Of a stretch of 64,000 bases of DNA, positions 1 through 64,000 are shown one piece after another. Under the pieces are notes generated by a model. That model was not told the origin of the DNA. It made no database searches and worked only from the letters and a program-made list of their open reading frames with translations. The stretch covers positions 3,596,001 through 3,660,000 of the forward strand of contig JAUTDP010000003.1 in the NCBI GenBank assembly GCA_033439795.1, in the 5' to 3' direction. Position numbers and translations under genes: made by a program. How positions within the stretch are numbered: the stretch's first letter is position 1; each line of letters begins with the position of its first letter. Source of the DNA: Sordaria brevicollis. Its lineage: Eukaryota > Ascomycota > Sordariomycetes > Sordariales > Sordariaceae.

Positions 1-2144
1 TGCTTGTTGCTGCATGACCATCTGGACTTGCTCCGAGAGTAATTGAAGGGAGAAGCCAATGTGTGATGAGTTGGTCTCCAAAGCTCGAGCACACTGACGA
101 ACATAGTCTAGCCGCTCTTCCAAAGCATGACCCCGAATCTCAGACCATTCGTCAGCAAGCGGGCCAGCGACGGCCTGGCAGCCAAGGACCAGGTCCGAGA
201 TGTTGTCGTACAAGCTTTGCTTGTTTGTCGCGAAATCAAGGAGCTGAGGCTGCTGGAACCCGTTGCTACCAAGACAGGAAAGGTCGATAGACTCAATCAT
301 GGCAATCCATGGCTTGAACATGTCCACGACCTTGCCGCCGGCTGCGCAAATGTTGTTGCCAATCACTTCGTGTCTGAAGGGAGTCACGACCTTATCCGTG
401 ACAACCAAACTCTTGTCCAGTTCCCGAATGCTGGAAACCAACATACGCTTCAACTCATCCAGCCTTTCCAGCAACTTGTTGTCGAGAATGGCAGTAGGCT
501 CCACCACACCCTCCTCGTCATCAAGGAAATTGGAGGTGATGGGATCGTGAGGGCCAAGACCATTAGTCTGCCAGCTTCCGCCAGAGTTGGACCCAATCAC
601 GAAGCCCGGGAACAGCCGAGGAATATCTTCACCCCTCTGCTGCCTAGCAACCTCGACGTAGCTGTAAACTCCCATGAGAACGCCATCGGCCTCCTGCAAA
701 CACTTTTGGACGGACTCGGCGTTGGGCCAATCAGCAGCAGCAATGTGCGAAGAAATGACCAACTTTGAGAATTTGGACATCATGTCTCGGAAATGGGGGT
801 ACAGCGCCTTGTTGGTTGAGATGATGGAGGGTTGGCCGGAATGGTTGTCAGTTGTTCCCGAACCAGCTGCCAAGAGAAGGCGTAAATGGTCGGAGATATC
901 TTCAGCGCGCGCGACGTACTCGGACCGGTGGTTGTTCTTGATCGCTTCACGGTAACGGTCGATTGCTTTCTTCATGTTGGCAACCAGTCGGCTCCAAGTA
1001 AGAGGTTGCATAGTACCGTCGTCGAAAAAAGATCGAGGAATCGTAGCGGCGGTAGGGAGGTTGAAGGTCGCACTAGTGAATGCCGTAGTGGAAGTCATGG
1101 GTACTGGGTGGTGATTGCCGTTTGAGTATGTGTCGTTGCGGCCTCTGTTGCCGGAGGGCTGTCCGCTGATAGAATCCATGGAAGTGGACGGCGAGACCCC
1201 GTCGTAAAAGCGGCGGTTCTTGGGCTACAAAGGAGTCAGCCCCTCATTTCATCCCATCTTTCTCGTTTTCGTTTGCAATCAGGTTTTGGACTTACAAGTG
1301 ATCCTCGGGAGGCATTCATGAAAGCTTCGCCTTCCACTTCTGACGCAGAAGTGATATCGTCGTCTTCCTCTTCATCCTGAGTCAAGCCACGTGCCATCAT
1401 CTCGGCAGGCGGCCTGGTCCTATCGGGTATCGTCACATTCATGCGGTCGCGGGGACCGGTCTCGTTAACTGAAGCAGGCGATTCGAGCGGCAACTCATTG
1501 CTGCTCTCGCCGGTCATGGTGTTGTAGTAGAACAAACGGCCGTCGGGGGTGGCTTGAGGGATCCAGAAATCAGCCCTGGATCGATCGCCATCGGCTCCCT
1601 CAATGGGAAGAGCATCCGTGTCATCATCACGATCCGACGCATCGTCCTCATCAAAGCTTTCCTGGTAGACATCGTGGTCTTCGGCCTCTTCCTCTACTAC
1701 TTGTTCGGGGGTGGCGTTATCCTCCGTCTCGCCTGGAACAATATCATCGGCACTAGGAATTACTTGGCAATAATTACTGGGAAACCATCCTCTGACACCA
1801 TTGATGACACCATCCCACCATCCACTCTCGAGCTGTGTGATAACCTGGATTATATCGCCCTCGTGGAAGCTAAGACTGGTCCTGTCGTCGGCCTCGTAAT
1901 CGTACAGCGCGCGGACGTACATGGTGCCCGCGGGCGCCGTTCCTACAACGCCATTCATGGCGGAAGCAGGGTCGGTCGCAAAATAAAATGAGGAATCGTT
2001 GGGATCGACGAGAGTCGTCGCGTTACTCAAGTGGTTCGCAGCGGGGTCCCGTCGATCGTAGGTTCCCTTTTGGGACTGAGTATTGTAGGAACTGGTGGTA
2101 TTCTGACCCTGAAGTAGCGACACAGGGGTCTGTGTCATTAGCAT
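1..2144 (-). CDS. cdc25: Cdc25-type Ras guanine nucleotide exchange factor, N-terminal part (two exons, truncated by window edge)
   Basis: Exon 1 is 1296-2144 and exon 2 is 1-1224, continuing off the left edge; 691 residues are visible. The 71-bp intron (1225-1295) has GTAAG, a GCTGAC branch site and TAG, and both exons join in phase 0. An SH3 domain lies at about residues 74-130 (ALYDYEA at 79-85, paired Trp at 109-110, then GWFPSNY). An Asp/Glu-rich linker follows, then a WW-like module at 194-223 (FWIPQATPDG, YYN) in which the second Trp is replaced. Exon 2 encodes a helical region with FRDMMSKFSKLVISS, typical of the segment ahead of RasGEF_N. The catalytic RasGEF domains are not visible and must lie left of the window. 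By family knowledge the protein loads GTP onto Ras to drive cAMP/MAPK signalling. The start is the first ATG of the frame; ATG 2138 is an alternative. Confidence 0.85.
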
Positions 2145-3542
2145 ATTGAGAATGTCGTAGCAACGGGTAAGAGCAAGCGATGGTGTGGAATGTTAAGGGT
2201 CGAAGATCATGTTCCGGTCGCTGAGCCTCGGTGTGGTGCAGACAGGTGACGATGTACAGTAAGTAACCTCTGCAGAAGTCGAGCGTCCAAGGTGCGCTAG
2301 GTCGACGTGGATGCTGCTGAGGAGGGACAGATAGATGCGATTGCGTATCGAAGCGATAGACCTTATCCCCTATTTTAAAAAGTCTGACGTCGGCGGGAAT
2401 TAGATTGGAAGGGTGGTGGTCCAAAAGTTTAAGTGGGCGCTAGAGGCAATCGAAAGAACAGCTGTCGCGACAGACGATCTGAGTGGTCGGAAGACTGAGG
2501 CGTCGGCGGGTAAGGAGTGGTAAGAAACTGAGGCAACACGGGCGTCGATTCGCCGACCGCTACTTTTGGTGTGTGTGTTGGTCTTCTTTAAAAGGGCTGG
2601 CTCGAAAGAATAAAGACGGGAGTCTTGTAGCGAGAGAAAGGGCCGATGCAAGATCAGGTATTGTAGGTATAGGTATACGGTATGTTTATGGCAACCGGGC
2701 GGCGTGGAGGTAGATGATGACGGTGGTCCGAATTCCTGTCGGTCGCGACACGTCCTTGTCCTTCTCTCGTCTTCTGGCTCTCGCGCAAAGTCGTCAAGTT
2801 TGCGGGAATGCAGCAGAAGAAGGGGGGCCGGTCGGTCGAGGCTATGTTGGCTGTTGCCCTTGAGATTGTTTGTCGAGTCTTGGGGGATGGCGATGACTCG
2901 ATATGATGTCTCTCTCCGTGCCCGTGTGGCCGGGTCGCAAGCAGTCAGTCCAGGGGGGGAGGGGCGGTTTCTGGCAGTGCTGTCGAACCTGAGTGGACGG
3001 GATGGTCGAATTGTCTCGTCACTTCCCCGGCATCCGATTTGTAACTTGGAGAGTTCAATCAAGAACTGAACCAGCAAGTCGGAAAACCTGGAGCGGCAGG
3101 ATGGAAGTTGTTCAGCAGTTGGAGCGAAAGGCTGGACGGACCTATCCAGCAAGGGGGTGAGGTGCCTAGGTGAAATGCATTGGGCGGGGGGCGTCTCTTT
3201 TTGAGAAGGGAAGGGAAAGTTCAAGCAACAAGGAGAGCGGGAACAGAGAGTGGATGGCCTCGCACTTGCAGAGCGTGTGGTAGGACGAATGGGACAGTCT
3301 CGACAAGTCGTCGTAGGGATTAGGGAGCACTGGGCGCAATCGCTGCAAGTGGAATGGGGTGGAGGGCAGGCAGGAGGGGACCGCGGACGGGGTCCTCACT
3401 TTGCGAGTCCCTCTGGGCTGTCCCTCTTTCCCGCTCTCCAAGATTCTGGACCGTTGATTGGCTCGTGCTAAATTCCAGGTTCGTCTTGGAGACTTGGGCT
3501 GATTGGTAAGGTAAGGGGCGGCCTGGATGTGGGATCCATAAC
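2145..3542. other. RasGEF upstream region and probable leader, no gene
   Basis: This 1.4-kb stretch of normal base composition separates the RasGEF start from the Copia insertion. It holds only overlapping short frames on both strands, with no recognisable domain or splice-supported exon. It most likely contains the promoter and a long 5' leader of the RasGEF gene. Confidence 0.5.
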
Positions 3543-3547
3543 AGTAT
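3543..3547. repeat. Target-site duplication of Copia copy 1, left
   Basis: AGTAT immediately left of the LTR, repeated exactly at 9167-9171. Five bases is the usual Copia duplication size. Confidence 0.85.
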
Positions 3548-3735
3548 TGTCAGATTGCACAGCAAAGTGGATATCGTAATTGAGGGTTAAAATCGATGTG
3601 TGTATTCAGAAGAGTTCTATAGAACCCGAGTTAGGGGTGCCCAGACTATTAGGAAAGTCTGCAACTAGAATTTGGTAGCTGGGGCGCCTTACATAAGCCT
3701 ATTTCTACTAATCGAATCTACCCTCTAATTTGATA
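3548..3735 (-). repeat. 3' LTR of Copia copy 1
   Basis: This 188-bp repeat matches 8979-9166 with only transition-type differences. It begins TG; its end reads TGATA where the other copy reads TAACA, both derivable from TGACA by RIP, so the ancestral LTR was TG..CA. Because the element runs on the minus strand, this left copy is the 3' LTR. Confidence 0.92.
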
Positions 3736-3744
3736 TACCTCCTT
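3736..3744 (-). other. Polypurine tract of Copia copy 1
   Basis: On the minus strand the nine bases abutting the 3' LTR read AAGGAGGTA. A purine run in this position primes plus-strand synthesis in LTR elements. It independently supports the minus orientation. Confidence 0.6.
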
Positions 3745-6700
3745 AAATGCAGTCTATTTTTTGAAATGGACAAATCTGAAACTATTTATATAAAATTAAT
3801 TACTCCTCTTTATTTATTTCTTTAATCCTTGGGTATTTTACCCGTTAATAACCTTCCTTATTTCGTATAGAATTTATCCCTATTAATTTCCTAAATTCTT
3901 GGTGTTTCTCTGCGGTTAATATTTTGGTTATACCGTTTACGGGTATTTTTGAAATTTCGAAATATTATATTTTAATTATCCCTACTTATATTTCCTATTT
4001 TAATTAGTATTGGTGAATATCGATATAGCGGAGTTTAGTTACTAATTTTAATGCTTCTACATTTAGGATTTTGAATATTTGGATATTATTATATTCGAGA
4101 ATTAGAATAGGGTTAGAGAATTTTAATATAAGACTTTTAAATAATTTTATAATATATAGTGCTTTTTTAGTAATGTTGGAGAGGGCTATAAACTCTGCTT
4201 CGGTTATGGAAATAATTATTATTAATTGTTTGGAGGCTCCCTAGTAAATGAATTTATTATATAGTTTTACTGTAAATCCTTAGAAATTCTTATAGTCGAT
4301 AGAATTATTAGTAAAGGAAGCGTTAGAAGTAAATTAAAATTTAATATCTCCTCCATAGTATAAGGCTAGGTTTGCGGTGGTAAAGAAGTAATATAATATT
4401 TTATTTGCGGCCTTATAATGCTTTAGTTTTAGGTTATAATTGTATTTAATAAATCGATTAGCCGTAAAGGCAATATTTAGTTTAGTGATGACAATTACGT
4501 AAAGTATAGACCTAATTTTAATTTAGTATCGATAAATAAATTGGCTAGTGGTTTTATAATTGTAGGGTATTAATTCGATATTATTTATTAGGATTTAGGT
4601 AGTATATTTATCGTTGGCGAACTTGTAAATCTTTTAAAGGTATAACCGTTAGGATAATTAAATTTTACGGGCCTTACGATTATAGATTATTTTAATACCT
4701 AGGAATTATTACAGCTCCTCTCCTCTAATTAGGTTATACCGGGATTATAGAGTCTTTATATATTACCGGGCAATTTCCTCTTTAGTAGGGTAGTAATAGA
4801 AGATAATATTATTAATATAATAGAAAATTAAAATACTATCGTTAATTAGAATATAGGGATTTTTAGGGATTACGTAGAATCCTAGGGCTTTAAATATCTT
4901 TATGAATTTTCGTTACTATAGTAGTGGGGAACGACGAAGATTATATAGTGCCTTGAGGATTTTGAATACCTTCCTTTAAATATAATAATTTGGTGGTATA
5001 TATATATAAATTTCTTCGTCTATTATTACGTTTACGAAGGTATTAATTACGTCCTATTAAATAAATTTAAGGTTAAAGCGTAAAATTATAGTTATAAGGG
5101 TGTGGAAGGACCTTCTTACTAAAGTGGAAGTATAGGTTTCTTGCTTTATAATCCTTATTTATTGGTCTCTACGTATAATTAAACGAGCTTTAATTTTATT
5201 AAGGTAGTTATTTTTAAAATATTTATAAGTATATACTTATATATAATCGAGGATTTACTTGCTTTTAATTCTAGGTTCGTCGCGGTCTACTTCTACTTAA
5301 GTTTTTATTTATTTATAGCTTTCGAGGTAAATTCGCTCGGTTTGCTTGAAGAGGTTACTTAAGGGATGTTTATCGAGGTCCTTATAATTGCGAGGTATTA
5401 GTGGTAATTAATAACGGTAGAGGCTTTGGAGTTTATTAATAATAATTAAGGATTTAATTATATTTTTAGTAATTACCCTTTTTTTACGTATAGAACGTTG
5501 TAATTCTACTTTAATAATTTTCTTTTTATATATTATAATTATAAATTAGTAAAGATATCCGGCGTTAAATATTACCTTTTAAGGTTCGAAATTTTTTAAT
5601 AATTCCTTTTTAGCGTATTTAATATAATTTATAACGAATACCCCTATAAAAAAGGAAGTTAGTAATAGTATATTTAATAATATTAGATAATTGTAATTAA
5701 CGAAGTAATTAATAGCTATTCGGTCCTCCTTTAGGTTTGTAGCCTTATTGAAGGGGTTTAGAGGCGGTATGCTAGTTTCTACCTCCTTAGTAATTATTTC
5801 TTCGGTTTATACCTCCCTAATATTTATTACCTCCCCTTCTTGAATTGGGTTAAAAGAGAGAGAGTTTAGAAGGTCGTAAATATTCGTATCTTTTATATTA
5901 ATACGGCTGGTTATAAAATCGAAGGGAGATTAGTTATTTAATAACTATTCTCTAGCGGTATACTTTTTTAATAAAGCGGTAAACTTTTTTAAAATAAACT
6001 TTAGGGATTTAATTTCCTTTTCTACCTTACTAGTAAAGAGGGTACGTTTATTAAAAATAACGTCGCGGGTATTAATAACCTCGTTAATAATAGGGTTCTA
6101 AATTCGATAGATGGCCGTAAAGGTATAACTAATTAAATATCTAATTTACGCTTTAGGGTTTATTTTTTAAAGCCTATTTTATTTATTCTTAGCGGTAATA
6201 ATTATTACGAATATTTTATAGCCATAAATTCGAAAGTAGGAAATATTAAGTTTGCGGGGGGTAACCTCGTCGTTATTATTATTAATTTTCCTAATAATAA
6301 CCGTATAAAATCTTTTATAAGGAGATTTTTAATTGTAAAGGTATTTAAGGGACCGATTGTTAAAATATATTACTATAGAGACGATTTCCGGCTAGAAATC
6401 CTTAGGAAAACGAATACTTAAATTTATAATGCGCGCTTTATCCTTAATTACGCCTTTTAAATATTCTATACTTCTATTTTATATTTGGGTATACGGGGTA
6501 GAGGGTTCTATAATTATATTACATTATATTAATAAGTTTAAGAGTAATTATAACTTCGTAATTTCGTTATTATATTCTAATATTCGTATTATAATATCGA
6601 ATCGTATTTTAAGGAGTATAAAGAAGTCGTTTAAATAAGTTACGATTATAGTAGCGAATCGGTCGTAGAGGAAGTATTCCTAAATATACCCGGTAAATTT

Positions 6701-8978
6701 ATAAATAATAAATATAATATTAATATAATTTCGGTAATTTTCTTTATAATTGAGAAAATCTATAGCGAAACGTTCTTTAACCCTATACCCTCTATTTTTA
6801 AATTTTCGTTTAATTTATTACTTAATCTTTATTTGGGTATAAGTATTATATTATTCGGTCTTAGGGTTTTCTTCGTCCTCCTCCTTCTTATTTTTAAATA
6901 GGATTTTAGCTCCTAATATATTATAGAGGTAGGATAATACTTAAGGATTAGGGTACCCTAATTTAAAATATTAGGTAAAGGGGTTTTTACAATAGTACCT
7001 ACAACTTATATAAGAATTAATTATATTCCTATAGGTATAAAAGCTCGCCCGAGTAAATAAATAGGGAAGCTCTTCAAATAGAATTTAGCGGTAACGGGTT
7101 TTAAAATGGCAAAAGAGTAATTAATCTATATTACAAAGGTAATTATTAGGTAGTTTATAATCCTAAAAGAAACTTTACTTATATAATAAATATAAGGAAA
7201 TAAAATTAATTATAAAATTAAAGTAGAAAGCTATATCGTAGAGACATAGCTTTTTAGGCCCATTCTTTCTATTAATAATGAAATTAACCTCCTTATAACT
7301 TTAAATTATAATACGTAAATCTCTAGCCTATAGGTCGTCGCTATAGGGTGCGTAACGGAAATTGAGGAAATATATAATTTCGTTAAATACGTATAAAGAA
7401 TTACTAAAGTTAAGAAGAATATAATTTTTAAGCGGGTAAATATTAAAACTTCCTTTTCCTATTTAGAATATTACTTATACTATAGCGGTTTTATAGACTT
7501 AAATAGGGATAGGAATAGGGTTTATAGCAATACTCTCATTAAAAAATTAATTATTTTAAAATTGGTTATTAATACTAAGGATAGGATTTATTAATTATTT
7601 AACTATTTCCCTTTTTTAAATTTCGACCTCCCTTTTGAATTTTAAATCATTATTGAAGTTTTTAATTACCCGAATTTATACTTTAAGGTTAGGCTTCTAA
7701 CGAAGGTTTGGGGCCTTACTAGGAAAGAAATACTAATAATATTTAGTAATATACATACCCTCTTTATAAATTTTATAGCGAAATAACGATAATAAACTTC
7801 CACTTTACTTAGAATCTTTAATTTACACTACGTACTTCCTTTTACGCTAATTACATTAGGGTTTATTAAATTAAGCGTTTTTTACTTCAATGTTAATATC
7901 CTCTAACCTATTAAAAGTATCGCTTCTAATTCTAAAGGACGCCCCGCGAATACTTCTACGGCTAAACTTAACCTATATAATTACAAGTACCTTATTATTA
8001 AGGCCTTCAATACAAAAATCCCTAAATAGAATACAAAAATCGAAAATATTATTAACGACTTGTAGGCGGTATTGGCGCGAGGCGCCGGAAGCCTAGCCCG
8101 GTCGAATGGGGCGTAGATATTTAATAAGGTCGTAGAATTAAGCGGTAATTAGTAGGGATTTAAAGACCGCGTAGAATTAGGCTTTAATTATAATAGTTTT
8201 TTAACTATCGATCTACTTAATTATTTTTATTTTAGGCTTTATTATAAGGGGTTTACTAATATAATCGCGGTAAACTTTACGGATATCGATAAAGGTTTAT
8301 TCGGGACGGTATTATAGCCCTTTAATTAGGGTAAAATACTATTAGGGGAGATCTTCATTATTCTAAAGGTAATTGGATTTATAATTTTAATAAATAGTCT
8401 TATATATTTATTTAGTAAATATAACGCAATATTTCGAAAAGGTTTCGTATTTTTTAAACCGGTAATTAAATATATTAACGTCGTAATTATATTCCTATAA
8501 CCTTACGATAGTAAAGTCGGTGAGTTTGGCGGTGGCGTTATTAATCTATTCCTTTAGGGATTTTTCGGTGAGTTCCACGCTTATAGGGATATCGTCGGCG
8601 TTATAAGGAGGGATTAACGTAATAAGAGTACTATCTTTAAAATCGTTAAAAGCTTCTTTAGCCTTTTCGATACGGTAACGGGCGGACGATTTGATAGCGT
8701 AATCTATAATAGCTAGCTTTATAGGTTTAAAGGGAATTGGTTATACCCCTAATATATAATTGGTAAGGTCTAGGACTTTGGCGTAAGCTATAAATTCGTC
8801 GTTCTATTCTTTGAATTTATTTATAGAATTTAGGTAAATTTACTTAGCGACGATTTCCTTATCGATTAACTGGGATATAATTAATAACGTAATGGGTTAC
8901 GGTAATAATGGTGATAATAGTTGTAATTAGTGTAATTAAAGTTTTCGTAGCGCGGAGATTGCAAATTAGATTGTTAAT
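3745..8978 (-). pseudogene. Decayed Copia gag-pol polyprotein (copy 1)
   Basis: Read from right to left this should run gag, protease, integrase, reverse transcriptase, RNase H. I could read the last two directly. The RT metal-site neighbourhood is near 5030-5110, with two adjacent stop codons just before its Asp. The RNase H TEAEF block is near 4180-4250. There, Thr/Val/Ala codons normally seen before it have become Ile codons, as C-to-T and G-to-A changes would do. No open frame long enough for function remains. Gag and integrase positions are inferred from order only. Confidence 0.8.
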
Positions 8979-9166
8979 TGTCAAATTGTATAGTAAAGTG
9001 GATATCGTAATTGAGGGTTAAAATCGATGTGTGTATTTAGAAGAGTTCTGTGGAACCCGAGTTGGGGGTGCCCAGACTATTAGGAAGGTCTGCAGCCAGA
9101 ATCTGGTGGCTGGGGCGCCTTACGTAAGCCTGTTTCTACTGGTCGAGTCTACCCTCTAATTTAACA
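8979..9166 (-). repeat. 5' LTR of Copia copy 1
   Basis: Direct repeat of 3548-3735 starting TG and ending CA. It is followed immediately by AGTAT, the same five bases that precede the left LTR. It is less RIP-altered than the left copy (for example GGTGGCTGGGGCG kept here). Confidence 0.92.
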
Positions 9167-9171
9167 AGTAT
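9167..9171. repeat. Target-site duplication of Copia copy 1, right
   Basis: AGTAT immediately right of the LTR, matching 3543-3547. Confidence 0.85.
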
Positions 9172-12100
9172 GGACCCTTTTCGGCTTCCACTTTTCCTCA
9201 GCTCCATGCTCTCCCCTCGTTCTAAGAGAGGAAGTTGTTTTTAACCTCGTACAAGCTTCCATTGGCTTTCTGTCAGTATTGCATTCAGTTTCCATCTCTT
9301 GATGCAAACTATCCAGACTTGTCACAGCAGCTGTTACTCGAATCCTTCTCAACTCTAGACAGTGCCATTTCTGACAAGTCTCTTTTGTTCGACATACACA
9401 TCCCATTTGCTAACAAAGAAATGCCATCATTCAGTTAACATCTTGGTCGTTGAATATTACGCACCCAGGGAAATAAACCACTGTACCAAGTACGACATGG
9501 CCGCTATGCTGATCAGGTACTATAGTTGACTCGTCGAGGTTCCCGTCTCCCATCACTCCCACTTCGCTGTAGACGAAAAAGAATGGACGGACTCGACCGG
9601 GCCTTTGACTTTCTTTTCTCTGCTGAGAGCAGTCAGTGATTGGCAGCCTCTTTGGCAGCTTAGTACCCAGAAATGGGAAGCACGGCCCCCACCATGCAAG
9701 TCACTCGAAGCTGCAGGCAGTCAATCAGGTCGTCGAGGTACCTGAAACGCTCTTGCACACGGAGGATGGTACCTTGTTTTGGCGCGAGGAACTTCTTTCA
9801 CTCCAAGCCAAGGGGAGACGATCATGTACAGTTTATAGCCTAGCGCGGAGACACTGTGTTCCCTCTACAACTGAAGTAGAGAAATCACCAACTGGACTCT
9901 TTTCGGTTCGCTTAAAAGACGACGCCATGCTTTACCTAGATGCTAATTTCTGCAAAATCAGAATCCAGTCGGCTCTTCCATGGATCTCAAGAAATATTGT
10001 TCTCCAAGTTCAGGATTTCCGAAATGAAGATTCGACCGTCCTCAGCTTCCGGTTCACCCAGATCCCGCACGAAAAAGATCGGAAACCACGAACGCTTGGG
10101 TTGTGGTTACCGGTTAGACCGGTTTCGTATAGTAGCACTCTACAGGCTTCTCTCACTAACAGCAACAACTAAGTAGGTAGTCCCGTCCAGATTTAGAGCC
10201 AAGAGGCCTTTCCTCAGCTGAAGAATAACAGCGAGAAATCATTCTCCATTTTACCCAAGTTGCATTCTCCTGCTTTTCACCATCATCAACCTTAGACACG
10301 CGGCAGCGTTCCCGGCAGTCTGGCAACCCCGATACAATCACCTCCGCGGCACGGGCACCACGGTAACAATGGACAAAGACATGGCTGAGTTGGACTCGTT
10401 CATCCCGACTTCATCAAACAGTCACGGACCATCCAAACTGTTGCAACACCACACGGGCTCGAGCACCAGGGAAATAGTCTACGGCCCCACGCGGCAACTT
10501 TCTGTTTCTTTTCTTCTTCACTAGAGACGAGCTGAAGAACCCATGGGCCCCCACCGGTGATTCGATATTGCAAAGGTTGTTCGGACTGTTCTCTTCATCA
10601 CGATCCGAGCAGTCCAAACCGCAAAGAGACAAGCTCCGGCCCCATCGAGGCGTCTTCCCTTCCACAGCTCTTCCGCCGGGCTTCCACGCCTTCTGGAAAC
10701 AAGGACATGCACCCAGACGGAAGCGCGCAACGCCCATGGCAACTTTGGCAAGGCGTCGAAGCCCCACGGGTACGGTAAGCTAACCGTCCCTTAATTTGCC
10801 CTGTTGCACACCATTGCTCGATCCGTCTCTGTCATCGTCTGAACCGTTACACGCATTGAGCTTGTCAGCCGGGCAGGGTCTCCTAATCTGGATGTCTTCT
10901 CCTTCCATTGTCTTTCACCGGTCTCTTTACCGAAAGCTGGGCCATCATGCCCGTCCTTGAAGATGTGAAAGACTGATGGGACGGACGACACTCGGAGATG
11001 AAGAGCCCCCCACCCCCACAAAATATATCGCAACTAAAAGACTGCGCCTCAACTCGACGACAACTGCTTGATTAGGAAGCCCACAAGGCCCATCAATGCC
11101 TTTTGTCGATAACAGGCCGCCCTCGAAACCTCCTTACCGCATTCCTCACTCTGATGAGGCAGGTGAACCAGTCCACGGGATGATTCTCAAGCAGGACCGG
11201 GTGACTTTCGGCCACTTCCTATCATGTCCCACGCCCTATACCCCCTCAACCTACCCCTCTAGTTGAGTTTTTTTCTCTCTCTTACCTTCGTCAAGTCCCC
11301 CACAAAAAGTTCATGATGAGACGCAGACGACCAGGTTGGACCACTGTCGCGGGAATTACAGAACGACACAACACCCTGCCCCAGACGTGCCCAGACGGAG
11401 AGAGAGATGACACTAGGCTAGGTAGAGGTAGTCCACCTCGTGGCATCCCATCCAGCCAGCGACGGACATTCCGTTGGCCAGGGCTCAAGGATGATGGCCC
11501 GAAGCACTTCATGATGAGGGAAACGTGGGACCCTAGGCGTTCGGCCCGGTAGCAGGGCCGCTCTCACGGCTCGGCAACACTACCATCACACAAGCAAGTC
11601 AAACAGTCATCACAGACCTTGCCTCTTCCATGGATGTGTCGGCGGAAGCAAAGTTGCTGAGACCAGGACTAGGAAGGTTCGGAACTATCCTGGCGTCTTA
11701 TCACGATGCGATGTAATGGGTGGATGCCATGCATCCATGTTCCATTGCTCCTAACTTCTTTCATGCATGCCACGGCCCCTGAAACGACAATTGTATCGTG
11801 AATCAGGTACTTTGGTCGAAAGCAAATGGGCCACGGCTATCGGCGGGTTCCAGGCTGGATTTGTTCGAGAAGGATTCCTTTTGCTTGGGCCTTTCGCGGC
11901 TATACATATTGTGACTATAACAAGCCAAGAACTGACCCTAAGGGGTATGCGATAGGGTGACTCCTATCACCTTTACTTCTTGGGACTTGACAGGCCAAGC
12001 ACATTCAACGGTAGGTAGATTGGAAACACGAGCCAAGACCACGACAGGCGGACACGATGTGGGTTGTGGGAGTCACCAGGAGGTAGTGACTCCTGCAAAG

Positions 12101-13341
12101 GTGTCGAAAAGAGGAAGATTCGGCTAATGGATTGGGGACCATCGGCATCTGAAACTATGTCCTTGGACAAAAGCCTCATAAAAACGTTCTAAATGACTAT
12201 CATGAAAGAAAGGCATCATCTAAACTGCTCAGTTGTACCCGTTCAAAGCCGCTAGTCAAACGGAACGAGCAAACCTTTGCGTACTCAATATTCGTCGCTT
12301 CAAAAACCCCCATGTTATCTAGATTTTCCTCATACGCCACTGATATTTTCCGCCCAAAATTATTCTGCATTTAACAAACGGTTCCCTGCGGACACAAAGG
12401 CCAAAAGAAATGATCACTTTCTAGCACGAGCTCGGGCCGAACAGAGAACAGTATCCTGTCGTACATTAACCTTTCAGATATCCTTATGGCTGGATAGCAA
12501 CTCATACCTAATCAGCATTGTGCACTGTTGAGTGTTTCAGACAAACGACACGGTAAGGATCCGAAGGGATTGTCGGGTTACACGATATATATTGAGGAAT
12601 ACATAAGCTGCGTTGAGGCCTCATGAGGCTGAGGTTGAGGAAAGACAGGGTAAAACGCAGGGAAGGAAGGAAGCACCGCGTATGTGCTACCAATGCAGGG
12701 TTTGAGAAAGTCAGGTCCTTTTGGTGATCAGGAACAAAAGAGGTCTGGTGGTTGGCGAACAAACTAGTTGCAGAGGTATGAGCTGCGGAGAAAGAAAGCA
12801 TCGTATGGCCATGATGGTTAGGAGAAACAAAACGCCATCTAATAGAACCAAGAAAGAAGGAGAATAAAGACACAACTTCGTGGAAACATGGGAGATAGAA
12901 GGGCAAATTATCGTTGTGCTTTCTACCCACCTACACCACAAAGTTCCATACCGACCCGAAAGATCAACATGACACTCACGATGTTCTTGACACTCGAGGA
13001 TTGCATAACAACGAAGACAAACTGGACGTCCAGCGTCATTTCAAGTCATATTCGTTCAATGGTTCCCCTCCCCATCCCTCAAATTATTTTTTGTTCTCAG
13101 TCTCTCACTTGGTTATTTTCATCTATCTGGTTGGATATGCTTTCCTTAGTTTTGAGCGGTTTAAGTCAGTATTGGGGAAAATCTGAATTGCTTTCAACCA
13201 CTATGGCATGATCTCCTGAACCTTTCCCGACACGGCTATGAAAATAGTAAACTAAGATAAACGTGAATTTACATTCTATGGCGTATTGTTTTCTTGCCGT
13301 TTGAAATTACCATCATCAGAAATTTTTCTTGTTCAACTGAC
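9172..13341. other. Gene-poor spacer, no supportable gene
   Basis: This 4.2-kb stretch has ordinary base composition and many short overlapping frames on both strands. The longest (9636-10172, plus) has no ATG at its start, a mixed composition and no recognisable domain. I see no splice-supported exon, tRNA or 5S rRNA. It is best read as intergenic or regulatory DNA; a non-coding transcript cannot be excluded. Confidence 0.45.
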
Positions 13342-13368
13342 AAAAAAAAAAAAAAAAAAAAAAAAAAA
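13342..13368 (+). repeat. Poly(A) run of 27
   Basis: An uninterrupted run of 27 A on the plus strand, preceded by CTGAC and followed by TACG. It could be a simple homopolymer or the tail of an old retroposed sequence; nothing recognisable lies just upstream. Confidence 0.9.
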
Positions 13369-14870
13369 TACGAAGCGCGACGTGGCCAAAGAAAACAACT
13401 TACCAAAAAAATAGGAGACAGTAGCTACTCCAATCGGGGTCGAACGCCTTACGTTTCAGATTCACTCGTCAGCTCCAAACGGAGGGCAGTGTTGACGTCC
13501 CGCTGTCCGCGACGACTGCACCATCCAGCCCCCGCCGAGGTCACAGCCTACCTGCCTTGGGAAATGCTGGAGGATGGTGCTGCGGGCCTTGTATATAAGC
13601 CGCCTGTCAAGGAAACCCTTGAACACTCAGTCCATGCTGAACACAGAATTGCAGAGCTCCATGCTTCCATTCTAAACCATTCATATTGTAATGACTGGCG
13701 ACAGAACAGATGCTATCTGGTAGGAATACACAAGTATCGGTATCCCTGGCTGGTAGGTATTTGATGAAAGTGGTAGTGGAAATAGAAAGGAATATTAAAA
13801 AATGTAATTTTTTGCATGTCCCTGTCAGTATTTCCTTGCTTCATGATCTCTTGAGTGTTGGACAGTTCTCGAGTGTCATGCGTCAGTGTTTAAGGGTCGT
13901 TGTAGCTACGTGGTTCTCATCTTTTGCCCGGTCTCTTGTCCCATTTCCATTACTTACCTCTATTCATTTTTTTTCTTCTTCTTGTTATCATTCTTCATCA
14001 CATTTTGAGAAGAACAAACAATCAGTCCTAGGGAAACTGAAAGGTATCTTTGACATCGATAATTTATACTGACCTGAAGCGTCTTTGCTTGGGATGACCG
14101 CTAGAACCTTCCCATTGTCGGTTCACATGTACATGTAAATGCTTTGCTACGGACCAACGCGGTTGATATATATCCCCCGAAGCACAATAGGACGACGAGT
14201 TGTGTTTCATGATATGCTTGCTTAGAGTCCGCATAAGGGTCATGACCATCCATCACCACCAGCGTCAGCTGAAGTGACGAAATTTCTAGAGAAAGGCCGT
14301 CGGTCTGGCTGGCCTTCTTTTCTTCTGTTTATCAATTCCAAGTCAAACCTGGTGGGCTGGTCTGAAAGTAGAAGCAATTGCCTGTATGTCTTCGTGGCTA
14401 CCTCTACTTACAATCGTGAACGTGGGTGGGAGGGCAGGCACGACGGAGCTGTTTGACTCCGTCCTTACTCTTTCTAACTTCCTTTGTCGTCCATCGCGCC
14501 TTCTTGCACATCCAATGACCGTCAGTCTAGGGAAGGAGTGGAGTGACTTCACTCTGGGCAAAAAATGAACTTCTCGCTCCTGCCTTATCAACCTTGACGA
14601 TTACAGCTGGTAATTTCGTGGTGCAGACTTTCTTGCACTTGCCAACCCAGGGCACAGCAATTTTGCTCACTTTTGTGCTATCTCGCCTGTCAAGCCCAAG
14701 ATGCCCGGGACGGTTCTGGGAGGCCGATTTTGGCTCAAACTTACTCGCAGGCTCCGCGAAGAACAGTCTATTTAGTCTATATTTCCCCGTCGTTCGAAGG
14801 CTGTTCTTGCAGATGGGGCCCAGAATTTGGATCCTAGCTGACCTGGGACCTTGGAGTTAGAGGCTTTCGC
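13369..14870. other. Gene-poor spacer
   Basis: Only short overlapping frames. A TATA-like TATATAAG occurs near 13590 but no convincing coding region follows it. I find no RNA gene. Confidence 0.4.
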
Positions 14871-14914
14871 GAGCCGGATAAATCGACTGTGTGCCATGGA
14901 TATCTCGGCGGTGT
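14871..14914 (+). repeat. 44-bp inverted repeat, left arm
   Basis: This arm starts GAGCCGGATAAATCGACTG and ends CGGCGGTGT. Its reverse complement recurs at 15395-15438 with two substitutions. The 480 bp between the arms contain the CT minisatellite. Sequence outside the arms is not matched. It could be the terminal repeat of a small non-autonomous element or a local inverted duplication. Confidence 0.8.
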
Positions 14915-15078
14915 AGGGCCTAAAGATTGACAGCCAAAACCACGAGTTTAGCATCAACTTCGCGCGTCTACAGCCATCACTAAGTAGGAATTACCAATTC
15001 ATTGAAGCCCTTGGGCTGCCGGGCAAAGCTTTTGGACAATGAAGAAAGGAGGAAAAATCCCGGCTCTCCCCTTTCATC

Positions 15079-15217
15079 ACTCCTCTCATCGCTCCTCTCG
15101 TTACTCTTCTCATCTCTCTTCTTATCTCTCTTCTCATCTCTCTTCTCATCTCTCTTCTCATCTCTCTTCTCATCTCTCTTCTCATCGCTCTTCTCATCGC
15201 TCTTCTCATCGCTCTTT
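15079..15217. repeat. 12-bp CT-rich minisatellite
   Basis: About eleven tandem copies of a 12-bp unit of the form CTCTTCTCATCT, with the 3' copies carrying CATCG. Being a multiple of three, the unit leaves several frames open. On the minus strand it reads as repeated (R/S)DEK tetrapeptides, which I take to be a by-product. The strand is fully pyrimidine-biased and may form a triplex-like structure. Confidence 0.9.
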
Positions 15218-15394
15218 TCTCTTTTCTCCATTTCCCTTCAATATCTCTACGGTCATCCATCATCTTTGGGTACACCGCGAAAACAATGAGTGAACGTTAA
15301 TTGAGCCGCTTATTTACCTCTACCTCTAAAATTATTAAATAATATCTCATTGACCACCGGTAAATTTATAAGACTTCATTAGTCGGCTTGCTCC

Positions 15395-15438
15395 ACACCG
15401 CCGAAATATCCATGGCACACAGTCGATTTATCTGGCTC
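15395..15438 (-). repeat. 44-bp inverted repeat, right arm
   Basis: Reverse complement of 14871-14914 with two substitutions. No matching target-site duplication was evident beside the two arms. Confidence 0.8.
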
Positions 15439-17725
15439 GGGCTTTCGTCGTGGTCAATGGTGGAATCAGGGATTTGTCCTTGTCAGGATGTCCCTACTTA
15501 TTTAAGGCTCGTTGATACCCAACCGAGGCACGTCAATATAAGCAATCTGACTTTTACTGTAGTTCTTCCCGCGGGGTCTGGATAGACACTCGCCGTTAAC
15601 TTTCGTAAATGTATGTGCCTCGACAGAACCTCATTCAAGGTGTTGCTCCTCTAAATCTCGCGAGAAACGCCCTTGTACACCTGAGAGCTCTTCGGCTGGC
15701 ACATCACTGATGAAGCTCACAACAAAACACCAACGAAAGCTAAAGCGAAGACTAACACAATCATTAACCATGAAATTACGGACCTTGTAACAAGAAAGAC
15801 CTTAGAAAAAAACTCTTCACCGGAGATCTTCCAGCGGTCCAGCCTGCCACTCGTCGATCTCTCCATCCGTTCCATCCACCAGCTTTTCCATGACTCCATC
15901 CATCGTTCGACTTCGACCACCCATGCCCATTTGCATATTTTCCACGTTCTGATCACAAGCCCATAAGGCCGACGGAGCCCGTCATTAACAAGTAGATTCT
16001 GATGTGAGTGCTGCTCGAGACTAACCGACTGACAAGGAGTATGTATAGAAGGCCAAAAAGAATGACGGTGGAAGTAACGAAGGGGGGGGTTTGTTCAAGC
16101 CCTACAGACGGGGTAAAGGTAACGTGGATCCCCGGTTCCGACCGGGAAATTCCCGAGTGATGACCGGCGGGCCGGGTCAGGGGAAGGAGGAAAAAAGGCG
16201 GAACTCATGTCATGGAGAGGGGTGTAGGGGTGAGGAGCCAGAGGCAAAAGGAGGGGTGAGGGGGTAACTAACGGAGATGACGATGTTTCTTTGAAACGGG
16301 CTTTTTTCTTGCGATGGTACCCATCCCTGGCGTGATAGCTTTCCTTTGGGTTAAAAAGAGCATCATATGTCAACGATGGAAGCTTTCCAGAAATCGAAAG
16401 ATGACGCGGGTGAGGAATGATGGTTGAGGGCAGAGCGAGAGTGGAAAAATAATATCGTACAAAGGGACCCCTGAAGCCAACTTGGTGGGATGGTGGGATG
16501 GTGGGATGAAAAGCATGACATGACATTTGCATGCCGTCGCCCAAGAACTGGAAAGGTAAAATGACGGTGTTAATGCGAGTATGTAAAAAGTTACATGCAC
16601 AGACAATAATAACTATGCAAGTCAAAGGGGTGTTGCTCTCGAGTGTTTGTAGGAGTCTTATTCAGCCAGCAGCATGACAATTGGCGGTGTTCTTCTTGAT
16701 GTCCGTCCTCTGTCCGTTCTGTCCCTTGATAACGGGCATCTGTAGAAAATGACGGTTTTCGCTTTGGAATATTGAAAATAGCGCTCCTCATTCGTAGGAA
16801 CGTATCCCAAAACGTATCCTTCCGTGTTACTGGAATCAAAAGGTCTTCTCTTAAAGAGTTTGAACGTACATAGCATGAACGAACGAACCTGTTCCTAGCG
16901 CCAAGCCCTTCACTTATTCTTCTCCCAGACTCCCGCAAGCACACTTTGTGACAAGCCAATCAACCTCCCGGGGCCCCTTTTTTCAACGTTACCCTAACAA
17001 GCCTAGCTGCGTAGCAAACAGGGATCATCATCTTCTTGTGGACACTGGACTGGACACTGGACAGTGGAAGGGAAAGAGAACAAAATCCTAAACTGTTTCT
17101 TCTTCCGTTCTGTCCTTCTGCCGTTCTGTCGTTCCCGGAACCCATCCGCGCTGTCTCTCTCTCCACATGAAAAGAAACACGAGGATTGGTTCACTTCATT
17201 GTGCCCAGAGGGCTGTCTGACACCGGAACTCGTGCGGGTTGATGGTGGTCGTGGTGGGGCTCTTTTAGTTTGATTTTCGTTCGCGAACGCAACGCAGGAT
17301 GGAAAGAAGCGAGCAGCGAGCGAGTTTCTTCGTGGGCTGGACTGTTTTTGTGCTTGTATGTTTCTCTGTTTTGTTGAAGTCCGAATGAATTTTAGTTGTT
17401 GAAATCCGAAAAATATGGTGTTGTAGAGGATCTGTTAAAAATGATATCTGGCGCATAGTGAAAATGGGCGTTGTTTGTCAAACGAGTTGTCGTCTGAAGG
17501 GTATCGTACGAAAACATGCGGGCGTCTACCGACACTATATTTTGATAAATTAAAACGTTTGTTTCCTTGTTTGTCAGAATTGTGTTTTGGGGTCCGGTTC
17601 GATGTTGTAAGACATCTTGATGGCATGAAGATATTGATAGTTGCTGCTTGTTTGCATAGAGAGCAAGTCTGTAAGTCGGCTCCGATGAGAAGCGCCTAAC
17701 GAAATCCTGAATAGCCGACCGAGCG
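15439..17725. other. Gene-poor spacer
   Basis: No supportable gene. Small local repeats occur, such as three consecutive GGTGGGAT units near 16487-16510 and repeated GGACACTGGACT units near 17039-17065. Frames up to 176 codons on the minus strand lack domains and have a low-complexity, frame-independent composition. Confidence 0.4.
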
Positions 17726-17887
17726 ATGACCGAGGCAAGAACGGCAGATTTGACTTTCAACGAGACGGACGACGTCCGTGACCGAGAACGACATCGCATG
17801 AGACAAGCTTACAGAAAGAGAGAAAAGGACCAAGACACTGCTGCAAATCGCGAATCGCTATCCACCAAACCGTCCACTGTGTGTTGA
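17726..17887 (+). CDS. Possible small ORF, 53 codons, basic/hydrophilic
   Basis: This ATG-to-TGA frame has a hydrophilic, charge-rich composition (RDRERHRMRQAYRKREKD) that looks more protein-like than its surroundings. There is no family match, splice evidence or conserved neighbour. It could be chance, an exon of an unrecognised gene or a short peptide. Confidence 0.15.
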   Translation: MTEARTADLTFNETDDVRDRERHRMRQAYRKREKDQDTAANRESLSTKPSTVC

Positions 17888-20800
17888 TGAGTGGAAGTAC
17901 CACGCAGTTTACATAAACATTGTCCCCCGATTGGCGCGCCGGTCATGGTTGGCCCGTCGACAAGATTGGCACAGCATTCATTCATTCATTTTGCCCACTG
18001 GTACTCCGAAGATGGGCACGACGCGTTTTTCTTTATGCCTGCTGCAGCACACCAGCCTCCCGTCTCCGTCTTTTCGTTCTCGACGGACGGCAGGGACGGG
18101 AATGTTGCGCTTGCGCTTGCGAGGGAGTGGTGGTCTTGTCTTTCGGGGAACCTTATCTGTGGACCTACAGTACCGACCTACCGATGGAATATTCTTCGAA
18201 GAATGCTGATTGCTGGGGGGGTTGCATCCATAGGAACCATGGCGCTCTTTACCCCGTAGTGGCAGGTAGGGTGACCCCTCCTTGAAGTGTTGCGGTTGAT
18301 TGACTGTCGTTGTCGTCTTCGACTGCCCGTCCGTCGTTCGTTGCGGTGCTCCAATGTCAATCTGGAAAGATTGGAGAACGCAGCAAGCAAGCGAACAGCA
18401 GGGACCAGACCAGACACGGACAGTCGGACGCCAGCCAGCGTGTGATTTGCAACCCACACCCACCCAAAGGCAAGACGGCCGGCTAGAAGGCCGGATTTAA
18501 GTGCGTGTTCCACATTGCTGGCGACGGAGCGAAGGATGAGCGATGGAACGAAACCTTTGAAGCGGTAAAATGGAAGGGGGGAAGAGAAAATGCAACGACG
18601 GACGGCGACCCCAAAGCCGATTGCTATTTCGACCTGCAGTAAAGCAGTACCGGAGCTTCGTCAAAGCAGCAGCAGCATATGAAAACAAATATCCCAAAGG
18701 GGAAGTGAGCCCTTCTCAGAGTACGGAGCTGTCGGTTGCAGAAATGCAGAAACGCTTTGGTGCTAATTTCCAACCTGTGGCTCGTTCCGTATGGCCCGTG
18801 TCAAAGACGGTCATAGCGGGATAATTTATAACTCGCGGTGCAGCCATCACCGACTTTCTCATCTCTGCTGGCTGTTGTTGCTGAAGAATGCTTTCGCTTC
18901 GTGATCCATGGGTCTCTTTGATCATGATGGAGAGTTTGACCCCTCTTCTTTTGCCCCTCTTGTTGCCCCTCGTGAGCAAGCCCCTCCTCTCATGAACAAC
19001 CCCTCCGTGATCCAACTTTGTTGGTCTTCTTCACAAGTCGGTCGAAATGGTCAGTTCTGGTGCTGTACAGTGTGGCCGACGAGATTGCGGTGCGACTTGG
19101 AGCGATAACGCGATGTTCCCCGGATTTGCTGGGGGTTTGGTTAGCCAGGCGCGCCAAGACATGCCAAGCTGTTACTTGGTCGGATCTGCCGTCGCTTGGA
19201 AGCTGAGGACGGAGTTGATGAATCCACAAGACGTCGTCGTTATTCGGCTTCCAGTTTCCCACACGCGTTGCTTGCTGTCTGAGTCTCTGTGTTGTTTTGA
19301 TTCTTCGTGGAACCGAACAGCGTGGTAAAAGTGGATCGTCGATGTCCATAAACTTGGGAATATTGTCCCATGGAGTTTGTCGTGCTTTTTGCCACAGAGG
19401 TTTAAAAGTTCCATTGGGATGACCCGTGTAGGGCTTTCGACGAAGAAATCCGTCTCTATTCGCACATCTGTGATTGGCAATGTTTGAGTAATAAGATGAC
19501 TGCTGAGGATGGTCGCCGGAGTGATGGCCATGACCTGAAATTGTCGGCCATCTCTCTTTCGTGTCAGTGGCCGGATATCCAGGAGTGTCCGATTGGCTGG
19601 AAGTTGGGAGATGCGATTGTCCGGAGCGTACAGTGTTGGTGGGGATCTTGTGACACTGTCTTAGTAGAGGGTATCCGCAAATTGGACCATCATCATTGAA
19701 TTAGTCGTTGGTGTTTTCGTACCCCTCGCGCAGTGCAATGCTGTGTTCCAGCCCGTTGCGAGAACAACTTGTGTATGCTTCTGATAAAAACGCGGGGCAG
19801 ACAATGACGGGTACTGCTAGCGGAGCTCTCTTGTTTAACTACCCCTCTTGTTGTTTTGTGTTTCTTTTGCGCAAAGCATGGCCGTTTTCGCCGTTGTCGC
19901 GACACGGGCCGGCCCTCTTGTCAATGATAGTCGCCGCATTCGAGTCAGCCATCGCAGCCTCTGGCAGAAAGTGGTTCCAAGGTTTTAGGTCGGTCATGTG
20001 CCACTCTCAACCACTGCGTTAACCGACAATAATCGCTGCAAATAGCGGGGAATCTGTTCGGTAAACACCGTCCCTCCAAGGTCAACAACAAGCCGGGTGA
20101 ACTGGAAAGAAAGAACATGGCCCCGGCTGCCCTTGTTGTGGACTTGTCAAAACTGACAAGGTCAACGCGAACAAGACACGAGCCGAGGGGCACCGCTGTC
20201 GTCCAGCGGAAAACCTACCCCTCGAACCCCTCAATTTCTTCAACTGACAAACCCACTCGCGACTGGAGTCTTGTCTTTGAGATTGTCGCCCCCGCCATCC
20301 CACCGGCCGTCATGGGTTCACCTTGGTGTGATGCTTTCGACCCCTCCTTGACGGCGGGACAGCTCGAGGTCCAGAAAGTCGAGACTCGAGGGGCACACGA
20401 CAATGAAGTGAGCCGCGACCAAGTCCAGAGGTCGAGAAGGCAATCGATGCGTTGCTCGTGACAAAGCTTTGCCTGCCTGTTGGTATGTCTCTATACCAGA
20501 GGACTACAGGACCCAAAGTAGATTTTACCTCCGAACTCAGGAGCTGTGATCACGAGATATCACCCTGATCGATCGATATCCAGGCTTGCCAGTGGCTGAA
20601 GAGCACGTCGTGGGGTCCGTAGATGTGGCACGGCGATCCAGCCATTGGATGAGAACGCCGGAATTCCTCATTGCTTCTGTCCCAGCCTCACTTTTGGATG
20701 GAATTGCAACTGATAGTGCAACAATGGAACGATGGACATTGCAGCAAAGCACCCGTCATGCAGGTCAACCACTGAACTGAACCAGGGCGCGGAGCCAGGG

Positions 20801-23512
20801 GTTGGTGATCTTGGTTTGCTGACTTTTGGGAAAACGTGTTGCGACCTTGATGAACCTGCGTACGACAGCTCGGCGACTTGCTAGTCGTTCGTTGGGAAGC
20901 TGTCCCATGATGTCTGGTTCCAAGGTCTCGTCCAGTGAGAGGCATCTCCAAGCCGAAGCCCTGAGGTGCCCGGAAAGCGACGTCGGTCGAGACTGGATGC
21001 CCGTCAAGGAGCAGCATGGCATGGATCATTGATGCTTTTCCCGCAGTAGGTACACGCGCCTCCTCTTACACGCCTCGAAGCACGCTTCTCCAACTCTGCA
21101 AAGGGGTGGGTTGCGCAGGAGAGCCCCGCGAATCCAATTGTCAACTGTCGATATCCATGCCCGGCATGGATCCCGTCATTGATGTTCCTCCCATTGTTCA
21201 GAGAAGATCTGTTTGGATGCCAACGCAACCTCGAACTCTGTCCAAGAAGTCCCAACGACAACAACAGGTGCTGGGCTTGATGAGACAATGCATCGATGGA
21301 ACAACAGCCCTGACCCACTGACTTCTAGCGTCTTGAATGGCTTCTGTAACCCAAGACCCCTCCGCCGCTCTACGTACCCTGCTTTGTTACAAAGCGCGGC
21401 AACAACAGAGGCATGGCAGTTGACCATCCTCAAGCTGGCATAATTCACGATATGGCGGTCAGTCGACTGCAGTGCGCCAGACAACTCATCAACCACGAAC
21501 CGGGACAGATAGGATTTGCGGGGCCCAGCTGGCTGCCAGAACCACCCAGGGCCCAAGCTGAGAGAGACTCTCGGGTCGGGCGGGTGTTAGTGGGATGGAG
21601 ACGAGAAGAAGATTTTGATGCGACGGAAGCATTTCGGGGTCCTGGTGGTTGATCTGCTTGAAATAGGTATGTCAAGTTGAAGCCGGTGGTCGAGGTGTCG
21701 CAATCTCCAAGTTTGCGTTCCAACAGTCTTTCCACCGGGCCGGCCATCGCTAACAATCAACTCCATTGCCCGCGTCGGTGTCGCGCGCCCGCAGAACTCC
21801 AATCTGCTAGACTTGCTGTGCCCTGACATTGGATTGGGAAGCGGCATGATTGTACCTGCTTACCAGCACATTGAAAGTACCTCTAGAACTAAAACTGCGA
21901 CAGCTCCAAGTCCACTGCAGTGCCGGTCATCAAACATCAAACTAACGTCCCACCTCCGAGACTACAAGTCCAACATCACGCACCACACCATACCTCTTAA
22001 AAACCATGGCAGAGCATGACTGCTTGGCTTCAAAATAATAACGGACATCTCAGCGGCGGGCGGGATGGTGAGGAACCGTGAGATTGCTCGGGGGAGGGGC
22101 TTGGAAGGGCAGATCTGTATCTGGCCAGCTGGTTTCTGGATGCACTGTGTGGTCAAAGAAATTTGATGACGGGTCTCGCAACACGAAGCAGCAACACGCT
22201 TCCAACACGTTAGTTGGCCAAGTATCTCTAGAGCGGCATAGCATCATGTTTTCAGCCAGTCGGCGAGAGCTGCTACTTTGAAACCTATCAGAGACCTATC
22301 AGATGCCCCTGCCCCGCGCCTTTGCAATCCCGGCCCTCCTTCCCCTTTTCTAGTCGACATGTCAAACCCGCCCCACCTTGGCGAGGTACTCGAGACATAC
22401 AGCTGTCCAGTCACAGCCGGCGCCTTTTTGCTGGGAGCGTGAAAAGACACACAAAAAAGAAAGCGAAAAAGGCCTGCTTTTCTCTCGCTCATCTCAGACT
22501 TGTGACGCACCTCATCAGTTTGCGAGACTCACCGCTCTGGAAGAGAAAAAGGTGGGCAGTGTGAGTGGGCAAAGGTGGGCAGTCCGTCCGTCTGCAAAAA
22601 CAGGTGTCCCAACATTGCTGGCTTTCACCTCGAACTCGAACATCTTTGATACTTAGCATTTCCATTTATGCCTATCAAGACCGGACGGAAGAGTGAAAAT
22701 ATTGTTCTTGTCCCGTCCCAAGTCCCAACCACGAGAATAAAAAACCAAGGAAGGGAATACGGCCCATTTATCTTGTAGCCTGCCCCTCGGGAGGGAGGAA
22801 GGAACGAAGTGGGAGACAGCACCTTCCGTACCCTGTACCTTTCGGTCACCCCTCGATCAGGCGAGCTAGACCGAATCGAGAATCCTGCAAAATTGCGAAT
22901 GTTTGGCACCTGCGGTTTCGTAGCGGGCGTCGGGGGGGTTCTGGCTGCTAAAACGCGGTGACGGGACTGCTCACACTCGTCTGGTACGACGTCCCGTCTG
23001 AGGGAGGAGGCCTGGCGACCTGGATGAATTGCAGGGCAGGTTCGATGGACGAAGAGGACGGAGGGCCACACCCCCCACACAGTTCACGACTCTGGAAGCT
23101 CACACGATGCTGGCACTGGCACACTTTTGGCTGGCACACCTCCGTCCACCTCACTGGCACTTCGCGCGCTGCAGCAGTGCAGCCGGAGTGCAGGCTGTGG
23201 GAACGGGCGTGGGCGTGGGAACTGCACCTGGTGCGCGTGGAACTGCCCCCCTCTCTTTGCGCAAACCATCTTTTCTACCCCGTTTCCCCCTCTTCTCGTT
23301 TTCCAAAACCCCTCCAGCTTTCCCTCCCACCATTCCATCCCCCATCATCATCATCACCACCCTCGACAGGCCACCACAACACAAGGTCGGCATTCCACCA
23401 CCACAGCCGTCGAACAAGTCTTTGCTTCCCACAAGCAAGACGACCCCTCTGCAATTCAATTGGCAGGGGCTTTCCCTCACCATCCCGTCTTCCGCCGCCG
23501 GTCCCTTCTTCC
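17888..23512. other. Gene-poor spacer and probable promoter/leader of the C2H2 regulator
   Basis: This 5.6-kb region of normal GC content has no convincing coding exon. The last kilobase (about 22.9-23.5 kb) becomes C/T- and CCA-rich, as fungal 5' leaders often are. Together with 9.2-17.7 kb it makes one of the longest gene-poor euchromatic stretches in the window, in front of a transcription-factor gene. Confidence 0.4.
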
Positions 23513-23569
23513 ATGATCATATCACCAATGAGCAGCTTTACGACACAGAGTCACGTCGACACACTTTAA
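23513..23569 (+). promoter_or_regulatory. Upstream ORF (18 codons) in the leader of the C2H2 regulator
   Basis: An ATG-to-TAA frame of 18 residues begins CATGATC and ends 226 bp before the main ATG, with a second in-frame ATG inside. If it lies in the mature leader it would be expected to reduce or tune translation of the downstream protein. That it is transcribed is inferred from position. Confidence 0.35.
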
Positions 23570-23795
23570 GTCCTACGGGAGCGCCCGCGAGAGCGAAGGA
23601 GAGTCAGGCGATCTCAACTATCGTTCTGTGAGGATCAACTGGACACCAGTTTCGACTACCACACCTAATTGTCGTCGCCCTTGTCCACGTCCCGATCCTG
23701 TTGCAGCAGTCCGAGCCATCCGCGAAAAGTCGAGGTAGCAAAGGCAGCTTCATCATCACGAGAACCGACACCGGCAACCATTACCCACATCCAAA

Positions 23796-26426
23796 ATGCC
23801 AGGCGCAAACGTAGCTGTCGCGCCCACGACGGCGCCTGCGACAGCCACACCAGCACCTGCACCACCACCTGCAGCATCAACTCCACGAAAGGCGCCGGGC
23901 GCTGCACAGCCAGAGAGAAAGTACAAGTGCCAGTTTTGCGCGAGGGCTTTCAGCAGGAGCGAACATCGCAGCCGCCATGAACGTTCACGTACGCTTACAC
24001 TTTTCTTTCGAACTGCCTGCTCGTCGAGGAATCTGGGGCGAAAGTTCGTCTCCTCGGCTTCTAAACAATTGTCTCTTTTTGTGGTCCTCCTGTCTCCAAA
24101 CAGTCATACTAACATCCAGTTCAGATACCAAGGAGCGACCTTTCAAGTGTCTCAAGTGCAGGAGCACATTTGTACGACGTGATCTTCTCCTCCGACACGA
24201 CCGAACAGTCCACGCCAAAGATGGCGGTATTCCTCTTCACAGCGATGGGAAGCGCCGGGGTGGTCCCAAGGCGACTCCTCGCCCTGCCACCGGGCCTGCC
24301 AAGACTCCCATGGACATCGACACTTCAGCTCTTGAGCAGTTAGAAGCCAGTAGTGACGGTATATTTGATGTGGAAACCGCTGCAATGCTTGTCGCTGACC
24401 TTCAGCATAAAGCTACCTCCCAGGCGCGAGCAAATGGCGCTCCTTACGATGGCAACGGGGCCATGTCCTTTTCGCAAACCAGTACTCCGACTATTGAGCC
24501 TTCCGTACCCTTCACCAATAGCGCCCTCGGTCTCCCCCAGTGGGACAGCTTCATCTCCCACGATTCCAAGGCCCACTCGGTTATCTCAGGTCCCGGCTCC
24601 TTTGATGCGTCGCATCCCAACCATATGGCCCCCATGGGCGGCCAGCACATGAACGGCCTCCCCCTCTCTTCGCTGCCGGCTTCGGTGAACGGCACTCCTA
24701 CTCCTCAATCACCCTTCCTCCCGCACCGCACTCATACTCCTTTGGATGCTGCCACTCAGGCCCACGCCGGCCAGAAGCCCCCTTCTCCTCAGATCAACAG
24801 TGATGAGGAGAGGACCATGATTCTGGACAACATCCGCGCTCATGATACCGAGCATGCCCTCCCAGAGGGCTTCCGCGTCCCGAGCTTGCCGTCGATCAAC
24901 CGCTACCTTGCGACATACTTCGGCCTGTTCCATCATCATCTACCATTCCTCCACCCAGCTTCATTCGAGCCCACCCGAGTCTCACCACCGCTTCTTCTCG
25001 CCCTCCTCTCGATCGGAGCCTTGTATGCTTTCGACCAGGAGAATGCTTACATGCTCCATATCGGGTCAAAGATCTTGGTGAACCAGTTCCTTCAGCATAA
25101 GGAGAATTTCAGTTCGCGCAAGTGCCCGCTCTGGACTATGCAGAGTTCTCTGCTCAACATGATCTTTGCCAGCTGGAGTGGTGACCCCAAGGGACTCGAA
25201 TGGGCTTGCTCCATCAAGAGTCTCCTCGCCAACATGGTTGCTGGCAATAGGTACGAACTGAAGCTTCGCCAGGAGGCTCGTGAAGGACGCCCACCAACGC
25301 GCGCCGAATGGGTTGAGGACGAAGGTTGCAGGCGTACCTATTATGCTGTGTATATCTTCTTCGGTCTTCTTACCCTGACGTTCAACCACACCCCCGCCAT
25401 CAACTTCAACGAGTTTGAGGACCTGCAGCTCCCGGCCACCGAGTTCCTTTGGAACGTCAAGGTCGCTGATGATGCGGCGTGGCAAAAGCATCTTGAGGCC
25501 TCCCCAGCCCCGACATTTATGGAGGCCCATGATAACCTCTTCCAGGGTGAGACGCTTACCTATAGCGCTTTTGGAACGCGTGTTATGATCAATGCGCTCT
25601 TCCTGGAAGTTTGGTATCACAAGAGGAGTCCCGAGGCTCTGCAGGATGTGGTTACCGAGTATAAGCTCAGACTCGCTCTTGAGACCTGGGAGAAATCTCT
25701 AGAGTTCTGCGAGCATGAGACGGTCGCTGCCCCACTGCATACGCCACAGACGGGCCATCCTCTTATCTTCAACGCCAAGGCCATGTATCGAAACGCGCGT
25801 GCTCGCTTGGAGGTGGATCTGAAGACGGTTCAAGAAGCCCTTCGGTACCACGACTCCTATGAAGTGGCCGCTGCCATGTCGAATGCCCGGGATCGGGTCA
25901 GGCGCTCGGGCGAGATGATCAAGGTTATCCAGGTCTGCTATGACTGCATTGAGACTGCGGTCGACACTGGTGTCCGCTGGGTTGCTCGTACATCGCCCAC
26001 TAACTGGAGCATTGAGCACCCGCTGTGCGGTATGGACCTTATGATTATTCTCAGCCTATGGCTCTATCGTCTGGAACATGACGAGGAGCAGGCCACCGAA
26101 GAGGAGCAGGTTATGTACAAGCGTGTGCGAGAGCTGTTTACGAGAGGCCTCCAGGAGAAGATTGACGGCCACCTTGGCGCTGTGGTTGCTCGACTCTGGG
26201 CCTCGATGCTTGGTGAGGTCGTTGTTTGGGGGTAAGTGATTTCCGTGCGCAGCCTTTCGGGTATCCTAGGCTAACATACCTTTGCAGTATCACCCGTGTA
26301 ATGGCAGACTCGTTCCGCCTCCATGAGCAAGCCCTCATCGGTTATGTCGATGACATTGAGGCATCGCCCAGTGTCACGACCCCTTCGATGACATCGCAAG
26401 GAGCCGATGAGGACAGCGTGTATTAG
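23796..26426 (+). CDS. C2H2 zinc-finger transcription factor with fungal-specific TF domain (Adr1/AmdX-like finger pair)
   Basis: Three exons, 23796-23988, 24125-26231 and 26288-26426, give 812 residues. Intron 1 (136 bp) has TACTAAC, intron 2 (56 bp) has GCTAAC. The start ATG sits in CCAAAATGCC. An Ala/Pro/Thr-rich N-terminus precedes two C2H2 fingers: C45, C48, H61, H65 and C73, C76, H89, H94, with a HTKERPF linker. His65 is assembled across intron 1, which validates that splice. A polar Pro/Ser/Gly region follows, then a helical region from about residue 319 (LPSINRYLATYFGLFHHHLPFLHP) characteristic of the fungal_trans domain. The finger pair resembles the Adr1/AmdX class of nuclear DNA-binding activators. 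Target genes cannot be told from sequence, so I assign no symbol. Confidence 0.9.
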
Positions 26427-28681
26427 TCTGTGACGAAGTTGACGATCTCATTTAAATGGTTTGTGGGGGAGGGGTTTCGGCATATACCTTTTTCGAGCGG
26501 GTTTGGGTTCTCGTCATTGTTCGGTTTCATCGCTTTCAGCATCTCATTGTCGCTATTTCTCGCTCTCACGAGTGACTTTCCGATTTCTGTTTTTCCAATG
26601 GCTTCAGGGTTCATCGGCGTGAGGGGTGGCGGGGGTTCTGAAGGGTTTCCTTTGATAATTCTTCTGGGGTCGCTTGTGGCATTTCGCGTCTTGCATGGTT
26701 GTGGTATTGGGCAATGATGGAGGGAGGGACAGGCTTGGTAATCCGGTTTCGCATTTGGTCCCTGAACGGCAGAAAGAAGGATCAGGTTCGCGGACGCAAA
26801 AAGCTGGCGCAAGCCTCCTAATAGTGGTTGCTGGTCCCATGTGGGAAAGCTCTTTTTCCTTCTCACCTTGTCTCTTTAGCTACGGCGCCCTTACCACTTT
26901 ATAATAACCCTTTCACGTCTTCGCTGCTGTTTGCAGCGGCAGACATTTCATCTCTCCTACTCACTTCTTTTCCTTCTTCAATTTTCTGATACCTTTGTTC
27001 TACTACCAATTTGTCTGGCTTTGTCGTTTTCTGTCTTGTTTGAGTTTCCGCACGTTCTGTTTTGGTTGCTTAATTTCTAGTATCAACTTTTTCCTCCTTT
27101 ACTTTTCCTTTCCATTACCCTTCTCTTTACTAGATATCATTCTGATCACAATCAGGTTGACTTTCAAGAGCTTGGGTTATGTTCTTTGCTTGAGCTTTTT
27201 TGCTTTCTTGTTTTTGGATCTCTTTGGTCTTTTTATTTCCGTTTGGGAACGAGCTTTTTGGTTTGGCGCATACTTATTAGCGAGCTGCTGAACCTGAAAA
27301 AAAAAAAGTTTGTTCAAAGATATATCACAGCAAAATCTCCCCACAACTACAACAAGAAGACTGATTAGTGAATGCCGAATTGACACACAAAAAAAATCAA
27401 ATCTCTCTCTCCGATGGCCTCCTTACCTTTGAGTGACTGATGTGGTGTACACGCTCTGCCGGACTCGTGGGGGCAGGAAACCTTTCCGGTCTCGACCATC
27501 TCCATGTCGACTTTATCAACGTTGTGTAACGAGAGTTCCTGCACGTAGCCACGACAGATGATTTTTCTCCTTCCTAACAGGGGAGGAGGAGGATGTCTTA
27601 GAATTGCGTAAGGACGTATTTCTGAGGGCCAGAGACGTCACTCAGGTCAGCGTTGCTTTCTTTGATTTGAACATCATCGTGGGCTTATCTTTGACCAAAA
27701 TGTTCTGGCAAACATTTGCCTGAGGGAGACGTCACTTGAACCATCAAGGTCCTCAACTCTGAAAGACCGACCGGACGCGCTTGCACGTGGAAACAAAAGA
27801 TCAAAATGCACACGTCCGGGTTTCATCTCTTGCGGTCCATCTTTTATAAGGAATGCACGCGTCTTTGCAGCCAGACCAGTGGAGTGGACCCAACCCAACA
27901 GGCAAGCCTAACTGTTGTCACTGATAAGGAAGGAACGTACGTAACGGGATGAGGGGTTGCCCTGACGAGAAAAAGGTCAGATGGTGTGGGAAGGAACGCC
28001 GCCCTTTTGTCGAGGCAAGAAGTGGAAGCAGGTACCCGTCTGTTTTGTTCCCGCTGATGCCGCTGCTGCTGATATTGGCCTCAGCTCCTATTTCGTTCTT
28101 TCCCTTTGGGACACTGGAGGTTCTTTTTTTCTGGGGACCCCACCATTTGGCAGACTCGTGGTCTCGTGGCTGTTCGTCTCGTTTTGTTCACTCCATCTCA
28201 GCTCAGTTGCCGGGCAACTGTTGAAAAGTTGAGCGCGGTAAACGAGTAACACGCCTTCAGGTCGTATCAGCTCCGCTGCTCAACACTTCCCTCTCACTTC
28301 CTTTTTTTCACCTGATCCACGGCCTTCAGGTCCTTCTTTTTCATCTGTGATGCGCAGAGAACTACCCCTCAGCAAATGATCACAGGAGTCAGCGCGGTCA
28401 ACTTCACCTCACCCTCATTTATTTCTCACCTTGCGGTCGCTTATTTTTCTCTCAGCTGTGTAACGGCTGGAATCTGATAACGGTCTCAGGACACTCCTTT
28501 CTGGACAGATATCGAGACACGCAGACATCGCGACGAGTCCCGCAGCATCTAACAAACCTTTTCTGTTTCACAGTCGCTGCGCGCTTCGGCACTCGGCAAA
28601 ATCAATCTCCTGACTTCGATTTCAACGAGACAACGACATTCACAAACCCTGGCGGTACATGGACTTTGTCTCAAATCGGTC
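26427..28681. other. Spacer between C2H2 regulator and GH16 gene
   Basis: No gene seen. Positions 26940-27260 are strikingly T/C-rich on the plus strand, probably 3' flank. A short A-run occurs at 27297-27307. The last few hundred bases before 28682 are pyrimidine-rich and probably hold the GH16 promoter and leader. Confidence 0.45.
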
Positions 28682-29924
28682 ATGATGTTATCGACTATGA
28701 GGGGCAACGCGCCTAACCACAAATTTGCTGGCTCTGGCCACTCGAAGAAGGGCCATGTGTCACTTTATCACTCTCTTGTCCTTCTAGCCATCGCCTTGGG
28801 CTTTACCGGACAAGTTCTCGCCGACTGCGAATGCGGCTACAAGAGCGATAGCCTCGACGGCAGTTACGATCAGAATGCCTTCACCGACCTTATCGAGACC
28901 AACTTTGCGCGCATGCCCGACATCACCCTCAACACGGACTGGCGCCGCCAGGAGTTCAACGTGACCAAGACCAAGGCGCGCGGAGAGTACGGACAGATGT
29001 TCTACGTCAAAGACGACGTGGCGTATGTCGACAACATTGGCAACAGGGCCGCGGACGGTTTGCAGCTTGTTGTCCGACGGGACCTGATTGATGGCATGGT
29101 TCCCGTTGCGGAGGTTGATTCGGCCAGATTGGATATTTCATATGGCACTTTTAGAGCTTCGATGAAGTTGACGGATGTTCCGGGAACTTGTGCGGCTTTC
29201 TTCTGGGTTAGTATCCCTCATCATGTTACCCTTCGAGGCTCTGCTAACCTGACATCGTGAGTAGTACTTCAACGACACCCAAGAGATTGACATGGAGTTT
29301 CTCTCCAAGGAGTTCGACCACAGCAAGAGCACCTACCCCGTCAACCTGGTTTTGCAATCCCGCGCCGCCGCCGCGCATGGCTACGACGCTTCGCAAACCG
29401 ATAACTTCATTAAGGCTAACCTGCCCTTCGATCCGACCACCGACTACCACGAATACCGCATTGACTACAACCCCAGCGAGATTCTGTTTTATGCCGACCG
29501 GGTCCTGCTGGCGACCATGAACGGCTCCAATGTTCCCAGTCCCGGCTCACACGGCCACCTGATCATGTCGCACTGGAGCAACGGAAACCCGAAGTGGTCT
29601 GGCGGTCCTCCGCAGGAGGATGCATCTTTGTTGGTTCGCTACGTGAAGGCTTACTTCAACTCGACCGACCTCAAGAGGACGCAGGACTGGAGTGATCGCT
29701 GCAAGAATGCGAAGAACACGAGCGCTTCAGTGTGCAAGATTCCTGTGGTGACTACCCATAACAAGACGGCCAAAGATTGGTTCTTTAGTGATTATGATGA
29801 TATGTCGAAGAACCAGACGGTGTATGATCCTAGTTCTGGTGGTGGCAAGACCTTTGAAGCGGTGGCGCGCTGGATGGTGATGGTTCCTTTGCTGATCGCG
29901 GCCTTTGTGGGAGGCTTACTTTGA
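28682..29924 (+). CDS. GPI-anchored GH16-family glucanase/transglycosidase-like protein
   Basis: Exons 28682-29206 and 29265-29924 give 394 residues; the 58-bp intron has GCTAACC and TAG. A hydrophobic core at about 30-45 ending VLA before DCECGY looks like a signal sequence, with an unusually long polar n-region. The GH16 jelly-roll core includes TDW (about 84), GQMF, and the catalytic motif EIDME at 182-186 (Glu182 nucleophile, Glu186 acid/base by family rule). A HLIMSHWSNGNPKWSGGPP block lies downstream. Several N-glycosylation sequons are present. The C-terminus is Ser/Gly-rich then hydrophobic (WMVMVPLLIAAFVGGLL), a GPI-attachment signal. It probably acts on beta-glucan at the cell wall or membrane; hydrolase versus transferase cannot be decided here. 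Confidence 0.88.
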
Positions 29925-31730
29925 GTTTCAACCCCGTGGCAGGAGAGTCGAACATTTCGAGACATCTCCGATGGCAAGGAGACACTCCGATGGCAAGGAG
30001 ATATTGCGAAAAGTCTTTGATAACTGACTGCCCATATGTATGTGTTGTGCGAATTTGATGACAACTCATCTTTGTAGGATCGTTCAACGTCGAATGTTCG
30101 AAGAAGAAGGGTTACTTCCATACTCCTTCGAATCTTCGACATATTTCAAGCATTGACGTACATAGGAAGGAAGGGTTACATAGTGTCAAATCCACGTGTT
30201 GATAGACACCTCAACTTTTCCAAGCAAATAGGGAGGATATGCACAGTATATAGGAGCGTGATACCACGATACCACCCTACAATGAGACCTGCATATTCAA
30301 GACTGATCATCTTACCCCAGAGTTCTGTGTAGTGCAAGTGATGTGTGGGTGTGGCGCTTACCCTCGGAGCTTTATATTCCACCCGTAGAGCCGGTAGAAG
30401 TAGGACAACGCTAGTGAATGTAAGAATTTCCCCGGATTTTTGGCGCTCTTGGCTTAACTAGCTGCGCCGCATCGGTACTTGAGGGTTAACGACGTTCGTT
30501 CACATGTTGATGTGCGTAGACTTCAATTGTAAGAGTAACGCCAGAAAGCTAGAGGTTACATCCAAACTGTTGAGGTGGTAATGGCTACCCCAAGTGCCGT
30601 CTTGAGACCTGGAGATATGCGACGCATTTGACGGCTAGAAGAAGAGGAAGGGGTGTGTTGCTTACTTTGATAGGATAGGAGAGACTGGAGTTATTGAGGA
30701 GAAGGTGTAGACACTTCGGCCCTTTGTTCGCTGCTTTCACTCGCTGAGTCTGAGAGAAGTTGGTGCAAATAGATCAGATGCCCTTCCATGCCTGGATAGA
30801 TGGCATTTCTCTTGCTTGTCTGGTTAAGTGGATTTATTACTTTCACCTGGTATCTGCTAGACATCATCACTCTTCGAGTCTATACCTGTATCTTTCTCAA
30901 GTTCTCACCTAGTTGTTTATGCCATGAAACTTTGGGCATTGTGCCAAATTTACCCCGGCCATGATCTTTGGCCAAATGAAAGAAAACTGGTTATAACACC
31001 AATCTTAATGCCGCCCATTCGGGCCTCAACTCACCTCCAATCGCCAAGTCGCATAAAACTCATGACGCTACCCCAATTTACCCGCAACATATCAGATGCA
31101 ATAAAGTATACGTGACCCCCTTGGATCGGCAGTTTCATGATCCAAACCGGACCTAGCCAGTCTAACAGACAACCTGAATGACAACGTGTGCCTGGATGAC
31201 ATGCAGACTTGCTTGCAGGATCTGGGAAGCCACTCACCGGCATCGACTGGATGTGGAGGGTACCACCAAGAGATCGATCATCAACGTCAGTGACAGCCTA
31301 TAAGTGGGTCACCCGTCTTCCCAGTCTTCGGTAATCCTTCTTTCGGGCAAGTCGACCGGGGAAGGTTGATGCCATGCTTCCCAACCATAGAAAGAGAAGT
31401 ACTGCCAAGGTATGGTCTGGTGTTCTTTCGGACTTCTCGAACGAATGGAAGGATTGGAGAAGAAGAGAAAGGTCTGAGAAGCTGCCAAGAGTGAATATAT
31501 TAATGTCGAGGGGTCCATTATTGCTGATGCTGGATGACGACGACCCTGTGAGTGTGTCACAGGTTGGTGGCAGGTGTTCAAGTTTTTTCTCTCCTGCTTT
31601 TTTCGACTTCACACCTTAACATGAACCATCCATCGTATGCCGTCGATACAAGCTCAGTGGTTACTGGTACCGGAAGCCTGGGTTTACCTGTCTGGCTCTA
31701 GCCTGTATTCGGAAGTGGGAACGAACAGGA
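29925..31730. other. Spacer between GH16 and GH64 genes
   Basis: No supportable gene or RNA. An 18-bp near-tandem repeat, CGATGGCAAGGAGA, occurs at about 29968-30001 in the GH16 3' flank. Confidence 0.45.
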
Positions 31731-31737
31731 TATAAAG
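31731..31737 (+). promoter_or_regulatory. TATA-like box upstream of GH64 gene
   Basis: TATAAAG lies 270 bp before the GH64 start codon and is followed by a pyrimidine-rich stretch typical of fungal leaders. Assignment is by position only. Confidence 0.4.
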
Positions 31738-32000
31738 TGGGCTCCCTTCATCTAGACACTCGATCTCGGTCAGCCCAAAGACTCAAGATCCCTTTCCTGC
31801 AGAAGGGGGTGACATTGTTTACCGAGAAAGATATTAAGAGGCATACCTACCTTTTTCTGCTCTCCCGTTCCCATCTGCTTCACTTTCTGATCTCTTTCAG
31901 ATAAGCAACCTCTCACCTGCTATCTTACCAGTACTCTTCGTTTCAAACATTACCACCGGCCAACTCCTTCCGCGAGGCGTCATCCACTCAACACGCAAAG

Positions 32001-33563
32001 ATGGCAATCCAACCCATCTCATCCTCCGTCTCCCAACGACCCACCACCGCAACCGCAACCACCACCACCGCCTCTACCACCTCAACGCCCATAACAACCG
32101 CCACAACTCCAGAAACCCTCACCATCTCCCTCCAAAACAACACCCCCTCCTCCTCCGTCTACGCCTACATAACCGGCCAAACCCTTTCGGGAACTCTCTA
32201 CATCCTCTCTTCCACTGGTTCTACCCCCTTCCCCTTCCCCTCCTCCGTCTCTCAAACCCTAACCCCCATCCCATCGGGTTCCATCTCCCTCCCCCTCGGC
32301 CCCCCGGGCTCCTCCCGCAGCGTCACAATCCCCCGCCTAGCCGGCGCCCGCATCTGGTATTCCGTTGGTTCTCAACTCCAGTTCTTCCTAAACCCCATAA
32401 CCGGCGTCCCGCAAGATGGCCAAGGCAAAGGGGTGGCATTGGTAGAACCCAGTGTCACGAACGAGAGCGACACCAATTACGAAAAGGAGTGGGGGTTCGC
32501 GGAATTTACGTTTAATGAGTTTCAGCTGTTTGGGAATGTGACGATGGTGGATTTTGTGGGGCGGTGTCCTGTCTCTTTGGGGGTGGTGAGGGATACGGGA
32601 CGACGAGAGGATAGGCAGGAGGTGGAGGGGATGGGGTACGGTGCTGGGTTGGATAGGGTTGTTGATGACCTGAAAAAGGTGGGAGGGGATTGGGAAAAAT
32701 TAGTTGTGAGGAGGAAAGGAGATGGACAAGTGACGAGGGTGTTGAGTCCCAACTCGGCAATTGTCATGGCAGCGCAGCATGGGGAGAGGTTGTTTGAGGG
32801 GTATTATGATGGGTATGTGAGGGACGTATGGGAGAAGTATAAGAGGGAAGATTTGGTGGTGGATACGCAGAATAGATGGGGGGTGGTTAGGGGACGGGTT
32901 GATGCTTCGACGAATTTATTGACGTTCCCGATTCCGGGGTCGACGAGACATATTACTTTCGGGCAGCCGTCGGCGGCGGATATTTTCTCGTGTTCGACGG
33001 GCCCGTTTGCGTTCCCGCCGTTGCCGGCAAACCCGACCGAGGCGGACTTTGATATTCAGGCTTACCGGGGAAATGTGGGCGCGAGGCTGGCGGCGGCGTT
33101 TAACAGGAGTACGTTGTTGATTAATCCGAATCAACCGGCTGGAGAGGTGGTTGGGACGTTTTATAGGAGTCACTCGGTGACGAATCACTATAGTAGGGTG
33201 GTGCATGAGAATAGCCCTGGTGGCAGGGGGTATGCGTTTCCGTATGATGATGTGTCGAGGACGGAGGAGGAGAATGTCGCTGGGACGGTGGCGGCGGGAG
33301 ATCCGAAGGTCTTTGTTGTGGCGGTTGGTGGTGGAAAGGTCAACTTTGCGGCTTTGGGAACGGAGAGTGTGCAGAGTGGGGCTACTGCTGCCGGTGATGT
33401 ACAGAATGTGGATAAGAGGGTGGCTGATGCTGGTGATGGGATCTCCAGAAGACCGGAAGGAAGGGTGGTCAAGAGTGAGGATAGGAAAACAAGAAATGGA
33501 AGAGGAAGAGTTAAGAGGATGAGAGGGCTGTTGAGGAGAGCTGTGGGTTGGGTAAAGGGATAA
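32001..33563 (+). CDS. GH64 endo-beta-1,3-glucanase (thaumatin-like fold), apparently non-secreted
   Basis: Single exon, 520 residues, ATG in CAAAGATGG. After a Thr/Ser-rich head (1-40) comes a GH64 core: LSGTLYIL, RIWYSVGSQLQFFLNP (118-132), LVEPSVTNESDTNY, then FAEFTFNEFQLFGNVTMVDFV. Glu168 and Asp184 fall 16 residues apart, the spacing of the catalytic pair known for this family (Glu154/Asp170 in the Streptomyces laminaripentaose-producing enzyme). VLSPNSAI and YAFPYDDV occur further on. Family members release oligosaccharides from beta-1,3-glucan. No signal peptide is visible. The last 60-70 residues form a strongly basic tail (RRPEGR to KRMRGLLRRAVGWVKG) outside the family core. Codons are C-rich for the first 500 nt and G-rich afterwards. 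Confidence 0.88.
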   Translation: MAIQPISSSVSQRPTTATATTTTASTTSTPITTATTPETLTISLQNNTPSSSVYAYITGQTLSGTLYILSSTGSTPFPFPSSVSQTLTPIPSGSISLPLGPPGSSRSVTIPRLAGARIWYSVGSQLQFFLNPITGVPQDGQGKGVALVEPSVTNESDTNYEKEWGFAEFTFNEFQLFGNVTMVDFVGRCPVSLGVVRDTGRREDRQEVEGMGYGAGLDRVVDDLKKVGGDWEKLVVRRKGDGQVTRVLSPNSAIVMAAQHGERLFEGYYDGYVRDVWEKYKREDLVVDTQNRWGVVRGRVDASTNLLTFPIPGSTRHITFGQPSAADIFSCSTGPFAFPPLPANPTEADFDIQAYRGNVGARLAAAFNRSTLLINPNQPAGEVVGTFYRSHSVTNHYSRVVHENSPGGRGYAFPYDDVSRTEEENVAGTVAAGDPKVFVVAVGGGKVNFAALGTESVQSGATAAGDVQNVDKRVADAGDGISRRPEGRVVKSEDRKTRNGRGRVKRMRGLLRRAVGWVKG

Positions 33564-35308
33564 GGTGTGGGTTTTGGATCACTTGCTTCTTCTGGCGCCT
33601 GGCTTCTGGTTTCCGGTTTGAGTGTCACTCGTTCTATGTCGTGTCGATATTGTGTGTTATTCTTTGTACATACCAATACCAATCAATGCCTATCTGTTCT
33701 TCTTATCCTGATTGTTGAAATAAGCTTATCTGTGATAGTGGAGCGGGAGAGAGACCTAACTGCACTGTGGACGGTGCCGGTACAAAATCCGATGCTAAAA
33801 AGGGGCAAGTAAACAAAGCCATGGAGATGACTTGACGATGATGGCTCTTCATTTCCATAACCTTAGCAGGGGAATTAGAGGTGAAACCGTAACCTCAACC
33901 TCAACATCAACATATCTCTCATTGATCGTACTAGTTGTCATGACCAGATACATACCTCTATCGTTATGACCTGGTACCCTTGTGCAACCTTTCACGATGC
34001 TCTGTATGAAGCAAGCATTGGCCGTGCAGGCAGAGCGGGAGTTCCGTCAGTGGAGGCCCGGGCCGGCCTTACAGGTGGGTTCCGCTGTTCACAGCGGGTG
34101 TGGGGAGGACGGGCTTAGCGCCCGAAATGGAGTGCAACACTGCCTGCAGACACTGTGGATGTTTTTGTAGTGGCTGCTTCAGGGTGAGGCTGTTCGGGAC
34201 CAACAAGGAGACAAATGCAAGCCACAACGGGATGTCTGCAAGAATTGAAGCCAAGAATAATCAGGGAAGCCTAAAAGAATTGTTAAGAGCGCGGCTCTGA
34301 GAGGTTGAAGAAAAAATGATAATCGCGCCTTCTGAAATGCCCCGCATTTGCTGGCGGCTTACAGCACGTGGAGGGGGGGCTCCAGTGACGTAATTGTACG
34401 TTTGGTGTTTCCGTTGGAGAAGGTGGATTGGAGCTGGCGTCATCACCTCCTTCTCCACAACATCTTTTTGTGTTTGAACCGCTCGTTCTTTCCATCTGAG
34501 TGACACATGTGTTGCTCGTTATTTTGAAACAGTATTCAATACATCTCGGGTTAGCTATGCACGATGGTGTATTATACGAAAAGGGGACAACACTTTGTGA
34601 ACCATCACCAGAAAATGGAACAGTGATGACGGCTGGAGGGTTGGAGATGTTGGAGAAAGGGGAACTTGGTGTGTCTAGGTAATACCTATGCTATGGTGCC
34701 ATGGCTGATCAGTGGTCTGGTACTTTGAAAGCCTGAACCGAGCATCACCAAGGAAGAGGACCCTGAGAATGGTACAAGATGTGTACGAGCATGTCGAGCA
34801 TGTCTTGAGCTGGCTCGTGAACTTCTCGGCGGGCGACGATCAGTGGGCATAATTTCCCCGACTGAAGAGGGTGTGGAGATTCCGTCCGTTCGAACTGGGG
34901 GGTTGGGATGCTTCTATGGGCAAGCTCAGACGACGGAAGGTACGTTTTTTTGTTTGGCCAAGCTGCCTGCCTACCCACACCCGCTGTGCATTCCCCCCAG
35001 TGCCCCCTCCTTCCCAGGATCCCAAATCAAGTCTGCAACAAAGACGTCAGAGACCCCGTGAAGCAATGAGGTAAGAGGCCACACTGCATTTCTGGTTGAA
35101 CTTTCAGAGCTCAACGCAAAAGGTCGTGGTACCCCCACTCTCCAAAAGAATAAAACGGCCGACGATACCTTCTTTTCCCACGTCTATCCTTTTCTTCTTT
35201 ACTGAAGATCTTAACATTTGATACCACACCTCGAGATACCCATCCGCTTACGACCACGAAAAAAAAGACACCACCTAATCATAGAAACATACATCACCAT
35301 AGCCCACC
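33564..35308. other. Spacer between GH64 and LEA-like genes
   Basis: No supportable gene. The final 200 bp before 35309 are A/C-rich with AATAAAACGG near 35149, probably the promoter and leader of the LEA-like gene. Confidence 0.45.
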
Positions 35309-36664
35309 ATGGAGACCCTCACCAAGGTTGCCAGCGCTGCTGCCGAGACTGCCACCAATGTCGCCGTTGAAGCTTCGAACCTCGCTGCTCAGGCCTCCAA
35401 GGCGGCCGTGAACGCCGTCTATGGTACTAACGAATCCCACGAGGAGCCTATCTCGGGCAAGACAGGCGATGTCTCCAAGGGCGAGCCCTATGATGCTGGT
35501 AACATGGGTAAGTGCTGTCTGTAGATTGATAGTTTATAGTTCATTTGCCTGACAACAAAACTTCAGAACCAAACAAGAGCACCGGAGTAGCCGTCGGCGA
35601 CAAGATGGTCACTGACAGAACCGTCAAGCCTATCACACCCAACATCACCCAGGCCGCTGCTGGACCTATCAAGGCGGACGGAAGCGAGCCCAAGCCAGCA
35701 AACCAGGTCCACGTACCGGAGGCCGAGAAGGACCGCAGCCCACCAACCGTCAACTCGAGGATTGACAATCATTACAACATCCCCGAACACTCTACTGTCA
35801 ACCCCAAGACCAGCTCGTCTGGGTTCCAGGGTCCTGATGGTGTCACTCCCAGACAAGAGGCCCATTACAACGTCACCGAGCCCAAGACCACCGCCATCAA
35901 GCCTCTCGACGACAACACCACGACTCCTACTACTGTCACTCACACGATTGACGCCAAGCCTACAAACGATACTTTCACTTCCCACAGAAACGTTCCTCCT
36001 GAGCAGTCCACTGTCCTCCAGGACCAGAGCTCCTCTAAGCACGACGTGCCCAAGGTCAACCCGGCCGCTGTCAAGGATTCATCTCGCCAGCCTGGCGACA
36101 GCACTCACGTCCAGAGCGACACTCGCCACCCAGATGATCCTTCTACGCACCCCACTCACGCCAACGCGAGGGAGAACGTCGATGACCGCGATGATGGTTT
36201 GGATGCCAGCAAGAACCCCAACAAGGACCTCGGCCCTGGCCCCAAGCCTCTAGCAGATGTTGCTAAGCAGCACGGCGGAGATGCTGGCAAGGCTGCCGAG
36301 AATGGAGATGCCAAAAAGCCCGAGAACGGCGCCCCCAAGGAGGAGCAGCAGACTGAGCCGAAGCCTCACCAACCCATCCACCATGCTACTGGCTTTGTGG
36401 CTGATGGCGGAGACTTTGACGCTGCCGCTCCTGGAGCTGGTCTTGAGGCTGATCGTGAGTACCTCTTCTGAACATTTCTTTTTACATGACTTGGTTACTA
36501 ACAGTGCTGGTTTAGGCCTTCTGGAGTCTAAGGGAATCCACAGGGATAACGCTAATGGCCCCCTGACTGGTAACACCGACGCTCTTGACCATCACGACTC
36601 TCACGGGCACAAGGAGAAGACCAGCCTGAAGCAAAAGATCAAGGACAAGTTGCACAAGCACTAA
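35309..36664 (+). CDS. Hydrophilic LEA/dehydrin-like disordered protein
   Basis: Exons 35309-35507, 35567-36454 and 36516-36664 give 411 residues; introns of 59 and 61 bp have CTGAC and ACTAAC branch sites and keep the frame. The first 40 residues are Ala-rich and likely an amphipathic helix (AAETATNVAVEASNLAAQASKAA), a pattern seen in LEA and lipid-droplet-coating proteins. The middle 300 residues are rich in Pro, Thr, Asp, Lys and Asn with almost no hydrophobics. The C-terminus (SLKQKIKDKLHKH) is a basic helix shared by many fungal stress-associated proteins. No enzyme motif exists. A role in desiccation or stress protection is an inference from composition. The start ATG in CACCATGG has a strong context. 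Confidence 0.8.
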
Positions 36665-38465
36665 GCGGCTAAACGACCTATTCCCATTGTTCTTTCTTTC
36701 TTGGCTGTGTACGATATCCTTTTCTTTTGTCTCTAACGTTATGACTAATGACGGCAAAGGTGTTTGGGAAGTTTTTGCTGAAAAAAGTCCTTGATGGACA
36801 GCATGACCGCTTGATGAATTCATCCAAAGTTGGTACTTCGATATCATGACCGTAGCAATTGAAGACCAAGTTTACTCCTTGCTGCGTGCGGCATGTTGTG
36901 ATGTATAATGTCAGTTCAGAACCGCAATCAACTTAGTGAGTATCATAGAGGGTCAGTCGCTCAATGTACCATATTCACAAGTCTTGGTTCCCGAACTGAG
37001 AGCGTGTTTCATACGCAGCCTTATATGTTCTGTGCACCGAATGGCTATAAACTCATGGTGCTCCTTCCTTGGTAGTTTCGCGCGCTACTGGTGGAATCGG
37101 GGGAAGATGCAGTTGGTGTTCATCGGGCGAGCCATGCGCTCCAAGATCCCTCACTGGTACCACGAGAATTTATATGGATATTACAACTAAGATAAGACTA
37201 AGTTTAGCATCGAGTAACAACTAAAGGCGTGTAATTGCGAAGTGTCCAGGCTCGTTAATTGTTGTTCGGCTCTATTCGTAATTACGCGTCATTACACATA
37301 GGCGCTGAATCAGTGCAGCAGAAGCGTAATATCCCTGTACCGTAACGTAAATATCAACATCTCTGAACACCAGACTTCCTGCACTTCAACCCACATCACA
37401 GTAAAACCTCAGCATACAATCTCATGTGACCGCAAAGAAATGGCCGTTCCAACAAGGAGCGAACCTAACAGCTAACAGTTTCAACAACGACCAGATGTCA
37501 AAATGTCGACTTGTCTCCACTCTCTTTCCCTAACCAGCGACATGTAGCAGTATAGTGGATCCGCCGACTCCCTTCGAACTACCAACACCAACATCATGAG
37601 GCGAGGTAACCTTTCAAAACCTGGGCAAGCGGACATCCCCAACTTGAACTGCTACCAGTCTCGTGGGTCGACTTACTCCACTATCGTGCTCTTTTGGGAT
37701 ACCAACGGTGGCGGCAAAGTTTGGGCTCAATGAAAGATGCTGCTTGGTGGTGATGTTTTCGGCAATATGAGCATTCGAGGTTGACCAGACCAAGTCCAAA
37801 TGTTGTATCGCGGACTAACATCGTTGGTAGTTCAACAACGCCGTTCGCTCGATCTCCGTCTCGAATTCTTTTCATTCTTGTCATGCGGCACCTCAATTGG
37901 CAATTCCCGCCGTCTTCGAGATTTGGACAGTTGGCAATGGCTGACCGATAAACTCCAACCACGATGAACTGCGTCCGGCGTACTCATCCAGCTGTTGGTT
38001 CAGTTCTTTGAGCAAAAACCTCATCGAAGCCGATGACCGGGCCCGGCTACTCTCCTCCGGTCACCTTTTACATCCCCGACCGGTCTTCGAAAACAGACCT
38101 CCTACGCCATGAAGCCTCTGCCGTCTTTTGCTTGCGGCGGCTGTTGGCGCAACTTCAGTCGCCCAAGGATAACTTTCAAGCTCATCTGTCATGTTGTCAT
38201 CATCTCGTCCTTTGACTATGAGCGCGGTGTTGGCTACGCTGTTCCATACGCAGCCTCCCTCGGGATGGCCTTTCTTTGAGGATGGACGCGAGTTGGTTAG
38301 AACACCACCAATTTTGAGCGCGTATCGAGTTCCATCGGTGTCAATGGGCTCAGAAGACCCAACAAGCATGTGCTGTCTTTGAACTCAACTCCTCATTTGC
38401 AGTTAATTGCAGGATTGTTGGTTGAGAGAAGTGACAGAAGAGAATGAACAGTTGAGATGTTCGAG
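36665..38465. other. Spacer with promoter of the orphan repeat-tailed gene
   Basis: No gene I can support. Short frames at 38061-38369 (minus) and 38191-38382 (plus) overlap and neither shows a domain. Confidence 0.4.
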
Positions 38466-38472
38466 TATAAAT
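38466..38472 (+). promoter_or_regulatory. TATA-like box upstream of orphan gene
   Basis: TATAAAT lies 227 bp before the ATG at 38693. Between them is an ATC/CAT-rich leader. Confidence 0.4.
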
Positions 38473-38692
38473 GGTTGTTGTCCGGCCTAGTTGAGGAACA
38501 GTATCTCACCATCATCACTATCACCGTCATCACCATCTTCACTAGCATCTTATCAACGCATCATAACCATCATCACCAGAAACACCAAGACAAGCCTCGG
38601 ACAAACCACTTGCTATCTTCATTGCTCTTAGTTCCCTCTTCACTCCGTGTTAGTTGGGCACTGTTCCGTGTTACCAATTCAACCGTACGGCA

Positions 38693-39937
38693 ATGTCAGC
38701 ACACGGGAGATCGGCATCGGCCTCACAGGCATCGGTCCCGTCCGCCGGGGACTCTACAACTCCTAAGCACGAAACTACGGCAGCCCTAGGGCACGCGCCA
38801 AAGGATTCCGATGTTGTCCAGAACTATCGGAAACATAGACGGGCCAAGAGCTCTTTCCACGGCGGTATCGCTCCTAACTCTGAGCTGGCCAAATTTTTGC
38901 GGTCCCTATCCGAACCACCTACATTACTGGGAGATTCTGAAGATGCACCCCGCAAAAGACCAAAGCTTTCCGAGATTTTTGAGGACAAAGACCCATTGAA
39001 GGAGGAAGCGCCTCAAGTTGATGACAAGAAGAAGGCCTCGCTCGCCTCACTCGCTGGCTCGGTGATTGACATCCAGTCGCGGAGGCCACCCAAGGAAGAC
39101 ACAGAGAACTGGCAACTAAACGATTTCATGGTCGACACGGCTCACCTTTTGGATTCAGCAGGCAATTTGTTCGACATAGCTCGTCAACATATTGTGACGC
39201 AGCTGGGGTGGCCTGTTTACTCCAAGCCTTTGGACGCGATCAAATCCATGAGAAACGCCTATCCCCTAATGTTCACGAGTAAGATCAAGATGGCGTTTCA
39301 GTGGGATAACGATCGCTGGGCCCCAGTGTCCGGGACGATATGAAGGGCCTGCACCTGATTTTGTGGACTAGTAAGATACCCCAGGGTGGCTCTGGTACAC
39401 CGTACCTATTCTCAAGTTGAAGGCTGCTGACCATTGGTGACAGGCATCGATGATTTTGCCCAAAACTTACATCGTCTCAACGTGGAAAGCAGGTTTGGAC
39501 CTCCCCTCCCCACTCAGGTGAGCGAAACCCCGTTCATGAAAGAAAGTTCATGATAGAAACCTGCTTGACGTAAAACCTGGTTGTTGACATTGGCTCTGGA
39601 CTAGGGTTCGACGGTTTCGCTGCCATTTTTCTGGAATTTCGTGTTAGACATGAAGTTTGTGGAAGAAAACATCGACGGTTTTAAGGACAAACTGGAGAAG
39701 GAATTTGCCAACGAACCTGAGCTCGACTTGAATATTCAAGAGTCTCTAGAGGAACCCGGACTAGATATTGAGGAACCTAGATTAGATATTGAGGAACCCG
39801 GACTAGATATTAAAGAACCCGGACTAAATATTGAGGAACCCGGACTAAATATTAAAGAACCCGGACTAGATATTAAGGAACCCGGACTAAATATTAAAGA
39901 ACCCGGACTAGATATTAGAACCGGTAGCTCTATTTAG
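38693..39937 (+). CDS. Orphan protein with C-terminal heptapeptide repeats
   Basis: My best model has four exons: 38693-39270, 39327-39370, 39444-39517 and 39605-39937 (342 residues). The last two introns (39371-39443 and 39518-39604) have good GTAAG/GTGAG donors and keep the frame. The first (39271-39326) needs a weak GTTCAC donor but reconciles two frames that otherwise end in stops; a sequencing or real frameshift is the alternative. The N-terminus is polar and Ser/Lys-rich with a possible nuclear signal (RKRPK). The middle is more ordered (NWQLNDFMVDTAHLL, PFFWNFVLDMKFVEENIDG). The tail is about eight copies of a heptad of the form EEPGLDI. I recognise no family. The 3' end lies in a RIP-hit tandem duplication, so the stop may be secondary. 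Confidence 0.5.
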
Positions 39938-40181
39938 AATTAAAAAGTAATAATACTATAATAATATATTAATTTCTAATATTTTCTCTAAAGCGAATTT
40001 TAAATGGTCGCCCTCGTAGGTAAATATTATTTTATCCGGCTAGGACGGAATAGGCTATAAATATTTTAATATTAATTAGCTTTGAATTTTAAATTTAGAA
40101 TTGGGTTTTTAAATTTTGGCTTTTCTTTAACTTTTATCAATCCTTTCGCAAGGGGATGCGTTTAGGAAATGCATTATATAC
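39675..40181 (+). repeat. Tandem duplication, unit 1 (507 bp)
   Basis: Aligns without large gaps to 40182-40688. It starts ACGGTTTTAAGGACAAACT. The 5' 70 bases are nearly free of RIP changes, while the 3' 200 bases are heavily changed to A/T compared with unit 2. Confidence 0.9.
39758..39919 (+). repeat. 21-bp coding tandem repeat (heptapeptide)
   Basis: About eight in-frame copies of a 21-bp unit beginning GAACCCGGACTAGATATT, giving EPGL(D/N)I(E/K). Copies differ mainly by C/T and G/A changes. A second, more degraded array with about nine copies lies at 40259-40430 in the duplicated unit. Confidence 0.9.
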
Positions 40182-40688
40182 ACGGTTTTAAGGATAAACT
40201 AAAGAAGGAATTTACTAACGAACTTAAACTCGATTTAAATATTTAAAAATCTTTAAAGGAACCCAAACTAAATATTAAGGAACCTAAATTAAATATTAAA
40301 GAATCTAAACTAAATATTAAAGAACCCGGATTAAATATTAAGGAACTTAAATTAAATATTAAGGAACCCGAACTAAATATTAAAGAACCCGGACTAAATA
40401 TTAAGGAACCCGGACTAGATATTGGAACCGGTAGTTTTATTTAAAATTAGGAAGTAATAATACTATAACGATATATTCATTTTTAATACTTTTTCTAAAG
40501 CGAGTTTTAAACGGTCGCCCTCGTAGGTAAATACTATTTTATCCGGTTAGGACGGAATAGGCTATAAATGTTTTAATATTAATTGGCCTTGAGTTTTAGG
40601 TTTGGAATTCGGTTTTCAGATTCTGGCTTTTCTTTAGCTTTCGTCGGTCCTTTCGCAAGGGGATGCGTTCAGGAAATACATTATACAC
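40182..40688 (+). repeat. Tandem duplication, unit 2 (507 bp)
   Basis: The mirror situation of unit 1. Its 5' half, including the repeat array, is heavily changed (CAA-type codons to TAA, so the frame is closed), while the 3' 130 bases (about 40560-40688) are nearly unchanged. Confidence 0.9.
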
Positions 40689-41380
40689 CGCTTTTGTGTT
40701 TGGCTTTTGATAGGTTGGATGTTGGATATCGGGTATCAGACGGTCATTACGGACATGCACTAGAGTGAATCACAAGTTGGAGGAAACATGGAAGAAAAAA
40801 GGGCATGCGGGACAGGCCTCACATAAAAAAAGGGGTCCTTGGAGACAATCTAATTTGTTATTTAGCTTCTCTCTCGGTGAGGAGAGGGCAAGGGATAAAT
40901 AAACCTGGTTTTCACCCCCGTCTTTCATCTTGAACTTCGTTGATTCTTGCGTATTTTGAAGATGTCTGAATGGACGCCACTAACCACGGCCACAACACCA
41001 TGGATGAGCAGTTCGAATCTTTCAACAGCAATCAGTGTCGACAATAAACCCAACAACTAGTCTTTCGATTACTTGGCCCGTTACTTGCCAAGAGACTCTT
41101 TCTACATTACCATAGGACATATACAATGAAGGTTTATAACATGTCATTGTATTATATGCATATACATAAAACAATTTTCGTTCGTACACCCTCATCCATT
41201 ACATTTATGAAACCTTTTTGTACACAAAACCCAACCCAGCCCTACCAAACCATCCAACCAACACCCATATTAACCATTCTATGTTATGTATATATGCCAA
41301 CAATAAATCATGCAAAAAATCATCAACGTTCTCAATTTCACTTCTCCCAACCTTTTCTTTTCGTCATCACCTAACGGGAC
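40689..41380. other. Spacer between orphan gene and gpi13 (convergent 3' ends)
   Basis: No gene seen. It holds the 3' flanks of the two convergent genes. Confidence 0.5.
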
Positions 41381-44300
41381 TTAATCAGCCCATCCAAAAA
41401 CCTCCGCCACACTCATAACATTGACCCTCACGCCCGCCAACCCGACCAACAAAGCCACCACATCAACCACCAACAACGTGATAGCAGCCGTCATGAACCT
41501 CGGGCTAAACACGCGATAAAGCATCAAGTGTCTCCTCAGGTGACCAGCCCACATCATACTCGCCAACGCCTCGGTGGCATAAAACGCCAGGAAAACGGCC
41601 AACGCTCTGCTCACTGATCCAAGGATGCCGCGCCTTTTGGGACCGGATTTCCAAAGCACCAGCATCGGGAGCATGATAGTGACCAAGATCTGGCCGGCGA
41701 AGGTGTTGAGAACGACCAAGATGGGTGACCAGGGGTACTTAATGCTGTACAGCGGAATAAAGGCGGAGTCCCATTGGATTGAGCTGAGGGTTGCTTGGTG
41801 GCCGGTTTTGAAAAAGGCTGATTGACCCAGGATGGCGAGCATGATGGGGCCGATTGGGTTAGAGCCGATGGGGAGGGAGAGCAAGTCGAGGATTTCGAGG
41901 AGGGACAGGGATTGCCAGAGGGTGAGAGCCAAAGCGCCGGCGCCCATGGGTTTGGAGACCAGGAATAGGGCGACGAAGAAGTTGAGCGGCAGAAGGAGGT
42001 AGCGAGCGCCGTGGGCGTTGCCGTAGCCTAGGACGGTCACTTGGGCAGTTTGTTGAGCACCAGGGATAGCGGCGAGAGGGTCATCCTTAGAAGAAGGGGC
42101 GCGGCGGAGGGCGGTGGTGACGATGGAGATGCAGGGAGGGGCCCAGACGAAGGCGGTGGAGCCGGCAACGAGGGCGAGGCCGAGGATCATTTGTGCGGTG
42201 TAGACGGAGAGCGTCTTCAGAATCTTCTCGGGGAGGGGAGGGAGGGTAGAGAGGGCCTCGGTGGCGGAGTTGGGAAGATAGGCCGACAAGCGGGAAGAGA
42301 TGACGGGGAGCCAGTTGCCGTTGTCAGCGGCGTCGAGGACCCAGTAGACCGCCGAGAAGAAGAGGCCGGCGCGGAAGACTTGGCCGATCCAGGTAGGGGC
42401 GAGACCCTCGTAGGACTTGGAGGGTGTCAGGTAGGCCTTGATGATGGATGGAAGGATCATGACGGCGACGAAGGGGATGAACAGTTGCCAGGGAGCCGAG
42501 GTAGAGGAGGTGGCGCTGGCGTAGTAGGTCGATGTGCAGTACGGCATCTGTTCCTCGCGGCAGAGCTTGGAGAAGGAGGCGAGACGACCGAGCAGAACGA
42601 AGAGGATGGAGTGGTAGATGGCCATGTAGCGGTCGGGCAGCGATTCCATGCGGAAGGCAGAAAGGGCTGTGGCAATGCCAAAGGTGGTCATCACGAAAAG
42701 CTGGATCGAATCCTCCCAGATAGTGTAAGAGTTGGAGGCAAAGCCGATAGACTGGCTGACGGTAAAGACGACGGCCATCCAGCCCCAAAGAGTGTTGGGG
42801 AGGACGTTGAAAAAGGCACGCTCAGCATCGTGGAGAGCAACCAAGACGGTGGCAACACTGGTGAAAGCACCAACGGCCGAACCGCGATACCAATCTCCAT
42901 TACCAGACAGGTACGACTGCAGAAGGCCGCCAAAAAAGCCAGGAACAGCTCCCAGCATGGCGGCACGGAAGAGACGCTTCTCAAGGTAGTGGCCCTCGTC
43001 AGCAGTGATACCCTGCAGCTCGAGGCTCTTCTCAGCATGATCAAGCTCAGAGTCCTCAATCACGAGGGCATCATCGTCTTCGGTACGCTTGTTGATGTAG
43101 ACCAGAAGAGAAATGATACCGGCCGCCATGATACCAATACCAATAATCATGTTCTTGACATCGAACCTGGCCCAGAGGCTCTTGGAGTAGTCCAGAGTCT
43201 CCTTCTGGTACTCAGCATAGGCCTCGAACACAGGCTCCCAGCTATGGCCCTTCTTGACCTTGCCAGTAGGGACCGAAGCCTCAGCCTTCTCCCACAAATC
43301 AGCGGGCGAACCAGTGGTCGTAGCCTGCTCGATTCCGCGAGCAGAGAAGTACGAAGTCTGGTAACGCTTGATGCCAGCAGCGGAAATGCGCTCCGCAGCA
43401 GCCAACTTATCCCAAGCATTGCCGCGAGGACCAACAAAGGCCTCCTCGATCGGGTGACCCAAGTTGTTGTAAGGGATAGGAATACCCATGAGCAGCGCTA
43501 AAGTCGGGACGAGGTCGATCTGGTTGACGGGCCGAGTCTTGGCGGTAGCGGGAGGAGTGACATACTCGGGCTTAGTTCTGCCGAACACGGCCTTGGGAGA
43601 GTACATCCACAGAGCAGCCTCGACCTCATCCTCACTCTCGCCGCCATGGTCGCCCTTGCTGTCCATACCGTGGTCGCCCATGACAATCAACAGGGTGTCG
43701 TCGTCGATGTTGGACGCCAAGTCCTTGATGAAGGTGTTCATCTGCTGCAGCTTCTTGGCCATTTCGGGGTGGTCAGGTCCATAGCGGTGGCCGGCGTGGT
43801 CAACACCGAGAAGGTGGGCAATAGTAACGTCCCACTCGCCCTTGCGCTTCATCAAGGGGAAGATGTGCTCAATAACACCATTGTCAACCGTGTGCAAATC
43901 CCAAACGTTGAAACTGTCGTAGGCCCGGCTCAGGTTGGCCTGGAAGTAACCAGGGAAGAGCGACTCCCAAGTGTCATCTCCGAGGTGCACGATGCGCTTG
44001 CCGGCGTCCCGGAGCTGCATAAGCAAGTTATCCTCCTCAATCGCGGTACCGGCGAAACTGCTGCCAACATCCACAAAGGTGGGCAAGGTGCCGGTAGTCA
44101 GGCCCTTGAGCCTCTGGAGTGTAGAAGTCGGGGGATCGGCGATGAACGGCCTCAGAACGGCGTTGTTGGGTGAGGCCAGGGCGGTATCGTACATGAACGG
44201 GAACGCATTGTGGAAGGGGGCGTCGTCCTTGACGGGAACGGTAAAGTCGTAGCGCAACGCATCGATGACAACAACCACGGCCCGCTCAAAGGTCTTGGGG

Positions 44301-44782
44301 TGCCAGCAGCCTCCGTCCACGGTTCCCTTGCTCTTCCAGTTCGGCAGAATGTCCACAGCTCCGTTGATGCTGGTGTTGAGCGTCGGCGGCGCATCGCAGA
44401 CGGACTTGTCGTCCAGCATCAGACGAGTCAGGAGGAAACCGCTGGTGAAGTAGGCGATGCCGACGACGTGGATCAGCAGCATCCAGACCCAGAAACCAGC
44501 GGTCCATAGCCAGCGGCTCTCGAAGCTGGCCTTGCGCTTAGCCTCAAGGGCTGCACGCTGCTTGTCGGCCAGACTGACGCGGTCTTCTTGTTGCTTCTGC
44601 TCCTTCTTCTTGGCCGTGGCTTCACCGCCTGCCGCTTTCGTTACTCCAGCTGCTTGTGCCTTTGCGGCATCTTGGGCTTCCTTTGCGCGCTTCGCGGCGG
44701 CGAACTTGGCAGCGATTGCCTGGTATTCCGTCTGCTGCGACTGCGCCGCCGGGGGCTTTTTCGATGTCGTTTTGGGCGGCAT
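41381..44782 (-). CDS. gpi13: GPI ethanolamine phosphate transferase 3 (Gpi13/PIG-O)
   Basis: Single exon, 1133 residues, close to the family's usual 1,000-1,100. A Lys/Ala/Gln-rich cytosolic head (1-90) precedes membrane segment 1 (about 92-118). The lumenal alkaline-phosphatase-like domain holds AVVVVIDALRYDF with Asp174, TTGTLPTF with Thr229/230, GVDHAGH (Asp328, His329) and MGDHGMDSKGDHGGES (Asp370, His371), the metal and catalytic sites of the Gpi13/PIG-N/PIG-O class. From about residue 550 to the end the protein is a series of hydrophobic helices. In the ER it adds phosphoethanolamine to the third mannose of the GPI precursor, the link used to attach proteins. All key motifs are intact, so it should be functional. 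Its promoter is limited on the upstream side by a transposon at 45112. Confidence 0.95.
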   Translation of the reverse strand: MPPKTTSKKPPAAQSQQTEYQAIAAKFAAAKRAKEAQDAAKAQAAGVTKAAGGEATAKKKEQKQQEDRVSLADKQRAALEAKRKASFESRWLWTAGFWVWMLLIHVVGIAYFTSGFLLTRLMLDDKSVCDAPPTLNTSINGAVDILPNWKSKGTVDGGCWHPKTFERAVVVVIDALRYDFTVPVKDDAPFHNAFPFMYDTALASPNNAVLRPFIADPPTSTLQRLKGLTTGTLPTFVDVGSSFAGTAIEEDNLLMQLRDAGKRIVHLGDDTWESLFPGYFQANLSRAYDSFNVWDLHTVDNGVIEHIFPLMKRKGEWDVTIAHLLGVDHAGHRYGPDHPEMAKKLQQMNTFIKDLASNIDDDTLLIVMGDHGMDSKGDHGGESEDEVEAALWMYSPKAVFGRTKPEYVTPPATAKTRPVNQIDLVPTLALLMGIPIPYNNLGHPIEEAFVGPRGNAWDKLAAAERISAAGIKRYQTSYFSARGIEQATTTGSPADLWEKAEASVPTGKVKKGHSWEPVFEAYAEYQKETLDYSKSLWARFDVKNMIIGIGIMAAGIISLLVYINKRTEDDDALVIEDSELDHAEKSLELQGITADEGHYLEKRLFRAAMLGAVPGFFGGLLQSYLSGNGDWYRGSAVGAFTSVATVLVALHDAERAFFNVLPNTLWGWMAVVFTVSQSIGFASNSYTIWEDSIQLFVMTTFGIATALSAFRMESLPDRYMAIYHSILFVLLGRLASFSKLCREEQMPYCTSTYYASATSSTSAPWQLFIPFVAVMILPSIIKAYLTPSKSYEGLAPTWIGQVFRAGLFFSAVYWVLDAADNGNWLPVISSRLSAYLPNSATEALSTLPPLPEKILKTLSVYTAQMILGLALVAGSTAFVWAPPCISIVTTALRRAPSSKDDPLAAIPGAQQTAQVTVLGYGNAHGARYLLLPLNFFVALFLVSKPMGAGALALTLWQSLSLLEILDLLSLPIGSNPIGPIMLAILGQSAFFKTGHQATLSSIQWDSAFIPLYSIKYPWSPILVVLNTFAGQILVTIMLPMLVLWKSGPKRRGILGSVSRALAVFLAFYATEALASMMWAGHLRRHLMLYRVFSPRFMTAAITLLVVDVVALLVGLAGVRVNVMSVAEVFGWAD

Positions 44783-45111
44783 CGTGGCGGCGCCCGTAAA
44801 AAGAGGAAGGGAGGGAGAACGAGGAGAGCCCGAGGGCGTCGCGCGCGGCGGGGAACGGAGCTAGAGATCGACTCGGAAGCCCGGAGACGTGAAAAGCTTG
44901 AGAGACCAGCACCAGAGTTGTAGTCAGTGAGGTTCTTGTCCGGTTCGAAGAGGGGAGCAAAGGGGGGTTATAACCGGAACACAAAAAGAAGTAGTTCCGT
45001 GTCCCGACGTTAGAAAGGCCGCGACAGAAGAGTCGGTGTCGGTGTCCCCGTCTCGGTATCTCGCTGCCGACTGTGTTGGGGACGGTGGGGTTGTTTTGGG
45101 GAGATGTCAAT
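44783..45111. promoter_or_regulatory. gpi13 promoter/leader, truncated by transposon insertion
   Basis: Only 329 bp separate the gpi13 start codon from the transposon's target duplication. The segment is of normal base composition, with no repeat or RNA gene. Any upstream control further away is displaced by the 13.6-kb insertion. Confidence 0.55.
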
Positions 45112-45120
45112 GGATCAAGG
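45112..45120. repeat. 9-bp target-site duplication, left
   Basis: GGATCAAGG, repeated exactly at 58687-58695, each copy directly abutting the inverted repeats. Confidence 0.88.
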
Positions 45121-45190
45121 GGGGAGCGGCATCCAGGTCCGCGCAAAGTTCATTTTAGGCAAGTGCTGAGCCACCGCACAGACACAATAG
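45121..45190 (+). repeat. Left terminal inverted repeat of the Mutator-like element
   Basis: 70 bp. It matches the reverse complement of 58607-58686 across GGGG, a 10-base less conserved patch with mostly C/T differences, AGGTCCGCGCAAAGTTCATT and onward to GCACAGAC. It lacks 10 bases present in the right copy, a deletion bounded by short GAGC repeats. Confidence 0.88.
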
Positions 45191-45749
45191 ACCTCCGCAA
45201 ATACTTTTTCACAAGCGCCAAAAATCAATCGCAAACGCCTACTAATAATTTCAATACTTTTATATCTTTTTCCGCTGCGTATCCGCGGCCCGTACTCTTC
45301 GCGTACGTATCGTATTCGTCCGAACGTATTGCGTATCGTTTATATAATTATTTATACAATATCCCAAGAATTATAAACTTTAATACAATTCAGCTTTATA
45401 AATAATATAACCTTACGAACCTTAATACTACGAAAATGAATATATATAATTGCGTATTATTATTAATATACTATAAATTAATATATAAATATTATAAATA
45501 CTTTTGCTATTCCTATTATTCTTCCTAATAAACTATTACTTCTTCCAATATTATTATTAGTATTATTATTAAAATTTAATCCTCTTTTTTTACGAAATTT
45601 ATAACACTATATAGGATTTTACTATATTTAACCTTAATAAAGTAATTTATTAATACCTATTATAATATAATTAGAGCTTTCGTTCTTACTTCCTATTATA
45701 GAATTAGAACCTTTAATAAAAAAGCGAAAATAGGAAAAGCGGCGTAAAT

Positions 45750-48340
45750 CCTTTTCGTTAAAACTTCGTCCTTTATTACTCCTTTCCTTATTACTACCTC
45801 CTTCTTCGCCACTATTTTTTTCCTCGTTATTACTTCCTTCTTCGCTACTACCTCTTTCTTTATTACTATTTCCTCCTTTTTTATTATCGGATAATAGGGA
45901 TAATAATAGTAATAATAATAATAATAGGGATAGGAATAAGCCCGAAGTTGTATTATAGGGTAATTATCGTAAATAATATAATTATAACCTCGTTAAAGGA
46001 AAATAAATTATTTTAGGTATATTTAATAACGGTTTTTATATTTTAAAACGGATAATTACTATCTGCGAACGTTATTTTATAGTAAGCGATCTATTCGAAG
46101 TAATTAAAATTAATTTTAAATATAATTAGCGTTAAGTTTTATATTTCTAGAGTAAAAGGGATAGGTTAAAAAGGCCTAAATTTAGTAGGTAAAAACGTTA
46201 CCGTTATTATTTATATTAAAATAAATTAAATAATAATAGTAAAACCGGTAAAACTTCGAAGCCTTTATATATATTTAGTAAATGCTTTGTAAATTTTTAT
46301 TTAGAAGAAACTTTAGAAGAAATTTATAGAATTACTATTATTAATAATTATATTTATAAAATATTAGAATATAATTAAATTATATTATTAATAACTATTT
46401 AAAAATATATTATTTTTTTACTAGAAATTGGGCACTCTATTATTATAATAGAATATATAATTCTTAGGCGAGAGAACGCTCCTATTAAACGACTTCGATT
46501 GGAAAATTATAGTAATCGATAATTTAATATTTAGAAGATTAGGAATTTGAAACGGCGGTTAGGTATAAAAATAAAATTAATACGAAAAGTTATAAAAAAA
46601 TATAACCCTATTAATAAAATTCTTAAAGCCGAGAAGCTCTTCGCCGAATTATTAGAGAAGATTATTAATAAGGAATAAAAGTGGAAAAACCGTAAGGTTA
46701 TAATAGTAGGAGATAATTTTAATTTAATAAAGAAAAAAAAAAAGGAATTAGTTAGTAGATTTATATTTACGAAGTAATTTAATATAAATTTACTATATAA
46801 ATAAAGAAGTATTATTATTATAAATATAATATATAAAATTAATCGTTATAGTTTTTACCTATTTATAATTATAATACGAGATAAATACGGTTTATAATTC
46901 CTTTCTACGTTCTTTTATACTTCTATATTTAATATTAAAATTATTAAAATATATTTACGTATTTTAATTAAATAGTATAGTAGTTTTAATAATTAGGCGT
47001 TAAAATATATAATAATAGACGATTTAACGGCCGAATAGTTAGCTATACGCAATACATTTACTAAGGATAGAATTATTATTATTTAATATTTATTATATAG
47101 AAAGTACTCTTAGAATTTATTATATAGAAATATTTAAGATAATAAATTATATTTAAAGGCTATAAATATTATACTCTATTATAAATTAACCGAAGAAAAA
47201 TATCTTATATTTATTAATAAAATTATTTCTTACGCTACTCTTTATTAAATAAATTATATTCGGAAGTATTAGAGAATAGAAATTAAATATTAAGTATATT
47301 AATTTAAATACAATATCCCTCTATTTCTTTAAATTAATATTACGAATATAATTAAATCCTGGCATAGTTACTTCAAAATTAAGAACGCTATAAAAAAGGA
47401 TATAGTAAGAGCTTATAATTTAAAAGGCAATTTTATTATTATTATTAATAAACTAGAAAATTATAACCGTTTCGTTAATAAATAGAGAATCCGTAGTAAG
47501 TATTACTGTAAACTTCTTATATATAAATTTCTTAATTATAATTTTGAGAAATTGCCAATTTGTATATAAATAATGATTTTTCGTTAATTATACTTTATTT
47601 AAAAACGGTTGAATATATTTAAAGATATTTAAAAAGGTTATACAATAATATTTAATTAGGAAGTAATATATTAACGGGATAACCGATGGTAAGTTTTTTC
47701 TACTATTTTATTGCGGATAAAATATTTATTAATATATATATATTTAATAATTATAATATTAATAGGGTAAATAAGGTTGAATTTCTAGAGTATAAACCTT
47801 AAGATAATAATTATTTCGAACTAGATTATATATTATTGAGAAACTTTAATAATAATTAAATAGAAGTAAATAATTAATTTATTAGTATACTTTAATATAA
47901 GTGTAGATAGTTTTTAATATAGTAGTTTCTATATATTTATATTTGGTATTATTACTTTATATTTAATTTATTATTATTAATTCACTTTATTTAATTAATT
48001 AATTTATAAGTATAATATAGTTTTAAGGTATACGAATAAATTAAAAAGCTTTTTGAAAATACTTTTAATTCTATTATTAATATACTATTAAAATAAAAAT
48101 TATAAGCTCGAAAAATTAATAAACGGTTAAATAAGAATATTTACCGCATTAGGGATGCGGTTATATCTCGTAGAGGAATAGCGGAGGAGATAAATTATTA
48201 ATCTTAAATTTTTATTAATAAAGTGAAAGCGAGTATAGATATTATATTTATTATTAATTTAAATAATTTAATATAATAATAGGAAGAGGTTTTAAAGGAA
48301 GAAGGTTAGGTAGAATATATAATTTAATAATCCTTTAATA
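45750..48340 (+). pseudogene. Decayed ORF of the Mutator-like element, probable transposase
   Basis: Plus-strand translation gives coding-like stretches punctuated by stop codons that RIP would make. A Pro/Ser-rich then Asp/Asn-rich head lies near 45770-45950, then GIFNNGFYILKRIITICER and KTGKTSKPLYIFSKCFVNFYLEETLEEIY in one frame around 46020-46330. A Cys followed by a distant His-like position hints at a zinc-binding N-terminus of Mutator transposases, but this is weak. Limits are approximate. Between 48340 and 49134 I see only AT-rich DNA. Confidence 0.4.
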
Positions 48341-49134
48341 TTTTATAATATATAATTTAATATTTTATTCGAATTAAAATTTAATATTTTGGTCGTTTTT
48401 CTAAGGCTACCCCCTTTAATATTTAACCAAAATATAGTTTTATATAATGCCCTATAAAAATTTCCTTATAGCGTTATTAAAAAGTACTAAGTAATTACCC
48501 CGCGGCGGGGTAATAATATATAATAAAGAATAAGGGTTAATAATTTATAAAAATTTTAATTTATAAAAAAAATTATTTTCAATATAAAAATAAACCGTCT
48601 TTTAAAAATATTATAAATAATTATTATATAAACCTATATATTAAATATTAGACTTTACATCAATATATATAGTAGAATATTGGGAAAGGAATTTATTTTC
48701 CCTAATATTTATTAATACCAAACTATATAGTAATATTTGCAATTTTTCGGCTACGTTTCCCGTATAAGTAATAAAATAAGAAATATAAATTCGAATTCAC
48801 TTCGAATTCCTATATAGGATGATATTTCGAATAGTATAGTAAATAAATTAATAATTATTCGTAAATCCTTCTACTTAAAATTTGAATTTTGAAAGTGACG
48901 TTATAAGTAAATAGAGGGATTTCCCCCACCTTCGTCGCGTTACTTATCCTTCCTCGCGTTCTCCTTCTCCTCCTCCTTCTTTCTCCTTTTTTTTCCTCCT
49001 CTAGCGTATAATATTACTATTATTGTATATATACTTCTATTTTACTTTATTTATATAGTTATATTAATTATTTTATATATTTAGAAAGCTTTTTTTTTGC
49101 GTTGCAATTATATAAACGTATATATTTATTATTA

Positions 49135-49139
49135 TTTTT
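49135..49139. repeat. Target-site duplication of nested Copia, left
   Basis: TTTTT directly left of the LTR, matching 57012-57016. Low complexity makes this weaker than a mixed-sequence duplication. Confidence 0.6.
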
Positions 49140-49839
49140 TGTTGAAGAGGGAGCCTTATAACCTTCGCAGGCTAATTCGGTATAACGAAAGATATCGAAG
49201 GTAAAGGCTTGAGGATAAATAACGAGGGCAATTTGGTTATTATCCTTAGGATGGAAAAAGAGGGCGGTATTGTAGGAAACCGAAGGCATGAGTGGTACGG
49301 TTGTGTAGAGGAGGATGAGACGGTCACAATGGTATGCTTTGTGTGTGTGTAGGACTTGAATTGGTAAAGATATTGATGAGTGTCTAAGGGTGAAGAAAAA
49401 TCCTTCTTTCCTTCGAGGAAGCCCCATTCTTATACTTTTCAGGAATCCGATTTGACAGCCGGATCCGTCGAATCTCGACGATTCCGAAAACGTTATATTC
49501 GTTTCCGTACGACTGCAAACGGCCGAGTTACGAGCCGTTGAAAGGAAAAGGTCCGTTGACGTCGTTTTCCTTTGTTCCCGGATTTCCTTTGTCTACCCGG
49601 TTCTTTCAACCTTTGAACCTCGGCCTTTCTGGGCCTCGGCTTCTAGACTTGGGCCACTCTGGGCCACCCTAGGCCTTTTTGGGCCTCTGGACCTCGGTAG
49701 AGTAAAGAAGAGTTCGATAAGCTACTTTAAGGTTAGTTACCTTTGTATAACCTATATATATAATATATAGTATATAGTATAATCCCGTAAATCCGTATAA
49801 ATATAATATTATTATATAATATATATATTAAGACCAATA
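49140..49839 (-). repeat. 3' LTR of nested Copia
   Basis: 700 bp. It begins TG and ends ATA (CA changed by RIP). The middle retains normal GC content with repeated GGGCC(T/A)C motifs near 49630-49700. Confidence 0.92.
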
Positions 49840-49846
49840 CTCCCCC
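49840..49846 (-). other. Polypurine tract of nested Copia
   Basis: GGGGGAG on the minus strand immediately before the 3' LTR. Confidence 0.7.
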
Positions 49847-50265
49847 GTAAACTAGTTACGGTAGTAATTAGGTTATAAATATATATTATTATATAATATA
49901 TATATTAAGAGAAAAAATTAAACTCTTATAAGGTAAAAATTAAATATTATTTTTTAATATTTATAAAACCTTTATTATTATTTATATATATATTTCTTAT
50001 ATATATAATATATAGGGTAAAAATTTAAATATTATAAATATTTATAAAAACCCGTTTATTATTATAAATATTAATTTTTATATAATTATAGGAAAATCTT
50101 ATTTATAAGATAAAAAACCTATAGATAATAATATAATATTATTTAATTATTTTATTATTTATAATATATTAAAATATTTTATAATAAAAATTTTTCAATA
50201 CCTATTTTATTCCGCCATTTTGATAAATATTTATTATCCATTAGCTTAGTTAAATTATCTGCTAA

Positions 50266-51728
50266 TTATTCTTTAGTAGGGATATATATTATTTTTGCTT
50301 TATTATTATTTATAGCTTCCCTTATAAAATGATACCTTATATCGATATACTTAGACCGTTTATGAAATTCTGGATTATTAGCCAGTTTTAAAGCAGCTAT
50401 ATTATCTTCGAATATAGGGGGTATAATTTCTAGAATATTTATTATATTAATTAATTTATTAATATATTTTAAAGAAGAATTTAAATATAATAATTCTTTA
50501 ATAGCTTCCGTTAAAGCCATATATTCAGCTTCACAGGTAGATAAGGCTACCGTTTTTTGAAGCCCACTATTCCAAGAAATTATATTATTTCCCAGGGTAA
50601 ATATATATCCTATTGTAGATCTTCTAGAATCTAAACAATTAGCGTAATCGCTATTATAATAACTCTTTAATATAAGATTATTATTATTTTTATTTTTATT
50701 TTTATAGGTCATTCCTAAATTTGGGTATTTATTTAAATAACTAAATATTTGATCAACGGCTTTAAAATGGTCTTTACTAGGGTTACTAGCATATTTAGTA
50801 TAATATTATATTGGGAAGGTTAAATCTGGCCTTGATTTTAAAGCTAGGTATAATAAGGAACCTATATATTGTTGATATAATTTTATTTCTTCTTTAGAAG
50901 CTTAACCTTTATTTTTAATTAATTTTATTTTAGTTAAAGGTATTAATACTGGATTAATATCCGTTTTATTATATTTTTCTAGCATTTTTCTAGTATATTT
51001 ATATTGGTACATATAGATATAATTATATCTATTATTATTATTATAATTAATAATATTTTTATTATTATTATAATTAATATTATTATTATTATAATTATTA
51101 TCCTTTTTATTATTAATAGTATTATTATTAATAATATTATTAATATTTCTTTTAATAATAATTTCTATTCCTAAAAATGTATTAACTTCCCCAAGGTATT
51201 GAAGTTTAATACTTTTAATTGCTTTTTCTACTATATTATCTATAATAGATTTTTCTGGGCCTATTATTATAAGGTTATTAACGTGACAAAGTATAATAAT
51301 ATTTAATTTATTATTAATAAATGCACCGTCATCGAAAGGAAAAATTTCGAATTCTAGGGCCTTTAAAACCTTAATTAAATATTTATACTAGAGCCTAGGG
51401 CTTTGTTTTAAACCATATAAGGCCTTCTTTAATTTATAGACCTTATTTTCTGGTAAATTATTATAATAACCAGTCGGGGGTATAACGTATATATCTTCAT
51501 CGATATAAGCGTGAACGAATGCATTTTTTACATCGTATTGTAATAATTCCCAATTATTAGTTATTCCTATAATAAAGAATATTCTATAGGTTTCTGGCCG
51601 GCAAACGGTAGAAAAGGTTTCTAGAAAATCCAGACCTTCTACTTGGTTAAAACCTTGCACTACCCATCGACTTTTAAATTTATATTCTTCTTTTAAAGAA
51701 TTATTATTTATAATATTATTATTATTAA

Positions 51729-51762
<34 letters not shown>

Positions 51763-51786
51763 ATAATTATTTTCTTTATTATTAGA

Positions 51787-51834
<48 letters not shown>

Positions 51835-54800
51835 ATAATTATTTTCTTTATTATTAGAATTATTATTATTATTCTGGTTATTATTATTAATAGGTTTTAA
51901 TTTATAAACCCATCGACCGCCTAAGGCTTTTCTATTCTTAGGGAGATCTACTAATTCCTAGGTATTTTGTCTTTCCAATTCTTCTACTTCTATTTTCATA
52001 GATTTTATCCACTCTTGGCTATAAGGACTAGAAATAGCCTATTTATATGTAGAAGGTTCTTTAATATTATTAAGATTTTTAATAATATTTAATACAGAGT
52101 TTTCTATATAATTTATCGATTTAAATTGTTGATAATATTCTCTGTTTTTCCTTGGTAATAATACGCGTATATTATTCGATAAATTATTATTATTTGGAAA
52201 GTGATTACTAGAATTAATAATTCTAAGGGATTTTCGTAGACTTTGGTTATTAATATTATAATTATGGTTATTTATGATATTATTATTTTTATTATTTTTA
52301 TTATTTATATTATTATTTTTATTATTTTTAATAATAAAATCTTCGAATTTAGACTCAGATTCTTCTAAATTATTATTATAATTATTATTATAATTATTAT
52401 TATTATTTAAAAATAAATCTTCTGAATTTTTAATAATATTATTTTCAATATTATTTAAGGTGGATTTATATAAGGTATTATTATTATTATCAGTATAATA
52501 AATACCTTCTAATATTTTTAAATCTCGAACCCAGAAAGCCTTTCTTTTCTGGAAATTATATATTTTATAATTATTATTATTATTTTCCCCGAAGCCTACT
52601 AATATGGCCCTTTCGGCTTGGGGTCCTAATTTCGAGATATTAGGTCCTTTTAATTTATAAAAAACGGTTGAACCGAATATTCTAATATTATCAATATTAG
52701 GTTTTTCATTATATTTTAATTCGTAAGGGGTTTTATACCCTATAGAACTATGGGGGTTCTATTATATAAATATACAGCCGTTTCTAAGGCTTCTCCCATA
52801 AATATAACGGTAATTTAGCGTTTATTAATAAGAATCTAACCTTTTCTAATAAGGTTCTATTAATCCTTTCTAGGAAACCGTTTTGTTCTTTAGTATAAGG
52901 AGCATTTAATTGATGAATAATTCCTTTATTATTAAATAAGGTTTTTATTCTTTTATTAGTATATTCCGTTCCATTATCTGATTGGAATATTTTTATTCTT
53001 TTATTATTAATATTTTCATTTTTATTAATAAAATTATTAATAGATTCGAATACTTCTTCTTTATCCTTTAATAAAGATATTTCTAAATAACGAGTAGCCT
53101 TATCTATAAAGGTTATAAAATATTTATAATTATTATACGTTTTATTAGCAAATGGACCACATAGATCACTACTAATTTTATCCATATAATTATTATATTT
53201 TATATTAATAATATTTTTATTAATATTTTTATTCTTTTTATTCGTTATTTTAGCTTGGTAGCAAATAGGGCAGTCTTTTTCTAAATTATTATTATATTTA
53301 TAAGAAGAAATCGTATTTTTAAGAATATTACGAATATTATCATTACCGCAGTGAGCAAACCGCTGATGTAGTATATTTAAATCTATCGATTTATTATTAT
53401 TAATATTAATATTATTTTATTAATATTATTTTTTTATTTTTTTATTAATATTATTTTTTTATTTTTATTAATATTATTATTATATTTTTATTAATATTCT
53501 TATTATTATTCGTATTTTTAATATTCTTTAATTTCTTCTTATTTCTTATTATATTAATACTTATAGTATTAGTATCACCAGTATATAACCGTTTTTTAGG
53601 TTTTAAAATTTCAACTGGTAAAAAATATAAGCCATTTATTTGCTCGCCAATACTTATAGTATTTAAACCGTTTCTTAAATAAATATTATATTTATTAATT
53701 ATATTATAATAATTACCTTCTAAGGTAGAATTACTTATAATATTTATACCTAGTTCTGGCATATAATAACAGTTTTTTAGAAGCATTCTTTTATTAGAAT
53801 CTTTAAAATATATAAATACATTTCCAATACCCAATATAGACCGTTTAGTAGCCTTTCCCCAAGAAACTACTTTATTCGTTTCTTTAAAGGTATAGAAAAA
53901 ATCCTTATTAAAAATAACGTGGACTACTGATCCAGAATCGATAATAAAATTATTTTTATAATTATTTTTATTATTTTTATTAAACGAAGCAGAATAGTAT
54001 AATTTAGGAAGGTTATTAAATAACCGTTTTATTCCCAGTCCTAAAATTTTATTATAGTTAGCTTCTGGTTTAATATAAGGATTTTCAATATTATTATTAA
54101 TAATATTTTTAATATTATTATTTTTAATAATATTTTTAATATTATTATTTTTAATAATATTGAGGGTATTAGGGGTAGTTATATTTACTATTTTAATATC
54201 TTCGAAGACTGTATTGTTTTCCTCATCGGAATCGAAAACTTCAGAAATTCTGGAAGAATTATTCGAATTATTATTATTCGAATTATTATTAGATTTTTCT
54301 AATATAGAAAAATCTATATAATCTTCTTCTTCTTCCAATAATTCTAAGGGAGTATTCTTAATAAGAATATTGATATTTTCTTCCCTTTCTTTCTTTCCTG
54401 GATTTTCTGGCCTTGTTTTCCAGTGCTTTGGAGCCTTTTCTGGGTGTAAAAAAGCACATTCTATATGCTTATGGCTAGGCTTTTTATAGTAAGAATAGTA
54501 AATAGCCTTTTTAACTACTTTCTAGGGTTTCTTTCCTTTATAAGGTTTAGAATTTTGGAAAGGTATTTTATTAGAATTTTTATTAGAATTTTTAATAAAT
54601 TTATTATTAAAATTCTTATTAAAATTCTTTTTAGAATTATTCTTATTATTATTAATAAAAAGAATATTATTCTAATTTGAATCCTTTCTTTTTGATTTAT
54701 CTATAATAAATGAAGAAATAGTTTTAAGGGTATAGGCCTTAGAATCCTTTCTAAGGTCCTAGGTTATAGAAGAAACGAAGCTTTTGTAATTATCCCCTAA

Positions 54801-55222
54801 ATTGAATAAAATCCAGGAAATTACTACTTAATTAGGTAATTCTATTTCCTTAGATTTTAATTTATTTATAATAGCCTTAATTTTATTAAGGTAGGATTTT
54901 ATATTTTTAAAGGAATTAGGAATAGTTTTAAAAAATTCCTTTATAATAAGGAATTCGGAAGTAAATCCTTAAGGACTATATAAATCCTTTAAAATATTCC
55001 AGGCTTTAAAAGCTGAAGTTTCGTATTGAATATAAAGAAGGGGGCCGTCTTCTACAATTAATTGTAATTTGGCCAACGCCTCTTGTCGTCTTTAAGGCCT
55101 TCTTTTTGGAATTTATCCCAATTTTCTATAAGAGTAAAATAAGCTTTAGCTCTTATAGCCCAGAGGGTATAATTCTAAGTTCCCTTTAATTTAGGGAGCT
55201 TGGTTTCAGAACCACTAGCCAT
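50266..55222 (-). pseudogene. Copia gag-pol polyprotein (copy 2), partly open but interrupted
   Basis: The start ATG is at 55222 (MASGSETKLPKLKGT, then an early stop). Gag includes a zinc knuckle near 54440-54480 whose first two Cys positions read Tyr. The protease core DSGSVVHV is near 53930. Gag-pre-integrase follows (YYMPELGINIISNSTL). Integrase at 52784-53185 has Asp (SSDLCGPF), Asp (FQSDNGTEY) and Glu (EQNGFLERINR). RT at 51388-51660 has LLQYDVKNAFVHAYIDEDIYV and LYGLKQSPR. RNase H at 50266-50712 has STCEAEYMALTEA and NNPEFHKRSKYIDIRYH. Coding sequence is very AT-rich with long Asn (AAT) runs. Stops between the open blocks show it is inactive. Confidence 0.88.
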
Positions 55223-56313
55223 TTTTATATAATAATATATATATAAATATATTATATATATTTTTATTATATATTTATATTATATATTTAAAGAATAAAA
55301 TTCTTTATATATATAAATATAATTTATGGCTCGGATATATATATATTATAATTATATAATATATATTTATTATTTTCAATAATGAAAATAATAATAAAAA
55401 TTCTTCGTAAAGAATTTTAATTATATATATATTTATATATATAATTTATATAATTATTTTCAATAATTATATATATCGATATTATAATCGATAATTATTT
55501 TCTTTTAATGAAAATAATTTTAGAAAATTCTTAAAGAATTTCTTAACCTTTTATAATATAAATATTTAATAAATATTTAAATATATAAACTGGTTTTTTC
55601 TTTTTCTTATTTATATAAGAAAAATATATATATATATTTAATAAATATATATAACCCAACGTTTTTTTTTTCACAATGAAAAAATCCTTATTTATTAAAA
55701 TAAATAAGTATAGAAAAATAAAATTATTTTTCAAGGGGTTTTATTATATTTCTATATAGAAAATTTCTATATAAGGCTATATAACCTTCTAGTTGGGTGG
55801 AAGTAATTCAAGAATTAATTCCTATTATCTCCAGCCGTTGGGAAAGGAATAAAGGGATTTGAAGAGCCCTCTAACTAGCTCGGAATTTAATTCCGTTCCT
55901 TGGAATAGATATTTTAAATATCTTTCCTTTCTCTCTCTCTCTCTTTCGTCAAAAAGAATTCCAGGTAGAGGAATTTCTCGAAATAGAATTGGAAAATATT
56001 TCAAGGGAGTTTTCTTCGTTATTAATAGGAATTTCGAGGAAATATTCTTCCCTAAAGAAAGAATTATAATAAATATCTTCAAAAATCGGAAACGATCTTT
56101 ATTAAATAGATTTAAACCAATGGTTAATTCTATTTTAATAATAAAAATTTAATATTTATATTCCTTAATATCGAGAGGGAATTCCTTTTCGAAAAGGTAA
56201 TGGAGGACCTTCTTTCCATTATTAATAAACGGGGGAAATTAAAAATAATAATATTCTTAATAAATCGGCTCGTCGTTAGGAAGGTTTATCGAAATAAACC
56301 CGGGCTTATAATT

Positions 56314-57011
56314 TATTAAAGAGGGAGTTTATAACTTTCGTAAATTAATTCGGTATAACGAAAGATATTAAGGCAAAGGCTTGAAGATAAATAACGAGGG
56401 CAATTTGGTTATTATCCTTAGGATAGAAAAAGAGGGCGGTATTGTAAGAAACCGAAGGTATGAGTGGTACGGTTGTGTAGAGGAGGATGAGACGGTTACA
56501 ATAGTATGCTTTGTGTGTGTGTAGGACTTGAATTGGTAAAGATATTGATGAGTGTCTAAGGGTGAAGAAAAATCCTTCTTTCCTTCGAAGAAGCCCTATT
56601 TTTATACTTTTCAAGAATCCGATTTGATAGCCGGATCCGTTGAATCTCGACGATTCCGAAAACGTTATATTCGTTTCCGTACGACTGTAAACGGCCGAGT
56701 TACGAGCCGTTGAAAGGAAAAGGTCCGTTGACGTCGTTTTCCTTTGTTTTCGGATTTCCTTTGTCTACCCGGTTCTTTCAACCTTTAAACTTCGGCCTTT
56801 CTGGGCCTCGGCTTCTGGACCTGGGCCACTCTGGGCCACCCTGGGCCTTTCTAGGCCTCTAGACCTCGGTAGAGTAAAGAAGAGCTCGATAAGCCACTTT
56901 AAGGTTAGCTACCCTCGTATAACCTATATATATAATATATAGTATATAGTATAATCCCGTAAATCCGTATAAATATAATATTATTATATAATATATATAT
57001 TAAGACTAACA
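56314..57011 (-). repeat. 5' LTR of nested Copia
   Basis: 698 bp, ending CA; its opposite end reads TA instead of TG, again a transition. Minus-strand frames inside both LTRs are by-products of the repeat rather than genes. Confidence 0.92.
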
Positions 57012-57016
57012 TTTTT
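57012..57016. repeat. Target-site duplication of nested Copia, right
   Basis: TTTTT directly right of the LTR. Confidence 0.6.
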
Positions 57017-57088
57017 ATTATTTTTTTACGATTGTAATTTAATTTTGATTTTAATTTTAAATTAATATCGCGATTATTATTTAGTAAT

Positions 57089-58094
57089 ATACCTTCTACT
57101 ACCCGTAGTGGTAATAGCGCTTCTAAGCGTAAGAACGATGACAACGTCGGCGGCGGCGGTTCTTCTACTAAAAAACCTGTAAGTTTACCCTTCCTTCTTC
57201 GATATATATATTATTAATATTATTTAACCTTTACATATTAATAAAGGTTTTATAAAGAACTATCGCAATACCTTCGGGTAAATAACCCGGTATTAAATAG
57301 AAGATCCTTTACGCTCCCTATATTATCCGCGCCGGCGTAGCCGGCGGTTATAAATATTATAATTAAATAAATAAAAGTATAGCTTACGCCGAATACGCTA
57401 AGAATAACTATTATACTAATTACCGTCCTATAAATATTATTAAAGAAATTTCTATTCAACTTTTAATTATTTATTAATTTATATATTTTTTAAATATTAG
57501 AATATATATATAACTATCTCCTCGAGTAGTAGGAAAAGAATTCGGCTATAAAAATTATAATTAAACGTACTATTATATATATATAGGAGTACGCCGCCCT
57601 ACTTCGTATTATTTTAACCGGAAAATAAATCGAAAAGAAAGTTATTACCTCGCCTATAAATATAAGTATAATATTTATTTAATTAAAGGATAATATCGCC
57701 GCGTATATAGCGCTATTTCTTATTAAGAAAGAGGAGAAACCTAAATTTAAAAAGGATAAAGAAATAGCCTTAAAGGTTAAATAAATCGAAATTTTAAAGA
57801 AGATTACCGAAGGTATTATTATTATTAATATTAATATTAATAATATTAATAATAACCTATATAGTATTTTCGAAATTATTATAAATTATATCCTTTACTC
57901 TTAAGTATTAAAACTTCGGCTAATTTTTATAGTTATAGTATATTATTATTTATTATAGTCTCTTTAATAAGCGCCCCCCTATTAATAGTACGGCCCCGGC
58001 CAAGAAGGATAAAAGCAAGGAGCCTAAGGCTCCTAATAATAATAATAGTAGTAAGGGGGATAAGGGTAATAAAGGTAGTAAAATTATTAAATAG
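57089..58094 (+). pseudogene. Decayed second gene (cargo-like) in the Mutator-like element
   Basis: A legible 30-codon first exon (57089-57178) reads PSTTRSGNSASKRKNDD then a Gly run and SSTKKP. Its presumed ATG now reads ATA, and it ends exactly at GTAAGT. Downstream plus-strand frames continue with RIP-type stops (YKELSQYLRVNNPVLN near 57255-57300). The last block (58003-58094) is Lys-rich (APAKKDKSKEPKAP, SSKGDKGNKGSK) and ends at TAG. Composition suggests a small nuclear or nucleic-acid-binding protein; I recognise no family. It might instead be the transposase C-terminus, but the start-like exon argues for a separate gene. Confidence 0.45.
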
Positions 58095-58606
58095 GATTAA
58101 TATAATTTTTTTTTATATTTTTATTAATTACTATAAAATATAATCTTTTTTTATATTTCTTTTTTTTATATTATTATCTTTTTCGTAAAGGAATAACGCT
58201 ATAACTTCGGTAAAACCTCTCTAAGAAATATTATTATAAAGAGAAATAAAAGCTCTATTTAATAAATTACTTTTTAATAATAAAACTTTTTTATTATTAT
58301 TTTAATTTTTAAAATACTTTTTTAATATACGAAACCAAATTTTAATATTATATTTCGTAATACTTAATATAAAGTCTTTCAACTTTTTAATTTAAAATTT
58401 AAAATTTTAAAGTAAAATTTATTTAATTATCTATACCCTATTAATAAAATTTTAAATATTCTACTTTATATTTACTATTTGTATATTAATACCGATATTA
58501 TCGTTAATATACCGGCCACGGTTGCGTATATCGGCGCCGCGCTTGCGCTTATCTGTCGCTACGCAAGCGCGGTACGCACGGGACTCCCAAATCCCGAGTG
58601 ATATTA

Positions 58607-58686
58607 CTGTTGCGTCTGTGCGGTGGCTCGTAGTAGCTCAACACTTGCCTAAAATGAACTTTGCGCGGACCTAAATAACGACCCCC
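58607..58686 (-). repeat. Right terminal inverted repeat of the Mutator-like element
   Basis: 80 bp. It is better preserved in length than the left copy and remains GC-normal although the interior beside it is AT-rich. Confidence 0.88.
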
Positions 58687-58695
58687 GGATCAAGG
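58687..58695. repeat. 9-bp target-site duplication, right
   Basis: GGATCAAGG, identical to 45112-45120. Nine bases is the typical duplication size of Mutator-like elements. Confidence 0.88.
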
Positions 58696-60042
58696 AGAAG
58701 AGCGTGGAGCCGTCGATGATGAGGTGCAGGAAGCTCCAATTACGATGAGATATGTATGGTGGGAAAATGGAGTTAAGGTGCATATGAACAAACAAAGAAT
58801 AGAAGCCAATTCGACTTGAATTGGGATGGAAAGATCAATTAAATATTCACATCTCCTTCAGAAATTCTAGACTCTCCGTGTCAGTGTCTCTTTGACATCT
58901 GTTGCGTATTGGACTTCTCTGCTGTGACAAGCTTCCCCACACTTCAACCACCCGACGCCTCCGTGAAGTCGTGACAATTGGTCTCGGGGCATGTGTTAAG
59001 CATTCCACGTTCAACCCTAACCCTTTAGCACATCCATCCCGACATATCCCCACGCCTCTCCCGAGTCAGGTCTCCTGGTGATCGGCCCCCTGGACCGCGC
59101 AGGATCCGTTGTGTTGCGAGCCAGAAGCTTCATGGAAGAAGCTGTCATTGTTGGTTTCAGATTCGATCAAGATCTGACTTTATGCAGAGGCAGAGTAGGG
59201 TATATTTATGGAAAAAGGCCATCCGGATCTAAAATGGGAACTGGTATATACAAGAAATATGAGAACCCTCCATGGCCGCCTTCTTTTGCGAGCGGCCTTT
59301 TTCTTATTCTCTAGTGGTCCAGATCTTTTGAATCATCTCTATGTGGGTATGGTTGTTGGACAAAGGAGACGTTAAAGAGCTCGGCCAACAAAGTGACAGA
59401 GTCTCGAATAGAAATTAGACAATACTAGAATAGCGATAATGATGATGACAATGCATGCACACAGAGTGAAAAGAGGTAGATATATGAACTAACTCTCTTT
59501 TCCATCTTCTCGCTTTTCCCAATGGTAAAAAAATACGTCGCAATTGAAATTGCCCGCTTTCTTTTCCCACAGAGATCCCGTCAACAGAGAGAACCTCCCA
59601 AGTCAAGAAAGATATGTGCGGGGCCGAAGTTGCGGCGTGGCTAATATGTACACAATGTACTGGGACATCCGAGACGACCAAAATGTGCGGTGATGATGCT
59701 TTCAGGCCTGCCTCTCCTCAAGATGCATTATATCCCTTTTTCTTCTCTCGAAAAGCCCCCTCTGGCGGGCAAGCCTCGTCCAGCGCGCGCCGAATCAGAC
59801 TTTTTCTCCGTGGAAATGTAAAAGAAGTGTAAACAGCTCTCGCCGTGCGGTAGTGTCCCATGTTTCCTGTACACGCCTTGAAACTCCGTAAACTTGAACA
59901 AGAAAAAGTCATCAATGCAACAGCGAACCCCAAAAGAGCCTCTCATGTGCCGAAAAGAAAGAAAGGGAGCACAGCAAGCTCTATCAATTTGCCAGGTTCT
60001 TTTTTGTCTTTTTTGCAGTTGTACCGTTTTGATATTTACACT
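58696..60042. other. Spacer right of the transposon complex
   Basis: Normal GC content returns abruptly at the inverted repeat. No gene is supported; it contains the 3' flank of the membrane-protein gene. Confidence 0.5.
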
Positions 60043-60588
60043 TTAACGGTACTCCTTCTCCTTGAGACCGCCGATCTTTTCGATATCGACGGAAACAAAT
60101 TGCGAGTTGCTTTCCTTCTCGTAGGCGGGGAGCTGCTCATCCTGGCGGGGCTCGAGGCCAATGGTAGACTCGCCGAGTCTGACCACGAGAACACGGCCGC
60201 TGCGGTGGCGGCCTTGATCATCCTGCTCATCCGGGAACGTAATGTGGATCTCGGGAACGTTGTCGGGAGAGTGAGGAGGAGAAGCGGGATTCTGGAGCAT
60301 GGGCTGTCCGTCCTTGAAGACAATGACGCTGGACCGGGGGGCGCCGGGCCCAGTGGAAATGGTAAGACGTCGGTGATTACTGGAGCGTTTCTCTTGGTCG
60401 TGGTACTGAGGAAGGGTCTCGCCCATGCCGGGCGTCTTTTGCTTCATCCTCTTGAGGAGCAAGAGAATGGTGACTGACAAAAGGGCGCAAAAGACGAGCA
60501 CCAGGAGGGCGATCATTAGGTTGACAAGGTTGGCATTAGGCGACTCATCGTCGACGGTGCGGCGGACAAAGCTTCTGAGCGACTCCAT
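60043..60588 (-). CDS. Small single-pass membrane protein with PY-like motifs
   Basis: One exon, 181 residues. A short polar head (1-20) is followed by one hydrophobic segment at about 21-45 (LVNLMIALLVLVFCALLSVT) and a basic stop-transfer KRMKQK. The remaining 130 residues are a polar tail with LPQYH and LPAYEKE, short motifs of the kind bound by WW-domain ubiquitin ligases or adaptors. There is no signal peptide ahead of the helix. By the positive-inside rule the tail faces the cytosol. No family name can be given. The ATG in CAAAATGG has a good context. Confidence 0.75.
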   Translation of the reverse strand: MESLRSFVRRTVDDESPNANLVNLMIALLVLVFCALLSVTILLLLKRMKQKTPGMGETLPQYHDQEKRSSNHRRLTISTGPGAPRSSVIVFKDGQPMLQNPASPPHSPDNVPEIHITFPDEQDDQGRHRSGRVLVVRLGESTIGLEPRQDEQLPAYEKESNSQFVSVDIEKIGGLKEKEYR

Positions 60589-63363
60589 TTTGACGTGTGT
60601 GTGGTGTATATGTAAAGAGTGTGGTTTATATGTGGTGGTACGTGATGTACGGGTGCGTTGTACGTATGTATGTACGGCTTTGGTAGAACGAATGTCGTCG
60701 GTGTAAGATTGGTCGTGGAACTCGATAATGCTTCTTCAAAGGCTACAAACGATGGATATACCGGGATTCTGGATCTGTAGGTCAATCTGTCAGCAACTTG
60801 TTCCCTCTCATGGTTGTTGGCGCGAGCTCAAAGGATCGCAAAAGTCTTTGGTGTTGTCCATAGAGTCTCCTTGCCATTCCCGAGACTGGTATGAAATGCC
60901 TTTATGGCTCCTGAAACTCGGGGACTTTGGGATTCTGGAATCTTGGGTCTCTAATCGGAAACGTACGCAAGGGATGGCCGTATCAAGAATCTACCCAAGA
61001 TATATCGTCTTGTCCAAATAGTGTCGTGTGGTCGGTGGGGATCTGCGTGAGAGAGTGTTTTAAAAAAAAAGACTGGACGGAATCGACTAAGAGAGTGAAG
61101 TCGAAACCAAGGGGGTTGAGAAAGAAGGTATGGGTTGGGTTGGAAAGAATGACAAAGTGCAGTCCCCTAGACCGTTGACGCCGACGATGGTTCTGGTGTT
61201 TGGTTGAAGAAGTTGAGATGGACGAGTTCGTGAGGGAAAGCGAAAGAGGAGAAGGAGGACCCGGCAGGTTCAAGAGGAGCGAGCGACAAGACGGGCGCTG
61301 GCCTTCTAGCCCGGTCCAACGCAGGCTTCACCAGACTCCATCCCGGCACACCTCCCACGACTCCTGGCCCTCTTGGGTGCCATCCTGCCCTGGCCGCTTG
61401 GCTCGAATGTGCTTGACTGGCCGCAAAGGGCTCGCGTGTGGGATCTGGTGGGCTCGCAGGGCTCCATCCGTCAGGGGGAGCTGGGGAAGAAAAAGGAGCT
61501 ATACCCCAAACAGGAATAGCACAAGTCAAAAGCAGGGGCCGCTCAAAAGCTCATCCAGGGCGCCAACCAGAGCACGTTGTTCTTGGGATGACGGACCCGC
61601 CTAATACGGAGCCCATCCAATGATAGTGTCAGGCTGTTCGATGAAGGCGGGTCCAATTTGTGATTGCCGCCAAGGGCCCATTTTGGCCCATTTGGCTCTC
61701 TTTCTGTTTTTGGATCATTCAGGAACAGGAAAGGAAGAAATTTGGAAAAAGGGAAACGAACCATGGCCCGTGCTCGGTTCCCAAGATTGCAAGACAATGC
61801 GCAACGCAGCATTGCAATGTCAGCAATGTGTGGCCCTCATATTGGTGAGGTTCCCTGAGATGAGGGCGTTCGCCTGGCTGTGAAGTGAGCTTTGTTCAAT
61901 GTCTCGTCACAATTCCAACGCATTTGCTTCATCTGGTCTAAAAGATCCAACCGAGGGAGAGCACACAGACGGGACGGGCAGGTCTGGGCAACACCCGACG
62001 TCCCGACCTTCATTCTGTCCTGTCTTATCGATAAGCGCTTGGTACCAGCCCGGACTGGACCAGCCTGGGTTGTTCTTGCCTTCTCTTGGGTCGATCGCAA
62101 CCGCCAGGAAATAACTTCCCACGACATTGATTCGTCCAGCTCTGTCAGGTGTTCTCGTTAGTTTGCATTGTCACATCTGGCTGTGTCTTCAGTCCTGTTC
62201 CCTTCTTCTCTTTTCCCGTCTCAACTCACTCACTCTGGTCGGCGTATCGCTTAAGTCCCCTTCTGCAGTCGACGGACAACGAATTGATCTTGAACACGCC
62301 ACCAAGCACCAACACTCCGGTTCTAACGCACTTGCACGACGACGCCTCTTCGTACTCAGCTTACTGGATCATAACCACCGGAGCTCACAAGAAAGCTCGG
62401 TTGATGCCGACAAACAGGCGCCGTTCCGATCACTAAATCGTAAGGCTGCAGCTTCGCGGGTACGGCGACGCCCAATGATCAGTCTTTCCTCACCACTCCC
62501 CCGCATCCTCATGCTTTATCTCGCGAGCCACACACGACACACCCGAGATGGACATGCCGACGGTATCTTGGGTTGTTCATGGGAAAGTCGGCGTCATTAA
62601 GATCCCGCCGCCAGTTATTCATCCCCACACGGATTGATTCAACGGACACTCTGCCAACCCGGAATGGTTCTCGAAATGGCCCTGCGAGGGCTGAAGGTAG
62701 CAATGGTCAAGATTTCCTTCTCTCGCAGTGAACAAGTGTTTCTGCAATGGCATCACCAAACTCTCATTCTTACGTCGCTGACGGTCCAGGAGGCCACAAC
62801 AACCGAAACACTGGCAAAGTCGGGCAGCCTCAAAGGCAAAGGACACGATCAACGGGTCAGCAACAGTCGCCGGCCTTGTCAGATTCACGTTGCCGGCTCT
62901 GGAGCTGTTTGGCAGCGTAACAGCATGCTGTCCTACGACAGCTGTTGGAGCACACCTGTCGAGCGGACGGCTATGACTGCAGGCAACCGTATAAAAGCAC
63001 CACTGACTGGAGGGTTCAAGACAACAATCGATTCTCCAGCCCATTGGAAGATTGCCACTCTCCGCCTGTGAGACGCGAAACGTCCATGTATCGGAGCAAC
63101 AGGGCGAACGGTTTTAGTCACATGAGCCGTGGGGTGCACTGTTGCCGAGAGTCCACTCACAATAAAGTACGCCGTGTCCTTCTTTCCAGCAAGTGTTGGA
63201 TTTCTCATAGCACAGCTCGTCTGGGCGGGTTATCAAATCCGGGTCTATATTTGAGCTTGGTTACCGCGTGCTGGTACGTTGGTTGATGACGCCAATGTTC
63301 CAGGTCCCTCCGAAACGTGGGCGAACCACAGCAACTTGGCTTCCGAAAACATCGGAACGGTGA
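60589..63363. other. Spacer, possible 5' exons of the gene at the right edge
   Basis: Short overlapping frames only. The plus strand from about 62.7 to 63.29 kb has several open stretches (a short ATG frame at 62747-62902; an open frame ending about 63286) that could be upstream exons of the 63.4-63.95 kb gene, but I cannot join them with good splice sites. Confidence 0.35.
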
Positions 63364-63950
63364 CTGGATGAAAGGGTGTTTCTGGCGAAAATTTCGCAAA
63401 ATCAACCTGAGCCGGATGAATTGCTCACAGCCGGGTGCTGGCTCCAGGATAGGCGGAATCCAGTGTTGCAAAGGGCGGGTGCGGTTGGCCTTCTCGACTC
63501 GAAGAACTGCTTGTTGGCATCGGCCGCTGAAACGAAGGAGAGGATCTACCAATATTTTCAATCCCTGGCTTCCCTGAGTCGCCTGGTTAAAGTAAGTTGG
63601 TGATACTAACAACGGCTCAACACACTCATCCTGGTTGGTTCAGCCCAGTGCCAATCACAATATTGCGGACGCTATCGATCGACAAACCATGTCTTCCACT
63701 TCCGACGAGCGATCACTCTTGAGCAATGATGTACATGCGCCATTCTTTCGGGCTTTCCCGAGTTGCGCTAGGTAAGACATTGCCATCCTCAGCATACCGA
63801 AGGAGCATCATGGTGTATTCTGCCATCTTCCCGCCCGAAAACTTCTGGGCTGACTAGCTGTATATCATGATGGAACTAACATGAGCGATGGTCAGGCTAC
63901 CAGACGACAATCCTGTATTAGTTTGGAGCACCTGTTATCTACAACAATAG
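63364..63950 (+). CDS. 3' exons of an unrecognised multi-exon gene (partial model)
   Basis: The open stretch to 63591 reads LTAGCWLQDRRNPVLQRAGA and on to ERIYQYFQSLASLSRL. It is followed by a canonical intron (63592-63643: GTAAGT, ACTAAC, CAG), exon 63644-63771, a second canonical intron (63772-63895: GTAAGA, ACTAAC, CAG) and a last exon ending in TAG at 63950. Phase is kept across both joins (0, then 2), which is unlikely by chance. The 5' part is unresolved and no domain is recognised. Confidence 0.4.
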
Positions 63951-63968
63951 CCCGACAATGATCTGTAC

Positions 63969-63969
<1 letters not shown>

Positions 63970-64000
<31 letters not shown>
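63970..64000 (+). repeat. Poly(C) run of at least 31 at the window edge
   Basis: Uninterrupted C from 63970 to the last base. It may continue outside the window. A true G/C homopolymer of this length is rare, so a contig end or sequencing artefact is possible. Confidence 0.9.

What the first reader, a model, noticed from the sequence alone, without database searches (positions are those of the whole stretch)
45112..58695. A 13.6-kb Mutator-like transposon with matching ends and a 9-bp duplication, defined through RIP decay
The AT-rich block looks like shapeless RIP debris, but its two edges are 70/80-bp inverted repeats beginning GGGG. Directly outside each is the same nine bases, GGATCAAGG. 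End sequence, end length and duplication size agree with the Mutator/Hop superfamily. The whole block is therefore one insertion event plus one nested insertion.
Basis: partly seen in the sequence, partly recalled or inferred. Interest (0 to 1): 0.8.

Follow-up and report, generated by a model that had tools for sequence, protein, structure and literature searches.

The report
Decayed Mutator-like transposon with nested retroelement
An AT-rich block in a Neurospora-like fungus is a 5.7-kb DNA transposon, probably Mutator-like, with a 7.9-kb retroelement inserted inside it, both scarred by the fungus's repeat-killing mutations, which is a well-resolved but ordinary case of nested transposons.

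Summary
Imperfect inverted ends (70 and 80 bp) at 45121 and 58686 are flanked by an exact 9-bp repeat, GGATCAAGG. The 13.57-kb block is two things: a DNA transposon of about 5.69 kb and a Ty1/copia-like element of 7,872 bp (49140-57011) inside it, with its own 5-bp duplication. Three other full-length copies in the same genome share the 5.7-kb core. All three lack the copia at that site and carry other insertions, so they span 28-45 kb. Seven short copies have the same ends (six complete, 313-324 bp; one split by a later insertion). Over 11 copies, target duplications are exact in 7 (9 bp in three, 8 bp in four), have one mismatch in 3, and are only 6 bp in 1. Changes between full copies are almost all transitions, as RIP gives. 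The core keeps one long, heavily stopped reading frame in the four full copies. Its only Pfam matches are to two MULE-type RNase H models, all below cut-off. 'Mutator-like' is therefore probable, not proven; the Hop clade was not tested. Ordinary biology, unusually well resolved.

The parts
45112..45120 (.). Left target-site duplication GGATCAAGG
   Evidence: read directly
58687..58695 (.). Right target-site duplication GGATCAAGG
   Evidence: read directly
45121..45190 (+). Left terminal inverted repeat, 70 bp (GGGGAGCGGCATCC...)
   Evidence: pairwise alignment; homologous ends genome-wide
58607..58686 (-). Right terminal inverted repeat, 80 bp (GGGGGTCGTTAT... on - strand), with a 10-bp insertion relative to the left one
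   Evidence: homologous ends genome-wide
45121..49139 (+). DNA transposon core, first piece (4,019 bp, including one copy of the copia TTTTT duplication)
   Evidence: shared with copies on C27, C3 and C4 at about 86-90% identity
57012..58686 (+). DNA transposon core, second piece (1,675 bp, including the other TTTTT copy)
   Evidence: shared with copies on C27, C3 and C4 at about 86-90% identity
45935..48845 (+). Read-through frame of a probable MULE-type transposase, 970 codons with 68 stops; followed in the three other long copies in pieces, with small frameshifts
   Evidence: weak PF21056/PF10551 matches; 0 of 10 control frames match anything
49135..49139 (.). Copia target-site duplication TTTTT, left
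   Evidence: paralogous uninterrupted sites
57012..57016 (.). Copia target-site duplication TTTTT, right
49140..49839 (-). Copia LTR (starts TG on the + strand), about 700 bp
   Evidence: 94% direct repeat
56314..57011 (-). Copia LTR (ends CA on the + strand), about 698 bp
   Evidence: 40 transitions and 0 transversions in 698 aligned positions
53451..54338 (-). Copia ORF fragment with Pol_BBD domain (PF22936, E 9.2e-14)
52784..53185 (-). Copia ORF fragment with integrase core (PF00665, E 2.8e-11)
50266..50712 (-). Copia ORF fragment, RNase H-like by eye (STCEAEYMAL); no Pfam match at E 0.01
   Evidence: motif recalled

Best explanation
The block is a cut-and-paste DNA transposon of about 5.69 kb, most likely a Mutator-like element (MULE). 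It inserted about 330 bp upstream of the start codon of the GPI13-like gene and made a 9-bp duplication of its target. A Ty1/copia-like LTR retrotransposon of 7,872 bp integrated into it (5-bp duplication TTTTT). Both carry RIP-type mutations. Shown: the ends, the duplications, the shared core in four copies, the copia-free site in the three other copies, the short derivatives with the same ends, and the transition-only substitution pattern. Inferred: that the broken frame encoded a DDE transposase of the MULE type which cut at the inverted ends, that it also moved the short copies in trans, and that nesting happened at this locus rather than before the element arrived here.
For: Ends and 9-bp duplication. 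Three other full copies: C27 45.4 kb, C3 34.9 kb, C4 28.3 kb; core lengths by piece sum 5,665-5,701 bp in 4 of 4. Duplications over 11 copies: exact in 7 (9 bp: window, C4:2282650, C24:3455739; 8 bp: C12:4551850, C1:5883602, C22:675202, C4:1150896), one mismatch in 3 (C27, C3, split C1 copy), 6 bp only in 1 (C12:723231). Nested copia: LTR pair, TTTTT duplication, uninterrupted site in 3 of 3 paralogs. RIP: over about 1.1 kb at one end, 108-139 transitions and 0-2 transversions per pair of full copies; over 690 bp at the other, 75-86 and 0-2. Transposase: a frame followed in all four copies and in sister copies; of 7 read-through pieces with stops read as W, the only Pfam families listed are PF21056 (3 of 7, best 0.0022) and PF10551 (1 of 7, 0.049); 0 of 10 control frames (5 other frames of the same stretch, 5 frames of the second core piece) match anything. 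Known fungal MULEs: Hop 9-bp and VdMULE1 8-bp duplications, 99- and 86-bp ends (passages of PMC2725143 and PMC3441728).
Against: No transposase match passes a curated cut-off. PF10551 over the whole genome (E<=10) lists 128 places, 123 over cut-off, but none in the four copies, although those places also hold stops; PF21056 likewise misses them (4 places). With stops read as X, 1 of 4 proteins matched weakly (PF21056, E 0.079) and 0 of 4 sister or distant copies matched anything. Profile-profile comparison with three PF10551-positive copies of the same genome is not significant (probability 0.3%, E 0.17-0.18), though it aligns at the first-motif region. The fold prediction is useless (mean pLDDT 36). 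Two protein-database searches, about 8,000 candidates scored in each, found nothing at E<=1. The duplication length is mixed 8/9, which hAT or Zisupton-like elements could also give.
Confidence: 0.78

Rival explanations
1. The outer element is a TIR DNA transposon of another superfamily with about 8-bp duplications (hAT, Zisupton/KDZ or similar); the nested structure and RIP history are as described.
For: 8-bp duplications in 4 of the 7 copies with exact duplications; MULE models only match below cut-off. Zisupton makes 8-bp duplications (passage of PMC12730594).
Against: Exact 9-bp duplications in 3 of those 7; long TIRs; no hAT, KDZ or other transposase family was listed at E<=10 in the Pfam scans of the frame (HMMER's filters drop most matches above about 0.1), whereas two MULE-type models were.
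Confidence: 0.17
2. The composite of 13.6 kb (MULE plus copia) moved as one unit, so the 9-bp duplication records a jump of the composite.
For: The outer ends and 9-bp duplication are intact around the whole block.
Against: 0 of 3 other full copies carry the copia at that site; the copia interior is less RIP-marked than the core (substrate index 0.71 against 0.15 and 0.27), which suggests it arrived later, though the two start from different sequence.
Confidence: 0.04
3. The matching ends and the nine bases are coincidental edges of unrelated RIP debris.
For: The AT-rich interior produces many inverted repeats (1,285 pairs).
Against: The ends are not AT-rich, recur genome-wide, and bound the same 5.7-kb core in 4 of 4 long copies.
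Confidence: 0.01

Closest known systems
Hop of Fusarium oxysporum (fungal MULE)
   Same: Long TIRs (99 bp against 70/80 bp) and 9-bp target duplications; fungal host (passage of PMC2725143).
   Different: Hop is 3,299 bp with an 836-aa transposase; this core is about 5.7 kb, its two ends differ by 10 bp in length, and its transposase does not reach the PF10551 cut-off. Sequence similarity to Hop was not tested.
VdMULE1-3 of Verticillium dahliae
   Same: TIRs of 73-86 bp, an 8-bp duplication in VdMULE1 (passages of PMC3441728).
   Different: 3.4-3.6 kb, complete MULE domain, no clear RIP bias reported.
Mutyl of Yarrowia lipolytica
   Same: A long MULE (7,413 bp), 9-10-bp duplications (passage of PMC2725143).
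   Different: 22-bp TIRs and two ORFs; a second ORF was not established here.
The 128 PF10551 places elsewhere in this genome
   Same: Same genome, also holding stops.
   Different: None lies inside the four copies; this family looks like a separate lineage.
Ty1/copia LTR retrotransposons
   Same: Nested element: LTRs of about 700 bp, TG...CA ends, 5-bp duplication, Pol_BBD and integrase in the order of copia.
   Different: Reverse transcriptase and RNase H were not identified by a domain match.

Membership tests
Mutator-like elements (MULE superfamily) | Long terminal inverted repeats | tested here: met
   70/80-bp imperfect TIRs; same ends in 4 long copies and in the short copies
Mutator-like elements (MULE superfamily) | Target duplication of about 8-11 bp, mostly 9 (range recalled; 8, 9 and 9-10 bp in the fungal examples) | tested here: met
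   Exact 9 bp in 3, exact 8 bp in 4, one mismatch in 3, 6 bp in 1, of 11 copies
Mutator-like elements (MULE superfamily) | Transposase with MULE domain (PF10551) over the curated cut-off | tested here: inconclusive
   Cut-off not reached: best 14.5 bits against 27.6, in a sister copy on C24; none in the four copies genome-wide. The frame in the window has 68 stops in 970 codons. The related PF21056 reaches E 0.0022, 18.4 bits against 27.2, in the C4 copy.
Mutator-like elements (MULE superfamily) | DDE catalytic triad in an RNase H fold | tested here: inconclusive
   Stretches resembling MULE motifs seen by eye only (recalled); AlphaFold2 model at pLDDT 36 carries no information
Mutator-like elements (MULE superfamily) | SWIM-type zinc finger (many members; recalled) | tested here: inconclusive
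   No zinc-finger family was listed in the Pfam scans; the stretch is RIP-damaged
Hop clade | Phylogenetic placement with the Hop transposase | not tested
   No Hop sequence was compared
Ty1/copia retrotransposon (nested element) | Paired LTRs and a short (5-bp) target duplication | tested here: met
   LTRs and TTTTT
Ty1/copia retrotransposon (nested element) | Integrase upstream of RT/RNase H | tested here: inconclusive
   Pol_BBD, then integrase by Pfam; the downstream RNase H-like ORF only by eye; RT not identified
RIP-mutated repeat | Transition-only divergence and shifted dinucleotide indices | tested here: met

The most novel reading that the evidence does not exclude
The family is a MULE lineage lying outside the PF10551 model, with its own miniature derivatives (six of 313-324 bp, a seventh split by a later insertion) that keep near-normal base composition while the full-length copies were destroyed by RIP. 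The same ends on long (RIP-hit) and short (RIP-spared) copies would make it a natural length test of RIP within one transposon family.
Probability: 0.35. Interest if true: 0.45.

Novelty: new member of a known kind. Interest (0 to 1): 0.28.

Why it matters
It shows that a block that looks like shapeless AT-rich debris can be resolved into two insertion events using end sequence, paralogous uninterrupted sites and transition counts. The family gives matched long and short copies in one genome, which bears on how repeat length decides whether RIP acts. That short elements escape RIP is already in print (PMC9970103, passages), so this is an illustration, not a discovery.

Tried and rejected
Giant transposons: end pairs 28-45 kb apart first suggested giant cargo-carrying elements; comparison showed a common 5.7-kb core interrupted by later insertions. 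Of the five insertions in the three other long copies, three are bounded by direct repeats of 256-461 bp, one (first on C3) by inverted repeats, and one is 0.6 kb. Rejected.

Strict 9-bp duplications: not general in the family; four copies have exact 8-bp ones.

PF10551 and PF21056 searched over the whole genome: no match in the four copies. Protein-database searches with two alignments: nothing at E<=1; the database does hold fungal proteins, since the GPI13 neighbour finds an 88% identical N. crassa protein. Search of solved structures: 0 matches at E<=10. Structure prediction: pLDDT 36, not used for a fold search. Profile-profile comparison with PF10551-positive copies: not significant.

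Codon-position test: transversions against the distant copy on C8 fall 111, 100, 149 on positions 1, 2, 3 (hand-worked chi-square about 11, 2 d.f.), as expected for a coding frame; against the near sister on C24 the counts are 13, 5, 14 and against C26 11, 4, 5, too few to tell and the last not enriched at position 3.

RIP-spared edges: transition sites per 80 columns do not clearly fall towards the ends, although G+C is higher there. Not claimed.

Literature: the listings showed no title or abstract start describing this family, and a 14-base string of the TIR is in 0 papers. Seen only as search-term passages: PMC2725143, PMC3441728, PMC13412767, PMC4592977, PMC12730594, PMC9970103. Chalvet et al. 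2003 (Hop) was not seen.
Full report
What is there. The window lies in a 53.08-Mb genome of 27 contigs, at C21:3596001-3660000. The neighbouring gene (41381-44782, - strand) encodes a GPI13-like protein 88% identical to one of Neurospora crassa, with closer unnamed matches at 94% and 90%, so the host is a Neurospora-like fungus. The block 45121-58686 has GC 0.239 against 0.51 in its flanks and RIP-shifted dinucleotide indices.

The ends. GGATCAAGG lies directly outside both edges. The inverted repeats are 70 bp (left) and 80 bp (right), the right one with 10 extra bases; tips differ (GGGGAGCG, GGGGGTCG), and the best stretch is 38 of 40 identical.

The family. A search with the right end gives 21 places in the genome and with the left 300 bp 29 places (the tool calls such counts lower bounds). 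Apart from six places that match only the subterminal part, these resolve into four long copies and seven short ones. The long copies are the window (13.57 kb), C27:1985126-2030495 (45.4 kb), C3:2434064-2468929 (34.9 kb) and C4:2282650-2310934 (28.3 kb). All four share one core, 5,665-5,701 bp by piece sum, at about 83-90% identity. The three others are interrupted by five insertions in all; three of these are bounded by direct repeats of 256-461 bp, one by inverted repeats, one is 0.6 kb. Six short copies are 313-324 bp and complete; the seventh (297 bp held) is split, its other end lying 13 kb away on C1. The six subterminal places match at 69-73%; five of them, read out, have related ends of the form GGGAGT(G/A)T(G/A)CATCCA(A/G)GTCCGCG, and the sixth (L047) was printed from its other side and shows no end. 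Protein-level relatives outside the four copies match at 34-77%, the longer ones at 41-77%.

Target duplications. Of 11 copies, 7 are exact: 9 bp in the window, C4:2282650 and C24:3455739; 8 bp in C12:4551850, C1:5883602, C22:675202 and C4:1150896. Three have one mismatch: C27 (8 of 9, and one changed base at the element's tip), C3 (7 of 8) and the split C1 copy (7 of 8). One, C12:723231, shows only 6 bp. The G and C runs at the tips leave the exact boundary open by a base in some copies. So the family makes 8- or 9-bp duplications.

The nested element. LTRs at 49140-49839 and 56314-57011 are 94% identical; the element starts TG and ends CA on the + strand and is flanked by TTTTT on both sides. 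On the - strand, open fragments carry Pol_BBD (E 9.2e-14) and integrase (E 2.8e-11), followed by an RNase H-like fragment recognised only by eye: the copia order as far as it can be read. In all three other long copies the sequence runs through this site, the two sides overlapping by the length of the short duplication plus one base. The core of the outer element is therefore about 5.69 kb, not 13.6 kb.

Timing. The two LTRs differ by 40 transitions and 0 transversions in 698 positions. Between the four long copies there are 108-139 transitions and 0-2 transversions per pair over the first ~1.1 kb, and 75-86 and 0-2 over the last 690 bp. Nearly all divergence is RIP-type, so copies were close to identical when RIP acted. 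The core (substrate index 0.15 and 0.27) is more RIP-marked than the copia interior (0.71), in line with the copia arriving later; this is only suggestive, since the two start from different sequence. The short copies have GC 0.42-0.47, substrate index 1.00-1.50 and TpA/ApT 0.72-1.12. Between groups of short copies transitions and transversions stand at about 1:1 to 3:1; within the group C22, C1:5030871, C4:1150896 there are 4-7 transitions and no transversions, so light RIP of that group is not excluded.

The transposase. On the + strand from 45935 a 970-codon stretch with 68 stops can be followed in the other three long copies, in pieces and with small frameshifts, and in sister copies. Pfam scans with stops read as X gave one weak match among 4 proteins (PF21056, E 0.079) and none among 4 sister or distant copies. 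With stops read as W, 3 of 7 pieces match PF21056 (ZSWIM1-3 RNase H-like; E 0.0022, 0.031, 0.088) and 1 of 7 PF10551 (E 0.049); no other family is listed at E<=10, though HMMER's filters drop most matches above 0.1. Ten control frames (5 other frames of the same stretch, 5 of the second core piece) match nothing. All four PF21056 places in the genome overlap PF10551 places, so the two models see the same domain. Against: neither family's genome-wide search lists the four copies, while PF10551 lists 128 places, 123 of them over cut-off and all with at least one stop; profile-profile comparison is not significant; database searches and fold prediction gave nothing. Codon-position counts support a coding frame against the distant C8 copy only. 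By eye, stretches such as INITYKINRY and NTTNIIKS resemble MULE motifs; that is recall, not a test.

How it most likely worked. A DDE transposase bound the long inverted ends, cut the element out and joined it at staggered cuts 8 or 9 bp apart, filled in as the flanking duplication; the short copies, lacking the gene, were moved in trans. A copia element integrated in the copy studied here. RIP inactivated all four long copies. The nesting and the RIP pattern are shown by sequence; the chemistry and the movement in trans are inferred from the superfamily.

Comparison. Fungal MULEs with similar ends and duplications are known: Hop (3,299 bp, 99-bp TIRs, 9 bp) and VdMULE1 (3,613 bp, 86-bp TIRs, 8 bp) (passages of PMC2725143 and PMC3441728). 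The first of these also says that Hop relatives were reported in N. crassa. I describe this as a probable new MULE family, with the domain test inconclusive. Escape of short elements from RIP is already described (PMC9970103, passages).

Verdict. Interest is modest.

Noticed in passing
window 14870-15439: A second miniature element: 570 bp, about 45-bp inverted ends (CGAGCCGGATAAATCG...), flanked by an 8-bp repeat GGCTTTCG; four other relatives matching its whole length at 71-94% (C26, C1, C2, C6).
   Followed up: partly
window 3546-9162: Another AT-rich RIP-marked block bounded by 186-bp direct repeats (3546-3731 and 8977-9162, 90% identical), probably an LTR element.
   Followed up: partly
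window 39675-40695: Two copies of a 515-bp stretch at 85% identity, each holding eight 21-bp tandem units (AGGAACCCGGACTAGATATTA and a variant).
   Followed up: no
G000 C1:5017798-5031167 (L054, L063): A short copy of this family split by about 13 kb, with a 12-bp duplication GTTCATTTTAGG at the break and a TAATGAATGAATG stretch at one edge, as a LINE insertion might leave. Most of the insert was not read.
   Followed up: partly
window 44782-45112: The transposon sits about 330 bp upstream of the start codon of the GPI13-like gene, so it may displace that gene's promoter.
   Followed up: no
whole genome G000: 128 PF10551 (MULE) places, all with at least one stop and nearly all with several, suggest that other MULE lineages were abundant before RIP.
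   Followed up: no
G000 C27:1985126-2030495, C3:2434064-2468929, C4:2282650-2310934: All three other full copies carry large later insertions (about 40, 29 and 23 kb in total), so 4 of 4 long copies became landing sites for other elements.
   Followed up: partly
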